Source: Streptomyces sp. NBC_01485
Lineage (GTDB): Bacteria > Actinomycetota > Actinomycetes > Streptomycetales > Streptomycetaceae
Assembly (NCBI RefSeq): GCF_036227125.1
Contig: NZ_CP109435.1
Span: 7,502,001-7,566,000 of the forward strand
Reading direction: 5' to 3'
DNA: 64,000 nt
Numbering within the stretch: position 1 is the stretch's first letter; every line of letters begins with the position of its first letter. The translations under genes were made by a program, and so were the position numbers. Shown here one piece after another: positions 1-64,000 of the stretch. The notes below the pieces were generated by a model. That model had not been told where the DNA came from and did not search any database. It saw nothing but the letters and a program-made list of their open reading frames with translations.

Positions 1-6390
<6,390 letters not shown>

Positions 6391-6397
6391 TCTCCCG

Positions 6398-6469
6398 CCG
6401 CATCGGCCCATCCGGCCGCATCGGCTCACCCCGCCGTATCCGTTCATCCCACCGCATCCGCTCATCCCA
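6398..6469. repeat. Four tandem copies of an 18-bp unit between two PKS genes
   Basis: Units start at 6398, 6416, 6434 and 6452, each approximately CCGCATCSGCTCATCCCR with a few substitutions. They fill the gap right after the stop codon of the first PKS. No spacers, so not a CRISPR array. Probably slippage-derived; no function is visible. Confidence 0.8.
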
Positions 6470-6563
6470 CCGGGCCGGCCCCACCGGCGGCCCGGAACCC
6501 GGTCCCCCGACCGCGACCACGATCTACACGATCTACCGGCCCCACCCCGAGGTGTGACACGAC

Positions 6564-9500
6564 ATGGCGAACGAGGAGAAGCTCCGCTACTTCCTGAAGC
6601 GGGTGACGGCCGACCTGCACGAGACCCGGCAGCGGGTGCGCGAGCTGGAGGAGGGCGGGCAGGAGCCGGTGGCGATCGTCGGCATGGCCTGCCGGTTCCC
6701 GGGCGGGGTCGGGTCGCCGGAACAGCTGTGGGACCTGGTCGCCTCCGGCACGGACGCGCTGGACGGTTTCCCGGACGACCGTGGCTGGGACGTGGAGGCG
6801 CTGTACGACCCGGACCCGGACCACCCCGGGACGTCCTACGTCCGTGAGGGCGGGTTCCTGGAGGGGGCCGGCGACTTCGATCCGGAGTTCTTCGGGATCT
6901 CGCCGCGTGAGGCGCTGGCGATGGACCCGCAGCAGCGGCTGCTGCTGGAGACCGGCTGGGAGGCCGTCGAACGCGCGGGCCTGGACCCGACCACGCTGCG
7001 CGGCTCCCGCACCGGCGTGTTCGTCGGCTCCAACGGCCAGCAGTACACCGTCCAGTTGCTCGGCGACCCGACCGAGGGCATCGAGGGCTACATCGGCACC
7101 GGCAACTCGGCGAGCGTCATGTCCGGCCGTCTGTCGTACGTCCTCGGCCTGGAGGGCCCGGCGGTCACGGTCGACACGGCCTGCTCCTCCTCGCTGGTCG
7201 CCCTGCACCTGGCCGCCCAGGCGCTCCAGCGCGGCGAGTGCACCATGGCGCTCGCGGGCGGCGTCACCGTCATGACGAGCCCCGGCATCTTCATCGACTT
7301 CAGCCGTCAGCGGGGTCTGGCGGCGGACGGCCGTTGCAAGGCCTTCGCGGCGGGGGCGGACGGTACGGGCTGGGGCGAGGGCGTCGGCATGCTCCTGGTG
7401 GAGCGGTTGTCCGACGCCCAGCGGCTGGGGCATCCGGTGCTCGCGGTGGTCCGGGGCTCGGCCGTCAACCAGGACGGCGCCTCGAATGGCCTGACGGCCC
7501 CCAACGGCCCGTCCCAGCGCCGGGTCATCCGGCAGGCCCTGGCCAGCGCGGCCCTGTCGGCCGCCGAGGTCGACGCCGTCGAGGCCCACGGCACGGGGAC
7601 GACCCTGGGCGACCCCATCGAGGCGCGCGCCCTGCTGGCCACCTACGGTCAGGGCCGCGACCCGCAACGCCCCTTGTGGCTGGGGTCGGTGAAGTCCAAC
7701 ATCGGCCACACGCAGGCGGCGGCGGGCGTGGCGGGCATCATCAAGATGGTCATGGCGATGCGCCACGGAGTCCTGCCGCCCACCCTGCACGTGGACGAGC
7801 CCACCCCGCACGTCGACTGGTCGGCGGGCGCGGTCCGGCTCCTGACCGAGACGACGCCCTGGCCGCGGACCGACGCCCCCAGACGTGCGGCGGTCTCCTC
7901 CTTCGGCGTCAGCGGCACCAACGCACACACCATCCTCGAAGCCGCCCCCGAACCAGCTTCCGAACCAGCCCCTGAACCGGCTTCCGCCCCGGCCGACGCG
8001 GGCCCCGCCGAGCTGGCCGAAGACTCCCCCGAGCCTATTGCCGCCGCCGCCCTCGCGCCCTTCGCCGAGGGGGCTGCCGCACCCGTCCCCTGGGTCGTCA
8101 CGGCCCGTACCCCCGAAGGCCTGGCCGCGCAGGCCGACCGGCTCGCCCGGTTCGCCGCCGCCGACGCAGCCGACAACGGAGCGGGCGGGACACCGGTGCC
8201 CGGTCTCCTCGCCGTGGGCCGGGCCCTGGCACGCGGGCGTACGGTCTTCGAGGAGCGTGCCGTCCTGCTCGGCGCGACCGCGTCCGAACTGCGCTCCGCC
8301 GCCGAGGAGTTGGCGGCCGGTGCCGACCAGCTGGGGAGCGTCGCACGAGGGCGGGCCGCGAGGCGCGGCGGTGTTGTCTTCGTCTTTCCCGGGCAGGGTG
8401 CGCAGTGGGCGGGCATGGCCCGCGAACTGCTGGCCACCAGCCCGGTGTTCGCCGCGTCGATCGCCGACTGCGAGACGGCACTGGCACGTCACGTCGACTG
8501 GTCGCTGACCGAGGTGCTCACCGGTGACGGCGCCGAGCTGGGCCGGGTGGACGTGGTCCAGCCGGCGCTGTTCGCGGTCATGGTGTCGCTGGCCGCGCTG
8601 TGGCGGTCGGTGGGCGTGGCGCCCGCCGCCGTGGTCGGGCACTCGCAGGGCGAGATCGCCGCCGCGTACGTGGCGGGCGCGCTGTCGCTCGACGACGCGG
8701 CGCGCGTGGTGGCCCTGCGCTCCCAGGCGATCACCCGCCTGGCGGGCACCGGCGGCATGGCCTCGGTCTCCGCCCCCGTCGAACGGGTCCGGGAGCTGAC
8801 GGCGGACGGTGTCGGCGTCTCGGCCGTCAACGGCCCCCGGTCCGTGGTGGTCTCCGGAGAGGCCGGAGCCCTGGACGCCTTCCTGGCGGACTGCGCGCAG
8901 GCCGGTGTCGAGGCCCGCCGGATAGCCGTCGACTACGCCTCGCACTCCGCGATGGTCGAGGAGCTGGCCGCCGAGATCACCGGCGCCCTCGCCCGCATCA
9001 CCCCGCGGGCCCCCGCCGTGCCCATGCTGTCGACGTACACCGGCGCATGGGTCGAGGGAGCCGAACTGAACGCCCGCTACTGGTACGAGAACCTGCGCCA
9101 CCCGGTGCGGCTGCACGACGCCGTGCGGACTCTGGCCGACGCTGGGCACGCCGTGTTCGTCGAGGTCAGCCCGCATCCCGTGCTGGCGGTGCCGGTGCAG
9201 GAGACCCTGGACGAGGCGGGCGGTGGTGGCACCGCGCTCGGCACCCTGCGCCGTGACCACGGGGGCCCGGCACGGTTCACGGCGTCCGTCGCGGAGGCGT
9301 TCTGCGCCGGTGCGGCCGTGGACTGGCCGGCGCTGCTGCCCGGCGCCCCGGCCGGCCCGGTGGACCTGCCGACGTACGCCTTCCGGCACCGCCGCTTCTG
9401 GCCGTCCGCACCGGCACCGGGCGCGGGCGATCCGACGGGCCTGGGCCTCGCGGGCGTCGACCACGGGCTGCTGGGCGCGGCCATGACCCTGGCCGAGGGC

Positions 9501-12500
9501 GACGGCCTGGTGCTGACCGGCCGTCTCGCGCTGCGCGGCCGGCCGTGGCTGGCGGACCACACCGTGCGGCGGACCGTGCTGCTGCCCGGCACGGCGTTCC
9601 TGGAGTTCGCGCTGCGCGCCGCCGACCAGGCGGGCTGCGACCGGGTCGAGGAACTGACCGTCGAGACCCCGATGCTGCTCCCCGCCACCGGCGGCGTACG
9701 CGTCCAGGTCCGGGTCGGCGCCCCCGACAGCGCCGGCCGCCGACCGCTCGCCGTCCACTCGTGCCCCGACGACGCCGAGGACGACCGGCCCTGGACCCGG
9801 CACGCCACCGGCTTCCTCGCCACCGGCCCCGTCCCCGGCACGGCACGGTCCGGCGAGTCCCTGACCGTCTGGCCGCCGGCCGGCGCCGAGGCCGTCGACA
9901 CCGACGGCTTCTACCCGGCGCTGGCCGAGAGCGGCTACGGCTACGGCCCCGCCTTCCAGGGCCTGCGCCGCGTCTGGCGCCTCGGCGACGAGGTGTACGC
10001 CGACGTGGAACTCCCCGCCGACCAGCGCCGGGAGGCCGCCCGCTACGCCCTGCACCCGGCGCTGCTGGACGCCGCGCTGCACACCATCATGGCCGCCGGC
10101 CTGTTCGCCGACGACCCGCACGGCCAGGGCCGGCTGCCGTTCGCGTTCGCCGACACCGTGCTGCACGCCCAGGGCGCGTCGGTGCTGCGGGTGCGGCTGC
10201 GGCAGACCGCGGCGGACACGGTGTCCCTGGCCGTGGCCGACGCGGCCGGCGCCCCGGTGGCGACCGTGGGCGCGCTCGTCCTGCGCCCGATGGCCGAAGG
10301 GACCCTCACCGCCGACGACATCCCGGGCGGCGGCGCGGGCGACGTGCTGTACGCCGTCGAGTGGACCCCCGTAGCCGTACCGGAGACCTTGGAAGCCGAT
10401 CCGGAGCAGTCCTGGGCCCTCGTCGGCGAACTCCCGGTGCAGGCATGGGAACCGTTGGCCGCCGCAGGGGTCACCCTCGCCGCGCACCCGGACCTGTCCG
10501 CCGTATCCGCCGCAACCGTCGTGTCCGCTGTGGGCGACGGCCCCGCGCCGCCCGCGCCGCCCGTGGTGCTGCTGGACCTGCGCGCCCACGGCGCCGCCCC
10601 GGACCGCGCCCGTGAACTGACCGCCGGCGTCCTGCACACCGTCCAGCAGTGGCTCGCCGACGCCCGCTTCGACGCCTCCTGCCTGGTCGTCCTCACCTGC
10701 GGCGCGGTGCCCGCCGTGGCCGGCGAGGCGGTCACCGACCTGCCCGCCGCCGCCGTCTGGGGCCTGGTCCGCTCCGCCCAGTCGGAGCATCCGGGCCGTT
10801 TCCTGCTGGTGGACACCGACGGCGACCCCCGCTCCTGGTCCGCCCTGCCCGCCGCGCTCGCCGCCGACGAAACCCAACTGGTCCTGCGCGCAGGGACCGT
10901 GACCGTGCCCCGGCTCGTCCGGCTGCCGCCGCCCGCCGCCGGCTCCCCGGCGCCCTGGGATCCCGCCGGCACCGCCCTGCTCGTCGGCGGCACCGGTGTG
11001 CTGGGCCGCCTGACCGCCCGTCACCTGGTCACCGCACACGGCGTACGGCACCTGGTGCTGGCCTCCCGGCAGGGCCCCGCCGCCCCGGGCGCGGACGCGC
11101 TCGCCGCCGAACTGACCGAGCTGGGCGCCGAGGTCACCGTGGCCGCCTGTGACGCCGCCGACCGCGACGACCTGGCCCGGCTGCTGGCAGCCGTCCCCGC
11201 CGACCGGCCGCTGCGGGCCGTGCTGCACCTGGCGGGGGCCCTCGACGACGGCACCATCGGCACCCTGGACGCCCGGCGGCTGGACACCGTCCTGCGGCCC
11301 AAGGCCGACGCCGCCTGGAACCTCCACGACCTCACCCGCGCGCTCGACCTGACCGCGTTCGTGCTGTTCTCCTCGCTCACCGGCGTGGTCGGCACCCCGG
11401 GCCAGGCCGGATACGCGGCCGGCAACACCTACCTGGACGCCCTGGCAGCCCTCCGCCGGGCCGCCGGGCTGCCCGGCACCTCGCTCGCCTGGGGCTTCTG
11501 GGCCTCGGCCAGCGGTATGACCGGCCACCTCAGCGACACCGACCGGCGCCGCATGGCCCGCGGCGGCGTGCTGCCGCTCGACGACGAGCGCGGCATGCGG
11601 CTGCTCGACGCCGCCTGCGCCGCCGGCCGCGCACCGTCGGTCGTGCCCGTGCTGCTGGACCTGCCCGCGCTGCGCGCCCAGGCCGCCGCCACCGGACTGG
11701 CCCCGCTGTGGCGGACCCTGGTGCCGGTACGGGTGCGGCGTACCGCGGCGGCCGTCGGCGCCCCGGCCGACGCCGGCGCCGCCTGGGCCGCCCGGCTGGC
11801 CGCCCTGACCGAGGCCGAACGCGACCGCGAACTGACCGCCCTGGTCCGGGACCGGGCCGCCGCCGTGCTGGGACACGCCTCACCCGACGCGGTCGGCGCG
11901 GCCCGGACCTTCAAGGACCTCGGCTTCGACTCGCTGACCGCCGTCGACCTGCGCAACCGGCTGGCCGCCGCCACCGGCATCCGCCTGCCGGTCACCCTGG
12001 TCTTCGACCACCCCACGCCCAGCGCCCTGGCCACCCGCCTCGCCACGGAACTCCTCGGCGCCGCCTCGGCCGCCTCCCCCACGGCCGCACCGGTTTCCCG
12101 CAGCAGCGCCGAGCCGATCGCCATCGTCGCCATGGCCTGCCGCTACCCCGGCGGCGTCGCCAGTCCCGAACAGCTGTGGGACCTGGTGGCCGGCGAGACC
12201 GACGCGGTCGGCGACCTGCCCGGGGACCGGGGCTGGGACCTGGAGGCGCTCTACGATCCCGAGCCCGGACGGGCGGGCCGCAGCTACGCGCGCCACGGAG
12301 CCTTCCTGCACGACGCCGCCGAGTTCGACGCGGGCTTCTTCGGCATCTCGCCCCGCGAGGCGCTGGCGATGGACCCGCAGCAGCGGCTGCTCCTCGAGAC
12401 CTCGTGGGAGGCGTTCGAACGCGCGGGCATCGACCCGCAGTCGGTGCGCGGCAGCAGCACGGGTGTCTTCGCCGGGCTGATGTACCACGACTACGCCTCC

Positions 12501-15500
12501 CGGCTGCGCTCGGTGCCCGAGGGCGTCGACGGCTTCCTCGGCACCGGCGGCTCGGCGAGCGTCGCCTCCGGCCGCGTCGCCTACGCCCTCGGCCTCGAGG
12601 GCCCGGCGGTCACCGTCGACACCGCGTGCTCCTCGTCGCTGGTGGCCCTGCACCTGGCCGCGCAGGCGCTGCGCTCCGGAGAGTGCGCGATGGCCCTGGC
12701 GGGCGGTGTCACGGTGCTGTCCACGCCGGGGGTGTTCATCGACTTCAGCCGCCAGCGCGGCATGGCCGCCGACGGCCGCTGCAAGCCGTTCGCCGCCGCG
12801 GCCGACGGCACGGGCTGGGGCGAGGGCGCGGGCATGCTGCTGCTGGAACGGCTCAGCGACGCCCGGCGGCTCGGTCACCCCGTGCTCGCCGTCGTCCGTG
12901 GCTCGGCCGTCAACCAGGACGGCGCGAGCAACGGTCTCACCGCACCCAACGGCCCCGCCCAGCAGCGCGTCATCCGGCAGGCCCTGGCCGCCGCCCGGCT
13001 CGGCCCCGACCAGGTCGACCTGGTCGAGGCCCACGGCACCGGCACCACGCTGGGCGACCCGATCGAGGCCCAGGCCCTGCTGGCCGTCTACGGTCAGGGG
13101 CGCCCCGAGGACCGGCCGCTGCTGCTCGGCTCGGTCAAGTCGAACATCGGCCACACCCAGGCCGCGGCGGGAGTCGCGGGCGTGATCAAGACCGTCATGG
13201 CGCTGCGGCACGGCATCGCCCCGCGCACCCTGCACGTCGACGAACCGTCCCCGCACATCGACTGGACGGCCGGCGCCGTGGAACTGCTGACCCGGTCCGT
13301 GTCCTGGCCGCACACCGGCCGCCCGCGCCGGGCCGCCGTCTCCTCGTTCGGCGTCAGCGGCACCAACGCGCACGTCCTGCTGGAGCAGCCGGCCGCCGCC
13401 CCCGACCGGCGGCCGCCCGCCGACGCGCGACAGCCGTCGGTGCCGCTGCTGCTGTCGGCCCGCAGCGCGGCGGCGCTGCGCGCCCAGGCCGGCCGGCTCG
13501 CCGACCGCCTGGAGACCGGCGGTGACCGGCTGGCCGACATCGCCTACTCGCTGGCCACCTCCCGGGCCGCCCTGGAGCACCGCGCCGCCCTGGTCGGCGA
13601 CGACCCCACGGCGCTGACCGGGGCGCTGCGGGCCCTCGCCGGGGACGAGATCGCCCCGGGGACGGTCACCGGCCACCCCGACGACGACGACGGCGGCACG
13701 GCCTTCCTCTTCTCCGGCCAGGGCAGCCAACGCGCGGGCGCCGGGCGGCAGTTGTACGCCGACCAGCCGGTGTTCCGGCAGGCGCTCGACGAGACGTGCG
13801 CGGCGTTCGAGGGACTGCTCGACCGTCCGCTGCGCGAGGTGCTGTTCGCCGAGCACGGCACACCCGAGGCGGAGCTGATCGACGACACCGGCTTCACCCA
13901 GCCCGCGCTGTTCGCCCTGGAAGTCGCGCTGTACCGGCTGCTGGAGTCCTGGGGCGTGACGCCGGACGCCCTGGCCGGGCACTCCATCGGCGAACTGACC
14001 GCCGCCCACCTGGCCGGCGTCTGGTCGCTGCCGGACGCCGCCGCCCTGGTGGCCGCCCGCGCCCGCCTCATGCGCGCGCTGCCGCCCGGCGGGGCGATGC
14101 TGGCCGTCGAGGAGACCGAGGACGCCGTCCGCAAGACGCTCCAGGAGTACGGCGAACGGGTCGCCGTCGCCGCCGTCAACGGCCCCCGGGCGGTGGTGGT
14201 CTCCGGTGTGGCGGAAGCCGTCGGGGAGTTGGAAGCGCTCTGGCGTGAACAGGGTCTGAGGGTCAAGCAGTTGACGGTCAGTCACGCTTTCCACTCGCCG
14301 CTGATGGACCCGATGCTGGCCGAGTTCCGCGCGGTGGCCGAGGGCCTGACCTACAGCGAGCCCCGGCTGCCGCTTGTCTCCTGCCTCACCGGCCGGTTCG
14401 CCGAGCCCGGCACGGTCACCAGCCCCGACTACTGGACCCGGCACGTCCGGGAGGCCGTACGGTTCGGCGACGGCCTGACCGCGCTGGCGGAGCGCGGCAT
14501 CCGCGTGCTGGTGGAGATCGGCCCGGACGCGGTCCTGTCCGCCATGGCGTCCGGCGCCGCGTCGGGCGGCCCCGGCTCCGCCGCCCCCGTCGCACTGCCG
14601 CTGCTGCGCGCCGACCGCCCCGACCGCCAGGCGCTGGCCGCAGCGCTGGCCGCGCTCTTCGCCCACGGGGTCCCGGTCGACTGGGCCGCGTGCTTCGACG
14701 GCACCGGCGCGACCCGCGTCGACCTGCCGACGTACGCCTTCCAGCGCACCCACTACTGGCTGCACGACGCCCCGCCCCCGGCCGCGCCGGACGCCGCCCT
14801 GTGGACGGCGATCGAGAACCAGGACGTCGAGGAGCTGTCCCGCGTCCTCGGCGACGGCTCCGGTTCCCTGGCCGAGGCGCTGCGGCCCGCGCTGCCGGTC
14901 CTTGCGCCCTTCGTCCGGCGCACCCGCGAACAGCTCACGGGCGGCGGCCCGGCCGCCGGACCGCCGCCCGAGGCTCCGGCCGCGCCAGAACCGGAACCCG
15001 AGCCGGGCGGGCTGCGCCGCCGGCTCGCCGAGCTCCCGGAGGAGGCCAGGCACGGCCACCTCCTGGGGGCCGTACGGGCCATGGCGGCCGATGTCCTCGG
15101 CCACCCCTCGGCGGACGTCCTGGAGAACGGCCGGGACTTCCTGGACCAGGGCTTCGCCTCCCTCACCGGTGTCGAACTGCGCACCCGCCTGGCCGCCGCC
15201 GCCGGGCTGGACCTGCCCGCAGCCCTGATCTACGACTTCCCCTCCCCGGCCGATGTCGTCGCCCACCTGCTGGAACTCCTGGACCAGCACCAGGACGAGG
15301 ACCAGGCCCAGCACCAGGCCCAGCACCAGCACCAGCACCAGGCCCAGGCCCAGGCCCAGGACGAGGCGGCGGCCGGCGGCGCTCCCGTGGCCGTCCCCGA
15401 GACCGTTCCCTCGCCTCCCCCGCCTCGCCGGGCGGACGGCGTGTTCGGACCGCTGCTGGTCCGGGCGTCCGAGGAGGGCCGGACCGCCGAACTGCTGCAC

Positions 15501-16139
15501 ACCCTCGGCTCGGCAGTCGCCTTCGACCCGCGCTGGACCGGCCGCCACACCCCCGCCGCCCCGGCGCGGCCCGTACACCTCGCCCACGGCCCCGAGCAGC
15601 CCGCCCTGCTGTGCTTCGGACCGCTGACCGCGATGTCCGGGCCCATGCGGTACGCAGCCTTCGGCGCCGCGTTCGACGGGGTGCGGGACGTACTGCTGCT
15701 GCCGGCCCCCGGGTTCGGGCCCGGCGAGAGCCTGCCGCCCTCGTTCGAGGAGCTGGTGCGCCGGCTCGCCGAAGCGGTGGCGGACCTGGCGCGGGACCGG
15801 CCGGTCGTGCTGGCCGGACACGGCTCCGCCGCCGTGTCGGCCGCCGAGACCGCCCGGCTGCTCGCGGAGTCCGGGCGCGCCCCGGCCGGGCTGGTGCTGA
15901 TCGACGCCCCCGAGCCGGGCGCCGACCCGGCCGCCACGCTGGCCGCCGAACTCGCCGACGGCCTGGCGGAGGGCGACCCGCAGGTCCTGGAGGACGGGCG
16001 GCTGCTGGCCACCGGCGGCTACCTCCGGCTGCTGCCCGTCCGGCAGTTCACCGAGCCGCCGGTCCTCCCCACGCTGCTGGCCGGCCCCGGTCGGCCCGTC
16101 GACCCGGCGGCCGTCCACGACTGGTGCACCGACCTGTGA
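6564..16139 (+). CDS. Type I modular polyketide synthase: KS-AT-DH-KR-ACP-KS-AT-ACP-TE(degenerate)
   Basis: 3191 residues; ATG at 6564 follows GAGGTG at 6549-6554. An N-terminal docking helix ([18 protein letters not shown]) is followed by KS1 (Cys codon 7182-7184), AT1 (GHSQG, Ser codon 8643-8645; YASH at 8934-8945, predicting methylmalonyl-CoA), a DH (His codon 9558-9560 and Asp codon 10068-10070 present, but the conserved Gly of HxxxGxxxxP is Arg), a B-type KR ([11 protein letters not shown], Ser-Tyr-Asn set) and ACP1 (Ser codon 11931-11933). The second module has KS2 (Cys codon 12627-12629), AT2 (GHSIG; HAFH at 14283-14294, malonyl) and an ACP reading GFASL rather than GFDSL; it has no KR, so it would leave a beta-keto group. 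A Gln/His-rich linker leads to a thioesterase domain that has GHGSA in place of GHSxG and stops before the usual catalytic His. Probably the last PKS of the line; release must be explained another way if the TE is inactive. Confidence 0.95.
15284..15366 (+). repeat. In-frame CAG-rich hexamer repeat in the ACP-TE linker
   Basis: Alternating CAGCAC and CAGGCC units encode a Gln/His/Ala run (QHQ, QAQ pattern). It joins the last ACP to the TE of the PKS. Such a tract is prone to strand slippage in multiples of six bases, which would keep the frame. Confidence 0.85.
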
Positions 16140-16257
16140 TCTGTGACCTGCGACCCGTAAGCCGTATTCCGTAGCCCGTGTTTCGTATTCCATGGCCAGT
16201 AGCCCGATGATCCACTCGACAGACGTGATCCACCCGACAGAACAGAGGAACCACGAC

Positions 16258-17046
16258 GTGACGACGCACACCTCCTCCGACACCAGCCTGTGGGTGCGCC
16301 GATACCACCCGGCGCCCGACAGCCCGGTCCGCCTGGTCTGCTTCCCGCACGCCGGGGGATCGGCGAGCTACTTCAACCCGGTGTCCGCCGCTCTCTCCCC
16401 GGCCGTCGAGGTCGCCGCCATCCAGTACCCCGGACGGCAGGACCGCCGGACCGACCCGTGCGTCGGCGACCTCGGCGAGCTGGCCGCCCTGGTCTGGGAG
16501 CAGTTGAGGCAGGTGCTGGCCGAGCGGCCCGGGGTGCCGACCGCGCTGTTCGGACACAGCATGGGCTCCATCGTCGCGTTCGAGGTGGCCCGGCTGATGG
16601 AACGCGAGCCCGGCACCGGCCCCCTGGTGCTGTTCGCCTCCGGCCGCCGCGCGCCCAGCATCCCGCACGACGACAACGTCAGCAGCCGCGACGAGGCGGG
16701 CATCGTCGCCGAGATGCGGGCCCTGGGCGGCACCGACTCACGGGTGCTGTCCGATCCGGAACTGCTGGAGATGGTGCTGCCCGCGCTGCGCAACGACTAC
16801 CGGGCCGTCGAGAACTACTGCAGCGACGCCGGCACCCGGATCTCCGCGCCGGTGTCCGTGCTGGTCGGCGACACCGACCCGCGCACCTCCATGGAGCAGG
16901 TGCAGGCCTGGAGCGGGCACACCAGCGGCCCCATGGAGATCCACACCTACCCCGGCGGCCACTTCTACCTGGAGCACAACCAGGCGGCGGTGCTGGGCAC
17001 CATCCGCGACACCCTCGCCAAGCACGGCATACGGGTCGCCTCCTGA
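16258..17046 (+). CDS. Discrete type II thioesterase
   Basis: 262 residues when started at GTG 16258, which follows AGAGG at about 16242-16246; an upstream in-frame ATG at 16192 has no good ribosome binding site. Alpha/beta hydrolase of the editing type found beside PKS and NRPS genes: LVCFPHAGGSASYF near the N-terminus, nucleophile in GHSMG, catalytic His in GGHFYLEHN near the C-terminus. Such enzymes free carrier domains from aberrant or stalled acyl groups. Unlike the TE fused to the upstream PKS, this one has all its catalytic residues, so it could also contribute to chain release. The 118-bp gap upstream contains diverged repeats around ccgtattccgtagcccgt. Confidence 0.93.
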   Translation: MTTHTSSDTSLWVRRYHPAPDSPVRLVCFPHAGGSASYFNPVSAALSPAVEVAAIQYPGRQDRRTDPCVGDLGELAALVWEQLRQVLAERPGVPTALFGHSMGSIVAFEVARLMEREPGTGPLVLFASGRRAPSIPHDDNVSSRDEAGIVAEMRALGGTDSRVLSDPELLEMVLPALRNDYRAVENYCSDAGTRISAPVSVLVGDTDPRTSMEQVQAWSGHTSGPMEIHTYPGGHFYLEHNQAAVLGTIRDTLAKHGIRVAS

Positions 17047-17076
17047 CACGGGTGGCCTCCTGACAGCACGCGGCGC

Positions 17077-17120
17077 AAAAAAGGCCCGCCGCCCTGTAGA
17101 CCGTTACAGGGCGGCGGGCC
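17077..17120 (-). terminator. Strong terminator between convergent genes
   Basis: A perfect 16-bp stem (17083-17098 with 17105-17120) and a 6-base loop. Six A on the + strand (17077-17082) make a T-run after the hairpin for minus-strand transcription, so it is a classical intrinsic terminator for the NRPS operon. It can also serve the thioesterase gene from the other side. Confidence 0.88.
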
Positions 17121-17144
17121 GGTTCATGTGCGCCGGACCGGGCG

Positions 17145-19028
17145 TCAGCCGTCGGCACCGCCGGAGCCGCCGGCGTCCAGCACCTCGGCCAGGGCGCGGA
17201 CCGACGGGGCGTCGAACACCTGGGCCATCGCGATGTCGACCGCGAACTCCCGCTCCACCAACTGGCAGAGCTGGGCCGCGTACAGCGAGTTGCCGCCCAG
17301 CAGGAAGAACGACGTGTCGCGCGGCACCTGTTCCAGCCCCAGCACCTCGCCGAACACCGCCGCGAGCCGTGTCTCCGTGCCGTCCCGCGGCGCCGTGCCG
17401 GCCGCCGCCTCCTGTGCGCGCAGCCGCTCGGCCAACTCGGCCAGCGCGTGGCCGTCCACCTTGCGGTCCTCCAGCACGGGCAGGGCCGCCAGCCGGTGGA
17501 CGCGGGCGGGCAGCAGATACCCCGGCAGCCGCTCGGCGAGCACGGCCCGCACGTGTTCCGGCTCCGGCTCCGTGAGCGCCGCCGCGTCGTCCGCCGTGCC
17601 GGTCGCCGTCGCCACGTAGAACAGGCACAGGTCCTCGCACGCGCCGTCCGGCCCGTGCAGCGGGACCACCCGGCAACTGCCGACCCCGGGCACCAGCCGG
17701 GCGGTGCGCTCGACGTCGTCCAGCTCCACGCGGTAGCCGCGCATCTTGACCTGGCGGTCGGCGCGGCCGTCGAAGTGCAGCAGGCCGTCGGCCGACCGGT
17801 GGCCCAGGTCTCCGGTGCGGTAGACCGTCAGCAGGGCGCCGTCGGGGCCGACCGGGACCTTGACGAACTTCTGGGCCGTCAGCTCCGGGTCACCCAGGTA
17901 GCCCAGGGCCAGGCCCGCGCCGGACAGGCAGATCTCGCCGGTCTCGCCGACCGCGCAGGGCTCGTCGCCGTCCAGGACGTACGCGGCGGTGTTGCCGTAC
18001 GGGCGGCCGAGCGGGACGCCGGCCGTGTCCTGGCAGTCCGCGAGGGTGACGATGTGCCCGGTGGCGGCGATCGTGCACTCCACCGGCCCGTACATGTTGT
18101 GCAGCGGGATGTCCGGATGCCGTTCCACGAAGCGGCGGGCGTGCACCGGCGACAGCCGTTCGCCGCCGGTGCCGACCACGCGCAGGCCGGTGAAGGCGTC
18201 CAGGTCGGTGTCGATCACCATGTGCAGGACGGCCGTCGGCAGGAACACCGTGTCCACGCTCTGCTGGGCGATCAACTCCCGCAGCCGTCGGGCCAGTTCG
18301 ACGGTGTCGGAGAGAACCAGCACCGTTCCGCCGCCCAGCAGCACCGCCCAGGAGTCCAGCCCGAAGGCGTCCCAGGTGGCCGCCAGCGACTGCGGCATCA
18401 CCGCCCGGCCGCCCACCGGCGCGAACGCCCACTCGTCGAAGAGGCGCACATTGCCGCGGTGCGCGGTCAGCACCCCCTTGGGCGTGCCGGTGGTGCCCGA
18501 GGTGAAGAACACGGCGCTCGCGTCGTCGCCCCGCACGGTCACCTCCGGCGCCCGCCGCCCGCCGGCCGCCAGAGCGGCGAAGTCCGCCTGTCCGACCCGC
18601 CAGACGGGCACCGGCCAGGACGCGTCCTCGGCCACGGCCATCAGCGGCGCCGCCAGCCTTTCCAGCAGCGCCCCGATCCGCTCCTTCGGCCACCGCGGAT
18701 CGAGCGCCGCGTACGCGGCCCCGCGCCGGACCACCGCGAGCAGGACCGCCAGCAGCTCCGCCGACCGGGGCATCAGCACCGGCACCAGATCGCCGGGACC
18801 GACGCCCCGTTCGGCCAGTTCAGCGGCGAAGTCGTGGGATGCCGCGGCGAGTTCGGCGTAACTGACCCGGCGCGGGCCGTCCACGACGGCGGTCGCGTCG
18901 GGATAGCGGCGCACACACCAGTCGAACAGCTCGTGCATGGTCTCGCCCCGGACCGGGGGCCCGGGGAGTGGGTTCCAGGCAGGGTCGGGCAGGGGCGCGC
19001 CGGGCGTCACCGTCACCGGGCCGCTCAT
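17145..19028 (-). CDS. NRPS adenylation-PCP didomain protein
   Basis: 627 residues; ATG at 19028 overlaps the stop of the upstream NRPS gene (ATGA), so the two are translationally coupled. The adenylation domain keeps its core motifs: FFTSGTTGTPKGV (A3), MYGPVECT (A5), YRTGDLG (A7), GRADRQVKMRGYRVE (A8) and a Lys in RKVDG (A10). A PCP follows with LLGGNS (4'-phosphopantetheine Ser near 17290). No condensation or thioesterase domain. By eye the binding-pocket positions equivalent to 235, 236, 239, 299 and 301 of GrsA read D, A, L, H, M: the Asp for the amino group suggests an alpha-amino acid, but I do not recognise the code. It probably loads its own PCP or the PCP of the neighbouring protein, whose A domain is degenerate. 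Confidence 0.92.
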   Translation of the reverse strand: MSGPVTVTPGAPLPDPAWNPLPGPPVRGETMHELFDWCVRRYPDATAVVDGPRRVSYAELAAASHDFAAELAERGVGPGDLVPVLMPRSAELLAVLLAVVRRGAAYAALDPRWPKERIGALLERLAAPLMAVAEDASWPVPVWRVGQADFAALAAGGRRAPEVTVRGDDASAVFFTSGTTGTPKGVLTAHRGNVRLFDEWAFAPVGGRAVMPQSLAATWDAFGLDSWAVLLGGGTVLVLSDTVELARRLRELIAQQSVDTVFLPTAVLHMVIDTDLDAFTGLRVVGTGGERLSPVHARRFVERHPDIPLHNMYGPVECTIAATGHIVTLADCQDTAGVPLGRPYGNTAAYVLDGDEPCAVGETGEICLSGAGLALGYLGDPELTAQKFVKVPVGPDGALLTVYRTGDLGHRSADGLLHFDGRADRQVKMRGYRVELDDVERTARLVPGVGSCRVVPLHGPDGACEDLCLFYVATATGTADDAAALTEPEPEHVRAVLAERLPGYLLPARVHRLAALPVLEDRKVDGHALAELAERLRAQEAAAGTAPRDGTETRLAAVFGEVLGLEQVPRDTSFFLLGGNSLYAAQLCQLVEREFAVDIAMAQVFDAPSVRALAEVLDAGGSGGADG

Positions 19029-21985
19029 GATCCGGCCGCCAGGGTGGACATGCGCACGGCCAGGCCCGCCGGGGTCGGGTTCTCGAAGACGTCGGCCAGG
19101 CGGAGCCGGATGCCGGTGTCCTCCTCCAACTGCTGCACCAACTGCGCGGCGAGCAGCGAATGGCCGCCGCTGCCGAAGAAGTTGGCGCTCGGGCCCAGGT
19201 CCTGACGGCCGGTCAGGGTGTTCCACAGGTCCACCAGCCGTGGCGTCCAGTCGCCGTCGGCCGGCGCCGTGCGAGCCGCCGCTGCCTCGGTCGCCAGCGC
19301 GGTGGCCGCCGCGAGGTCCACCGTGCCGTCGGCGGCCGTCGGCAGCGCGTCGGTCACCATCACGAACGACGGGACGGCGGCGCGCGGCAGCCGGAGCGCC
19401 GCGTGTTCGCGTACCGCCTCGGGGCTCGGCGGCTCGTCCGGGCCGGGTGCCGGGCGGACCAGGGCCACCAGCGCGGGCTCGTCGCCGGGTGTCTGCACCA
19501 ACGCGGCCTGGGCGACCGCCGGGTGCTCGCACAGGACACTCTCGGCGCGCTCGGGTTCGACCCAGCCGCCGAGCCGGTAAAGGCGGCGCGCGGTGGCGCC
19601 CAGCACCTCGACCGTGCCGTCGGCGGTCCACCGGCCCAGCAGACCGGTGTCCACCGCGTCGCGCCCGCTCCGGGACACCCGCAGCTCACCGGTCACGCCG
19701 AGAGGCAGTTCACGTCCGCCGGGCCCGGTGACGTAGACCCGTACACCCGGCGCGGGACGCACCTCGTCCAGCCGTCGGCCGTCCGGATCCACCGGCGTCG
19801 CCGCGCCCCACACACCGCTGTCGTCCACGCGCAGCAGGTACGGACGGGCCCCGAGGGCGGTCAGCCGGCGCGCCAGACCCGCCGGCGGCGGTTCGGTCAG
19901 CAGGGCGGGCCGGGTCACCGGGCCGCCTCGGGCCAGCAGATCCCACCAGGTGGCGGGCGCGGCCCGCAGCGCGGCATGGGGGTGCCGCTCCAGCAGGTCG
20001 TCCAGAGTGCCGTCGTACCCGGTGGCGACGATCACCCGTCCGCCGGTGGCCAGTGGCAGCCACATCTCCACCACCGCCGCGGGGTCTTCGGGCGCGCCCT
20101 GCCAGACGGCGTCCACGGGGCCGCCTGCCTGAGCCTCCAGCCCGCGGGCCGCGTCCGCCAGCAGCGCGCCGAGATCGGCGTGGCTGACCACACCGTCCGT
20201 GCGCCGCCAGGCCGCAGCGGCGGGGTCGTACCCGTCTTCACCGTCACCAGTACCGGCGTCGGCACCGTCGTTCATGTCCGGGACCGGCCCGGCCGGTGTC
20301 AGGCGCATGCCGTCCGGCAGGACCAGCGCGGCGTCGCCGTCGCCCGCCTGGGTGGCGCCGCAGGCCGCGCCCGCGAGCCACACGCCCAGGACCGCCGTCA
20401 GCCCGGCCGACCCCGCCACCGCCGACACGCCCACGGTGTCGCCGGGGGCGACCCCGTGCTCACGCAGCACGGCGGCCGTGGCCCGGGCGGCGCGCCACAG
20501 CGCCGCGTACGTCACGGTCCGGCCGTCCTCCTCGACGGCCACCGCGTCCGGGGTGGCCGTGGCCCGGGCGGCGACGATCGCGGGCAAGGTGCGTGGGGTT
20601 CCGTGCTGGCGAGGGGCGTGCGCGCCGTCCACGGTCGCTTGGTCGGTTGCGCACCACGCGGTGATGTCGGCGAGCCGCCGGCCGGGATCCCGGCCCAGTT
20701 CGGCGAGCAGCGCGTCGTAGCGGTGCAGCAGCAGGTCCACGTCCTGCGCGGTGTGCGCGACCGTGGAGTACACGGCCTTGACCTCGTAGCTGCCGGGCAC
20801 CGGCGAGATCACGAACTCCAGGTCGAACTTGCTGCTGCCGGTCTCCACGACGTCCAGCCTGCCCGGCAGTCCGCCGACCAGGATCTCGCGGTTGTCGCGC
20901 CCCGGCAGGTAGTTGAAGATGTGCCGGAACAGCGAGGAGCGCCATGAGGAGTCCAGCCGGGGCGCGTCGGGCACCAGGACGTCCACGGGCGCGTCGGCAT
21001 GGCCGACCGCCTCCAGGAAGATGTCACGGGTGGCGCGGACGAACTCGCGGAAACCGAGTTCGTCGTCCACGTGGTTGCGCAGCGGCAGGATGTTGACGTG
21101 GTAGCCGATGGTCCGCTCGGTGCGCGGGCCACGGATGTTGACCGGCAGGCCCACCGCGAAGTCGGGACCGGCGCCGTGCCGCGCCAGCAGCAGGTAGTAC
21201 GCGGCGAGCAGCACCACCGCGTCCGGCGCCCGCAGTTGCCGCTGGCAGTCGTGCAGCACCGCCGCCGACTCCGCCGACAGCACATGGCTGCGCGTCGCCC
21301 CGGCCAGCGAGTCGCCGTCCACAGGACGGTCCCCGACGCGCAGTTGGGCGCCGTACGGGTCGATGCCCTCCAGGTGCCGCTGCCAGAACTTCAGGCTCGC
21401 CTCGGCGGGCTCGGGCTCCACCCAGGCGGGCACGACCTCGACCGGCGCCGCGGACAGGTCGTGGCCGTCCGCCGCGATGCCGTAGGCGGCGGCCAGCTCC
21501 TCCAGGAAGATCGAGCTCGACATGGAGTCGAAGACCAGGTGATGCACCGCCAGGCACAGCACATCGCCCTCCGGTGCCTCGAAGTGCCCCACGCGCAGCA
21601 GCGGACCGCCGTCCAGCACGAACGGCCCGAGCACGAACTCGGTCATCGAGGACCGCAGTTCGTCCTCGTGGCCGACGGTGCGGCGCTCCACCGGCAGCGT
21701 CGCGTCAGCGGCCGGCAGCAGTTCCTTGACGAGCTGTCCCGCCTCGACGCGGAAGACGGTGCGCAGCGTTTCGTGGCGGCGCGCCATCGCCTGTACCGCG
21801 TCGCCGAGCACCTGTCCGTCCAGCCGCCCCGCGACCCGGACGGCCGCACCGGGCACGTTGTTGACGCTGCCCTCGGGCACCAGGCGCTCCAGCAGCCACA
21901 GTGCCTCCTCCTTGCGGCTGACCGGCCGCGGCGCCCCCCGGGGCCGGCCGTGGTCAGCCGTGACAGTGCTCTCAGACGATCCCAT
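19025..21985 (-). CDS. NRPS condensation - degenerate adenylation - PCP protein
   Basis: 986 residues from ATG 21985, preceded by AAAGAG. The N-terminal about 430 residues are a condensation domain with an intact HHxxxD motif (HHLVFD, near 21528-21549). The following region aligns in layout with an adenylation domain but has lost the signatures: no SGTTGxPKG (only WRRTDGVVSHADL), no YGPTE, no YRTGD, RLYRLGGWVE where A8 should be, and ADGTVD without the A10 Lys. The PCP at the C-terminus is normal (GSGGHSLLAAQ, Ser near 19158). So the protein can be primed and can condense, but should not activate an amino acid itself; the coupled A-PCP protein downstream is the obvious partner. Acceptor and donor substrates are unknown. 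Downstream of the P450 in the same direction. Confidence 0.9.
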   Translation of the reverse strand: MGSSESTVTADHGRPRGAPRPVSRKEEALWLLERLVPEGSVNNVPGAAVRVAGRLDGQVLGDAVQAMARRHETLRTVFRVEAGQLVKELLPAADATLPVERRTVGHEDELRSSMTEFVLGPFVLDGGPLLRVGHFEAPEGDVLCLAVHHLVFDSMSSSIFLEELAAAYGIAADGHDLSAAPVEVVPAWVEPEPAEASLKFWQRHLEGIDPYGAQLRVGDRPVDGDSLAGATRSHVLSAESAAVLHDCQRQLRAPDAVVLLAAYYLLLARHGAGPDFAVGLPVNIRGPRTERTIGYHVNILPLRNHVDDELGFREFVRATRDIFLEAVGHADAPVDVLVPDAPRLDSSWRSSLFRHIFNYLPGRDNREILVGGLPGRLDVVETGSSKFDLEFVISPVPGSYEVKAVYSTVAHTAQDVDLLLHRYDALLAELGRDPGRRLADITAWCATDQATVDGAHAPRQHGTPRTLPAIVAARATATPDAVAVEEDGRTVTYAALWRAARATAAVLREHGVAPGDTVGVSAVAGSAGLTAVLGVWLAGAACGATQAGDGDAALVLPDGMRLTPAGPVPDMNDGADAGTGDGEDGYDPAAAAWRRTDGVVSHADLGALLADAARGLEAQAGGPVDAVWQGAPEDPAAVVEMWLPLATGGRVIVATGYDGTLDDLLERHPHAALRAAPATWWDLLARGGPVTRPALLTEPPPAGLARRLTALGARPYLLRVDDSGVWGAATPVDPDGRRLDEVRPAPGVRVYVTGPGGRELPLGVTGELRVSRSGRDAVDTGLLGRWTADGTVEVLGATARRLYRLGGWVEPERAESVLCEHPAVAQAALVQTPGDEPALVALVRPAPGPDEPPSPEAVREHAALRLPRAAVPSFVMVTDALPTAADGTVDLAAATALATEAAAARTAPADGDWTPRLVDLWNTLTGRQDLGPSANFFGSGGHSLLAAQLVQQLEEDTGIRLRLADVFENPTPAGLAVRMSTLAAGS

Positions 21986-22051
21986 GCGCTGCGCTCTTTC
22001 GTGCTCGGGGCCAGGGCGGCTTCGTGCTCGGGGCCAGGCGGCCTGCGGCGT

Positions 22052-22089
22052 CCGTGATGCTGCGTGCCGGGCGGTACGCAGCATCACGG
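22052..22089 (-). terminator. Hairpin between P450 and NRPS genes
   Basis: A perfect 14-bp stem (22052-22065 with 22076-22089) and a 10-base loop, just after the P450 stop on the transcribed minus strand. No T-run follows, so it is more likely a partial terminator or mRNA-stabilising element than a full stop. Between it and the NRPS start, tcgtgctcggggccagg occurs twice. Confidence 0.6.
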
Positions 22090-22105
22090 GGTGCGGGGTG
22101 TCCGG

Positions 22106-23344
22106 TCAGCCCGCGGCGACCGGGAACTGCCGCAGTCCCCGGGCCGATGCCGACATCCAGCGCTCCTCCGGACCGGTCTGCCGCAGGTCCGGCAGCCGGG
22201 CCGCCAGCGCCCGGAACGCGGCGGCGGCCTCCATACGGGCCAGCGGCGCTCCCAGGCAGTAGTGCGGACCGCCGGAGAACGACAGGTGCTCGGTCTTGGT
22301 GTTGCGGGTGATGTCGAAGCGGTCGGGGTCGGGGAAGACCTCCGGGTCCCGGTTGGCGGCGCCCAGCAGAACCGCCACCAGCGACCCGGCGGGCAGGGTG
22401 TGCCCGGCCAGCTCCACGTCCTCGTGGGCGACCCGGGTCGCCAGTTGCGCGGGGGAGTCCCAGCGCAGCGTCTCCTCCACCACGCCCGAGGCCAGCTCGG
22501 GGTCCGCGCGCAGCATGTCCCACTGCTCGGGGTGGTTCAGCAGCGCCATCGTGCCGTTGGCCACCAGGTTGGTGGTGGTCTCCGTACCCGCCACGGCGAG
22601 GATGCCGCAGATCCCGATGGCCTCGCTCGTGGTCAGCACGCCCTCGCGTTCGGCCGCGACGAGCCGGCTGATCACATCGTCGCCCGGCTCCTTGGCGCGC
22701 AGCTCCATCAGGTCGGCGAACACCTCGTACAGGCCGTCGACGGTGAGCTGCAGCTCCCCGAGGTGCTCGGGCGAGACGAACCCCTCCAGCACCTGCGCCG
22801 CCCCGTGGCAGCAGTGGTCGAACTTCTCGCGGTACTCGTCGGGAATTCCCAGCAGACCCCGGATGAGGGCGATGGGAAGATGCTTGGAGAAATCCTTCAC
22901 GAGGTCGAATCCGGAAACCGGATCGAGCCGGTCGAGCAGTTCCGCGCAGACCTCTTCCACATGCGGACGGTACGTTCCCATGTGACGCGGGCTGAACAGG
23001 GGAATGGCCAGCCGGCGCATCCGGGTGTGGTCCGGCGGATCCAGCTTGAGGAACGAATCGTCCAGCGAGGAGAACTGCGGCGCCACTCGTTCCCCGGCGA
23101 CCGTACGCGTGCCGAAACGGCCGTCGCGCAGAATCCGGTTGCCCAGCGCATGGTCGGCGGTGACCCACGTGTCCACCCGGCTCAGGTGCAGCGGACCGCG
23201 CTTCCGGACCTCTTCGTACAGAGGATAGGGATTCGCCTGCCCACGCAGCAGCAGGGCGTAGGGATCCCCCAGCGCGCCCATGCTCCATATGAACCGCGAG
23301 CTCTGTAGGTAGCTTTCCATTTCTTTTTCGGTCGGGACCGGCAT
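22106..23344 (-). CDS. Cytochrome P450
   Basis: 412 residues; ATG 23344 has GAGGAG five bases upstream. Bacterial class I P450: I-helix oxygen-binding AGTETTTN, K-helix ExxR (EETLR), and heme-ligand loop FSGGPHYCLGAPLAR with the Cys codon near 22257. No membrane anchor; electrons would have to come from a ferredoxin and reductase encoded elsewhere, as none is in this window. First gene of the minus-strand operon ahead of the two NRPS genes, and divergent from the histidine kinase, so it is probably a tailoring hydroxylase or epoxidase of the cluster product. Substrate unknown. Confidence 0.95.
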   Translation of the reverse strand: MPVPTEKEMESYLQSSRFIWSMGALGDPYALLLRGQANPYPLYEEVRKRGPLHLSRVDTWVTADHALGNRILRDGRFGTRTVAGERVAPQFSSLDDSFLKLDPPDHTRMRRLAIPLFSPRHMGTYRPHVEEVCAELLDRLDPVSGFDLVKDFSKHLPIALIRGLLGIPDEYREKFDHCCHGAAQVLEGFVSPEHLGELQLTVDGLYEVFADLMELRAKEPGDDVISRLVAAEREGVLTTSEAIGICGILAVAGTETTTNLVANGTMALLNHPEQWDMLRADPELASGVVEETLRWDSPAQLATRVAHEDVELAGHTLPAGSLVAVLLGAANRDPEVFPDPDRFDITRNTKTEHLSFSGGPHYCLGAPLARMEAAAAFRALAARLPDLRQTGPEERWMSASARGLRQFPVAAG

Positions 23345-23378
23345 GCAGCTCCTCGGACATTACGCAGACCGCGATTCG

Positions 23379-23391
23379 ATACGTGTCGTAT
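23379..23391. promoter_or_regulatory. Inverted repeat in the P450 / kinase divergent promoter
   Basis: ATACG-tgt-CGTAT lies between the divergent P450 and kinase genes, overlapping TATGCT (23390-23395), a plausible -10 for the kinase side. Candidate operator; the binding protein is unknown, the neighbouring response regulator being the first suspect. Confidence 0.4.
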
Positions 23392-23509
23392 GCTAGCGAC
23401 GCGCTGCGCGGGAGAAACCCCCTACCGTGCCCTGAAGCCCCCTAGCGGCACCCCCGATCGGCGTGCCGGACGGCCCTATGACGCCTGCTTGCAATTGACG
23501 GGAGTGGAA

Positions 23510-24577
23510 GTGTCAAGACCTGGGAAAAACTGGGGAGGCCCGAGCAGCTCGCGGGCCGTGGAGACCGCCCGGTGGGAGATTCTGGGCGCCTGTGAGGCCG
23601 AGCTCCAGGGTATGCTCGCGCCGGGCGAACCCGCCCTGATGTCCTGGCTGTTGGGGCAGGCGGACCAGATGGTCACCGAAGTGGTGGACAGCCTCAGGGC
23701 CGGCGAACCGAAACTGCGGTCCGCGTCGCAGGGGGTCTTCGACGGCCTGACGGACCCCCCGGCGCTCGAGGATTTCATTCAGGCGTCCTCCGCGTGCTGC
23801 TGTTCTGTTCTTCAGTCGATTTTACGGCTGGCGGAGCTGGACAAGGAGTTGAACAGCGATATTCGGCTGGTGGTCAGAGTTCTGGAGGAAAGCCGCAGTC
23901 GCCGTCTTCGGGAACTGACGGAAAGGCTGCGGACACTCCTGATGGAGTGGACCCTGCGCGCCCAGGAGAGCGAGCGGACAAGGATATCGCGGGAACTCCA
24001 CGACCGTATCGGATACGGGCTTTCGGTCGCCTATCGTAATTTGGAGCTGTTTCATCTGCACCGCGATTCCGATATCGCCGTGGCGACGGTGAAGGCGGAG
24101 GCCGCCCAGAAGGCCGTACGCGATTCCATGGACCAGTTGCGCATGATCAGTGCGGATCTGCGCGGAAACGACCGGCGGGGCAGTCTGAAAAAGGCTCTGC
24201 TGCACTCGCTGGAAGACCTGGAGAGCGAAGGCGTCTCCGTGCAGGTGCACGTGGAGGGTGACGAGTCGGCGGTGCCCGTCGGCATTCTTGACGAAGTCTT
24301 TCTCATTCTTCGCGAAGCGCTGCTCAACGCCCTCCGGCACGGGCGGCCCCGACGGCTGCGGATAAAGGTGGACATCTCCGCCGACGAGGTCCGCGCCATG
24401 GTCGACGACGACGGCCGGGGATTCGACAGGGAACCCCTTCCGTCCGCGAAGAGCATCGGGCTGATGGCGATGGCCGAACGCGCCCGGCTGCTGTCCGGGT
24501 CCGTCGTGATCCGCAGCCAGGTCGGCACCGGAACCCACGTCACCCTGGCCGTACCCCTGAGGGAGGAGGTGCGGTGA
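23510..24577 (+). CDS. Cytoplasmic sensor histidine kinase (HisKA_3 / NarX-DesK type)
   Basis: 355 residues from GTG 23510, which has GGGAG five bases before it; a longer in-frame start at 23390 lies in the presumed promoter. The N-terminal about 145 residues have no transmembrane segment and contain three consecutive Cys (codons 23795-23803). The dimerisation helix carries the phospho-acceptor His (ERTRISRELHDRIG, His codon 23999-24001). The ATPase domain shows EALLNALRHG (N box), DDDGRGFD and GIG-type SIGLMAMAERA. Stop overlaps the start of the response regulator by GTGA. A TTA codon at 23822-23824 makes translation depend on the bldA leucyl-tRNA in Streptomyces. It probably controls the adjoining biosynthetic genes; the signal is unknown. 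Confidence 0.92.
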   Translation: MSRPGKNWGGPSSSRAVETARWEILGACEAELQGMLAPGEPALMSWLLGQADQMVTEVVDSLRAGEPKLRSASQGVFDGLTDPPALEDFIQASSACCCSVLQSILRLAELDKELNSDIRLVVRVLEESRSRRLRELTERLRTLLMEWTLRAQESERTRISRELHDRIGYGLSVAYRNLELFHLHRDSDIAVATVKAEAAQKAVRDSMDQLRMISADLRGNDRRGSLKKALLHSLEDLESEGVSVQVHVEGDESAVPVGILDEVFLILREALLNALRHGRPRRLRIKVDISADEVRAMVDDDGRGFDREPLPSAKSIGLMAMAERARLLSGSVVIRSQVGTGTHVTLAVPLREEVR

Positions 24578-25245
24578 CGACGCCCGGCGCACCGATCAGC
24601 GTGGTCCTGGTGGACGACCACACCCTGTTCCGCGACGGCATCCGCGAGATCCTCGGGTTCTACCCGGACCTCACCGTCGTCGGCGAGGCCGCCACCAGCC
24701 AGGCGGCGATCGAGCAGATCCGCGAGCACCGCCCCGCCATCGTGCTGCTGGACATCGAACTGCCCGGCGGCGAGCCGCAGGACACCGTGACCCGGATGCG
24801 GGAGCTCTCCCCGGCCACCCGGATCATCGTGCTGAGCATGTACGACCGGCCGCAGATGGTGCGACGCCTCACCGAGGCGGGGGTCCGCGGATACCTGCTC
24901 AAGACCGCCGACCGCGAGGAACTGGTCGGCGCCGTCCGCCGCGTGCACGCGCACGCCGACTGCGTGGTGCTCGGCATCTCCGCCCAGTCGGCCGCCACGC
25001 TGAACGACCGGGCCGAGAACCCCTTGTCCCCGCGCGAGAGCGAGGTCCTGGAAATGGTCGCCCAAGCCCTCAGCAACAGCCAGATCGCCGGCCGGCTCGA
25101 CCTGTCCGAGGCCACCGTCAAGCGCCATCTGCGCAACGTCTTCGCCAAGCTCGGCGCGGTGTCCCGGATCGACGCCGTCAACAAGGCGGTCGGCGCGGCC
25201 CTGATCTCCCCCTCGCACCGCTCGGAGAACGTTCCGTTCGCATGA
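24574..25245 (+). CDS. NarL/FixJ-family response regulator
   Basis: 223 residues, GTG start overlapping the kinase stop by four bases, so co-translated. Receiver domain with acidic pocket VDDH, phospho-acceptor Asp in LLDIELPGG (codon 24751-24753), Ser of VLSMYD and Lys of LLKTA. C-terminal LuxR-type helix-turn-helix: LSPRESEVLEMVAQALSNSQIA and SEATVKRHLRNVFAKLG. Together with the kinase it forms the two-component switch at the border of the cluster; targets probably include the divergent P450-NRPS operon. Confidence 0.95.
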   Translation: MTTPGAPISVVLVDDHTLFRDGIREILGFYPDLTVVGEAATSQAAIEQIREHRPAIVLLDIELPGGEPQDTVTRMRELSPATRIIVLSMYDRPQMVRRLTEAGVRGYLLKTADREELVGAVRRVHAHADCVVLGISAQSAATLNDRAENPLSPRESEVLEMVAQALSNSQIAGRLDLSEATVKRHLRNVFAKLGAVSRIDAVNKAVGAALISPSHRSENVPFA

Positions 25246-25374
25246 GCGGCGCCCCACCGGCCGTTGGATGTTCGATGGCGTGCCAAGGGGGATGCGCCTT
25301 ACGCCGTCCAGGACTTCGCAGACTGTCCGACAGGGCGAACGGTCTGCCTGGCTGTCACTCGATCACTGCGACGG

Positions 25375-25403
25375 TGGCCTGCCGACATGAGGTCGGCAGG
25401 CCA
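25375..25403. terminator. Bidirectional hairpin between response regulator and arabinofuranosidase
   Basis: A perfect 12-bp stem (25375-25386 with 25392-25403) and a 5-base loop in the gap between two convergent genes. No T-run on either side. The 129 bases before it hold nothing I recognise. Confidence 0.7.
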
Positions 25404-25424
25404 TCACGGACACAGTCGCTTCCG

Positions 25425-26912
25425 TCAGGGTGCGATGTCCCACTGCTGGCAGCTGTTGTCGAGCTGCTGCCACTGGCGGACCACTGTCCCGTTGGCGGTT
25501 CCGCAGTCCTTCACGTCTACCGCTATGCCGCTGTTGACGTTGGTGATGGTGTAGTGGCTGCCGACAGGGGTGACGTCCCACTCCTGGCAGAGATTGCCCA
25601 GCGCGGCCCACAGGTTCAGGGCTGTGCCGTTGTTCTGTCCGCAGTTCACGGAGTCGAGAACGGTGCCGCTGTTGACGTTGGTGATGGTGTAGTGACCGTT
25701 GCCCGCGCTGGTGAACTTCCACTGCTGGCAGGTGTTGCCGAGCGAGGACCACTGGTCGATCGCGGTTCCGTTGGCTGTCCCGCAGTTCACCGCGTCGAGG
25801 ACCTTGCCGCTGTTGACGTTGGTCAGGCGGTAGGCGGTGCCGGCGACGGGGAAGGTGACGGCCGGGGTCGTGTAGCCGACGGAGGTGATGTTGGCCTGCA
25901 CGGCGTTGTCGGCGGCGTTGGTCGGGTAGCCGGAGGTCATGACGCCTTCGAAGAAGGAGCCGTCGGAGCCGTTGCTGTCGTCACCGCCGGTGCCGAGGAC
26001 GATGGCGCCCTCCAGGTGCATGGGGGTGTACCCGCCCAGGTTGGGAAGGGCACCGTCGTACCAGGTGGTCAGTGAGCCCGACTGCGCGTTGCCGCCCTTG
26101 ATCGCGTAGGTCGTCGTGCCGTTGTTCTTCTCCATGGCGGTGACGTACTCACTGGAGATGCCGGTGTTGGGCGAGTGGGGGCCGTTCGCTCCGAAGAACA
26201 GTCCGTTCTCCAGGTCCGCCTCGACCCAGGGGCCGGATCCGGAACACGTGAACCAGCACTCCGTGCCGAAGTTGATCGCGTCCATGTGGCCGTTGCCGGT
26301 GTCGAGGCCGGACGTCTCGGCGTTGCCGTAGTCGAAGCAGCACCGGTTGTTCACGTGGTGGCCGCTGGTCACCATGTAGGCACCCTCCGGGGCGCTGCCC
26401 GTGGCGATTCCGGTGGTGCTGTTGTTGCGGTAGCCGACGCCGGCGGACACGAAGATGCCGTATGCCTTGTGGCCGCCGACCGTGACCGGCAGGGCGTTCG
26501 CGATCGCGCCGACATCCTGTCCGCCGTTGCCGCCGGGCCCTTCGATGGTCAGGTCGTTGTGGTTCGAGCTCTGGTCGTAGATCTTGGTGATGATGCAGGT
26601 CGTGCCGGAACAGAAGGAGTCCTGCGCCGCGGCGTTGGCGTAGCCGCCGGCGGTGAGCAGGCCGATGTTGGCGGTCGCGGCGTCCGAGGCGCGCTTGACC
26701 TGGTAGAGAGAGCCGTTGTAGGAGGCGTAGAGCGCCCGTGTGGTGCTGTGAGCTGCGGCGCACGGCGTTCCGGCGGAGGCGTAGATGTCGCACGGCAGGG
26801 ACGAAGCGGCCTGGGCCGTGCCCGCGGTTCCGACCACCCCGGCCAGGAGGCCGGCGAGCAGGGTGAGGACCGCGCCTGCTGACAGCAGGAGCCCTCTCAG
26901 GTGTCGACGCAT
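25425..26912 (-). CDS. Secreted GH54 alpha-L-arabinofuranosidase with C-terminal ricin-type (CBM13-like) module
   Basis: 495 residues from ATG 26912 with GAAGAGG upstream. A Sec signal peptide (MRRHLRGLLLSAG..., ending near AQA-A) precedes a catalytic domain closely resembling fungal AbfB enzymes of family GH54: DIYASAGTPCAAAHSTTRA, the vicinal Cys pair in CCFDYGNAE, the nucleophile Glu in EADLENGLF and the acid/base Asp in GGDDSNGSDGSFFEGV. It should release arabinofuranose from arabinoxylan, arabinan or arabinogalactan outside the cell. The C-terminal about 130 residues have three repeats with TNVNSG and QQW/QEW signatures, a ricin B-type trefoil carbohydrate binder in place of the CBM42 of fungal GH54 enzymes. 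Preceded by an 18-bp palindrome that the neighbouring LacI protein probably binds. Confidence 0.92.
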   Translation of the reverse strand: MRRHLRGLLLSAGAVLTLLAGLLAGVVGTAGTAQAASSLPCDIYASAGTPCAAAHSTTRALYASYNGSLYQVKRASDAATANIGLLTAGGYANAAAQDSFCSGTTCIITKIYDQSSNHNDLTIEGPGGNGGQDVGAIANALPVTVGGHKAYGIFVSAGVGYRNNSTTGIATGSAPEGAYMVTSGHHVNNRCCFDYGNAETSGLDTGNGHMDAINFGTECWFTCSGSGPWVEADLENGLFFGANGPHSPNTGISSEYVTAMEKNNGTTTYAIKGGNAQSGSLTTWYDGALPNLGGYTPMHLEGAIVLGTGGDDSNGSDGSFFEGVMTSGYPTNAADNAVQANITSVGYTTPAVTFPVAGTAYRLTNVNSGKVLDAVNCGTANGTAIDQWSSLGNTCQQWKFTSAGNGHYTITNVNSGTVLDSVNCGQNNGTALNLWAALGNLCQEWDVTPVGSHYTITNVNSGIAVDVKDCGTANGTVVRQWQQLDNSCQQWDIAP

Positions 26913-26990
26913 CACTGTGAACCTCTTCCGTCTTGCGTTCTTCTGGGGCCCGGCGCCGCGTGCGCAGGGAGAAGGGGGGGAGGGTTGTGC

Positions 26991-27012
26991 GGTACGCGGT
27001 GATACGCGTACC
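26991..27012 (-). promoter_or_regulatory. Inverted repeat in the arabinofuranosidase leader
   Basis: GGTACGCG-gtgata-CGCGTACC, eight perfect base pairs, about 80 bases upstream of the start codon. It could be a second operator or a leader hairpin. Confidence 0.4.
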
Positions 27013-27075
27013 GAGGAGCTGCCGCCGGGAGACGGATTCGGCGCTCGGCGCGGCCTCGGCATCTCTCAGCAGGCG

Positions 27076-27093
27076 ATTGTTAGCGCTAACAAT
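27076..27093. promoter_or_regulatory. Perfect 18-bp LacI-type operator upstream of the arabinofuranosidase
   Basis: ATTGTTAGCGCTAACAAT is a perfect palindrome with the central AGCGCT typical of operators of LacI-family regulators. It is about 165 bases upstream of the GH54 start codon. A partial copy sits before the lacI gene at 27502-27519. Confidence 0.8.
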
Positions 27094-27594
27094 TTCGGCC
27101 CTGGGACGACGCTGCTCATCCAGAGCTTCAACGGAATCAGGTACGGACGGCCGACGGACTGCTCTGTTCGAGCGCCGCAGCCGCGTGCGAGTGCTTCACC
27201 GCCGGAACGGCGACCGGTCGTCGAACGAGATGCCCTGGAAACGCCGTCCCGGTGCAGTCGCGGTGATCGCCCGCTCTCGTAGCCCTGCCTTTTTTACGCC
27301 GGGATGACGGGACGGTCAACACTGTGGAACAGTCAAGAGTGTGGAAACAGATCGGCGCGTTCCGCTTCCTGCGGCGTGCGGAGCGTGGGTGTTCGGCGGT
27401 TCTTTGGCGGTGGCTTCTCGCGTCGAAGGCCCCGAGTTCCCCGCCCGCGCCGGTGGGTAAGCGCTCGACCAATGCGGCTCGGCGAGCCTTGACCCTCTCC
27501 GAATGTGTGCGCTAACAATGCTCCGCGGTGCAGGCTTCCACCGGAGAACGCACCCGACCGGCGAAGCGTGACGGCACATCGGAAGAGGTGAAGC
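27094..27594. other. Divergent intergenic region between arabinofuranosidase and lacI
   Basis: About 500 bases with no credible gene. It contains the partial operator at 27502-27519 and must hold the promoter of lacI. Lower GC than the surrounding genes. Confidence 0.6.
27502..27519. promoter_or_regulatory. Half-conserved LacI-type operator upstream of lacI
   Basis: AATGTGTGCGCTAACAAT keeps the right half of the 18-bp palindrome at 27076 exactly (GCGCTAACAAT) and a weaker left half. Located 76 bases upstream of the lacI start, consistent with autoregulation. Confidence 0.65.
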
Positions 27595-28626
27595 ATGGAC
27601 GGGGGCCGCGCACCGGTGATGGAGGATGTGGCCCGGATCGCGGGTGTCTCGCACCAGACCGTCTCGCGTGTACTCAACGATCATCCGAACGTGCGGCCCG
27701 CCACCCGGGACCGTGTTCTCGCCGCCGTCCGCGAACTGGGCTACCGCCCCAACGCCGCCGCCCGCAACCTGGCGACCCGCCGCACCCGCACCCTGGGTGT
27801 GGTCAGCTTCAACACCACGCTCTACGGCCCGGCTTCGATGCTCTACGGCATCGAGCGGGCAGCCAGGCAGTGCGAGTACTTCGTCACGGTGAACGCTCTT
27901 GAGGCGCTCGACCGGCGGTCGGTACTGGACGCCGTGGACCGGCTTCGGGACCAGGGCGTCGAGGGAATCATCGTGGTGGCTCCCCAGACCACCGCCGTCG
28001 CGGCGCTGGCGAACGTGCCGGCGGACGTGGCCCTGGTCGCGGTCGGCTGCGGCACGCACACCGTGCTGACCTCGGTCGCCGTGGACAACGAGACGGGTGC
28101 CGAGCAGGCCACCTCCTATCTGCTGGACCTCGGTCATCGCACGGTGCATCACCTGGTGGGACCGCGTTCCTGGCTCGACGCGCAGGAGCGTGAAGCCGGG
28201 TGGCGGCGCGCCCTGGAAAACCGGGGCGTACCCGTGGTCGAGCCGCTGGCCGGTGGCGACTGGACTGCCCGCGCCGGATACGAGTGCGGTCAGCGGATCG
28301 CCGCGAATCCCGACGTCACCGCGGTGTTCTGCGCCAACGACCACATGGCACTCGGCCTGCTGCGGGCCCTGCAGCAGGCCGGGCGCCGGGTGCCTGAGGA
28401 CATCAGCGTCATCGGCTTCGACGACATCCCCGAGGCGGAGTACTTCGGCCCGCCGCTGACCACCGTCCGTCAGGACTTCGACGAGCTCGGCCGACGCGCC
28501 CTCCGTGCGCTGATCGAGATCATCGACGGTCCCGTCTCGGCGCTCCCGGCACCTGCCGAGACGCCGCACGTCATCATCCAGCCCAGTTTGGTGGTGCGGG
28601 CCTCAGCGGCCCGGCCCCGAGCCTGA
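27595..28626 (+). CDS. LacI-family transcriptional repressor
   Basis: 343 residues; ATG 27595 follows GAGGTG. N-terminal helix-turn-helix MEDVARIAGVSHQTVSRVLN and hinge LATRRTRTLGVVS, then a periplasmic-binding-protein-like effector domain ending in VIGFDDIPEAEYFGPPLTTVRQDF, all intact. Position between the arabinofuranosidase and araBAD, and the AGCGCT palindromes on both sides of the shared intergenic region, suggest it represses the arabinofuranosidase and itself and responds to arabinose or a derivative. A second, broken homologue lies at 34568-35262. Confidence 0.95.
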   Translation: MDGGRAPVMEDVARIAGVSHQTVSRVLNDHPNVRPATRDRVLAAVRELGYRPNAAARNLATRRTRTLGVVSFNTTLYGPASMLYGIERAARQCEYFVTVNALEALDRRSVLDAVDRLRDQGVEGIIVVAPQTTAVAALANVPADVALVAVGCGTHTVLTSVAVDNETGAEQATSYLLDLGHRTVHHLVGPRSWLDAQEREAGWRRALENRGVPVVEPLAGGDWTARAGYECGQRIAANPDVTAVFCANDHMALGLLRALQQAGRRVPEDISVIGFDDIPEAEYFGPPLTTVRQDFDELGRRALRALIEIIDGPVSALPAPAETPHVIIQPSLVVRASAARPRA

Positions 28627-28785
28627 TCGGCGTGCCGACCACACGCCGCCACTTCGGCAGGATCCGGAGCCGGGACGTAGGGCGGTTCCGTCGATCCGGG
28701 CGCTGGATACCCCGGCGAGCTGTCGTGGGCGAGGCCATGGCGCGCGGGCCGGTGACCCAGTAGCATCGGCAGAATATCGAACGAA

Positions 28786-28801
28786 GATCGATATATCGAA
28801 C
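28786..28801. promoter_or_regulatory. 16-bp palindromic operator before araB
   Basis: GATCGATATATCGAAC; contains the perfect 12-bp palindrome TCGATATATCGA at 28788-28799. Ends 22 bases before the araB start codon. Matches 15 of 16 positions of the consensus GTTCGATATNTCGAAC shared with 34229, 35309 and 41138. An additional half-site TATCGAAC is at 28775-28782. Confidence 0.7.
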
Positions 28802-28823
28802 AATCCGTGAGGGAGGGCTGGCT

Positions 28824-30503
28824 GTGAAAGCCGAGCATGAGGCAGCCGGGAGACCGGAACCCTGCGTCGTCGGGGTCGACTTCGGGACGTTGTCCGGGCG
28901 GGCCGTGGTGGTCCGGGTGCGGGACGGTGCGGAGTTGGGGGCGGCGGAGCACGCGTACTCGCATGCGGTCCTGGACCGGGCGTTGCCCGATGGCACGGTT
29001 CTGCCGCCGGACTGGGCGTTGCAGGTGCCGTCGGACTACGTGGATGTCCTGCGCCTCGCGGTCCCCGAGGCCCTCGCCCGGGCCGGGGTGCGGCCGGAGC
29101 AGGTGATCGGCATCGGGACGGACTTCACCGCGTGCACGGTGCTGCCGGTCCTGGCGGACGGCACGCCGTTGTGTGAACTGCCTGAATTCGTGGGCCGTCC
29201 GCACGCCTACATCAAGCTGTGGCGGCATCATGCCGCGCAGGACCAGGCGGACCGGATCAACGCCCTCGCCGCGGAGCGGGGCGAGCCGTGGCTGGCGCGG
29301 TACGGCGGGAAGATCTCCTCGGAGTGGGAGTTCGCCAAGGCGCTGCAGGTGCTGGAGGAGGACCCGGAGGTCTACCGGCGCACGGAGCGGTGGGTGGAGG
29401 CTGCGGACTGGATCGTGTGGCAGTTGTGCGGGGCGTATGTCCGCAACGCCTGTACCGCGGGTTACAAGGGCCAGTACCAGGACGGCGTGTACCCCTCCCC
29501 CGGCCATCTCGCGGCCCTGCACCCGGACTTCGCCGGCTTCGTGGCCGACAAGCTGGACCAGCCGATCGGTGAACTGGGCGCCCCGGCCGGGCTGCTGACG
29601 GCCGAGGCCGCGGCCTGGACGGGACTGCCGGAGGGCATCACGGTCTGCGTCGGCAACGTCGACGCCCATGTGACGGCGCCCGCGGCGGCAGCGGTGGAGC
29701 CGGGCCAGATGGTCGCCATCATGGGCACCTCCACCTGCCATGTGATGAGCTCCGACCAGCAGGCCGTGGTGCCGGGCATGTGCGGCGTCGTGGACGGCGG
29801 CATCCTGCCGGGCCTGTGGGGGTACGAGGCCGGACAGAGCGGCGTCGGCGACATCTTCGGCTGGTTCATCCGCACCGGGTTCCCCGCGTCGTACGCCGAG
29901 GAGGCCGCCGCGCTGGGCCGTGACCCGCACGAGCACCTCACCGCCCTCGCGGCCGGACAGAAGGTCGGCGAGCACGGGCTGATCGCGCTGGACTGGCACA
30001 GCGGCAACCGTTCCGTCCTGGTCGACCATGACCTCAGCGGCGTACTGGTCGGCCTGACGCTGTCCACCCGGCCGGAGGACGTCTACCGCGCGCTCCTGGA
30101 GGCGACCGCCTTCGGCACCCGCACCATCATCGACGCCTTCGAGACGGCCGGGGTGCCGGTGCGGGAGCTCATCATCGCGGGCGGCCTCACCAAGAACGCC
30201 CTGCTCATGCAGATCTACGCCGACGTCACCGGCCGTCCGCTGGGCGTCATCGGCTCCACCCAGGGCCCGGCGCTGGGCGCCGCGATGCACGCCGCGGTCG
30301 CCGCCGGGGCGTACGCCGACATCCGGGCCGCGGCGCAGGCCATGGGCAAGTCGCAGCGCGGGGTCTACCAGCCCGACCCCGAACGCGCCGCCGCCTACGA
30401 ACGCCTCTACGCCGAGTACCGGCTCCTGCACGACCACTTCGGCCGCGGCGCCAACGACGTCATGCACCGGCTGCGCCGCCTGCGCGCCGAAGTGTCCGCC
30501 TGA
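28824..30503 (+). CDS. araB: L-ribulokinase
   Basis: 559 residues; GTG 28824 with GAGGGAGGG six bases upstream. FGGY-family sugar kinase that phosphorylates L-ribulose to L-ribulose 5-phosphate in the cytoplasm. N-terminal nucleotide-binding VGVDFGTLSGRAVVV, the araB-specific PHAYIKLWRHHAAQDQADRI, catalytic-region GNVDAHVTAP and ATP-binding MGTSTCH and AGGLTKNALLMQIYADV are present; length matches family members (about 560). First gene of araBAD, immediately downstream of a 16-bp palindromic operator. Confidence 0.97.
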   Translation: MKAEHEAAGRPEPCVVGVDFGTLSGRAVVVRVRDGAELGAAEHAYSHAVLDRALPDGTVLPPDWALQVPSDYVDVLRLAVPEALARAGVRPEQVIGIGTDFTACTVLPVLADGTPLCELPEFVGRPHAYIKLWRHHAAQDQADRINALAAERGEPWLARYGGKISSEWEFAKALQVLEEDPEVYRRTERWVEAADWIVWQLCGAYVRNACTAGYKGQYQDGVYPSPGHLAALHPDFAGFVADKLDQPIGELGAPAGLLTAEAAAWTGLPEGITVCVGNVDAHVTAPAAAAVEPGQMVAIMGTSTCHVMSSDQQAVVPGMCGVVDGGILPGLWGYEAGQSGVGDIFGWFIRTGFPASYAEEAAALGRDPHEHLTALAAGQKVGEHGLIALDWHSGNRSVLVDHDLSGVLVGLTLSTRPEDVYRALLEATAFGTRTIIDAFETAGVPVRELIIAGGLTKNALLMQIYADVTGRPLGVIGSTQGPALGAAMHAAVAAGAYADIRAAAQAMGKSQRGVYQPDPERAAAYERLYAEYRLLHDHFGRGANDVMHRLRRLRAEVSA

Positions 30504-30505
30504 GC

Positions 30506-30559
30506 GGCCCGCACCCCACCCACCCCCGGCCCGCACCCCACCCACCCCCGGCCCGCACC
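30506..30559. repeat. 22-bp tandem repeat between araB and araA
   Basis: A C-rich 22-bp unit starting ggcccgcaccccaccc is present at 30506 and 30528 with a third partial copy at 30550. It separates araB from araA; no function visible. Confidence 0.8.
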
Positions 30560-30581
30560 GCTCGACCCGAAAGGCTCCGTC

Positions 30582-32099
30582 ATGACGACACCCGCCCCGA
30601 CCTACGCCGACCAGGAGATCTGGTTCCTCACCGGCAGCCAGGGAATGTACGGCGAGGACACCCTGCGCCAGGTCGCCCACCAGTCCCGGCAGATCGCCGA
30701 AATGCTCGACGCCGCCCCCCGCATACCCCTGCGCATCGTGTGGAAGCCGGTCCTCACCGACGCCGAATCGATCCGCCGGCTGTGCCTGGAAGCCAACGCC
30801 TCCGACGCCTGCGTGGGCGTCATGGTGTGGATGCACACCTTCTCACCGGCCAAGATGTGGATCGCCGGACTCAGCGCACTGGACCGGCCGGTGCTCCACC
30901 TGCACACCCAGTACAACCTGTCGCTGCCCTGGTCGAGCATCGACATGGACTTCATGAACCTCAACCAGGCCGCCCACGGCGACCGCGAGTTCGCGCACAT
31001 CGAGGCGCGCATCGGCGTCAACCGCAAGATCGTCGCCGGTCACGCCACCGACCCCCGCGTCGTGGGCCGCGTCGCCGCCTGGTCCCGGGCCGCCGCCGGC
31101 CGTCAGGCGGCACGCACCCTGCGCCTGGCGCGCTTCGGCGACAACATGCGCGACGTCGCCGTCACCGAGGGCGACAAGGTCGAAGCCCAGATGCGGTTCG
31201 GCTACTCCGTCAACACCTACGCCGTCAACGACCTCGTCGCCGTCGTCGACGCCGTCCCGGACAAGGACACCGCCGAACTCGCCGCCGAGTACGCCGAGTC
31301 CTACGACATCGTCGAGGCCCTGCGCCCCGGCGGCATCCGCCACGACTCGCTGCTGTACTCGGCCCGCCTCGAACTGGGCCTGCGCACCTTCCTCACCGAC
31401 GGCGGCTTCACCGCCTTCACCACCAACTTCGAGGACCTCGGCGGGCTGCGCCAACTGCCCGGCCTGGCCGTCCAGCGCCTCATGGCCGACGGCTACGGAT
31501 TCGGCGGCGAAGGCGACTGGAAGACCTCCGCACTCCTGCGCACCATGAAGGTCATGGGCCAAGGACAGCCCGGCGGCACCAGCTTCATGGAGGACTACAC
31601 CTACCACCTCGGCCCCGGCACCCCCCGCATCCTCGGCGCCCACATGCTCGAGGTCTGCCCCACCATCGCCGCGAACCGCCCCAGCTGCGAGATCCACCCC
31701 CTCTCCATCGGCGGCCGCGAGGACCCCGTCCGCCTCGTCTTCGACGCCGCCCCCGGCCCCGCCCTGGTCGTCGGCCTCGCCGACCTCGGCGACCGCTTCC
31801 GCCTCACCGCCAACACCGTCGACGTCGTCGCCCCCAACGAAACACTGCACCGCCTGCCCGTCGCCCGCGCCGTCTGGGAACCCCGCCCCTCACTCGCCGA
31901 GTCCGCCGAAGGCTGGCTCCTGTCCGGCGCGCCCCACCACACCGTCCTCAGCTCCGCCGTGGACACCGAGACCCTCACCGACTTCGCGGCGATGACCGGC
32001 GTCGAACTGCTCACCATCGACGAGCACACCACGTCCGGACAGCTCGCCAAGGAGATCCGCTGGAACGCCGCCTACCACCGCCTCGCCCAGGCCCTGTGA
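30582..32099 (+). CDS. araA: L-arabinose isomerase
   Basis: 505 residues, ATG 30582 after GAAAGG. Converts L-arabinose to L-ribulose with Mn2+. Typical N-terminus [29 protein letters not shown] and [10 protein letters not shown]; catalytic Glu residues in GGEGDWK and [10 protein letters not shown]; metal His in [10 protein letters not shown] and in SGAPHHT. Length agrees with Escherichia coli AraA (500). Between araB and araD in one operon. Note that GC at third positions rises towards the 3' end. Confidence 0.97.
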
Positions 32100-32130
32100 C
32101 GCCCATGACCAGCACTCGAGGAGACAACCG

Positions 32131-32862
32131 ATGACCGTCACCGTCCGCGACGGCCTGCGGGAAGAGGTCCTGAACGCCAACCTGGCCATCCCCCAGGCCG
32201 GCCTCGCCACCCTGACCTGGGGCAATGTGAGCGGCATCGACCGGGAGGCCGGCGTCTTCGTCATCAAACCCTCCGGGATCCCGTACGAGAGCCTCGCCCT
32301 CGGGCATCTGGTGACGGTGCGGCTGTCCGACGGCGCCGTCGTCGACGGCGACCTGCGGCCCTCCACCGACACCGAGACCCACCGCTGCCTCTACCTCGCC
32401 TTCCCCTCCATCGGCGGCGTCACCCACACCCACTCCACGCACGCCGTGGCCTTCGCCCAGGCCCGCCGCGAGATACCCGTCCTGGGCACCACCCACGCCG
32501 ACACCTTCAACGGCCCCGTCCCCTGCACCCCCGACCTCACCGCCGAACAGTGCGCGAAGGACTACGAGTACAACACCGGCCGCGTCATCGTGGACCTGCT
32601 GAACGCGGACGACCAGAAAGCAACCGAAGTCCCCGGCGCCCTCGTCGCGGGCCACGGCCCCTTCACCTGGGGCGCCACCGCCCGCAAGTCCCTCGAACAC
32701 TCCATCATCTGCGAAGCCGTCGCCGACATGGCGCTGCACACCTTCGCCCTGTCCCCCACGGGCCCGCCACCGCCCCCACACCTCCTGGAACGCCACTACA
32801 CCCGCAAACACGGCCCCGACGCCTACTACGGCAACCCCGAGGCGACGCAGGTCACCGGATAA
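32131..32862 (+). CDS. araD: L-ribulose-5-phosphate 4-epimerase
   Basis: 243 residues; ATG 32131 with GAGGAG upstream. Class II aldolase/epimerase that turns L-ribulose 5-phosphate into D-xylulose 5-phosphate, feeding the pentose phosphate pathway. Substrate loops TWGNVSGID and KPSGIPYESL, zinc ligands in VTHTHSTHAVAFAQ, catalytic Asp in TTHADTFNGPVPC and late His in LLERHYTRKHG. Last gene of araBAD; the 31-base gap after araA makes co-transcription likely. Confidence 0.97.
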   Translation: MTVTVRDGLREEVLNANLAIPQAGLATLTWGNVSGIDREAGVFVIKPSGIPYESLALGHLVTVRLSDGAVVDGDLRPSTDTETHRCLYLAFPSIGGVTHTHSTHAVAFAQARREIPVLGTTHADTFNGPVPCTPDLTAEQCAKDYEYNTGRVIVDLLNADDQKATEVPGALVAGHGPFTWGATARKSLEHSIICEAVADMALHTFALSPTGPPPPPHLLERHYTRKHGPDAYYGNPEATQVTG

Positions 32863-33520
32863 CCGACCGACCGAGGCCCCGTCGATCGGGCTGATCCCGC
32901 CGAGCGGCGACCGCGGTCGGGACCGGCCGCTCGCGCGGGGTCGCACCATCGGATGCCGTGAACGATCGCCGTCACGGCCGATACGTACACGAGCCCGCGT
33001 CACCTCCGAGAACACCGCCCGAAGTGGAGCCCGGGCCCTACGACGGGGAGGAGCCCGGCCCCGAGTCCCGGCCGGACGGTGCCGATCTGCGGGGAGAAAC
33101 CTCGGGGCCCGGCGACCCGTCAGCTCACGCAACGGCCCCGGACGTTATCCGGGGGAGTCGGCGAGTGGCCGGAGTGACGCGCGGGCGTCTCGTCACACCT
33201 TCTCTCCTCGGCGAAGCCGCGTCCGCAGCAGCGTGGCCACCCAGGGCCGTGGCGAACACCGCCGTGTGGTCGGCGGGAATCGGCCCGTGGGCGGGCAGCA
33301 GTACGCGTGCCGTCAGGTCGGCCGGTCGGTGCCAGGAGGGCGTCGCAGCTGGCCCCGACGGCCGTACACCAGCCGTGCAGGGAAGCCGCTGGTGTGCCGG
33401 GAGGCCGCGGGTGTGCCGGAACAGCTGTCGGCCCGGCAGGGGGTTGCCGGGCCGACAGCCACGGGTTGGGAACTGCTGAGGTTTGACTGCGTACGAGTGT
33501 GTTCCGGCGTGTATGGGTGA
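32863..33520. other. Gene-poor stretch after araBAD with a sequence repeated at 40.65 kb
   Basis: No gene I can support. A short stem (32901-32908 with 32926-32933) may terminate araBAD. Bases about 33043-33140 resemble 40651-40770: both run from gaggag..cccggccc through ccggaNGNTGCNGAT to ctcacgcNNacggccccggacg. The repeated sequence is unidentified. Confidence 0.5.
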
Positions 33521-33830
33521 GTGCTGACGGTCGTGGCCAGGTGCTCTGCCAAGCGGGAACTGACACCCCTGTCCTCCTCACGCTGGGCGGGCGCCATCAC
33601 CAAGGCCAGCCACGACCAGTGGGCCCTGTCCCGCCGGTGCCAGCTCGCCCACATCCAGAGCCTGGAAGCCGGTATCGGCACGATCAGGCACCGGCTGTCC
33701 CTGCCCTTGCGGGAGAAGGGCAACAAGCGCGCGCCCGGCGGCTACCGCTCCCGGCGGGAGTGGCATGCCAAGACCCGCCGCCTGCACATCCTTCAGGACC
33801 GGCTGGAGCAGGCCCGCGCCGACCGGAGTT
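33521..33830 (+). pseudogene. Remnant of a TnpB-related transposase gene (IS200/IS605 group)
   Basis: About 100 residues in one frame resemble the N-terminal part of the TnpB-related proteins common in Streptomyces: SRWAGAITKASHDQWALSR, HIQSLEAGIGTIRHRLSLP and KRAPGGYRSRREWHAKTRR. The usual protein is several hundred residues long; the reading frame here runs into unrelated sequence, so only a 5' fragment remains. No terminal repeats could be identified. Confidence 0.7.
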
Positions 33831-33831
33831 G

Positions 33832-34030
33832 GCGACCAACGCCATCACCTACGGTCGCTACGGCACGGCCACCCTTCTCACCGCGGGCGGAGTCGACCAC
33901 GCCGAGATGAAGCAGGCCCTGGGCCCGGCCCACTTCGAAGGCCGCACCAGGAGGGATGGGCACCACGTCATCCTCGTCTCCGTCGCGCACGCCTTCCGCA
34001 CCCTCCAACGCATCACCCGATCACCAAGAC
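33832..34030 (+). pseudogene. Remnant of an IS701-like DDE transposase gene, C-terminal part
   Basis: The frame reads AEMKQALGPAHFEGRTRRDG, then HHVILVSVAHAFRTLQRI, resembling the C-terminal end of IS701-type transposases (usually EMKQALGLDHFEGR..W.GWHHHVTLV..AH). It directly abuts the TnpB-like fragment, so two insertions have been fused by deletion. Confidence 0.6.
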
Positions 34031-34567
34031 AGACGGCGTCGGCCCGAGCCTCCACCAGGTCCCCACGAACCGCAGTCCCTCCTCGTGGTCCGAGCTCGCC
34101 GACGCCGACGGCGGTGTCGGTGGTCTGTACGTGGCCGACAACCCCCTCACAGCCGTGACCTGCGCTCACCACCTCAGCGCCCCAGGTGTTCACACCGTGC
34201 CATGACGGGTGCCACGTCCCAGCCAATTGTCCGATATTTCGTACGGAGTTCGACTCTTCGTGCAAGGATCGAAAATATGGCCACGGCCGCCGAGCGTCAA
34301 TCCCTCTGCCGAGAACACGATTCTGCGCCGGGCGATCGTGCGGGCCGTCCGCCCCGCCCGCCACCCCGCGTTACCCAAACGTGATGGCTCGCTTCTCGCG
34401 CAACCCCTTGACCGGCGGGAACGGTTGGCGCTCACTATGGCCTCCGCAATCACCGACCGCTTCAGGGGGATACAGCTGTGGCACACTCGGCGCACAGCAA
34501 CACCTCCCGGACGGATTGCCAACCTGTTCCAGACCTGCCACCGGACAGCCGCCAAGGAGGCGTGGCC
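34031..34567. other. Intergenic stretch with one operator-like site
   Basis: No recognisable gene. Contains the palindrome at 34229-34244 and presumably the old promoter of the broken lacI gene that follows. Confidence 0.5.
34229..34244. promoter_or_regulatory. Operator-like 16-bp site before the broken lacI
   Basis: GTCCGATATTTCGTAC fits the consensus GTTCGATATNTCGAAC at all but two positions. It is about 325 bases upstream of the lacI remnant. Confidence 0.55.
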
Positions 34568-35262
34568 ATGGCGCAACCATCACGGCGGCCGCCCGTCATG
34601 GCTGACGTCTCACAGTCGGCAGGCGTGTCGCACCAGGTCATCTCGCGTATGCCGGGGAGCCGCCGCACCGTGCGGAACGAGGCGCGAGCCAAGGCGATGC
34701 ATGCGATCGAGGAACGCGGTCATCGCCGCGATTCCTCCGGGCGGGCCCTCGCCACCCGGCGCGATCGGACCCGAGGAGCCGCCTCGGACACCACCCTCCA
34801 CGGCCCTTCCGCCGCGCCGGCGGAACTCCGGTACCCCTTCCCGGTGGCGACGGTCGGCGGCGGCCGCGTCCGGGAGGCGCCCCGGCGTCAAGGCGGCCCG
34901 GCGCCTCGGTGCCGGGCCGGTGGCCAGGCATCTCCTGGCGGCCGGTCATCGCGTCATCTGGCATCCTGCGGGTTGCGGCAAGTGGCTGGAAGCCGAGGAC
35001 CGGGTCACCGTGCGGGCCGGGAACTGCTCCGGCAGGCGGGCCGGAGTCCGACCGCGGTCTTGACCGGCCGACGACCGGATGGCGCAGGTTGTCGCGGACG
35101 CTGGGCGAAGGCGGCGCCCGTACCCCCCACGGCATCGCGGCGGTCGGGTTCCCCTGCGTCCCGGGGCCCGAGTTCTCCGCCCCTCCGCTGAGTACCATCC
35201 GACAGGACCTCTCCGCGGTGGGGAAACGGAGCCGTCCTCCTCTCCCCACCGCTCCCCGGGGG
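34568..35262 (+). pseudogene. Broken second LacI-family regulator
   Basis: Starts with AAGGAGG and ATG 34568 and reads a recognisable LacI helix-turn-helix (PVMADVSQSAGVSHQVISRM) and hinge (RALATRRDRTRGAASDTTLHG), close to the intact protein at 27595. The frame is then lost: a middle piece (ARHLLAAGHRVIWHPAG, then WLEAEDRV) appears in another frame around 34886-35030, and the C-terminal piece (IAAVGFPCVPGPEF, then PPLSTIRQDLSAVGKRS) in a third frame around 35130-35262. Several residues of the HTH have drifted too. Probably the former local regulator of the downstream transporter. Confidence 0.85.
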
Positions 35263-35308
35263 AAGCCCATCCCGCCATGACCACCCTCGGACGGCACCGC
35301 CCACGTAT

Positions 35309-35324
35309 GTTCGGTATCTCGAAC
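35309..35324. promoter_or_regulatory. 16-bp palindromic operator before the furanose ABC transporter
   Basis: GTTCGGTATCTCGAAC, with outer arms GTTCG/CGAAC, 112 bases upstream of the binding-protein gene. One of four copies of the shared motif in this region. Confidence 0.7.
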
Positions 35325-35435
35325 GTTGGCCGGTCCACAGAACAACATCGCTTCCCCGGTTCCCGACGGAACGTCAGAAGCGACCTCACGCAACCGAGCC
35401 CCATCCCCGGGCCGGCTCTACGAAGGAGTAGAAAC

Positions 35436-36440
35436 ATGCTGAACAGAAGGAACTTCCTTACCGCGGCGGTCGGTGTGGCGGCTGCGACCGGACTCGCGGC
35501 CTGTGCCAAGGAGGACGGCAGCTCGTCCGGCTCCTCCGGTGGCGGCAGCAAGGCGATCTCCCTCGGCTTCTCCCAGGTCGGCTCGGAGAGCGGCTGGCGG
35601 AGCGCCAACAGCGACTCGGTGAAGTCGGCCGCGAAGGGGGCGGGCTACACCCTCAAGTTCTCCGACGCCCAGCAGAAGCAGGAGAACCAGATCTCCGCGA
35701 TCCGCAGCTACATCGCGCAGAAGGTCGACGTCATCGCCTTCTCGCCGGTGGTCGTCACCGGCTGGGACGCGGTGCTCAAGGAGGCCAAGGCCGCGAAGAT
35801 CCCCGTGGTCCTCACCGACCGCTCCGTGGAGACGTCCGACCAGTCCCTGTACGTGACCCTGGTCGGCTCCGACTTCACGGACGAGGGCCGGCGCGCCGCC
35901 CGCATGCTGGAGAAGGTCCTGGCGACGGCCGGCCACAAGGGCGCGGTGAAGATAGCGCAGTTGGAGGGCACCACCGGTGCCGCCCCGGCGATCGAGCGTG
36001 CCAAGGGCTTCAAGGAGGTCATGGACGCGGAGCACAAGGCCGACTGGAAGATCGTCATCAGCCAGACCGGTGACTTCACCCGCGCCGGCGGCAAGCAGGT
36101 CATGGCGGCCTTCCTGCAGTCCAACCCGGACATCAACGTGCTCTTCGCGCACAACGACGACATGGCCATCGGTGCCATCCAGGCCATCGAGGCGGCCGGC
36201 AAGAAGCCCGGCAAGGACATCCTCATCGTCTCGATCGACGGTGTGAAGGACGGCTTCGTCGCCATGTCCGAAGGCAAGATCAACGGCATCGTCGAGTGCA
36301 ACCCGCTGCTCGGCCCCCAGCTGATGGAGATCGTGAAGAAGGTCCACGACGGCGAGAAGGTCGAGCGGTGGATCAAGACCAAGGAGGGCGACTTCACGCA
36401 GGACCAGGCCAAGGCCGCGCTCCCCACTCGCAAGTACTGA
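35436..36440 (+). CDS. ytfQ: Sugar-binding lipoprotein of a furanose-type ABC transporter (YtfQ family)
   Basis: 334 residues; ATG 35436 after GAAGGAG. The N-terminus NRRNFLTAAVG looks like a twin-arginine signal and leads to a lipobox (GLAAC), so the protein is probably a membrane-anchored lipoprotein. The mature part is a type I periplasmic-binding fold with hallmark YtfQ sequences: LGFSQVGSESGWRSAN, DAQQKQENQISAIRSYIAQ, FSPVVVTGWDAVLKEAK and LFAHNDDMAIGAIQA. YtfQ in Escherichia coli binds galactofuranose; next to an arabinofuranosidase and araBAD this copy may capture arabinofuranose, which is inference. First gene of a four-gene transporter operon. Confidence 0.93.
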   Translation: MLNRRNFLTAAVGVAAATGLAACAKEDGSSSGSSGGGSKAISLGFSQVGSESGWRSANSDSVKSAAKGAGYTLKFSDAQQKQENQISAIRSYIAQKVDVIAFSPVVVTGWDAVLKEAKAAKIPVVLTDRSVETSDQSLYVTLVGSDFTDEGRRAARMLEKVLATAGHKGAVKIAQLEGTTGAAPAIERAKGFKEVMDAEHKADWKIVISQTGDFTRAGGKQVMAAFLQSNPDINVLFAHNDDMAIGAIQAIEAAGKKPGKDILIVSIDGVKDGFVAMSEGKINGIVECNPLLGPQLMEIVKKVHDGEKVERWIKTKEGDFTQDQAKAALPTRKY

Positions 36441-36454
36441 CCGACCGTCCCCGC

Positions 36455-36507
36455 CGGCAGGGAGCCTCCGGCCGACCGAGATCCCTCGGTCGCGAGGCTC
36501 CCTGCCG
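36455..36507 (+). promoter_or_regulatory. Long intercistronic hairpin after the binding-protein gene
   Basis: An outer 14-bp perfect stem (36455-36468 with 36494-36507) encloses an inner 8-bp stem (36473-36480 with 36485-36492). No T-run follows and the operon continues, so it probably protects the upstream mRNA or reduces read-through, giving more binding protein than ATPase. Confidence 0.75.
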
Positions 36508-36537
36508 ACCTGAACCCTTTGCATGAGGAGCGCTGCC

Positions 36538-38072
<1,535 letters not shown>

Positions 38073-38076
<4 letters not shown>

Positions 38077-39134
38077 CCACCCCTTCCCGATGGCGAGCAC
38101 TGACGCGCCACCACCTGTTCTGGCCGGTCGCGGTCCTGGTCGTGCTGCTGCTCGTCAACGTCCCCTTCACACCCGGCTTCTTCTCGATCCGGATGGCGGA
38201 CGGCCACCTCTACGGCAGCCTCGTCTCCATCGTGCTGTTCGGCTCACCACTGATCCTGGTGGCGGTCGGCATGACCCTGGTCATCGCCACCGGCGGCATC
38301 GACCTCTCCGTCGGCGCCGTGGTCGCCATCACCGGGGCCCTGTCGTGCTGGTACATCAACGGCGAAGCAGACCAGAACTCCGTTTCCGGGGTGCTGGTCG
38401 CCGTGGCGCTGGGCCTGGTCGCCGCGGTCGTCTGCGGCCTGTGGAACGGCTTCCTGGTCGCCAGGAGGGGCATCCAGCCGATCATCGCCACGCTGATCAT
38501 CATGGTCGCCGGGCGCGGTGTCGCCCAGCTGATCACCGACGGCCAGATCATCACCGTCAACAGCGACCCTTACCAGCTGATCGGCGGCGGCTACTGGCTG
38601 ACACTGCCGTTCTCCCTCTTCGTGGTGGCCGCGGTTGTGGCCGTCACCGTGGTGCTGACCCGCCGCACGGCGCTCGGCCTGCTGGTCGAGTCGGTCGGCG
38701 GCAACGCCGAGGCCAGCCGCCTGGTCGGCATCAGGTCCACGCGCATCAAGATCATGGTCTACATGTTCTGCGCGCTGTGCGCGGGGATCGCGGGGCTGAT
38801 GATCAGCTCCAACACCTCGGCCGCGGACGGCAACAACGCCGGTCTGTGGATCGAACTCGACGCGATCCTCGCCGTGGTGATCGGCGGCACCTCGCTGGTC
38901 GGCGGCCGGTTCTCCATCGGCGGCACGGTGATCGGCGCCCTCGTCATCCAGACCCTGACCACCACGATCTACACCATCGGCGTGCCGACCCAGACCAACC
39001 TGGTCTTCAAGGCCGCCGTCGTCATCGTCGTCTGCCTGCTGCAGTCCCCGAAGTTCCGAGCCAAGATCTTCGGCGCGAAGGGCCTCAAGGCTCTGCGCCG
39101 GGACGCCGCCCCGAAGATGGAGGTGTCGCGATGA
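38073..39134 (+). CDS. ytfT: Sugar ABC transporter permease (YtfT family)
   Basis: 353 residues, GTG start overlapping the ATPase stop by four bases. Eight or more hydrophobic segments, with the EAA-like family motif MTLVIATGGIDLSVGAVVAI and the conserved VGGNAEASRLVGIRSTRIK and AILAVVIGGTSLVGGR loops of the RbsC/YtfT permeases. Forms the membrane channel with the second permease. Short basic C-terminal tail. Confidence 0.95.
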
Positions 39135-40153
39135 GCGCGACCGCCCAGACCACCGAGGCAGCCAAGAGCGGCATCGCCTCCCGTGCCGCGCGTCTGCTCG
39201 GCGACCGGCGTCTGCCCGTCCTGGTGACGGCCACCCTGTTCATCGCCATGTACATCGGCGGCCTCGGCCGGTACCAGAACTACGGGTTCGCCGAACCCCA
39301 GGTGTTCCTCAACCTGTTCATCGACAACAGCTATCTGCTGGTCGCCGCCATCGGTGCCACCTTCGTCATCATGTCCGGCGGCATCGACCTGTCCGTGGGC
39401 TCGATGATCGGCTTCACCACCATGTTCACGGCGTGGCTGGTGGAACGTCAGGGGTTGCCGCTGGTGCTGGTGGTCCCCCTCGCGCTGGGCTTGGGAGCCT
39501 TCGGCGGTTTCCTGATGGGCTACGTGATCCACAACTTCGAGATCCAGCCGTTCATCGTCACCCTCGCCGGGCTCTTCCTCTTCCGCGGACTGTGCCTGGT
39601 CATCAGCAAGGAGTCGATCTCCATCAGCGACGCCTCGGTGAGCAGCCTGGCCGAGACGCGGGTGTCGCTGGGCGCGGGCGAACTGTCGATCGGCGCCGTC
39701 GTGGCCCTGGTCGTCCTCGGCGTCGCCTGCTACGTCCTCCACTACACCCGCTTCGGACGCCGTGTGTACGCCATCGGCGGCAACGAGCAGTCGGCGCTGC
39801 TCATGGGTCTTCCGCTGGGCCGCACGAAGATCGCCGTCTACACGGTGAGCGGCTTCTGCTCCGCCCTGGCCGGTCTGCTGTTCATGCTGTACATCCAGTC
39901 GGGCGATCCGCTGCACGCCGTCGGCATGGAGCTCGACGCCATCGCCGCGGTGGTCATCGGCGGCACCCTGCTGACCGGCGGTTCCGGTTATGTGCTGGGC
40001 ACACTCTTCGGTGTGCTGGTGCTCGGCCTGATCAAGAGCATGATCACGTTCGAGGGCACGCTCAGCTCCTGGTGGACGAAGATAGCCACCGGTGTGCTGC
40101 TGTGCGCCTTCATCCTGATCCAGCGAACCATGACGTCACGTCAGAAGACCTGA
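39131..40153 (+). CDS. yjfF: Sugar ABC transporter permease (YjfF family)
   Basis: 340 residues; ATG 39131 overlaps the preceding stop (ATGA). Multispanning permease with FVIMSGGIDLSVGSMIGFTT, IQPFIVTLAGLFLFRGLCL (typical of YjfF), AIGGNEQSALLMGLPLGR and AIAAVVIGGTLLTGG. Completes the two-permease, one-ATPase, one-binding-protein set of a carbohydrate uptake system; last gene of the operon. Confidence 0.95.
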   Translation: MSATAQTTEAAKSGIASRAARLLGDRRLPVLVTATLFIAMYIGGLGRYQNYGFAEPQVFLNLFIDNSYLLVAAIGATFVIMSGGIDLSVGSMIGFTTMFTAWLVERQGLPLVLVVPLALGLGAFGGFLMGYVIHNFEIQPFIVTLAGLFLFRGLCLVISKESISISDASVSSLAETRVSLGAGELSIGAVVALVVLGVACYVLHYTRFGRRVYAIGGNEQSALLMGLPLGRTKIAVYTVSGFCSALAGLLFMLYIQSGDPLHAVGMELDAIAAVVIGGTLLTGGSGYVLGTLFGVLVLGLIKSMITFEGTLSSWWTKIATGVLLCAFILIQRTMTSRQKT

Positions 40154-40814
40154 CCAGCAGACCCTGACCGGCAGACCTGGCAGCAGGGATACGGCGACAT
40201 GCTCTGCCGCGCACTTTCACGGGCTGATCGTGTGCGGCACCCGCCTTCCCCCTCGGGTTCCGGTACTCCAAGAGGGACCAGTTCGGGGCACTACCGGCTC
40301 GACCGCCTCCGGGTCACCCGTCGGAGATGTTCGAGACCACCGCCGCCGCCATCGCCGAGGCCCACGTCGAGATCGCCGAGGGCGACGCCGCGCGGCGCAA
40401 GGCGATCGAGGACCTTGCCCGGATCCCCTGGAGGGCCGCGAGCGCCGTGCCCGCCGCAAGGCGATGAAAGCTGCCGTCGCCGAGACGGAGCCCTACCGCC
40501 ATCGTCGGTCCGGCCCCGCGCCGGCCTCCGACACGGTCCAGCCCCAGCGACGCCACCGCCTCCGGAAGGACAAGGACCGAGAGGAACGGGAGAGCGCCTC
40601 GGTGGAGACCGGCGGGGTCTTCCTCGCGAGAACGGCCTGAGCCCGACGGCGAGGAGAAGCCCGGCCCGGAATCCGAGCCGGATGATGCTGATCCGTCGGG
40701 CGGTATCCGGGAGATCAACTCCCGTCCGCTCACGCGCACGGCCCCGGACGAGGAGTCCGAGGCCGAACAGAGCGCCTCCCTGGTGAGTGGAACCCAGGTC
40801 AGCGGCGTAACGCG

Positions 40815-40851
40815 TGGTGCCCCCGGCAGGATTCGAACCTGCGACGCCCGC
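40815..40851 (-). tRNA. tRNA 3' fragment, probable attachment site or pseudo-tRNA
   Basis: On the minus strand the sequence reads a T-arm GCAGG-TTCGAAT-CCTGC, then the 3' acceptor strand CGGGGGC and ACCA, with GCGGGCGTC before it, as in the 3' half of an Arg-type tRNA. A D-arm-like AGCTCAGGG lies further upstream (about 40875-40884 in + coordinates), but no 5' acceptor GCCCCCG follows, so this is not a functional tRNA gene. Such 3' ends are what integrating elements leave behind. Confidence 0.7.
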
Positions 40852-41087
40852 TTGAGGAGTTTTCCCTGGATAAGGCCCTGAGCTGGGTAAACGCCGGGCG
40901 CGGCAGCCTTGAGCCGGAAAACACCCCTGTGCAGCTCTCGCCTGTTCGCGGCGATTTTCTGTCCCCCTGTGTGCCGAATCCGTTCTGCAGGGCGACCGGC
41001 GTCGCGTACTCCGTCGGCTTCCATGAAAATTCCGTGGAGACCGAAAGCGATCTCCAACACGTTCTAAAACCGTTTCTGTTCGGCCAG

Positions 41088-41116
41088 TTGACACCCCGCA
41101 CACCCCCTCTTAAAGT
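41088..41116 (+). promoter_or_regulatory. Consensus-like vegetative promoter upstream of chvE
   Basis: TTGACA (41088-41093), a 17-base spacer and TAAAGT (41111-41116). The start point would be near 41123, just before the operator copy at 41138, leaving a leader of about 600 bases to chvE. Confidence 0.6.
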
Positions 41117-41137
41117 CGCGCCAGCATTCCGATCACG

Positions 41138-41153
41138 TGACGATATGTCGAAC
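41138..41153. promoter_or_regulatory. Operator-like 16-bp site downstream of the chvE promoter
   Basis: TGACGATATGTCGAAC; the right half matches the shared consensus GTTCGATATNTCGAAC exactly and the core CGATATNTCG is intact. Placed about 15-30 bases after the expected transcription start, where a repressor would block elongation. Confidence 0.6.
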
Positions 41154-41718
41154 GGTTGAAAGGCAAGTGCCTTGCGCTCCACCGGAATCAGCACATCCGT
41201 GGCCGGAACGCCGTGGCGCTGCCTGACGTATGTCACGGGTGCACACCGGCAAAGGGATCACGAGAGCCGGCGAGACCCGGATGCAGGGCCGCACCGACGC
41301 ACTGATCGGCGACATGCGGGACACCGAGGCGCCAGAGCACAGACTCGAGCAACCTGCCGGGCGGCGGCCTGGCCCTCAGCCGTTTCAGCGAGATCCGCCG
41401 GCTGTTCACTGCTCTTGAAACGTGTGCGCCAAGATCCCCGACGACCTCGGCGGCCACGTGCGGATCCACGGGGCCGCCGAACGGGTCCGCCGCAGCGCAC
41501 CGTGCTGCCCGAGGTTCGGTCTGTCCAGGGCGCCCGGGATCTACTCGTACGGCACCCCCCCTGCGGGATCCGACCCCGGACACCGCAGGGAGCGGGTACG
41601 GCGCGACCGAATCGCGCTCGACCCGCTCGCCGACTGCCCGGCCCGCTCCGCCGCTTCTCCGCCGACATCTGATATGCCGTCATCCCCTCAACGACGAGAA
41701 GAACAAGGAACGGCCACC

Positions 41719-42816
41719 ATGCACAACCGAAGAGCCGCCCTCGCCGCGATCGCCGGAGCCGCCTCCCTCGCCCTCACCGTGTCCGCCTGCGGCCAGAACA
41801 TGGGGGGCAGCTCCGCGGGCAGCTCCAAGGGCGACACCATCGGCATCGCGATGCCGACCCAGGCCTCCGAGCGCTGGCTCACCGACGGCAAGAGCGTCGT
41901 CAAGGACCTGCAGGCCAAGGGGTACAAGACCAAGCTGGTCTACGGTGAGGACCACCCGAAAACCCAGGTCTCACAGATCGAGAGCCTGATCAAGCAGGGC
42001 GTCGATGCACTGATCATCGCGGCCATCGACAACAAGTCGCTGAACGGCGTGCTCCAACAGGCCGCCGACGCGCACATCCCGGTGATCTCCTACGACCGGC
42101 TCATCCTCGGCACCAAGAACGTCGACTACTACGTCTCCTTCGACAACGAGCAGGTCGGCCGGTTCCAGGCCCTCTACATCATCGACAAGCTCGGCCTGGA
42201 GAACGGCAAGGGCCCGTTCAACATCGAGCTGTTCGCCGGCTCCGGCGACGACAACAACACCAAGTACTTCTTCGACGGCGCGATGCACCTCCTGCAGCCG
42301 TACCTGGACAGCAAGCAGTTGGTCGTCCGGTCCGGCCAGACCGCGCTCGACCAGGTCACCACCCTGCGCTGGGACGGGCCCACCGCGCAGAAGCGCATGA
42401 GCGGCATCCTCGACGAGTCGTACCGGAGCAAGAAGGTCGACGCGGTCCTGTCGCCGTACGACGGCATCTCCATCGGCATCCTGACCGCGCTGAAGTCGGA
42501 CGGCTACGGCTCCGACAGCAAGCCCCTCCCGGTCGTCACCGGTCAGGACGCCGAACTGGCCTCGGTGAAGTCGATCATCGCGGGTGAGCAGTCGCAGACC
42601 GTCTACAAGGACCTTCGCCGGCTCGCCACGGTCGCCGCGGACATGGCCGACGACGTACTCAACGGCAAGACGCCGACAGTGAACAACAGAAGGGCCTACA
42701 ACAACGGCGTCAAGGCTGTGCCCGCCTACTTGCTGCAGCCGACGAGCGTCGACAAGACCAACTACGAGTACGTTCTGGTCGCGGGCGGCGACTACACCGC
42801 CGCCGAGCTCAAGTAG
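41719..42816 (+). CDS. chvE: Orphan ChvE-like multiple-sugar-binding lipoprotein
   Basis: 365 residues; ATG 41719 after AAGGAA. Signal peptide with lipobox VSAC, then a type I periplasmic-binding fold resembling ChvE of the GguAB sugar transporters: IGIAMPTQASERWLTDG, ALIIAAIDNKSLNGVLQQA, VISYDRLILGTKNVDYYVSFDN and LSPYDGISIGI. It should bind L-arabinose or related aldoses. The ATPase and permease genes that normally follow (gguA, gguB) are absent; transposase and rsgA fragments come next, so the operon was probably truncated. It might share the transporter encoded upstream. Confidence 0.92.
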   Translation: MHNRRAALAAIAGAASLALTVSACGQNMGGSSAGSSKGDTIGIAMPTQASERWLTDGKSVVKDLQAKGYKTKLVYGEDHPKTQVSQIESLIKQGVDALIIAAIDNKSLNGVLQQAADAHIPVISYDRLILGTKNVDYYVSFDNEQVGRFQALYIIDKLGLENGKGPFNIELFAGSGDDNNTKYFFDGAMHLLQPYLDSKQLVVRSGQTALDQVTTLRWDGPTAQKRMSGILDESYRSKKVDAVLSPYDGISIGILTALKSDGYGSDSKPLPVVTGQDAELASVKSIIAGEQSQTVYKDLRRLATVAADMADDVLNGKTPTVNNRRAYNNGVKAVPAYLLQPTSVDKTNYEYVLVAGGDYTAAELK

Positions 42817-42960
42817 ACAGTACGAGAAGAGCGCCGGTCACGCGGCGGCACACTTGCGAGAGGGCGCTAAGCCCGATCTTTCTCGGTTCGTCATTGCTCG
42901 ATCGTGGGACTGATTGCCGTACGAGCCGACCATTCGTCATGTGCATGCCGGGATGCGGGC

Positions 42961-43086
42961 ATGGACCGAAGACCGTGTCCGAGCGACCTGTCGGATGGGC
43001 ATTGGGCGTTGATCGAGCCGATGATCACGGCCTGGAAGCAGGGCCGGGTGAGCCGGTCGGCGACCGGAGACCCCGGGGACCTGTGA
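42961..43086 (+). pseudogene. 5' fragment of an IS5-type transposase gene
   Basis: 41 codons reading MDRRPCPSDLSDGHWALIEP and then MITAWKQGR, like the start of DUF4096/IS5-family transposases (usually RRPYPSDLSDAxWALIEP), followed by a stop. Inverted repeats were not found. Part of the debris after chvE. Confidence 0.75.
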
Positions 43087-43104
43087 TCTCCGGGAGATGA
43101 GCGG

Positions 43105-43169
43105 GGTCTCCTGCCCGGCCGTGTCGTTCGGGTCGACCAAGGCCAGTGCGACGTCATCACCCCGGTCGG
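43105..43169 (+). pseudogene. 65-bp fragment of an rsgA gene
   Basis: Matches bases 50023-50087 of the intact rsgA in this window at 59 of 65 positions without gaps; both encode LLPGRVVRVD and QCDV.TPVG. Similarity ends on the 3' side at 43169. It is a relic of a second rsgA copy. The bases from 43170 to 43360 are unrecognised. Confidence 0.8.
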
Positions 43170-43360
43170 GGGCTTCGGCGCCGCCGGCGATGCCGATGTC
43201 GGCCTCGTAGCCGCTGCGGGCTTCGGGGTCGCGGACGATTCCGTGCCCGACGCGGGCGGGAAGGCCGCCCGCAACGAGTCGGGCAACAGTGCGGGAGCTC
43301 ATCGTGTGGATCACACGGTCAAGGCCCGGGCCTCTCCGGCCAGTCACACGAAACAAAGGA

Positions 43361-44170
43361 TCAAATCCTCAGCCGGAGGTCGCCGCCCCCAAGGCCCGCA
43401 CTGATCGCTCTGCTGGTCCGCCGGACGACATCGGCGAGCCGCTCCGGCCGGTGAGCGGGGCCGGTCGCGGTGAACAGCGCGGCGACCGGAGCGCTGCTCA
43501 CGTCGTACAACGGAGCGGCTACACAGCACACCCCTGGCATCAGAATCCCCTGGTCGACCGCGACACCGCATTCCCGGATGGCCCGTGCCTCCCGCGGCCA
43601 GGAGGCGGGCATTGCGCTCGGCGGGAAGCGGTATTCCGGCGTTGCGGCGAGCACTTTGCCGGCGGCGGTGTACCACGGCCAGGCCGACTGGTTCCGCGAA
43701 GCAGGGAACGTCACGGCCTCACCGGGTGTCCAGTGGAGCAGGAGCGTCCGGTCGTGGCGCAGCACCGCGATCCCTACGGCCGCGCCCGTGACCTCTGCCA
43801 GGCGGCGGGCGGGCTCGGCTGCCGTGGAACGCAGCCTCGGATGCGGCTGCCACCCGTTCCCGAGCTGGAACATGCGCGAGCCGATCCGGTACCCGTCCAC
43901 GAACCGCTCCACCGCGCCCAGGCCGACCAGCTGTTCCAGCAGCCGGTGCGCCGTGGCTTTGGGCAGTCCGCTCTCGGACGAAAGCCGGGTCAGCCCCGCC
44001 CCCCTGCTACGTTCCACCGCGGCCAGCAACTCGAAGGCTCCCTCCAGCACACTCCGTCCCCCGGCATGCGCCGAGGGACGAACCGAGGTGGGAGCGGGCC
44101 CGTCGGTGCCCCCGCAGGCTCCGGGCTCGCTGCCGGTGCGCACACGTACAGAACTGCCGTTTTCTCGCAT
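43361..44170 (-). CDS. IclR-family transcriptional regulator
   Basis: 269 residues from ATG 44170. An N-terminal extension of about 35 residues precedes the winged helix-turn-helix (SVLEGAFELLAAVERSRGAG, LSSESGLPKATAHRLLEQLV) and the IclR effector domain (WYTAAGKVLAATPEYRFPPSA, ECGVAVDQGILMPGVCCVAAPLYD, and a C-terminal VVRRTSRAISAGLG). Divergent from the large AfsR-like gene. Its targets and effector are unknown; no catabolic gene is directly attached. The 5' third could start later, at an internal Met, as the extension is low-complexity. Confidence 0.9.
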   Translation of the reverse strand: MRENGSSVRVRTGSEPGACGGTDGPAPTSVRPSAHAGGRSVLEGAFELLAAVERSRGAGLTRLSSESGLPKATAHRLLEQLVGLGAVERFVDGYRIGSRMFQLGNGWQPHPRLRSTAAEPARRLAEVTGAAVGIAVLRHDRTLLLHWTPGEAVTFPASRNQSAWPWYTAAGKVLAATPEYRFPPSAMPASWPREARAIRECGVAVDQGILMPGVCCVAAPLYDVSSAPVAALFTATGPAHRPERLADVVRRTSRAISAGLGGGDLRLRI

Positions 44171-44258
44171 GGTCCCTCAAGTCCCCCCTGTGAGCGACGC
44201 GTTCGGTGGTCGGCCGCCGCGTACACCGCCATGGTGAGAGCCGGGCCTCGGTCAAAAT

Positions 44259-44298
44259 GTTGTCGATAGGTTGTCGTCTCCCGTCGACGGGGCTGTCG
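44259..44298 (+). promoter_or_regulatory. SARP-type heptamer direct repeats before the AfsR-like gene
   Basis: GTTGTCG at 44259-44265 and again at 44270-44276, exactly 11 bp apart, plus GCTGTCG at 44292-44298, three periods from the first. Seven-base repeats spaced 11 bp are the usual binding pattern of SARP regulators; autoregulation by the downstream gene is likely. Confidence 0.55.
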
Positions 44299-44355
44299 CT
44301 CGCCGTGCGGACGCGGGCAGACTCCTGCGAAGCTGAGGGATCGGGGAGGGGCAGC

Positions 44356-47211
44356 ATGCTGCAATTGCGATTGCTCGGGCCTGTCGAACTGGCCACGCCG
44401 GAGCGGACGGTCGAGGTGGGGCCGCCGCAACGACGCGCCGTGCTCGCGGCGTTGGCCGTGGACGCCGGTCGGCCGGTGGGAGCCGACGTGGTGATCAGGC
44501 GGGTCTGGGGCACGGCCCCTCCGGAAGGAGCCCGGCGCTCCGTCTACTCGCACATCGCCCGGATCCGTCGGATCTGCGAGCAGACGGGGGACGCGGCGGG
44601 CGAACGGCTCCGGCTGACGCGCCGGTCCGGCGGATACGTTCTGGAAGCGGGCTGGGAGCAGGTCGACGTGCACCGCTTCAGGCGCCTGGTCGACCAGGCA
44701 CGCGCGGCCCGGCTACCGGACCCTGCGCGGGCGTCCCTGCTGGGCGAGGCCCTCGGTCTGTGGCGCGGCGAGCCGCTGAGCGGACTGGACGGCCCGTGGG
44801 CGGAGCATGTGCGGGAGGCGTGGCGCCGCGAGCGGATGGATGCGACCGTCGCATGGGCTCGCGTCCAGGCGCGCCTGGGCGACCCCGCCGCGGCGATCGG
44901 CCCGCTCTCCGCACTTCTCGGTGAAAATCCGCTGGTGGAGCCACTGGCCGAGGCGCTGATGCGGGCACTGTACGCCGCCGGACGGGGCGCCGAGGCGCTG
45001 GAGTGCTATGCCTCCGTCCAGCAGCGGCTGGCGGAGGAACTGGGGACGGATCCCGGCACGGCGCTGCGCGAGGTCCATCAGACCATCCTGCGGGGACAGG
45101 TGCTGGAGTCGGCCGCGTCGGCACGTCCCGCGGCACTGTCACGCTCCGGTCCGCAGCGAGGCGTGGTCCCCGCGCAACTGCCGGTCGGGGTACGAGGTTT
45201 CACCGGCCGGGACGAGGAACTGTCGCGCCTGGACACGTTCCTCGAGGCAGCGCGGCTGTCGGCCCCCGTGGTGATCTCGGCTCTGTCGGGCACGGCCGGG
45301 GTGGGCAAGACCACGCTGGCCGTGCACTGGGGGCACCGGGTACGGAAGCACTTTCCCGACGGACAGCTCTATGTGAACCTGCGTGGCTTCGACCCGAGCG
45401 GATCGTTACGGGACCCGGCAGAGGCACTGCGCGGATTCCTGGACGCCTTCGGAGTGCCCCCGGCCAGGATCCCCACGGGCCTGGAGGCACAGGCCGCCCT
45501 CTACCGGAGCCTGCTGGCCGACCGGCGCGTGCTGGTGGTGCTGGACAACGCCCTGGACGCCCAACAGGTACGGCCGCTGCTGCCCGGCGCGCCCGGCTGC
45601 CTCGCCCTGGTCACCAGCCGGAACCGGCTCACCAGCCTGGCCGCGGCCGAGGGCGCCCACCTGCTCGTCATCGACGTGCTCTCCCCCGCCGAGGCCCGGT
45701 CCCTGCTGGCCGACCGGCTCGGTGCCCGCCGCACGGCCGCCGAGCCCGCCGCCGTCGCGGACATCGTGGCGCGGTGCGCGGGCCTGCCGCTGGCTCTGGC
45801 CGTCGTGGCCGCCCGCGCCGCCGCCCAGCCGCACATCCCGCTCGCCACGCTCGCCGACGAGCTGAGTGACACCGGCGACCGCCTGGACGCACTCGACGGC
45901 GGTGATCCCGCCACTCAGGTACGGGCCGTCTTCTCCTGGTCCTACGACGCCCTCAGCCCCGCCGCCGCCGGGCTCTACCGGCTGCTCGGGCTGCATCCCG
46001 GACCGGATGTCTCGGCACCGGCCGCGGCGAGCCTGGCCGGTCTGCCGTTGGCGCGGGCCCGGTCCCTGCTGGCCGAACTGACCCGGACGCATCTGCTCGC
46101 CGAACCCGTACCGGGCCGGTACTCCTTCCACGATCTGCTCCGGGCCTACGCCGGGGAACTGGCCCGGTCCCAAGAAGAGGAGGACGGCCGCCGTCACGCG
46201 ACGCACCGGATGCTCGACCACTACCTGCACACCGCTCTGCGGGCACAACGCCTCCTCGGGCCGCCGGCCGACCGGATTCTTCCCTCCCCGGTCCAGCCGC
46301 AGGTGGTCCCCGAGGAACCGGCCGGCCGCGAAGCCGCCATGGCCTGGTTCACCGCCGAACACCCCATTCTGCTCGCCGCCGTTCGCCAGGCCTTCGAGGC
46401 CGGTTTCGACACGCACGTCTGGCAGTTGGCAGCGGCACTGACCACGTACCAGCAGCGAAGAGTGCTGTGGTCCGACTGGACCACAGTCCATACGGTCGCG
46501 CTGGCCGCGGCCCGCCGGCTGGCCGATCCGGCGGCGCTGGCGTGCGCCCGCCGCAACCTCGGCAACGCCGCCTCGGCCCTCGGCCGGCAGGCCGAGGCCC
46601 GCGCTCACCTCGAACGCGCGGCGGAACTGTACCGGGGGCTCGGCGATCCAGGGGGCGAAGCGCACACCGGTCTCGCACTCGGCCGGGTCTCGACACGGCA
46701 GGGGCGTCGCACCGAGGCGCTGGACCACTCACTGCGGGCGGTGGAACTGTTCGATGCCGCGGGCGACCGCGGCTGGCAGGCCCTGGCCCTCAACAACGTC
46801 GGCTGGGACCACGCGGAGCTGGGCCACTACCAGAAGGCCATCGTGCACGGCAGGCAGGCGCTCGCCCTGGTGGAGCAGACCGGCCATACCTCCGGCGAGG
46901 CTCACACCTGGGACACCCTCGGGTACGCCCATCATCATCTCGGCCAGTACGACGAGGCCGCCGCCTGTTACCGACAAGCCGCCGCGCTCTTCCACGACCT
47001 GGGAGACCGTTACTACGAGGCGGACATTCTCGCCCACCTCGGTGACACACACCACGCCGCCCGGAACACCGACGCCGCCCGCGACGCCTGGACCCGGTCC
47101 CTGACGTTCTTCGAGGAACTCGACCACCCCGACACCGAGGCGCTGCGTGCCAGGCTCCTGCACCACCTCGGCAAGGACCCGGCCGACACCGTGCTCCCGG
47201 AACGCGACTGA
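44356..47211 (+). CDS. Large SARP-family regulator, AfsR-like (wHTH-BTAD-NB-ARC-TPR)
   Basis: 951 residues; ATG 44356 with GGGAGGGG upstream. Residues about 1-95 form an OmpR-type winged helix (LRLLGPVELATPERTVEVGP, VYSHIARIRR), about 100-245 the bacterial transcriptional activation domain (ALGLWRGEPLSGLDG, ALYAAGRGAEALECY), about 290-560 an NB-ARC ATPase with P-loop GTAGVGKTT and hhhhD VLVVLDNALD, and about 700-940 TPR repeats. Layout equals AfsR and similar pleiotropic activators of antibiotic clusters. A TTA codon at 45406-45408 (residue 351) places it under bldA control. No biosynthetic genes adjoin it; a second, small SARP gene follows. Confidence 0.95.
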   Translation: MLQLRLLGPVELATPERTVEVGPPQRRAVLAALAVDAGRPVGADVVIRRVWGTAPPEGARRSVYSHIARIRRICEQTGDAAGERLRLTRRSGGYVLEAGWEQVDVHRFRRLVDQARAARLPDPARASLLGEALGLWRGEPLSGLDGPWAEHVREAWRRERMDATVAWARVQARLGDPAAAIGPLSALLGENPLVEPLAEALMRALYAAGRGAEALECYASVQQRLAEELGTDPGTALREVHQTILRGQVLESAASARPAALSRSGPQRGVVPAQLPVGVRGFTGRDEELSRLDTFLEAARLSAPVVISALSGTAGVGKTTLAVHWGHRVRKHFPDGQLYVNLRGFDPSGSLRDPAEALRGFLDAFGVPPARIPTGLEAQAALYRSLLADRRVLVVLDNALDAQQVRPLLPGAPGCLALVTSRNRLTSLAAAEGAHLLVIDVLSPAEARSLLADRLGARRTAAEPAAVADIVARCAGLPLALAVVAARAAAQPHIPLATLADELSDTGDRLDALDGGDPATQVRAVFSWSYDALSPAAAGLYRLLGLHPGPDVSAPAAASLAGLPLARARSLLAELTRTHLLAEPVPGRYSFHDLLRAYAGELARSQEEEDGRRHATHRMLDHYLHTALRAQRLLGPPADRILPSPVQPQVVPEEPAGREAAMAWFTAEHPILLAAVRQAFEAGFDTHVWQLAAALTTYQQRRVLWSDWTTVHTVALAAARRLADPAALACARRNLGNAASALGRQAEARAHLERAAELYRGLGDPGGEAHTGLALGRVSTRQGRRTEALDHSLRAVELFDAAGDRGWQALALNNVGWDHAELGHYQKAIVHGRQALALVEQTGHTSGEAHTWDTLGYAHHHLGQYDEAAACYRQAAALFHDLGDRYYEADILAHLGDTHHAARNTDAARDAWTRSLTFFEELDHPDTEALRARLLHHLGKDPADTVLPERD

Positions 47212-47310
47212 CCGGGCCGCTGATGCGAGGAGGTCCACGGCGGGAACATCCGTCTCCGGGCAGCGGACCCACCGTCACGGCCTTCACCCTGTCGACGTGT
47301 CGCAGGCCCC

Positions 47311-47327
47311 GGTTCGCTCAGTGAACC
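47311..47327. promoter_or_regulatory. Imperfect palindrome before the small SARP gene
   Basis: GGTTCGCTCAGTGAACC, seven of eight pairs matching around a central C, 145 bases upstream of the start codon. Possible operator. Confidence 0.35.
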
Positions 47328-47471
47328 TGAACATGACAAGGGCGTTGCGGCGCACCACGCTGTCGGACCACCTGACGGTTTTGGCGAGCGGACCGGTCAC
47401 CCGCTCCCTCGCCATGCCTTTCGCTCGCGGCCTTCCGACCGCACAGGCGGTGGAGGGCGAGGAGGACGACG

Positions 47472-48302
47472 ATGGAAGATTCCGCGCTGGAACTGCGCGT
47501 GCTGGGTCCGCTGGAAGCTGCCGTGCACGGCCGGCCCGTGGGTCTCGGCGGTCCCCAGCCGCGGGGCGTTCTGGCCCAGCTCGCGGCCGTGCCCGGCCGG
47601 ACGGTGAGTGTGTGGGCACTGGTGGACGAGTTGTGGGGTGCACGCCCTCCGCGGGACGCCCACCGGACGGTACGTACGTATGTGTCGAGGCTGCGCGCGG
47701 CACTGCGCCGCGCCGCCGGAACCGACGCGCCAACGGCGCTGGTCACTCGCCCACCGGGCTACCAGTTGCGGGTGGATCCGACGATGGTCGACGCGGTGCG
47801 GTTCGAGCGGTTGGTGACATCGGGCCGGCAGGCGTTGGGGACACAGCCCCGGCTTGCCTTCGAACAACTGACCGCCGCGCTCGGGTTGTGGCGTGGCGAT
47901 GCCTTCGCCGAGTTCCGCCATCTTCCGGCGATCGCCGCGAAGTCGACCCAGCTGGAACAGGTCCGGCTGTCGGCGTTGGAGGCCCGTATCGAGGCCGCGC
48001 TCGTCCTGCGGCTGGACGCCCAGGCGGCCGTCGAACTGGAGGGACTGGTCCGGGCCCATCCCACACGGGAGCTGCTGTGGGGCCAGTTGATGATCGCGCT
48101 CTACCGTCTGGGACGTCAGGCCGATGCGCTGGCCGCGTTCCGCACGGCGCGCGCCCTGCTGAGGGAGGAACACGGGGTCGAGCCCTCGCCGGCCCTTGCC
48201 GAGGTGCATCACCGGGTCCTCCGGCATGACGTCGCGCTGAGCCACGACCGGCGGCCGCCACTGCCGGGTTCGGCCCTGCGCAGCCCGTCGGCCGAGTGCT
48301 GA
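47472..48302 (+). CDS. Small SARP-family regulator (wHTH-BTAD)
   Basis: 276 residues; ATG 47472 follows GAGGAGG. OmpR-type winged helix (LRVLGPLEAAVHGRPVGLGG, TVRTYVSRLRAALRR, TRPPGYQLRV) and BTAD (LTAALGLWRGDAFAEFRHLP, LMIALYRLGRQADALAAFR). Length and architecture match cluster-situated activators such as ActII-ORF4 type proteins, without ATPase or TPR parts. Lies 260 bases after the AfsR-like gene and in the same direction. Which pathway it controls cannot be told; the PKS/NRPS cluster is over 20 kb away. Confidence 0.92.
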   Translation: MEDSALELRVLGPLEAAVHGRPVGLGGPQPRGVLAQLAAVPGRTVSVWALVDELWGARPPRDAHRTVRTYVSRLRAALRRAAGTDAPTALVTRPPGYQLRVDPTMVDAVRFERLVTSGRQALGTQPRLAFEQLTAALGLWRGDAFAEFRHLPAIAAKSTQLEQVRLSALEARIEAALVLRLDAQAAVELEGLVRAHPTRELLWGQLMIALYRLGRQADALAAFRTARALLREEHGVEPSPALAEVHHRVLRHDVALSHDRRPPLPGSALRSPSAEC

Positions 48303-48357
48303 CCACGCCTCACATGCCGTGGCCCGTCCCGGGTGGTTGCGGGCTGCGGTGGCCGTA

Positions 48358-48383
48358 GGGGCGCGGGAGCCGGCCCGCGCCCC
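48358..48383. terminator. Hairpin terminator between convergent genes
   Basis: A perfect 10-bp GC stem (48358-48367 with 48374-48383) and a 6-base loop, between the small SARP gene and the minus-strand secreted protein gene. Confidence 0.75.
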
Positions 48384-48399
48384 GACGATCGGCCGACGA

Positions 48400-48987
48400 T
48401 CAGGAGACGACGATGCGCACGAAGGCGTTCACGGAGTTCAGGCACTGGTTCCCGGTGCCGTTGTCGTGCGCGGTGTAGCCGTTGTCGGAGTAACCGTCGT
48501 CGTCGTAGCCCAGTTTCAGGCTCCCGCCCCGGCCGCCTACCACGTACGGCCGTCCGACCACGTTCACCAGCCGTTGCAGGTCGCCCGTCGCCCCCGGAAT
48601 GGTGATCAGGCCGTGGTAGAGGTCGCCGTCCGAGGCCGGATCGACGTACCGCTTCCAGGTCAGCCCTCGACCTCCGGTCTGCACACAGCCTCCCGCGGTC
48701 ACCGTGACGTGGTCGCCCGGAAGGAACGAGAAGGGGTACGTCGTCTCGTGCTGGGTCACGACCGGCTCGCTGATCGTGCAGTCGATGGGCAGTGTCGTGC
48801 CCGAACAGCCGGGGCTGTACCGCACGTTCGCCGCCAACAGCGCCGCGGGCACCCGCGCGACGTTGCGGTTGGCGGACGACCCGTGGTGCGAAGTCTGAGC
48901 CGCGGCCGAGGCGATGGGAGCTGTACTCGCCGCGGCGCCCGCGGTCAGAGCGGCTACGGCGATGACGGCCATCATGCGCTTTCTCAT
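48400..48987 (-). CDS. Secreted protein, possibly a LecA (PA-IL)-like sugar-binding domain
   Basis: 195 residues; ATG 48987 with AGGAGTGA upstream. A clear Sec signal peptide (MRKRMMAVIAVAALTAG..., cleavage near ASA-A) is followed by a compact beta-rich domain: FLPGDHVTVTAGGCVQTGG, TIPGATGDLQRLVNVVGRPY, LKLGYDDDGYSDN and VNAFVRIVV. The layout (PGD-V-TVTAGG near the front, Y-D-D-..-N near the end, final beta strand) resembles the calcium-dependent galactose lectin LecA of Pseudomonas, but this is a by-eye comparison and the identity is low. Four Cys in the mature part could form two disulfides. Function otherwise unknown. Confidence 0.85.
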   Translation of the reverse strand: MRKRMMAVIAVAALTAGAAASTAPIASAAAQTSHHGSSANRNVARVPAALLAANVRYSPGCSGTTLPIDCTISEPVVTQHETTYPFSFLPGDHVTVTAGGCVQTGGRGLTWKRYVDPASDGDLYHGLITIPGATGDLQRLVNVVGRPYVVGGRGGSLKLGYDDDGYSDNGYTAHDNGTGNQCLNSVNAFVRIVVS

Positions 48988-49149
48988 GCTGGATCACTCC
49001 TGGAGGAACGCGGATTTCGCCGGTGAGAGGTCCGACCGGCCTGGACTTCGCCCAGTCTGGCGAAGGCCGTCCACAGTCTGTTTGCGTCTCGTCGACACCT
49101 CGTCGACACCCCGGACCGAGCCCGGTATCTCCGCTTTGTTTCCGAGGCG

Positions 49150-49640
49150 GCGTGGTCTTCCTGCCGATCGTGATCGACACCGAGGACCCCCGCGCACCAG
49201 CGGGGTGCCCGCAGCCGGGTTCTGACTGCTCACCCTGTTGACGTTGTCGCAGTCGACGACGCTGCCCACACCAGCGAGCACGTATCCCGCGCTCGACAGT
49301 TCCTGGCGGGCCTGTGCCTGGGTGTCGCCCACCAGGTCCGGGCGACCACGCTCACGTCCCAGGCGGCGGTGCCGGTGAAGCCGATGAACACCGACCCGGA
49401 ACCCGCCGCTGACCAGATCATCGTCATTACGGTGGACCTCGGCGAAGCCGGATTGTTCGTGCTGTTGGACAGGAAGGTGGGGTGGATGCCTTCGGCGGTG
49501 CCGTCGAACGCAGTGTTCTTGGAGATCACATCGGCGAAGGCCGGCGAGACCTGGGTCACCGTGGCGATACCGATCGAAGGCAGGCTGGCGGCAAGGCTGT
49601 TGTACACCCGCCCGCCGATAGGCGAGCAGGGTGTTTCCCC
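49150..49640 (-). pseudogene. Broken secreted PASTA-domain protein gene
   Basis: On the minus strand one frame reads YNSLAASLPSIGIATVTQVS and AFDGTAEGIHPTFLSNSTNN, and after a shift another reads DLVGDTQAQARQELSSAGYV and VDCDNVNRVSSQNPAAGTPL, a PASTA domain; the expected final strand SSVSITIGR is in a third frame. At least two frameshifts, no start or signal peptide left. Former peptidoglycan- or surface-associated protein. Confidence 0.75.
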
Positions 49641-49782
49641 TTGCAGGCTCAGGCGAATCGACCTCCTCGGGCGTACGGTAATCCGATGGCGTCATGGCCT
49701 CCGTACCTCTAAGGTCGGTGGTGTTCGAGCGGCGACCTGGCGTTGCCGCGGGTGACTTGGTTCGGTTGAGGAGGTGTGACCG

Positions 49783-49854
49783 ATGGCTGTCTTTGAGATG
49801 GGCGCTGCCCGCATCCGGAAGTTCATCAAGTCCACTTCTGTGGCCTCCGGCTGA
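49783..49854 (+). CDS. 23-residue micro-ORF before rsgA
   Basis: ATG 49783 has an excellent GAGGAGGTG (49768-49776) seven bases upstream. The product starts MAVFEMGAARIRKFIKSTS and ends in VASG: short, cationic, with no signal peptide. It ends 60 bases before the rsgA start. It may be a leader peptide or a real small protein; I do not recognise it. Confidence 0.5.
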   Translation: MAVFEMGAARIRKFIKSTSVASG

Positions 49855-49914
49855 CCTCTCTTTTCCCGCGTCTGTGAGCGCGGTGCCGGGGCCACCCTTG
49901 TGAAGGGTCACCCC

Positions 49915-51090
49915 TTGTCTTTCTCTTCTCTCCCGGGTTCGTCCTCGTCTTCCTCGCATCCGCTCGCCGTCTACGGCTGGGATGCGGACTGGGAGGCCGA
50001 GTTCGTCCCGTATGCCGAGCAGGGTCTTCTGCCCGGCCGTGTCGTGCGGGTCGACCGCGGCCAGTGCGATGTCGTCACCCCGGTCGGTACCGTCCGTGCC
50101 GACACCGAGTTCGTCGTTCCCCGTGACCCGATGAAGGTCGTGTGCACGGGGGACTGGGTAGCCGTCGACCCGGAAGGCAGCGATCCGCGATACGTGCGGA
50201 CGCTCCTGCCACGCCGTACCGCCTTCGTGCGCTCGACCTCGTCGAAGCGTTCCGAGGGCCAGGTGCTGGCCACTAACATCGATCACGTCGTCATCTGTGT
50301 GTCGCTCGCGGTCGAACTCGACCTCGGGCGGATCGAGCGGTACCTGGCACTGGCCATGTCCTGTTCGAGCGGTGAGGCACTGCTGCGTAAGTCGGCGCTC
50401 TCCTGGGAGTCGGGCGCCCAGCCCGTCGTCGTGCTCACCAAGGCCGACCTGGTGCCCGACCCGGTCGCGCTGTCCTACCTCGTGCAGGACGTGGAGACCA
50501 GCGCGCCCGGCGTGCCCGTGCTCAGCGTCCGCGCCCTCGACGGCGAGGGCGTCGAGGAGCTCGCCGTACTCCTCGGCCGGGGCACCTCCGTGCTGCTGGG
50601 GGCGTCCGGCGCGGGCAAGTCGACGCTGGCCAACGCGCTGGCCGGCGCGGACATCATGGACGTCCGCGCCACCCGCGACATGGACGGCAAGGGGCGGCAC
50701 ACCACCACCACCCGCAACCTGCTGCCGCTGCCCGGCGGGGGCGTCCTCATCGACACGCCCGGGCTGCGCGGCGTCGGCCTCTGGAACGCCGGCGGCGGCG
50801 TCGGGCAGGTCTTCTCGGAGATCGAGGAGTTCGCCCGGGACTGCCGGTTCCAGGACTGCGCGCACGAGTCCGAGCCGGGGTGCGCGGTGCGGGCGGCCGT
50901 CGACGAGGGGGAACTGCCCCTGCGACGGCTGGAGAGCTACCGCAAGCTGGTCCGGGAGAACCAGTGGATCGTCGCCAAGTCCGACGCCCGCATGCGCGCC
51001 GGGTTCCGCCAGGACTGGAAGCGCAAGCAGGCCGAAGGCCGGGCCGGGTGGGAGGCGAAGCGCGGGCGGGGGCACGTGTTCGAGGCGTAG
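49915..51090 (+). CDS. rsgA: Ribosome small-subunit biogenesis GTPase RsgA
   Basis: 391 residues from TTG 49915, which follows AAGGG at 49903-49907; a GTG at 49900 in frame has no site. Circularly permuted GTPase that checks late 30S assembly. N-terminal OB-fold (LLPGRVVRVDRGQCDVVTPVG), then G4 LTKADLV, G1 GASGAGKST, G3 DTPGLR in the permuted order, and a C-terminal zinc site CRFQDCAHESEPGC. A basic C-terminal tail follows. A 65-bp fragment of a second copy is at 43105. Confidence 0.95.
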   Translation: MSFSSLPGSSSSSSHPLAVYGWDADWEAEFVPYAEQGLLPGRVVRVDRGQCDVVTPVGTVRADTEFVVPRDPMKVVCTGDWVAVDPEGSDPRYVRTLLPRRTAFVRSTSSKRSEGQVLATNIDHVVICVSLAVELDLGRIERYLALAMSCSSGEALLRKSALSWESGAQPVVVLTKADLVPDPVALSYLVQDVETSAPGVPVLSVRALDGEGVEELAVLLGRGTSVLLGASGAGKSTLANALAGADIMDVRATRDMDGKGRHTTTTRNLLPLPGGGVLIDTPGLRGVGLWNAGGGVGQVFSEIEEFARDCRFQDCAHESEPGCAVRAAVDEGELPLRRLESYRKLVRENQWIVAKSDARMRAGFRQDWKRKQAEGRAGWEAKRGRGHVFEA

Positions 51091-51145
51091 CGTCACGTCC
51101 GATTTCCGCTAGCGCAGTACCGGTCGCGGGCGAAGACTGGGACCC

Positions 51146-52585
51146 ATGACGGACCAGGACACGAGGTACGAGGCGGTGTGCAGCCGGGACGCCCGGTTCG
51201 ACGGCGAGTTCTTCTTCGCCGTCGAGACGACCGGCATCTACTGCCGGCCCAGTTGCCCCGCCGTGACGCCGAAACGCCACAACGTGCGGTTCTTCGCGAC
51301 GGCCGCCGCCGCGCAGGGCTCGGGATTCCGGGCCTGCCGGCGGTGCCGTCCGGACGCCGTCCCGGGCTCGGCCGACTGGAACGTACGCGCCGACGTCGTG
51401 GGCCGCGCCATGCGGCTGATCGGCGACGGCGTCGTCGACCGCGAGGGCGTCACCGGGCTCGCCGACCGGCTCGGCTACAGCGCCCGCCAGGTGCAGCGCC
51501 AGCTCACCGCCGAAGTCGGCGCGGGACCGGTCGCCCTCGCCCGGGCGCAGCGCGCCCACACCGCGCGGGTCCTGCTCCAGACGACCGGTCTGCCGGTCAC
51601 CGAGATCGCCTTCGCGTCCGGGTTCGCCAGCGTGCGCCAGTTCAACGACACCGTCCGGGCCGTGTACGCGGCGACCCCGACCGCGCTGCGGACCGCCGTC
51701 CGCGCGAGCCGCCGCACCGCCACCCCGTCCGCCGGGATCCCGCTGCGCCTCGCCCACCGCGGCCCGTACCACGCGGGTGCCGTGTTCGACCTGCTGGGAC
51801 GGGAAGCCGTGGCCGGCGTGGAGGAGGTGAGCGGACCGGCCGGCCGCCGCACCTACCGCCGTACGCTGCGGCTGCCGTACGGCACCGGGATCGTCGCCGT
51901 CGACGAGCGGCCGGGCGACCCCGGCCGGGCCACGGCCGTCCACCCCGGTGGCTGGCTCGACGCCCGGCTGCATCTCACCGACCCGCGCGACCTCACCACC
52001 GCCGTCCAGCGGCTGCGGCGGCTGTTCGACCTCGACGCCGACCCGTACGCCGTCGACGAGCGCCTCGGCGCCGATCCACGGCTCGCCCCGCTGGTCGCCG
52101 CCCGGCCCGGACTACGAGCGCCGGGGGCCGCCGACCCGGAGGAGTACGCCGTACGGGCGCTGGTGGGGCGGACGGAGGCGGAACGCCTCGTCCGCGCCCA
52201 CGGCAAGACCCTCGACGCGCCCTGCGGAACTCTCACCCACCTCTTCCCCGAGCCGGCCGTCCTCGCCGAACCCGAAACCGAAACCGAACCCGAAACCGAA
52301 TCCGAGCACGGGTCCAGGTCCGGGCCCGGGTCCGGTGGGCCGTTGGGCGCGCTCGCCGCCGCCCTCGCCGACGGCACCGTACGCCTCGACCCGGGCGTCG
52401 ACCGGGACGACGCCCAGGCAGCGCTGTTCGCACTGCCCGGCCTCGACGCCCGTACGATCGCGGCGATCCGCGCCCGTGCCCTCGGCGACCCCGACGTCGC
52501 GCCGCCCGGCGCGGACGTCCCCGACACCTGGCGCCCCTGGCGCACCTACGCCCTGCACCACCTGCGCGCCGCGGAGGAACGATGA
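51146..52585 (+). CDS. Ada / AlkA-type fused DNA-repair and regulatory protein
   Basis: 479 residues; ATG 51146. Residues 1-80 form the Ada methyl-phosphotriester zinc domain with the methyl-accepting Cys in GIYCRPSCPA and CRRCRPD; residues about 85-185 are an AraC-type DNA-binding domain (LADRLGYSARQVQRQLTAEV, ITEIAFASGFASVRQFN-like); the rest is an AlkA N-terminal fold and a helix-hairpin-helix glycosylase. Between them and the end sits a Glu/Thr repeat (ETETEPETESE). In the glycosylase part the hairpin reads LPGLDARTIAAI instead of LPGIGPWTA and the stretch before WRPWR is short, so base-excision activity is uncertain. Overlaps the methyltransferase gene (ATGA), forming an alkylation-damage operon. 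Confidence 0.9.
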   Translation: MTDQDTRYEAVCSRDARFDGEFFFAVETTGIYCRPSCPAVTPKRHNVRFFATAAAAQGSGFRACRRCRPDAVPGSADWNVRADVVGRAMRLIGDGVVDREGVTGLADRLGYSARQVQRQLTAEVGAGPVALARAQRAHTARVLLQTTGLPVTEIAFASGFASVRQFNDTVRAVYAATPTALRTAVRASRRTATPSAGIPLRLAHRGPYHAGAVFDLLGREAVAGVEEVSGPAGRRTYRRTLRLPYGTGIVAVDERPGDPGRATAVHPGGWLDARLHLTDPRDLTTAVQRLRRLFDLDADPYAVDERLGADPRLAPLVAARPGLRAPGAADPEEYAVRALVGRTEAERLVRAHGKTLDAPCGTLTHLFPEPAVLAEPETETEPETESEHGSRSGPGSGGPLGALAAALADGTVRLDPGVDRDDAQAALFALPGLDARTIAAIRARALGDPDVAPPGADVPDTWRPWRTYALHHLRAAEER

Positions 52586-53145
52586 CCACCCCGACCGACC
52601 CGACCGGCCTGACGTACTACACCAGCGTGGACAGCCCGCTCGGCCCCCTGCTGCTCACCGCCGACCCTTCCGGCGTGCTGACCTCCCTCTCCGTACCCGG
52701 GCAGAAGGGCGGCCGGACCGTGCGGGACGGCTGGCGGCACGACCCCGGGCCGTTCCGCGCCGCCGAAGAACAGCTCGCCGCCTACTTCGCCGCCGAGCTG
52801 ACGGAGTTCCGGCTTCCGCTGCGCGGCGACGGCACCGAGTTCCGCGAGCGGGTCTGGGCCGCCCTCGACTCCGTGCCCTACGGGGCGACCACGACGTACG
52901 GCGAGATCGCCGCCCGCGTCGGCGCGTCGCGGATGGCCGTACGGGCCGTCGGCGGAGCGATCGGAGCGAATCCGCTGCTGATCCTGCGGCCCTGCCACCG
53001 GGTGATCGGCGCCGACGGCTCGCTGACGGGATACGCGGGCGGCCTGGAACGCAAGGTGCGGCTGCTCACCCTGGAGGGCTCGCTCCGGGCGGCACCCCCC
53101 GGGCACGTCATCCCCACAGCACCGCGCCCAGCCACGCGCCCATGA
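52582..53145 (+). CDS. ogt: Methylated-DNA-protein cysteine methyltransferase
   Basis: 187 residues, ATG overlapping the upstream stop by four bases. Suicide repair enzyme removing O6-alkyl groups from guanine: active-site PCHRVIG, helix-turn-helix VPYGATTTYGEIAARVG, RAVGGAIGANPLLIL and GYAGGLERK. The C-terminal 38 bases overlap the convergent DUF456 gene, so the last dozen residues (RPATRP end) are an extension not needed for the fold. Confidence 0.95.
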   Translation: MTTPTDPTGLTYYTSVDSPLGPLLLTADPSGVLTSLSVPGQKGGRTVRDGWRHDPGPFRAAEEQLAAYFAAELTEFRLPLRGDGTEFRERVWAALDSVPYGATTTYGEIAARVGASRMAVRAVGGAIGANPLLILRPCHRVIGADGSLTGYAGGLERKVRLLTLEGSLRAAPPGHVIPTAPRPATRP

Positions 53146-53590
53146 TCAGCAGGCACGTGAACAGTTCCGCGAGGACGCTGGAGCCGCCCGAGCGCATCGC
53201 CGTGCGCAGGGCCGCCCGCGCCTCGCCGTGGCGGCCGAGGCGGAGGCGTTCGGAGAGGTAGATGCCGCCCATGAAGCCGGGGATCGCGCCGAGCACCGGG
53301 ACCAGGAAGAAGCCGAGGAACGCGCCGACCCCCGCGTACACCGCCATACGGGGGGTCGCGCCGCTCTCGCGCAGCCGACGGGGCGGCAGGGCCCAGCGCA
53401 CCACCTGGGACAGGAACAGCGCCACCGTGGCCCCGACCAGCACGCCCCAGGCCACCGGCTGCGGATCCTCCAGCGCCCACCACAGAACCGCGGCCCACAC
53501 CAGCCACGATCCCGGCACGCCGGGCACCAGCACTCCGCACAGGCCGAGCAGAATGACCACTCCGACCAGCAGGAGTTCCGACACTCCCAT
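53108..53590 (-). CDS. DUF456 integral membrane protein
   Basis: 160 residues; ATG 53590. Four or five hydrophobic segments with the Gly-rich motifs of DUF456: LLGLCGVLVPGVPGSWLVW, YAGVGAFLGFFLVPVLGAIPG and FMGGIYLSERLRLG. Cytoplasmic-membrane protein of unknown function. It overlaps the 3' end of the convergent methyltransferase gene by 38 bases. Confidence 0.9.
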   Translation of the reverse strand: MGVSELLLVGVVILLGLCGVLVPGVPGSWLVWAAVLWWALEDPQPVAWGVLVGATVALFLSQVVRWALPPRRLRESGATPRMAVYAGVGAFLGFFLVPVLGAIPGFMGGIYLSERLRLGRHGEARAALRTAMRSGGSSVLAELFTCLLIMGAWLGAVLWG

Positions 53591-53817
53591 CTGCCCAGAG
53601 TGCCCGAGCCAAGGAGAACCCGCAGGTCAAGACATGCGTCCGCGGGCACTCTGGGGGATGGGTACGGTCACCGCCCCGCAGGTGGCGGAATGCAGCCGGG
53701 CATCCCCGTCGCACTGTTGTTCCGGGCGTCGCTCGACACACTGTTCGACACGCTTGCCGTGGCGCATTTTCCGGATGCCCCGTTTTCATACGGGCCGTGC
53801 GGTGGACAATCGGGGGC

Positions 53818-55437
53818 ATGAGCCAGCAGGGGGGAAGGACCACCGGTCACGAGGACGACGACTGGTGGGGGCAGTTGTACGACGACTCCACGGAGGACAC
53901 GGGACCCACACCCGCCACCGACTCCCTGGACGACCGCTTCGCCTCAGCCGCCGGAACGGTGCGCTCCGCGAGTACGGCGGGGGACACCGGGGGTGCGGGG
54001 GAGGGTGTCGGTACGGGCGCTGCCGGCTCGGTGCCGGGCCCCCGGCCCGAACCACCTGGCCCCGACGGCGGCCGGACCGATTGGTGGACCTCGCAGGACG
54101 CGCCGCCGACAGCCTCGCCCCCCACCGCCCCGGAAGGCACCGTCCCGCGCCCGCGGGGCGGCCGTGCACCCGACGTCACCCCGGGCACTCATCCGCCGGA
54201 ACGGCACCGCGCCCCCTGGGAACCGCCGTCGGACACGCCTCCCGACCCCACGAACGTCCCGTCCGGTCCGCTACCACCAGGCTTCGCCGAACGCGCGCCC
54301 CACGGCCCCGCCCCCTCCGCGACCGGCGACCACACGCCCACGAAACCACCGCCCGCCGCCTCGAAACCTCCGGCACCCCCCTCCCCACCGGCACCGTCCA
54401 CCCCACCACCCACGCCCCCGCCTCCGTCCCCGCTGCCACCTCCTCCCGCTCTCCCTCCCCGCCCGACCCCCAAGGACTACGTCGGCTCCGGCCCGCCCAC
54501 CTACGACGCCCAGCCCACCGCGCTCCCGCTCGCGGACCCGGACGACTTGGACGACCTGGTCGCCGACACCGTCCTGGACGGCGCCCGGTACGGGGCGTTC
54601 GCGTTGCGGGCCGTGTCCGTGCGGGGGGACTCCGCGCGGTACCGGGGCGAGCCGCGCCGCGACTCGCTGCTCACCGCCCGCTTCGGCACGGGCGACGACG
54701 CCCTGATCCTGGTCGCGATGGCGACCGGCGCCAGAGCGACCCCGGGAGCGCACCGGGCGGCCGCCGAGGTGTGCCGGTGGATCGGGCGGGCCGTGGGCCG
54801 CAGTCACGTCCGGCTCGCGCAGGACATAAGGGCGGCCCGGCGCGGCGACCTGAAGTCCGGCCTGCACCGCCTCACCGACCGCAGCCTCGGCCGGCTCCGC
54901 GCAGGCGCCGCCGAACAGGGCCTGGAACCGGACGAGTACGCGGCCACCCTGCGCTGTCTGCTCCTGCCCGCCGACCCAGCCTGCCGCACCCGCGTCTTCT
55001 TCGGCGTCGGCGCCGGCGGACTGTTCCGGCTGCGCGGCGGCGTGTGGCGGGACATCGAGCCCCGGGTGGGCGAGGTCGCCGGGGAGCCGGTCGTCGGGTT
55101 CGGGTCCCTCCCGGCCGAGACGCCCGAGGGCGACCGCCTCACCATGGACCTGGGCATCACGACCCCGCCGAACCCCTACGACCCCGACCCGGACCCCGAA
55201 CCGCCCCGCGAACCCTTCCGCTTCCGTGCCTCCGTAGCCCGCCCGGGCGACACGCTCCTGATGTGCACCGGCGGCCTGGCCGAACCCCTCCGCGGCGAGC
55301 CCGACCTCTCCGCTCACCTGACGGGACGCTGGTCCGGCCCCACCCCGCCCGCCCTCGCCGCCTTCCTCGCCGACACCCAGGTGAGAGTCAAGGGCTACGC
55401 CGACGACCGCACGGCGGCGGCAGTCTGGGAGGCCTGA
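53818..55437 (+). CDS. Proline-rich protein with PP2C-like phosphatase domain
   Basis: 539 residues from ATG 53818. The first about 220 residues are acidic then very Pro-rich (PPTPPPPSPLPPPPALPP) and probably unstructured. The C-terminal 320 residues resemble PP2C-type Ser/Thr phosphatases: VRGDSARYRGEPRRDSLL, DDALILVAMATGARATPG, RVFFGVGAGGLFRLRGG, ARPGDTLLMCTGGLAEPL and a final YADDRTAAAVW in place of the usual DDATVV. The metal-binding Asp set is partly changed (no DGMGG), so activity is unsure. No partner kinase is adjacent. Confidence 0.8.
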   Translation: MSQQGGRTTGHEDDDWWGQLYDDSTEDTGPTPATDSLDDRFASAAGTVRSASTAGDTGGAGEGVGTGAAGSVPGPRPEPPGPDGGRTDWWTSQDAPPTASPPTAPEGTVPRPRGGRAPDVTPGTHPPERHRAPWEPPSDTPPDPTNVPSGPLPPGFAERAPHGPAPSATGDHTPTKPPPAASKPPAPPSPPAPSTPPPTPPPPSPLPPPPALPPRPTPKDYVGSGPPTYDAQPTALPLADPDDLDDLVADTVLDGARYGAFALRAVSVRGDSARYRGEPRRDSLLTARFGTGDDALILVAMATGARATPGAHRAAAEVCRWIGRAVGRSHVRLAQDIRAARRGDLKSGLHRLTDRSLGRLRAGAAEQGLEPDEYAATLRCLLLPADPACRTRVFFGVGAGGLFRLRGGVWRDIEPRVGEVAGEPVVGFGSLPAETPEGDRLTMDLGITTPPNPYDPDPDPEPPREPFRFRASVARPGDTLLMCTGGLAEPLRGEPDLSAHLTGRWSGPTPPALAAFLADTQVRVKGYADDRTAAAVWEA

Positions 55438-55468
55438 CCCGGTACGGGTTGCCGAAGGGGACGACGCC

Positions 55469-56809
55469 TCAGTCGGTCGCCGGGACCCACTTGCGCTCCC
55501 CGTTGTCCGAGCCGTACCAGTAACGGGGCAGGCCCTTGATGCCGCTGGTGCGGAACGGGCGGCCGTGGTCGTCGACGCGGACCGTCCCGGTGCGGCCCTG
55601 GGACGACCAGTCGAGTTCGAGGTACCAGTCGCAGTCGCAGGTGTCCGTCCGCGCCGTGACCAGCAACACCTCCGGGTCCGTGCTGGACACCCGGTAGGGC
55701 AGGCTCACCGCCGGGATCGGCGTGCCCGCGTCGTTGCCGGCGACCGAGTGCGCCACGGGGCGGTCCTTGTCCAGGTCGACCGCGAAGTAACGCTTGCTCA
55801 GCGAGCCGCCGCAGCCCTGGTCCATGGTGTACACGGTGCCCGGCGCGGGTGCGCTGCGGCCGACGACCCGCACCCGCAACGCCGTCAGGACGACGGCCGT
55901 CGAGCTGCGGCCCTGCACCGAGATCTCCACGTTGGTCTCGCGCCCGTGCACGGCGCCCTGGGCCGCCGCCCACGGCCCGGCGTCCTGCTCCGCCGGGGGC
56001 GGCGGAACCTGTGCCGGCGGTCTGCCGATGACGTAGTCATGGCTGCAGTTGAGCGCCCAGACCTGGGAGTCGGCGGTCCAGGCGAGCGGTACGCCCGTCG
56101 CGGGGGCCGAAGCCTTGCCGCCGGTTCCCGCGACGGTGTCCGGGGAGGGGAAGGACGAGGTGGCGCCAGGTGCGGGGGAGGTGGTCGGGCTTGTGGTGAG
56201 TGCGGGGGTGGGGGTGGGGTGAGGGGACGTCGTCCCGTAAGGGGCGGTCGCGGATCCGGAGGGGCGGGAGGAGCCGGCCGGGTCGTCGGAAGCCGACGGG
56301 TGGCTGCCGCCGCCGGGCAGCGCGGAGAGGCTGCCGAGGGTGGCAAGGAGCGCGCAGGCGACACCGACGAGGACCGTGGTGCGCCGACGGCGGTACCAAC
56401 GGCGACGCGGTGCCTGTTGCTCGTCCGGCTTCCGAGGCTCCGTAACTGCCGAAGCCGCTTCCGGTGTTTCCGACGTTTCCGGTGTTTCCGATGTTTCCGA
56501 TGTTTCGAGTGTCTCAGGAGTCGCCGCCGTGCTTCGCGCCGCCCGCTGTTGCCGTGCCGCCACCGCTCGCAGCCACCGCCGGTGCAGTTCGAGGCGTTCC
56601 TCCGGTGTCGCTCCGCAGAACTCCGCGAGCCGTTCCACGGGCGCGAATTCCTGAGGAACCGCTTCCCCCGCGCAGTACCGGTGCAGCGTCGAGGTGTTCA
56701 TGCCCAGCCGGCGCGCGAGGGAGCCGTAGCTGCGCTCCGTGCGCCCCTTCAGTTCCGTCAGTAACGCGGCGAACTCCGTCACATCGCCCACACCGTCGTC
56801 GGTCGACAC
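55469..56809 (-). CDS. XRE-family DNA-binding protein with a transmembrane anchor and exported C-terminal domain
   Basis: 446 residues, GTG 56809. N-terminal helix-turn-helix (YGSLARRLGMNTSTLHRYC, GEAVP) binds DNA in the cytoplasm; an acidic Thr/Glu/Ser repeat linker (SETSETPETSETPE) and a basic stretch (RRRWYRRRR) precede one transmembrane segment (TTVLVGVACALLATLGSLSAL). The outside part has a Ser/Thr/Pro-rich stalk and a folded C-terminal domain with TDTCDCDWYLELDW and CGGSLSKRYFAVDL. This layout is common in Streptomyces and suggests signalling from the cell surface to DNA; the ligand is unknown. Confidence 0.88.
   Translation of the reverse strand: MSTDDGVGDVTEFAALLTELKGRTERSYGSLARRLGMNTSTLHRYCAGEAVPQEFAPVERLAEFCGATPEERLELHRRWLRAVAARQQRAARSTAATPETLETSETSETPETSETPEAASAVTEPRKPDEQQAPRRRWYRRRRTTVLVGVACALLATLGSLSALPGGGSHPSASDDPAGSSRPSGSATAPYGTTSPHPTPTPALTTSPTTSPAPGATSSFPSPDTVAGTGGKASAPATGVPLAWTADSQVWALNCSHDYVIGRPPAQVPPPPAEQDAGPWAAAQGAVHGRETNVEISVQGRSSTAVVLTALRVRVVGRSAPAPGTVYTMDQGCGGSLSKRYFAVDLDKDRPVAHSVAGNDAGTPIPAVSLPYRVSSTDPEVLLVTARTDTCDCDWYLELDWSSQGRTGTVRVDDHGRPFRTSGIKGLPRYWYGSDNGERKWVPATD
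56464..56515 (-). repeat. 9-bp tandem repeat inside the XRE-protein gene
   Basis: About five copies of TTTCCGATG-like units (+ strand) encode the Glu-Thr-Ser/Pro repeats of the linker. Copies differ by one or two bases, which suggests length variation in frame. Confidence 0.75.
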
Positions 56810-57054
56810 CGTTCCCCCGTGCTCGTCCGGCCCGGGCGGTCATCCCAGGCACCCGTATACCTGCACGTCAGATGGGCTGGGATGGTTCCACCACGGCCGA
56901 TCGGGCGAAGACCGTTGCAGCGGGCCACCCGGGCAGCCGATGCTCTTGGTGTCGCACCGACCAGGCCGAACCGACCAACCGGCATCGCGGCGACGACCCA
57001 CACGCATCCACACACCCATGCACTCACTCCTGCACGGACTCACGGGGGACACCC

Positions 57055-57702
57055 ATGCCCAAGCGCATCCGAACCGTCACGCTCACCGGGCTCACCGCAC
57101 TCACGGCCGCGGGCCTGGCCCTCGGCACCCTGCTCGCCGTGCCGGCAGGCGCCGCACCCGCCGGCGCCGCCGCCCCGCAGCGGCCCGGCTTCCTCTCGGC
57201 CGCCGACCTGCCGCCGCACCCCAGTTCGTCCTGGACGGCCGGCCGGATCACCGCCGGCGCGTCGCCGGAGGTGGAGGTCGACCGCTGCCTCGGCATGGCG
57301 CTGGGCGACGGCTGGGACTCCTGGTACCGGGACTTCCGCACCGACCTCGACACGAGCGCCCGTCAGGTCAGCGTCGAGTTGTCGAGCGTCAGCGCGGCGA
57401 AGGGGCGGTTCTCGCGGGTCAGCGAGGACATCAAGTCCTGCGCCACGCGCATCGAACAGGCCGACCCGGAGGTCGAGGCCACGCTCAGGGACTACGGGAC
57501 GGTGAACGTCGAAGAGGGCGCCCACGTCTACGGCCTGCACACCGAGACCACCTGGGGCGCGACCGACATCCGCCTCCTCTCCGTGGGCCGCGACGGCACG
57601 ACGGTGACGGTCGTGGACTGGCGCCAGCTCGGCGACTTCGACGACGCGCCGGTGAAGGCCTTCAAGAAGACCACCGTCACAGCCGTCAACAAGCTCCACT
57701 GA
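57055..57702 (+). CDS. Secreted protein of unknown function (sensor/PknH-like fold possible)
   Basis: 215 residues; ATG 57055 after GGGGGA. Sec signal peptide (MPKRIRTVTLTGLTAL..., cleavage near AGA-A). The mature part has one Cys pair (VDRCLGMALGDGW and VSEDIKSCATRIEQ) and a C-terminal strand-rich half (HTETTWGATDIRLLSVGRDG, TVTVVDWRQLGDF), like many extracellular domains of actinobacterial sensor proteins. Divergent from the XRE-type gene and followed by another small secreted protein; role unknown. Confidence 0.85.
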   Translation: MPKRIRTVTLTGLTALTAAGLALGTLLAVPAGAAPAGAAAPQRPGFLSAADLPPHPSSSWTAGRITAGASPEVEVDRCLGMALGDGWDSWYRDFRTDLDTSARQVSVELSSVSAAKGRFSRVSEDIKSCATRIEQADPEVEATLRDYGTVNVEEGAHVYGLHTETTWGATDIRLLSVGRDGTTVTVVDWRQLGDFDDAPVKAFKKTTVTAVNKLH

Positions 57703-57743
57703 CCGCACCACCTGCACCACCCGCACGACCACTGAGAAGAGCC

Positions 57744-57790
57744 GGGGCCGCCACCCTCCCGCCACGGGGGTCGGGAGGGGCGGCGGCCCC
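57744..57790 (+). terminator. Long GC hairpin after the secreted-protein gene
   Basis: Outer 9-bp stem (57744-57752 with 57782-57790) continued inward by CCCTCCCG/CGGGAGGG with a one- or two-base bulge. Placed 40 bases after the stop; no T-run, as usual in Streptomyces. Confidence 0.7.
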
Positions 57791-57794
57791 TCAC

Positions 57795-57842
57795 ACACGA
57801 GACGCACGAGACACGAGACGCACGAGACACGAGAGACACGGG
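57795..57842. repeat. cacgagac tandem repeat upstream of the next gene
   Basis: Seven or so copies of an 8- to 9-base unit around acgagacgc and acgagacac directly before the leader of the gene at 57853. No function visible. Confidence 0.65.
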
Positions 57843-57852
57843 GAACACGCGC

Positions 57853-58383
57853 ATGACCAGCAACATCAGCAACAGCGCCACCACCAGCAGCGCCAGCAGC
57901 AACAACGGCGGCAAGAGCACGAACCGTCTTCGCTCCACCCGCCGCCGCACCACCCTGGCCGTCGGCCTCGCCCTGGCGCTCGGGCTCGGCGCGACGGCCC
58001 AGGCGTCCGCCGGCAGCCCGCGCAGCGTCAGCGGGAGCCCGTCCGACAACATCACCCGCATCGCCGACTTCTACGGCGCCTACATCGACGCGGTGACCGA
58101 CGAGGGCGGCGGCAAACTCAAGGACGAACTCCGCAAGCACTACCTCACCCCCGCCTTCCAGAAGGAACTGAACGCCTGGGAGGCCAAGAACCACGCCGAC
58201 GGCGTCCTGCAGGCCCAGAACGTCCCGCTCGCCTGGAAGGTCACCGACAACGGCACGGCGAACTACACCGAGGCCGGCGTCACCCTCACCTGGAGCAGCG
58301 ACACGAGCACCAAACTCGTCGTCGGCATGACCCGCGACCACAAGATCTTCCACCTCGGGACGAAGGGAGCCGCAGGCAGCTAG
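57853..58383 (+). CDS. Small secreted protein of unknown function
   Basis: 176 residues; ATG 57853 with a modest GGGGAA upstream. The start begins with a Ser/Asn-rich stretch (MTSNISNSATTSSASSNNGG), then a basic region and a signal-like hydrophobic segment (TTLAVGLALALGLGATAQASA). The mature domain of about 120 residues (DFYGAYIDAVTDEGGGKLKD, LRKHYLTPAF, TLTWSSDTSTKLVVGMTRD) resembles DUF3828-type small exported domains, a weak assignment. Lies downstream of another secreted-protein gene. Confidence 0.8.
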   Translation: MTSNISNSATTSSASSNNGGKSTNRLRSTRRRTTLAVGLALALGLGATAQASAGSPRSVSGSPSDNITRIADFYGAYIDAVTDEGGGKLKDELRKHYLTPAFQKELNAWEAKNHADGVLQAQNVPLAWKVTDNGTANYTEAGVTLTWSSDTSTKLVVGMTRDHKIFHLGTKGAAGS

Positions 58384-59084
58384 GCACAACCGGGCAAACG
58401 GTCGGACCGGTTCCCGTCGAACGTCCGCGTGCGGAACCACTGCATTCCGGCCAACCTCGCCGACTACGGGCAGCCGGTGTCGTCCAGTACCACCCGCCCC
58501 GCCCCTTCCCCGGCTACGGCCAGGTCGGCAGCGGTGAATCCGTAGACGGTCCGAGGCCCGGCGGTCGGCAGGCCGCCCAGGTGCGTAGGTTCGAAGGGGT
58601 GGGGGACGGCCGGTTCGGCGTCCGCCTCGCGGCGCGGATGCACCGGCTCACCACCGCTCACGGGGGAGGCGAGCGTCGGGCGGGCGTTGCGCGGGTGAGC
58701 GCCCCTCAGCGGGACGTCCGCGCCGTCGTACGGCGTCCCCGCCGCCCGGAGGCCGGGGCCGTCACCCGCTGAAACACGCCCGGCGGGCCGGGCGGCGGCA
58801 CGCGGGGGCCGTGCCGCGCGGGGGCGCACGAACCAGGCCCCGGACGGCGCTGTCGGCCCGACCCCCCACCCCTCTTGGAGCGTTCGGGAGTACTCGGGAG
58901 CGTTCGGGAGTACTCGTGAGCCCTCGGGAGAGCCTTCAGGACCGCCCCCCGAGGCCCGCCCGAACATGGCCGAACACCCGGTCGTTGATGATTCGACATG
59001 ACTGGGCCGGTGCCGACCGGGCAAGGATCCCCGTGAACGTGTTCGAGCAGGAGGGGAACCGACATCGACACGCGGGCGGGGGCC
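58384..59084. other. Non-coding or unrecognised stretch with a 20-bp tandem repeat
   Basis: No gene I can support. Two exact copies of ggagcgttcgggagtactcg stand at 58877-58896 and 58897-58916, followed by a degenerate third. The open frames here lack start sites and recognisable sequence. Confidence 0.55.
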
Positions 59085-59573
59085 ATGGAGAGGCAGGCAC
59101 GGGGAAGCGGTCCGGCGACGATCGCGAGCACCTCGGCGACGGGACGGACAGGGGAGGACACGGCCGAGGACGGGGCGGAGCAGGACCGGGCGCCTCAGCT
59201 CAGCCGGCGACTCGGACGGTCGGATCTACGCGCGGTGCCCGAGGCGCGCCGGGCGGTGCGGGAGCTGTTGCGGGACTGGGGAAGGCCCGGCCGGTCGGAG
59301 ACGGCGGAACTGCTGACCAGCGAACTCGTCACCAACGCGCTCGTGCACACCGACGACGACGCGGTCCTGACGGCCACCGTCTCGCCGTCCGGCCTGCGGG
59401 TGGAGGTGCGGGACTGCGCGGCCCGCCGCCCCCGGCCGAGATTCCCGAGCTCCGACGACGGCACGCACGGCCGGGGCCTGGTCCTGGTGGAGTCCCTCGC
59501 GGACACCTGGGGCGTACGGGCACAGGGCGGCGGCAAGGTCGTCTGGTTCGAGCTGGAGGCCGACGCCGCCTGA
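59085..59573 (+). CDS. RsbW-type ATP-binding protein (anti-sigma-factor kinase-like)
   Basis: 162 residues from ATG 59085. A 40-residue variable N-terminus, then a small GHKL ATPase domain: RAVPEARRAVRELLRDWG, N box ELLTSELVTNALVH, VEVRDCA in place of DxGxG, and GTHGRGLVLVESLADTWGV. Streptomyces genomes hold dozens of such proteins; typical partners are STAS-domain anti-anti-sigma factors or SpoIIE-type phosphatases, none of which is adjacent. A strong terminator follows. Confidence 0.88.
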   Translation: MERQARGSGPATIASTSATGRTGEDTAEDGAEQDRAPQLSRRLGRSDLRAVPEARRAVRELLRDWGRPGRSETAELLTSELVTNALVHTDDDAVLTATVSPSGLRVEVRDCAARRPRPRFPSSDDGTHGRGLVLVESLADTWGVRAQGGGKVVWFELEADAA

Positions 59574-59598
59574 ACGACGTCCGATGCACAGGGGCAAT

Positions 59599-59637
59599 GG
59601 GAAGGGGGCGCGACCGTCGTGGTCGCGCCCCCTTCCC
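59599..59637. terminator. Bidirectional terminator
   Basis: A perfect 17-bp stem (59599-59615 with 59621-59637) and a 5-base loop between convergent genes. Confidence 0.88.
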
Positions 59638-59656
59638 GGTGATGCCTGACTGTCCG

Positions 59657-60727
59657 TCAGCCGAACTGCTGCTCCAGGTCCTTGAGCTTGCGCTCCAGGG
59701 AGTCGAGGCGCGGCAGAGCCATGGTGTCGTCCTCCGCGGTGAGGTCGACGGTGATCATCGGGTCAGCGCCCTGGCGAACGGGCTGCAGGGAGTGCCGCGA
59801 GCGGGTGGGCAACTGCTCCGCCGAGTTCGCTATGGCAGGCTCCGCGGAGACACGCTCGGCCGTGGCCCGCTCCAGGGCGGCCTGGGCCTCCACCTGACGG
59901 CCACCGCCGCCACCGCCGCCGCCACGACCGGGAAAGCGGCCGTGACCTCGGCTGATCGCCTTCAACTGCGCACGCTCGACACGCTGCTGCTCGCGGCGAC
60001 GCAGCCTGGTCTCCTCTTTGCGGGCCTTGTCGTCGCGGACCTCGTCGACGGCCTCGTCCAGGCTGCGCACGTTCTCCAGCAGCATCAGCGACCAGGCCTT
60101 GTAGGTCTCACGGGGAGCACGCACCCAGCGCACGACGCGGATCTGCGGCAGCGGACGGGGCACCAGGCCCTGCTCGCGCAGCGCGGCCCGGCGGGTCTGC
60201 TTCAGGGCCCGGTCGAAGAGCACGGCCGCCGACAGCGACATACCGGCGAAGAAGTGCGGGGCGCCAGCGTGGCCCAGGCCCCTGGGCGCGTGCACCCAGT
60301 TGAACCAGGCCGCGGCACCCGCGAACGTCCACACGAGTATCCGGGAGCCGAGCGCCGCGTCACCGTGGCTGGCCTCGCGCACCGCGAGCACGGAGCAGAA
60401 CATCGCCGCGCCGTCCAGGCCGAACGGCACCAGGTATTCCCAGCCGCCGGTGAGGCCGAGGTTCGTCTCGCCGAAGCCGACCAGGCCGTGGAAGGAGAGC
60501 GCGGCGGCGACGGCCGCACAGCAGAACAGAAGGACGTAGGAGGCGGTTCCGTATATGGCTTCCTTGCGCCTGCGGCGCTCCTCGGTGCGCTCCCACGAGT
60601 CGTCCGCGTTCGCGTCTGCCCCGGAGGAGCGCTTGCCGCGCGCGAGCACCGCCACAGCCGCCAGCATGCCCAGGAGCAGTACGGCGCCGGGAAGCAGCCA
60701 GTTCAGCGATATGTCGGTCAGTCTCAT
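59657..60727 (-). CDS. DUF2637 (SpdB2-like) membrane protein
   Basis: 356 residues; ATG 60727 chosen because the hydrophobic N-terminus LTDISLNWLLPGAVLLLGML then lies at the start, although the ribosome binding site is weak. Five hydrophobic segments, the DUF2637 core being YVLLFCCAAVAAALSFHGLVG, YLVPFGLDGAAMFCSVLAV and WTFAGAAAWFNWVHAPRG. The C-terminal half is charged and coiled-coil-like with a Gly run (RGGGGGGGGRQ). DUF2637/SpdB2 proteins are linked to plasmid spread and intermycelial transfer in Streptomyces, but many chromosomal copies exist; no transfer genes are seen here. Confidence 0.9.
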   Translation of the reverse strand: MRLTDISLNWLLPGAVLLLGMLAAVAVLARGKRSSGADANADDSWERTEERRRRKEAIYGTASYVLLFCCAAVAAALSFHGLVGFGETNLGLTGGWEYLVPFGLDGAAMFCSVLAVREASHGDAALGSRILVWTFAGAAAWFNWVHAPRGLGHAGAPHFFAGMSLSAAVLFDRALKQTRRAALREQGLVPRPLPQIRVVRWVRAPRETYKAWSLMLLENVRSLDEAVDEVRDDKARKEETRLRRREQQRVERAQLKAISRGHGRFPGRGGGGGGGGRQVEAQAALERATAERVSAEPAIANSAEQLPTRSRHSLQPVRQGADPMITVDLTAEDDTMALPRLDSLERKLKDLEQQFG

Positions 60728-60835
60728 CTGGGGGTCCCTTGCATTGGGATAGGGCGTAACGCCCGCCATAGTGGCCCAATCCCGCCGTCCCTCAGGGGGT
60801 TTCGGGGCAAGAGGCCGCCAAGGAGGTGCAAGGGG

Positions 60836-60886
60836 ATGCCCAAGGCGACGTTCTGCTCGAACTGCCGCTTGAGGGGCGGGAGTTGA
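60836..60886 (+). CDS. 16-residue CxxC micro-ORF
   Basis: ATG 60836 lies behind AAGGAGGTG (60820-60828), seven bases away, a near-perfect site. The peptide MPKATFCSNCRLRGGS has a CxxC pair. It is antisense to the leader of the DUF2637 gene. It could be a zinc-knuckle-like peptide or a chance match; the rest of the 313-base gap 60728-61040 is unremarkable. Confidence 0.35.
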   Translation: MPKATFCSNCRLRGGS

Positions 60887-61040
60887 GTTCGAATAAGACT
60901 ACCCGTACGAGTGGTTCCACGGAAAGTTCCCGTGACGGGTGAGGAAATTGTGAATCGCCTGTGGCCGTCGGGGAGTCTCGTCCGGGTGATCCTACGGGAC
61001 GGCCGGGCGTGTCCCGTCGTCGGGGGCGTCTGAGTGTGCC

Positions 61041-61889
61041 TCAACTCGCGGCGGCAGCGGTGAGCTTGGTGACGCGGTCCGCGTCGCAGGTGCGCGGGCA
61101 GGTGGCGCAGGTGTCCTCGGGGCGCACCGTGTAGAACATGCAGCAGCTCGCCCGGTCCCTGGTGGGCAGGGCCGCGCCGTCCGGTCCGGTCAGCTCACGG
61201 AAGGCCGCCGAGCCGACGTACGGCCGGGTGGCGCCCGGCAGCAGCAGTTCCAGTTCCCGTCGCGCCCGCCGCTGCTCGTCCTCGCCGAGCAGTTGGGCGA
61301 CGTACCAGAGCCCCTCGACGACCTCGTCGGTCACCATGCCCCACAGGGCCCGGCCGCGACGCCGCGCCCGCGGCCCGAACCCGGCGAGCACCGGCTCGTG
61401 GTGCTCGGCTATCGCCGCCCGCACCTCCGCCCGCAGCGCCTCCTCGTCCCCGACGATCCGGGCGCCGGGCAGCAGTGCCGCCGGGTCGCCAGGCAGGCAC
61501 GCGAAGGAGGAGGGCGGGCGGACGGCCATCCGCATACCGTCGCCGGTGCGGTCGTACGAGACGTGCGTCACGGGAAGCCGGGGCACCCGGCGGTGCAGGA
61601 ACCAGGGGACGGTGATCAGCAGGCAGGCGGGCCACGCGTACCGGTGCAGTCCGAAGCTCGCGACGACGTCCGGGCGCGCCTTGTGGTCGTAGTCGCGGAC
61701 GATCTGGGCGTCGTCCCAGGCGAGGAACGCCTCCAACGCGGCTCCGCCCTCCGCGAGCTCGGCCGCGGCGACCCAGCCGCCGCCCCGGGGGAACGGTTCC
61801 GCGTGCCCCAGCTCCGTGACGGTCAGGCCCGGGAAGACCTTCGCGAGACGGGTGTAGGCCTCCGCTGTGGCCGACGGGGCTGTGGGCAT
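61041..61889 (-). CDS. FhuF-like ferric-siderophore reductase
   Basis: 282 residues; ATG 61889. C-terminal 2Fe-2S cluster motif CCMFYTVRPEDTCATCPRTC matches the CCx10-CxxC arrangement of FhuF proteins, which reduce ferric siderophores in the cytoplasm after uptake. The body (SFGLHRYAWPACLLITVPWF, LWGMVTDEVVEGLWYVAQLL) fits the family. Preceded by an iron-box-like palindrome, so it is probably repressed by an IdeR/DmdR-type regulator when iron is plentiful. Start has no obvious strong ribosome site. Confidence 0.93.
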   Translation of the reverse strand: MPTAPSATAEAYTRLAKVFPGLTVTELGHAEPFPRGGGWVAAAELAEGGAALEAFLAWDDAQIVRDYDHKARPDVVASFGLHRYAWPACLLITVPWFLHRRVPRLPVTHVSYDRTGDGMRMAVRPPSSFACLPGDPAALLPGARIVGDEEALRAEVRAAIAEHHEPVLAGFGPRARRRGRALWGMVTDEVVEGLWYVAQLLGEDEQRRARRELELLLPGATRPYVGSAAFRELTGPDGAALPTRDRASCCMFYTVRPEDTCATCPRTCDADRVTKLTAAAAS

Positions 61890-61930
61890 GCCGGGACCGC
61901 CGTTTCGGGAGCGATTATTCGGAAGTGATT

Positions 61931-61949
61931 AAAGGTAAGCCTTACCTCA
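61931..61949. promoter_or_regulatory. Iron box (IdeR/DmdR-type) between fhuF-like gene and GntR regulator
   Basis: AAAGGTAAGCCTTACCTCA contains AGGTAAG-c-CTTACCT, a near-perfect palindrome equal in form to actinobacterial iron boxes (TTAGGTTAGGCTAACCTAA). 42 bases upstream of the FhuF-like start codon. Confidence 0.75.
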
Positions 61950-62059
61950 CCTAGTGTCGTCGGGATTTGAACTGGCGGCCAGTACGCCTAAGGTGCTTGA
62001 CGGGCGAGTAACAACCCGCCGTAATGACCCCAAGTACCGACAAGGCCGGAGGAGACCCC

Positions 62060-62878
62060 GTGGAGCAGAGTGCGCAGGGCTCCACGAGTACGGGAACTCC
62101 GGCCGGGCCGGGGGGCGACGGCCGTGCTGTCCGGGTGCCGGCGCAGTCGCGCGCCGGGTTCGGGGAGGGCGCGGACCGTGAGCGGTGCGGGCCGACGGGC
62201 GACGCGCGCGGCGAGCACACGCACAGCGAGATCCCCATCCCGCGTCCCCGGCCGGTCGTCCAGCGTGCCTCGGTGCGCGGTCAGATCCTCGACGCCCTGC
62301 GCACCGCGCTCGTCGCCGGGGAACTGCGGCCGGGCGAGGTGTACTCGGCGCCGGTGCTCGGGGACCGCTTCGGCGTCTCCGCGACGCCGGTCCGGGAGGC
62401 GATGCAGCAGCTCGCGCTGGAGGGCGCCGTCGAGGTCGTCCCCAACCGGGGGTTCCGGGTGATCGTGCGGGGCACGCGCGAACTCGCCGAACTGGCCGAG
62501 GTGCGGGCGCTGATCGAGGTTCCCGTGATGCTGCGGCTGGCCCGTACGGTGCCTGCCGAGAGGTGGGCGGAGCTGCGGCCCCTCGCCGAGGCGAGCATGT
62601 GCGCGGCGGCCTCCGGCTGTCCGGTCACGTACGCGGAGGCCGACCGTGTCTTCCACCGGTCGATGCTCGCGCTCTCCGGCAACGAGCAGTTGGCCGGGAT
62701 CGCCGAGGATCTGCATCGGCGGTCGCAGTGGCCGCTGGTCGGCGGGGCCGTCTCGCGCGGACGCGCCGATCTCGTGGCGGACGCGACGGAGCACGTGGCT
62801 CTGCTGGAGGCGTTGACGGTGCGGGACTTGGACGGGGTGCGGGCGCTGGTGCGTGGGCACTTCGCCGGCGCGGCCTGA
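62060..62878 (+). CDS. GntR/FadR-type transcriptional regulator
   Basis: 272 residues from GTG 62060, which has GGAGGAG six bases upstream; an ATG at 62024 in frame has no site. A variable N-terminal 60 residues (Gly/Arg/Ala-rich) precede the winged helix (VRGQILDALRTALVAGELRP, LGDRFGVSATPVREAMQQLA, VEVVPNRGFRVIV). The C-terminal FCD effector domain has metal-site residues in EVRALIEVPVMLRLA, ADRVFHRSMLALSGNEQL and TEHVALLEAL. Target operon not identified; the divergent FhuF-like gene is possible. Confidence 0.93.
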   Translation: MEQSAQGSTSTGTPAGPGGDGRAVRVPAQSRAGFGEGADRERCGPTGDARGEHTHSEIPIPRPRPVVQRASVRGQILDALRTALVAGELRPGEVYSAPVLGDRFGVSATPVREAMQQLALEGAVEVVPNRGFRVIVRGTRELAELAEVRALIEVPVMLRLARTVPAERWAELRPLAEASMCAAASGCPVTYAEADRVFHRSMLALSGNEQLAGIAEDLHRRSQWPLVGGAVSRGRADLVADATEHVALLEALTVRDLDGVRALVRGHFAGAA

Positions 62879-62912
62879 ACCGGGTTCGTGGCCCGCGCCT
62901 GTTGGTGGCGTC

Positions 62913-63005
62913 CCCCGGGGGCTGCGCCCCCAGACCCCCGCTATCGGCCCTGAAGGGGCCTCGTCCTCAATCTCCCCCAGAGGGGGACCCCCAACGGGCT
63001 GAAGG
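62913..63005. repeat. Streptomyces dispersed intergenic repeat with an internal insert
   Basis: Begins cccccgggggctgcgccccc and continues to ccctgaaggggcctcgtcctc, a palindromic element seen between genes throughout Streptomyces. The usual end (..aacgggctgaa) is split here by an extra tctcccccagagggggac hairpin. It probably ends transcription from both sides. Confidence 0.8.
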
Positions 63006-63058
63006 GCACTGACCGGCGCTGAAAGTGTGCCGCCGGCCAGCCCCTGTGCCACTGCCCC

Positions 63059-63817
63059 CTATACCGCTGCCGGCGGTGGCGCCAACTGCCTTGTCAGCCA
63101 GGTTGGTACGCCGCCCAGGAGACGGAACAGGCGGCGGGCCTCCTCCCGTAGGCGGGAGGCTTCCGGCTCGGTTTCTGCGTCTGCGAGTGAGGCGAGGGCC
63201 GGGGCGGTGCCCACCAGGTAGCCCAACTCCTCGCGGATGCGGAGGGATTCGGCGAAGCCGTGGCGGGCCTCTGCCATCTCGCCCTCGCGTAGGGCCAGTC
63301 CGGCCAGATGGCGCCAGGTGAAGGACAGCAGCAGGGAGTCCGAGTGCGCCGCGGCCGCCGTGTGGGCGCGGCGGTAGGCGGCCCGCGCGGCCTGCGGGGA
63401 GCGGGCGATGTTCTCCGCGAGCAGGCCCCGGCGGAAGTCCAGGAGCGCCCGGCCCTGCGCGTCCGGCGGGATCAGCGCCGCCGCCCGGCCGAGCGCGGCC
63501 CGTGCCTCGTCCACCCGGTCGCGCACCCCGTGCACCGTGGCCGCGTAGGCAAGTTGCCCGCGTTCACAAGCGGCGGCGCCCCGCTCCTCGTCGTCGTGGG
63601 CCAGTGCCTCCGCCGTGCGCAGCGCGTCCTCGGCGTCCTGCCAGCCCTGCTCGGTGTACAGGCACCGTTCCACGAGCAGTGCGGCCCGCTGGATCGCGCC
63701 CGGCGCCGTGTCGGGCGGGACCAGTGCCGCCGCGTCGGACCAGCAGGCCCGCGAGCGCAGCCGCCAGACCGCGGTCTGGAGGGGGTCGTCACCTGAGGTC
63801 GTTCCGGTACCGGACAT
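63059..63817 (-). CDS. TPR-repeat protein, possibly regulatory
   Basis: 252 residues from ATG 63817; no clear ribosome site, and an in-frame earlier start at 63985 would add 56 residues of odd composition. The whole protein is helical with TPR-like repeats: ERGQLAYAATVHGVRDRVDE, RGLLAENIARSPQAARAAYR, RHLAGLALREGEMAEARHGF, LASLADAETEPEASRLREEA. No DNA-binding or catalytic domain. Probably a protein-protein interaction module. The final 183 bases of the window hold no gene I can support beyond this possible extension. Confidence 0.82.
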   Translation of the reverse strand: MSGTGTTSGDDPLQTAVWRLRSRACWSDAAALVPPDTAPGAIQRAALLVERCLYTEQGWQDAEDALRTAEALAHDDEERGAAACERGQLAYAATVHGVRDRVDEARAALGRAAALIPPDAQGRALLDFRRGLLAENIARSPQAARAAYRRAHTAAAAHSDSLLLSFTWRHLAGLALREGEMAEARHGFAESLRIREELGYLVGTAPALASLADAETEPEASRLREEARRLFRLLGGVPTWLTRQLAPPPAAV

Positions 63818-64000
63818 GGCGGTGTACGCCACGTTGCCCTCCCCGAGCGCGCCGTCGAGCTTTGAGTGGTGGCCGCATCTCAGCACGAATCCCAGCACCG
63901 GGCCAAGGGGGCGGGTGAAGTATTTCACAAAGTCGTGGGGCTCTCCGGCCCGAGCCGGCCCCAGCCGGTGTGCGCCTGTCGTCAACTCATCCTTAGCGCC

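Follow-up and report, generated by a model that had tools for sequence, protein, structure and literature searches.

Genetic work on bripiodionen has defined how a tetramate can be released from an assembly line: the A domain of BpdC was found by mutation to be silent, both T domains were needed, the thioesterase (TE)-like protein BpdE with its Cys-Asp-His triad was shown, also by mutation, to close the tetramate, and the type II TE bpd1 was dispensable, its deletion having no effect (PMC10956176). Aflastatin A is known as a giant linear tetramate, in which a polyol/polypropionate chain is carried on a tetramic acid (PMC10094535). The gene cluster of aflastatin A or blasticidin A was not found in the literature searched. 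Assembly lines commonly contain silent KR, DH and A domains; nothing relevant was found in the literature searched on a dead, truncated TE behind the last ACP, or on inactive TE domains of polyketide synthases (PKSs).

The stretch of DNA analysed here (the window) comprises 64,000 nucleotides of Streptomyces sp. NBC_01485 (NZ_CP109435.1, positions 7,502,001 to 7,566,000) and includes the end of a series of ten collinear PKS genes (genome positions 7340058 to 7518139), which encode a KSQ loading module and 30 extension modules. According to Pfam domains and a motif scan, the last PKS gene (6564 to 16139 of the window, forward strand) encodes KS-AT-DH-psiKR-KR-ACP followed by KS-AT-ACP and a pseudo-TE, the terminal ACP bearing the motif GFASL. 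The last extension module consists of KS, AT and ACP only, and with the KR absent it would leave a beta-ketoacyl chain, as tetramate release requires. We consider it likely that the TE is the dead relic of a chain-releasing TE, on a giant PKS that now uses tetramate-type release instead.

The thioesterase domain behind the last ACP

The pseudo-TE (15438 to 16136, forward strand) was assigned to the DEBS/Pik TE family by PF00975, phmmer and alignment, and it is cut off before the His segment. Its PF00975 match is above the cut-off and covers only model positions 3-110 of 226. Searches with phmmer matched it to the DEBS TE (PDB 1kez, E=2.8e-22, residues 57-242), to PDB 9cel (E=2.7e-23) and to the module-7 and FluC TEs. 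In the TE tree, the remnant has a long branch (1.27) and no resolved sister, and its AlphaFold2 model, made from an input alignment of two rows only, has a pLDDT of 36.6.

The first-pass annotation of this DNA had described GHGSA in place of GHSxG, with loss of the elbow Gly, and this was borne out by the alignment and by the in-frame codons at 15816-15830 (forward strand), which read GGA CAC GGC TCC GCC. It had also taken the Ser to be shifted by one, a point that the alignment corrects: GHGSAA of the window falls on GHSSGG or GYSSGG of the relatives, so that the nucleophile Ser is substituted by Gly and the elbow GlyGly by AlaAla, and the Ser that remains occupies the 'x' position of a normal elbow. 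Ser142 and His259 of the DEBS TE are 117 residues apart. The predicted end of the protein about 100 residues after the Ser, with loss of the catalytic His, was confirmed, as the stop codon (16137-16139) lies 104 residues past the nucleophile position. The C-terminus reads VHDWCTDL, and in intact TEs this 'DW' precedes G[DN]HF by about 20-25 residues; downstream of the stop, none of the three forward frames contains a G[DNT]H segment. The catalytic Asp, said to be still there in LVLIDAPEP, is present in the window (15903-15905, forward strand) and replaced by Asn in the orthologue described below, so that this statement holds for one of the two species.

Among 199 relatives searched, a single orthologue of the last PKS was found, in Streptomyces sp. 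yr375 (G062, NZ_FOFF01000061; 89% identical), and a scan of 84,980 species genomes yielded no further close relative. The yr375 TE, which supplies the homologous GHGSA domain that the annotation had proposed to look for, has the identical motif and stop position and reads LVLINAPEP. Since two species share the lesions, these are genuine, and a sequencing error or frameshift whose correction would restore the motif and the C-terminus is ruled out; GC3 remains at 0.95 right up to the stop of the last PKS, and the lack of a downstream His segment in the forward frames points the same way. Ser or Cys, Asp and His are kept in 22 of 22 other TE domains and are missing only in the window TE and its yr375 orthologue. 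Because the nucleophile and the His segment are gone and the orthologue lacks the Asp too, the alignments support the earlier view that the domain would be unable to release the chain in the normal way, and the remnant is probably catalytically dead.

Partner genes and the terminal ACP

Directly downstream of the last PKS gene, a discrete type II TE is encoded (16258 to 17046, forward strand; PF00975 E=1.5e-51) with intact GHSMG and GGHF motifs and a presumed start codon in a reading frame that is open from 16192. The reverse strand encodes an A-T protein (17145 to 19028; motifs FTSGTTGTPK, YRTGD, RKVD and GGNS), a C-A*-T protein (19025 to 22087, start codon provisional) and a cytochrome P450 of the cluster (22106 to 23344). 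TSGTTGxPKG and the A10 Lys are both found in the A-T protein and are missing from the A domain of the C-A*-T protein, which is predicted from its motifs to be silent. The T domain of the latter protein carries GGHS, and its C domain (HHLVFDS), in which the HHxxxD motif is intact, would accept the polyketide. A histidine kinase and a LuxR-type response regulator (23390-25245) adjoin the P450 and are possibly regulators of the cluster. Beside the cluster (25425-42816) lie genes for an arabinofuranosidase, a LacI regulator, a sugar kinase, an L-arabinose isomerase, an aldolase and ABC sugar transport.

The interval between the second and third PKS genes, upstream of the window, carries genes for a P450, for two TE-like proteins, each about 270 residues long, and for a transporter-like pair. 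As the second PKS, which precedes the genes of the TE-like proteins, ends in a docking-like region without a TE, those genes belong within the assembly line, at a distance of about 140 kb from the NRPS genes. One of the two proteins (DC1) matched NcmC (PDB 6e6t) with E=6.9e-40 and with Cys, Asp and His in register, and the other (DC2) has an intact Cys-Asp-His by alignment to DC1 and by its own sequence; both are predicted to be NcmC-type Dieckmann cyclases. Strain yr375 carries DC1 and DC2, which are about 90% and 94% conserved, respectively. The region also holds a 2.65-kb direct repeat with 96% identity (genome positions 7363015-7365659 and 7368579-7371215); each copy contains a 519-aa membrane/transporter-like ORF, and one cyclase gene stands just ahead of each copy.

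Relatives were compared through plasmid records for the C-A*-T protein and through a genome search with DC1. An NcmC-type cyclase adjoins the relative of the C-A*-T protein in all four plasmid-borne loci examined (L045-L048), and the DC1 search found cyclases in 14 of 199 genomes, our own genome counted. In three of the genomes (G064, G013 and G101), a C domain belonging to the same family (43-47% identity) is encoded no more than about 4 kb from the cyclase, and a terminal PKS module stops right after the ACP, without a TE. A type II TE of the window's class stands beside the related clusters of G064, G013 and G090 (44-49% identity). A second cluster in G101 (C1, ~6758000-6774500, L076) has a C-A*-T protein devoid of A-domain motifs, with separate A domains close by; the split NRPS layout thus recurs.

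The terminal ACP of the window (15009 to 15248, forward strand) was delimited by motif scan and carries FLDQGFASL at 15138-15164; it is the sole exception among the 29 ACPs found in the assembly line, the other 28 having DS[LM]. DSL is present in 15 of 18 ACPs that precede intact TEs and served as a control; since the other three lack the Asp as well, its loss alone is not diagnostic, and the motif change is suggestive. Stronger evidence comes from a tree of 71 ACPs (86 columns, bootstrap not settled), in which the terminal ACPs of the window and yr375 join, with support of 98/97, those of G064, G013 and G101, whose motifs are GFNSL, GFSSL and GFTSL; the next row outside this group is a terminal ACP still followed by an intact TE. 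The window ACP would thus group with the terminal ACPs of PKSs that hand over to an NRPS. Between the ACP and the pseudo-TE lies a low-complexity linker (15284 to 15437, forward strand) that is mostly absent in yr375. Within it, seven copies of a twelve-base tandem repeat (15284-15367) code for QHQHQAQAQ, and this repeat is largely absent from yr375.

Route of chain release

Three routes had been left to the chain by the first-pass annotation, namely passage to the condensation domain of the NRPS, release by the discrete TE or a new mechanism, and the first is the one favoured by the evidence. From the gene content, the domain motifs, the shared lesions and the class of the terminal ACP, all of which are observed, we infer the following route and product, together with the relic status of the TE, as most likely. 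The last module (KS-AT-ACP, no KR) would make a beta-ketoacyl-S-ACP, and an amino acid activated by the separate A-T protein would be passed to the T domain of the C-A*-T protein. The C domain would then join the beta-ketoacyl chain to the aminoacyl-T, and one of the two NcmC-type Dieckmann cyclases would take the chain on its Cys and convert it into a 3-acyltetramic acid. Hand-over to the C domain followed by Dieckmann release would leave the TE without work. A new release mechanism is not needed, since the predicted Dieckmann cyclases of the same cluster supply known chemistry.

An improbable alternative is that the pseudo-TE has been kept for a non-catalytic job, such as assisting the terminal ACP in docking to the C-A*-T protein or to a Dieckmann cyclase, or capping the PKS end. 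Selection on the domain is weak but detectable: pairwise codon analysis of the window against yr375 gave an omega of 0.18 with GY94 (likelihood ratio 28.9 against omega=1) and of 0.53 with NG86 (binomial p 0.04), two methods so far apart at this GC content that we rely only on the relative order of the domains. As omega is below 1 by both, neutral decay is unsupported, and since the remnant evolves below neutrality, some non-catalytic use is possible; the frame is intact as well, and the domain sequence has been kept while the linker has not. However, by GY94 the remnant ranks with the silent A domain (0.188) and well above KS (0.02), AT (0.03-0.06) and C (0.09), and in related PKSs that hand over to a C domain of this kind nothing follows the ACP. 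Such an omega might be expected of a domain that needs only to fold or stay soluble, and a minor structural role would also be compatible with it. We regard it as unlikely that the dead TE now acts as an adaptor which guides the chain, of roughly 60 carbons, from the last ACP to the split NRPS or to one of the Dieckmann cyclases, and prefer to see in it a relic.

It is far less probable that the discrete TE (16258-17046) hydrolyses the chain free. Its motifs are intact and its gene lies next to that of the last PKS, but it looks like an intact TE of the type II class that also stands beside the related clusters, its counterpart bpd1 is dispensable (PMC10956176), and the C-A*-T module and the Dieckmann cyclases would have no role. 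That the fused TE still works by unusual chemistry, for example with the Ser of GHGSA as nucleophile and another base, is hardly credible in spite of this Ser and of the Asp in the window species, because the alignment rules out the 'x' residue as a shifted nucleophile, the elbow would then have His and Ala in place of its small flanking residues, the protein lacks the His segment and the Asp is Asn in yr375.

Comparison with known systems

If the domain is indeed a relic, it would record how a PKS exchanged TE release for NRPS/Dieckmann chemistry. The terminal ACP class GF[A/N/S/T]SL, which forms one clade, might be a sequence mark of those PKS termini from which the chain goes to a condensation domain, and such a mark would be useful for product prediction and for the engineering of tetramate ends. 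For genome-mining tools, the locus advises caution against calling macrolactone or acid release for this cluster.

With the TEs of DEBS and PikAIV (PF00975, PDB 1kez and 2h7x) the window domain shares homology over about 185-220 residues (E ~1e-20 to 1e-22) and its place after the last ACP; unlike these, it lacks the nucleophile Ser, the elbow Gly and the C-terminal His segment, and one of the two species has lost the Asp as well. A C domain combined with a discrete Cys-Asp-His Dieckmann cyclase is common to the NcmC/TrdC-type clusters (nocamycin, tirandamycin, vancoresmycin), whereas the related PKS ends examined stop after the ACP or a docking region and a TE relic is found only in the window cluster and in yr375.

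The bripiodionen system shares with the window cluster the silent A domain in a C-A*-T protein (BpdC), the separate A-T protein (BpdD), the NcmC-type cyclase (BpdE), the terminal KS-AT-ACP and the type II TE (PMC10956176). The window cluster differs in its 30 extension modules, its two cyclase genes and the dead TE that follows the terminal ACP, BpdB being described as ending in the ACP. As predicted from the genes alone, the product would be of the same type as aflastatin A and blasticidin A, with a long polyol/polypropionate chain and a tetramic acid end (PMC10094535), and giant linear tetramates such as aflastatin A may be its nearest known counterparts.

Follow-up and report, generated by a model that had tools for sequence, protein, structure and literature searches.

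A probable split terminal NRPS module with a degenerate adenylation domain in a giant, most likely tetramate-making PKS cluster of Streptomyces sp. NBC_01485

The closest described system is the one that makes bripiodionen, reported in 2024. There, BpdC is a C-A-T protein with an inactive adenylation (A) domain, in which the mutation R792A has no effect, and BpdD is an A-T protein (PMC10956176). Mutating the Ser of either T domain abolishes the product, and transthiolation has been proposed (PMC10956176). BpdE, the Dieckmann cyclase of the pathway, is inactivated by the mutation Y204F. Deletion of the type II thioesterase (TEII) gene bpd1 has no effect on bripiodionen (PMC10956176).

Here we describe a gene pair from Streptomyces sp. 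NBC_01485. The window, the whole stretch of 64,000 nucleotides that was analysed, covers positions 7502001-7566000 of a 9.14-Mb contig. We consider it likely that a giant PKS-NRPS line, most likely a tetramate-making one, ends in an NRPS module split over this pair, with aminoacyl transfer from PCP to PCP. A preliminary description had placed the pair at 17145-21985 of the window, which is right. The genes lie on the minus strand, the only strand that codes here: a reading-frame check found the plus frame closed across 17145-21985. The features of the pair are the following.

19025-21985, minus strand: C-A*-PCP protein, 986 aa, putative acceptor subunit of the split module (ATG at 21985, stop at 19025)
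20651-21925, minus strand: Condensation (C) domain (Pfam Condensation, 172.7 bits)
21544-21524, minus strand: catalytic motif HHLVFDS of the C domain (motif scan)
19286-20602, minus strand: degenerate adenylation region A*, without the A3, A5, A7, A8 and A10 motifs
19046-19252, minus strand: PCP1 (PP-binding), phosphopantetheine Ser motif GGHS at 19168-19154
19025-19028, minus strand: ATGA stop/start overlap joining both genes (sequence)
17145-19028, minus strand: A-PCP protein, 627 aa, putative donor subunit (Pfam and motifs)
17424-18956, minus strand: complete adenylation domain (Pfam AMP-binding, 223.6 bits; TIGR01733, 334.2 bits, above cutoff)
17175-17381, minus strand: PCP2 (PP-binding), phosphopantetheine Ser motif GGNS at 17297-17283

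According to the preliminary description, the A domain of the first protein has lost its ATP-binding, YGPTE and A10 Lys motifs. We confirm these losses, and A7 and A8 are gone as well. With an A domain from the same genome (locus L004) and those of relatives as controls, A* scores 0 of 5 motifs. The description had also proposed an alignment to A-domain profiles. In this alignment A* gives a weak AMP-binding match of 60 bits, best over positions 3-73 of the 384-position profile, against a full-length match in the partner protein (1-384 of 384, Pfam). The C-A*-PCP protein also matches AMP-binding_C and PP-binding.

The C and PCP domains of this protein are intact, as had been claimed, since HHLVFDS and GGHS keep the catalytic residues. 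The C motif departs from HHxxxDG, with both His and Asp retained. The same is true of nearly all of the tetramate C family, in which the final Gly is substituted and both His and Asp are retained.

The second protein, too, is as first described. It has a complete A domain with 5 of 5 motifs (TSGTTGTPKG, NMYGPVE, YRTGDLG, GRADRQVKMRG, DRKVD) and its own PCP, and its ATGA coupling to the first gene is a true overlap. Its specificity code, DALFVTMIA plus Lys, read by eye against GrsA reference letters, matches no assignable code. Automatic mapping of the code was unreliable, the reference fragment being aligned out of register. A model of A*-PCP predicted from two aligned sequences was set aside (mean pLDDT 36).

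A genome scan returned a single close relative, Streptomyces sp. yr375, with the same gene pair in the same order and the same losses, A* again scoring 0 of 5 with P-loop and A10 Lys among the missing parts. The pair is therefore not a sequencing artefact. Between the two strains identity is 94% for C, about 83-85% for A*, 96% for PCP1 and 94-95% for the partner A domain. Both strains keep the Ser of PCP1 and PCP2.

The dN/dS ratio against yr375 is 0.42 for A* (bootstrap 0.29-0.58), 0.23 for C (0.14-0.37) and 0.18 for the partner A domain (0.11-0.30); some of these intervals overlap, and the ranking of A* above the partner A domain (intervals barely touching) is firmer than that above C. For PCP1 and PCP2 the ratios are 0.15 and 0.29. 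Relative to its neighbouring domains, A* is under relaxed yet purifying selection. Relaxed but still constrained, it fits the expectation for a retained scaffold.

It is extremely improbable that A* is still partly active or has another ligand. The region is still open over about 440 residues and constrained at a dN/dS of 0.42, but all five core motifs are gone in both strains, P-loop and A10 Lys included. Furthermore, related modules have most of the A domain deleted, and the A domain of BpdC is inactive by mutation (PMC10956176).

The pair stands next to the end of a very long PKS line. Of ten large PKS proteins, eight lie wholly upstream of the window, one runs into it and one is inside. 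The line starts with a KSQ-AT-ACP loading module, and a motif count gives about 30 more KS domains. An additional A-PCP protein with an HGSIDG-like N-terminal part lies beside the first PKS gene at the 5' edge of the cluster (locus L024, 14738-18016, minus strand). Around the pair we find:

6564-16139, plus strand: last PKS protein, final module KS-AT-ACP without KR
15504-16139, plus strand: degenerate, truncated thioesterase domain fused to the last PKS module (alignment to DEBS TE)
16192-17046, plus strand: type II thioesterase with canonical GHSMG (Pfam, 176.3 bits), convergent with the A-PCP gene
22106-23344, minus strand: cytochrome P450 with heme Cys motif FSGGPHYCLG (Pfam p450, 107 bits), upstream of the C-A*-PCP gene on the same strand

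The final PKS module has no KR and is therefore predicted to leave a beta-keto thioester. In the thioesterase domain fused to it, the alignment to DEBS TE shows Gly in place of the catalytic Ser and the His-bearing end is missing; yr375 has the same changes. Judged by these residues, the terminal thioesterase is dead, and because of this the PKS would be unable to release its chain. The type II thioesterase of the window is a candidate editing or shuttle enzyme.

The cluster also carries an FAD oxidase, two P450s and two near-identical ABC transporter pairs. The P450 at 22106-23344 passes the glycosyltransferase-activator model TIGR04515 (368.5 against a cutoff of 343) despite its heme Cys, and a paralog of it adjoins the first of the cyclases listed below. 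Among the subset of cluster genes that was scanned we noticed no glycosyltransferase. A glycosylated macrolide with normal thioesterase release was considered and dropped, because the P450 keeps its heme Cys, no glycosyltransferase was seen among the scanned genes, and the thioesterase is degenerate.

The pair could also act on the finished polyketide, adding an aminoacyl group as an ester or amide made by C, or serve another cluster altogether. In either case it would not end the chain. We regard this as very unlikely. The NRPS and PKS genes do lie on opposite strands, and the upstream P450 matches the glycosyltransferase-activator P450 family, as in tailoring regions. However, the C domain falls among those of tetramate terminal modules, both strains have a degenerate PKS thioesterase, the final PKS module leaves the beta-keto group needed for Dieckmann closure, and the cluster has two cyclase genes:

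7361805-7362614 of the contig, plus strand: cyclase 1, TrdC/NcmC-type, about 140 kb before the window begins
7367408-7368166 of the contig, minus strand: cyclase 2, TrdC/NcmC-type paralog, about 5 kb further in than cyclase 1

Cyclase 1 matches NcmC in the PDB (E 7e-40). Cyclase 2 is 42% identical to it, and Cys-Asp-His is intact in both. At the position of Tyr204 in BpdE, cyclase 1 has Phe and cyclase 2 has Tyr. Because Phe stands in cyclase 1 where BpdE needs Tyr204, one of the two cyclases may not cyclise. Both lie at the opposite end of the cluster, about 155 kb from the NRPS pair, so that their co-function with the pair rests on cluster membership. The near-identical ABC ATPase/permease pairs lie either side of cyclase 2 (locus L026, 995-3543 and 6590-9099, both plus strand), and their near-identity suggests a recent duplication.

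From what can be read in the sequence (the architecture, the A motif loss, the intact C, PCP and partner A domains, the missing KR, the degenerate thioesterase and the two cyclase genes) we infer the chemistry, the order of the steps and a possible catalyst of the PCP-to-PCP transfer. First, the A domain of the A-PCP protein would activate one amino acid and load its own PCP2. Second, the aminoacyl group would be transthiolated from PCP2 to PCP1 of the C-A*-PCP protein, where the dead A* may have been retained as a spacer or docking platform. Third, C would join aminoacyl-PCP1 to the beta-ketoacyl chain held by the final ACP of the PKS. Finally, a TrdC/NcmC-type Dieckmann cyclase of the cluster would cyclise the chain and release it as a tetramate. 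The preliminary description had already suggested that the aminoacyl group moves between the two PCPs before it is condensed. For this strain, with a polyketide as the condensation partner, this is the best reading, and BpdC/BpdD provide a precedent for it.

Relatives of A* were searched for in 392 genomes of the same genus. The comparison set came from a search with cyclase 1 in these 392 genomes and 297 genomes of another actinomycete family. The search with A* brought up stand-alone C-A-PCP proteins encoded next to type I PKS genes, most of them with an NcmC-like protein as a further neighbour. Their C domains are 42-48% identical to ours, which groups with tetramate terminal modules. Of the tetramate-type modules, eleven have 0 of 5 A motifs and 22 at least three; one further module (genome G171) is intact by BLAST score.

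The modules with a dead A form a length series. After C, the A region is near full length in our strain, G090 and G388 (its first module), shorter in G368, and mostly deleted in G101, G262, G374, G215 and G137. The end point of this erosion is the second module of G388, a C-T protein with no A left. That protein adjoins a cyclase (locus L109, 4574-6733, plus strand).

A discrete, complete A partner is found in the cluster for 8 of the 11 dead-A modules, and each partner keeps the Ser of its carrier domain. At least three unrelated groups can be told apart among these partners, our A-PCP protein sharing only 31-36% identity with the rest. Parsimony on the C-domain tree requires four changes of the dead-A label, although the well-supported branches alone force no more than one origin. 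The A domain has thus probably been lost repeatedly in tetramate modules. That the loss appears recurrent, and that the discrete A-PCP partners, drawn from at least three unrelated families, always retain their carrier, lends evolutionary support to PCP-to-PCP transfer.

The same carriers bear on a simpler route, in which the A domain of the A-PCP protein loads PCP1 directly and PCP2 is a bystander or used in editing. In the capreomycin system CmnA/CmnI, the A-less module CmnI is loaded in trans by the A domain of another module (PMC12400406), and with the ATGA overlap of the genes the two products may well interact. Nevertheless, we think direct loading unlikely: the Ser of PCP2 is kept in both strains, every discrete partner A surveyed keeps a carrier with its Ser, and bripiodionen is lost when the Ser of the donor T domain is mutated to Ala (PMC10956176).

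For PCP-to-PCP transfer a catalyst may be found among the cyclases. Scoring the top candidates per genome, among related genomes and with larger flanks searched for the dead set, two cyclase-family genes occur in the genomes of 7 of the 11 dead-A modules and in 0 of the 23 intact ones (Fisher p 6e-5); when lineages, grouped by eye, are counted instead, the figures are 4 of 8 and 0 of 14 (p 0.01). As the comparison was framed after the pattern had been seen, these p-values are descriptive and no test. In G215 each copy is on a contig of its own. In G388 the two are distant from one another, each adjoining a dead module of its own, and were counted as single for each. Two copies near the chromosome ends of G226 were treated as one terminal repeat, and G119, with two cyclases and no module found, was excluded.

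In G090, G101, G262, G374 and G215 the second cyclase copy immediately precedes the A-PCP gene. One copy has the Tyr-to-Phe change at the BpdE Tyr204 position in our strain, G262 and G215. However, a lone Phe cyclase stands beside an intact module in G064, and the bripiodionen pathway needs no second cyclase. The second paralog may be an aminoacyl shuttle, a candidate for the transfer enzyme. A fuller version is possible but doubtful: a second TrdC-type Cys-Asp-His enzyme would have been recruited repeatedly as a dedicated PCP-to-PCP aminoacyl shuttle while the first copy stays a Dieckmann cyclase, and the shuttle here would be cyclase 1, with the Tyr-to-Phe change by which BpdE is inactivated.

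Several known pathways share parts of this design. Tirandamycin (TrdD/TrdC) and nocamycin (NcmB/NcmC; PMC5466765) likewise end a type I PKS with a stand-alone C-A-PCP terminal module and a discrete Dieckmann cyclase. NcmB, however, has its own A domain, predicted to select Gly (PMC5466765), whereas here that domain is dead and a second protein provides the A function. In legonindolizidine biosynthesis (LgnB/LgnD/LgnA; PMC8748450) an A-T protein likewise passes its amino acid to the T domain of an A-less module carried by a different subunit, but a TEII with a Ser triad makes the transfer, and the product is no tetramate (PMC8748450). The tetramate streptolydigin is likewise made with a discrete A protein, SlgN1 (PMC11253843), listed as an A domain plus an MbtH-like domain (PMC11253843). 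By product type, the tetramate predicted here from the genes can be likened to vancoresmycin (cyclase var15; PMC10956176), in which a tetramate ends a very long, highly oxygenated linear polyketide. Vancoresmycin is glycosylated with mycosamine (PMC13423584).

A bpd-like locus is present in G368, with C 40% and A-PCP 35% identical to ours. Its order is cyclase, A-T, C-A*-T, its sizes are at most 2 residues from BpdC/BpdD after choosing starts, and its active-site spacing is exactly that of BpdE. It is therefore bpd or a close ortholog.

The preliminary description had called the arrangement unusual. The architecture, C-A*-PCP plus A-PCP, is as it said, but bripiodionen had already provided a precedent in 2024. 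That precedent was missed there, as were the tetramate (Dieckmann) off-loading role and the seemingly dead PKS thioesterase. Novelty is low because BpdC/BpdD is a direct precedent with mutational support. New are the 11 tetramate modules among relatives whose A is lost, eight of them with a discrete A-PCP protein, and the second cyclase paralog in 7 of 11 against 0 of 23, a post hoc comparison.

Like BpdC/BpdD/BpdE, our locus combines a C-A(dead)-T protein, an A-T protein and a TrdC-type Dieckmann cyclase. Bripiodionen has a small PKS, one cyclase and an Asn-type A domain. In contrast, the present cluster, predicted to make a tetramate, has about 30 PKS modules, two cyclases at its far end and a degenerate PKS thioesterase. 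It is a clear further example of the bripiodionen-type split module in a far larger assembly line, and introduces no new principle.
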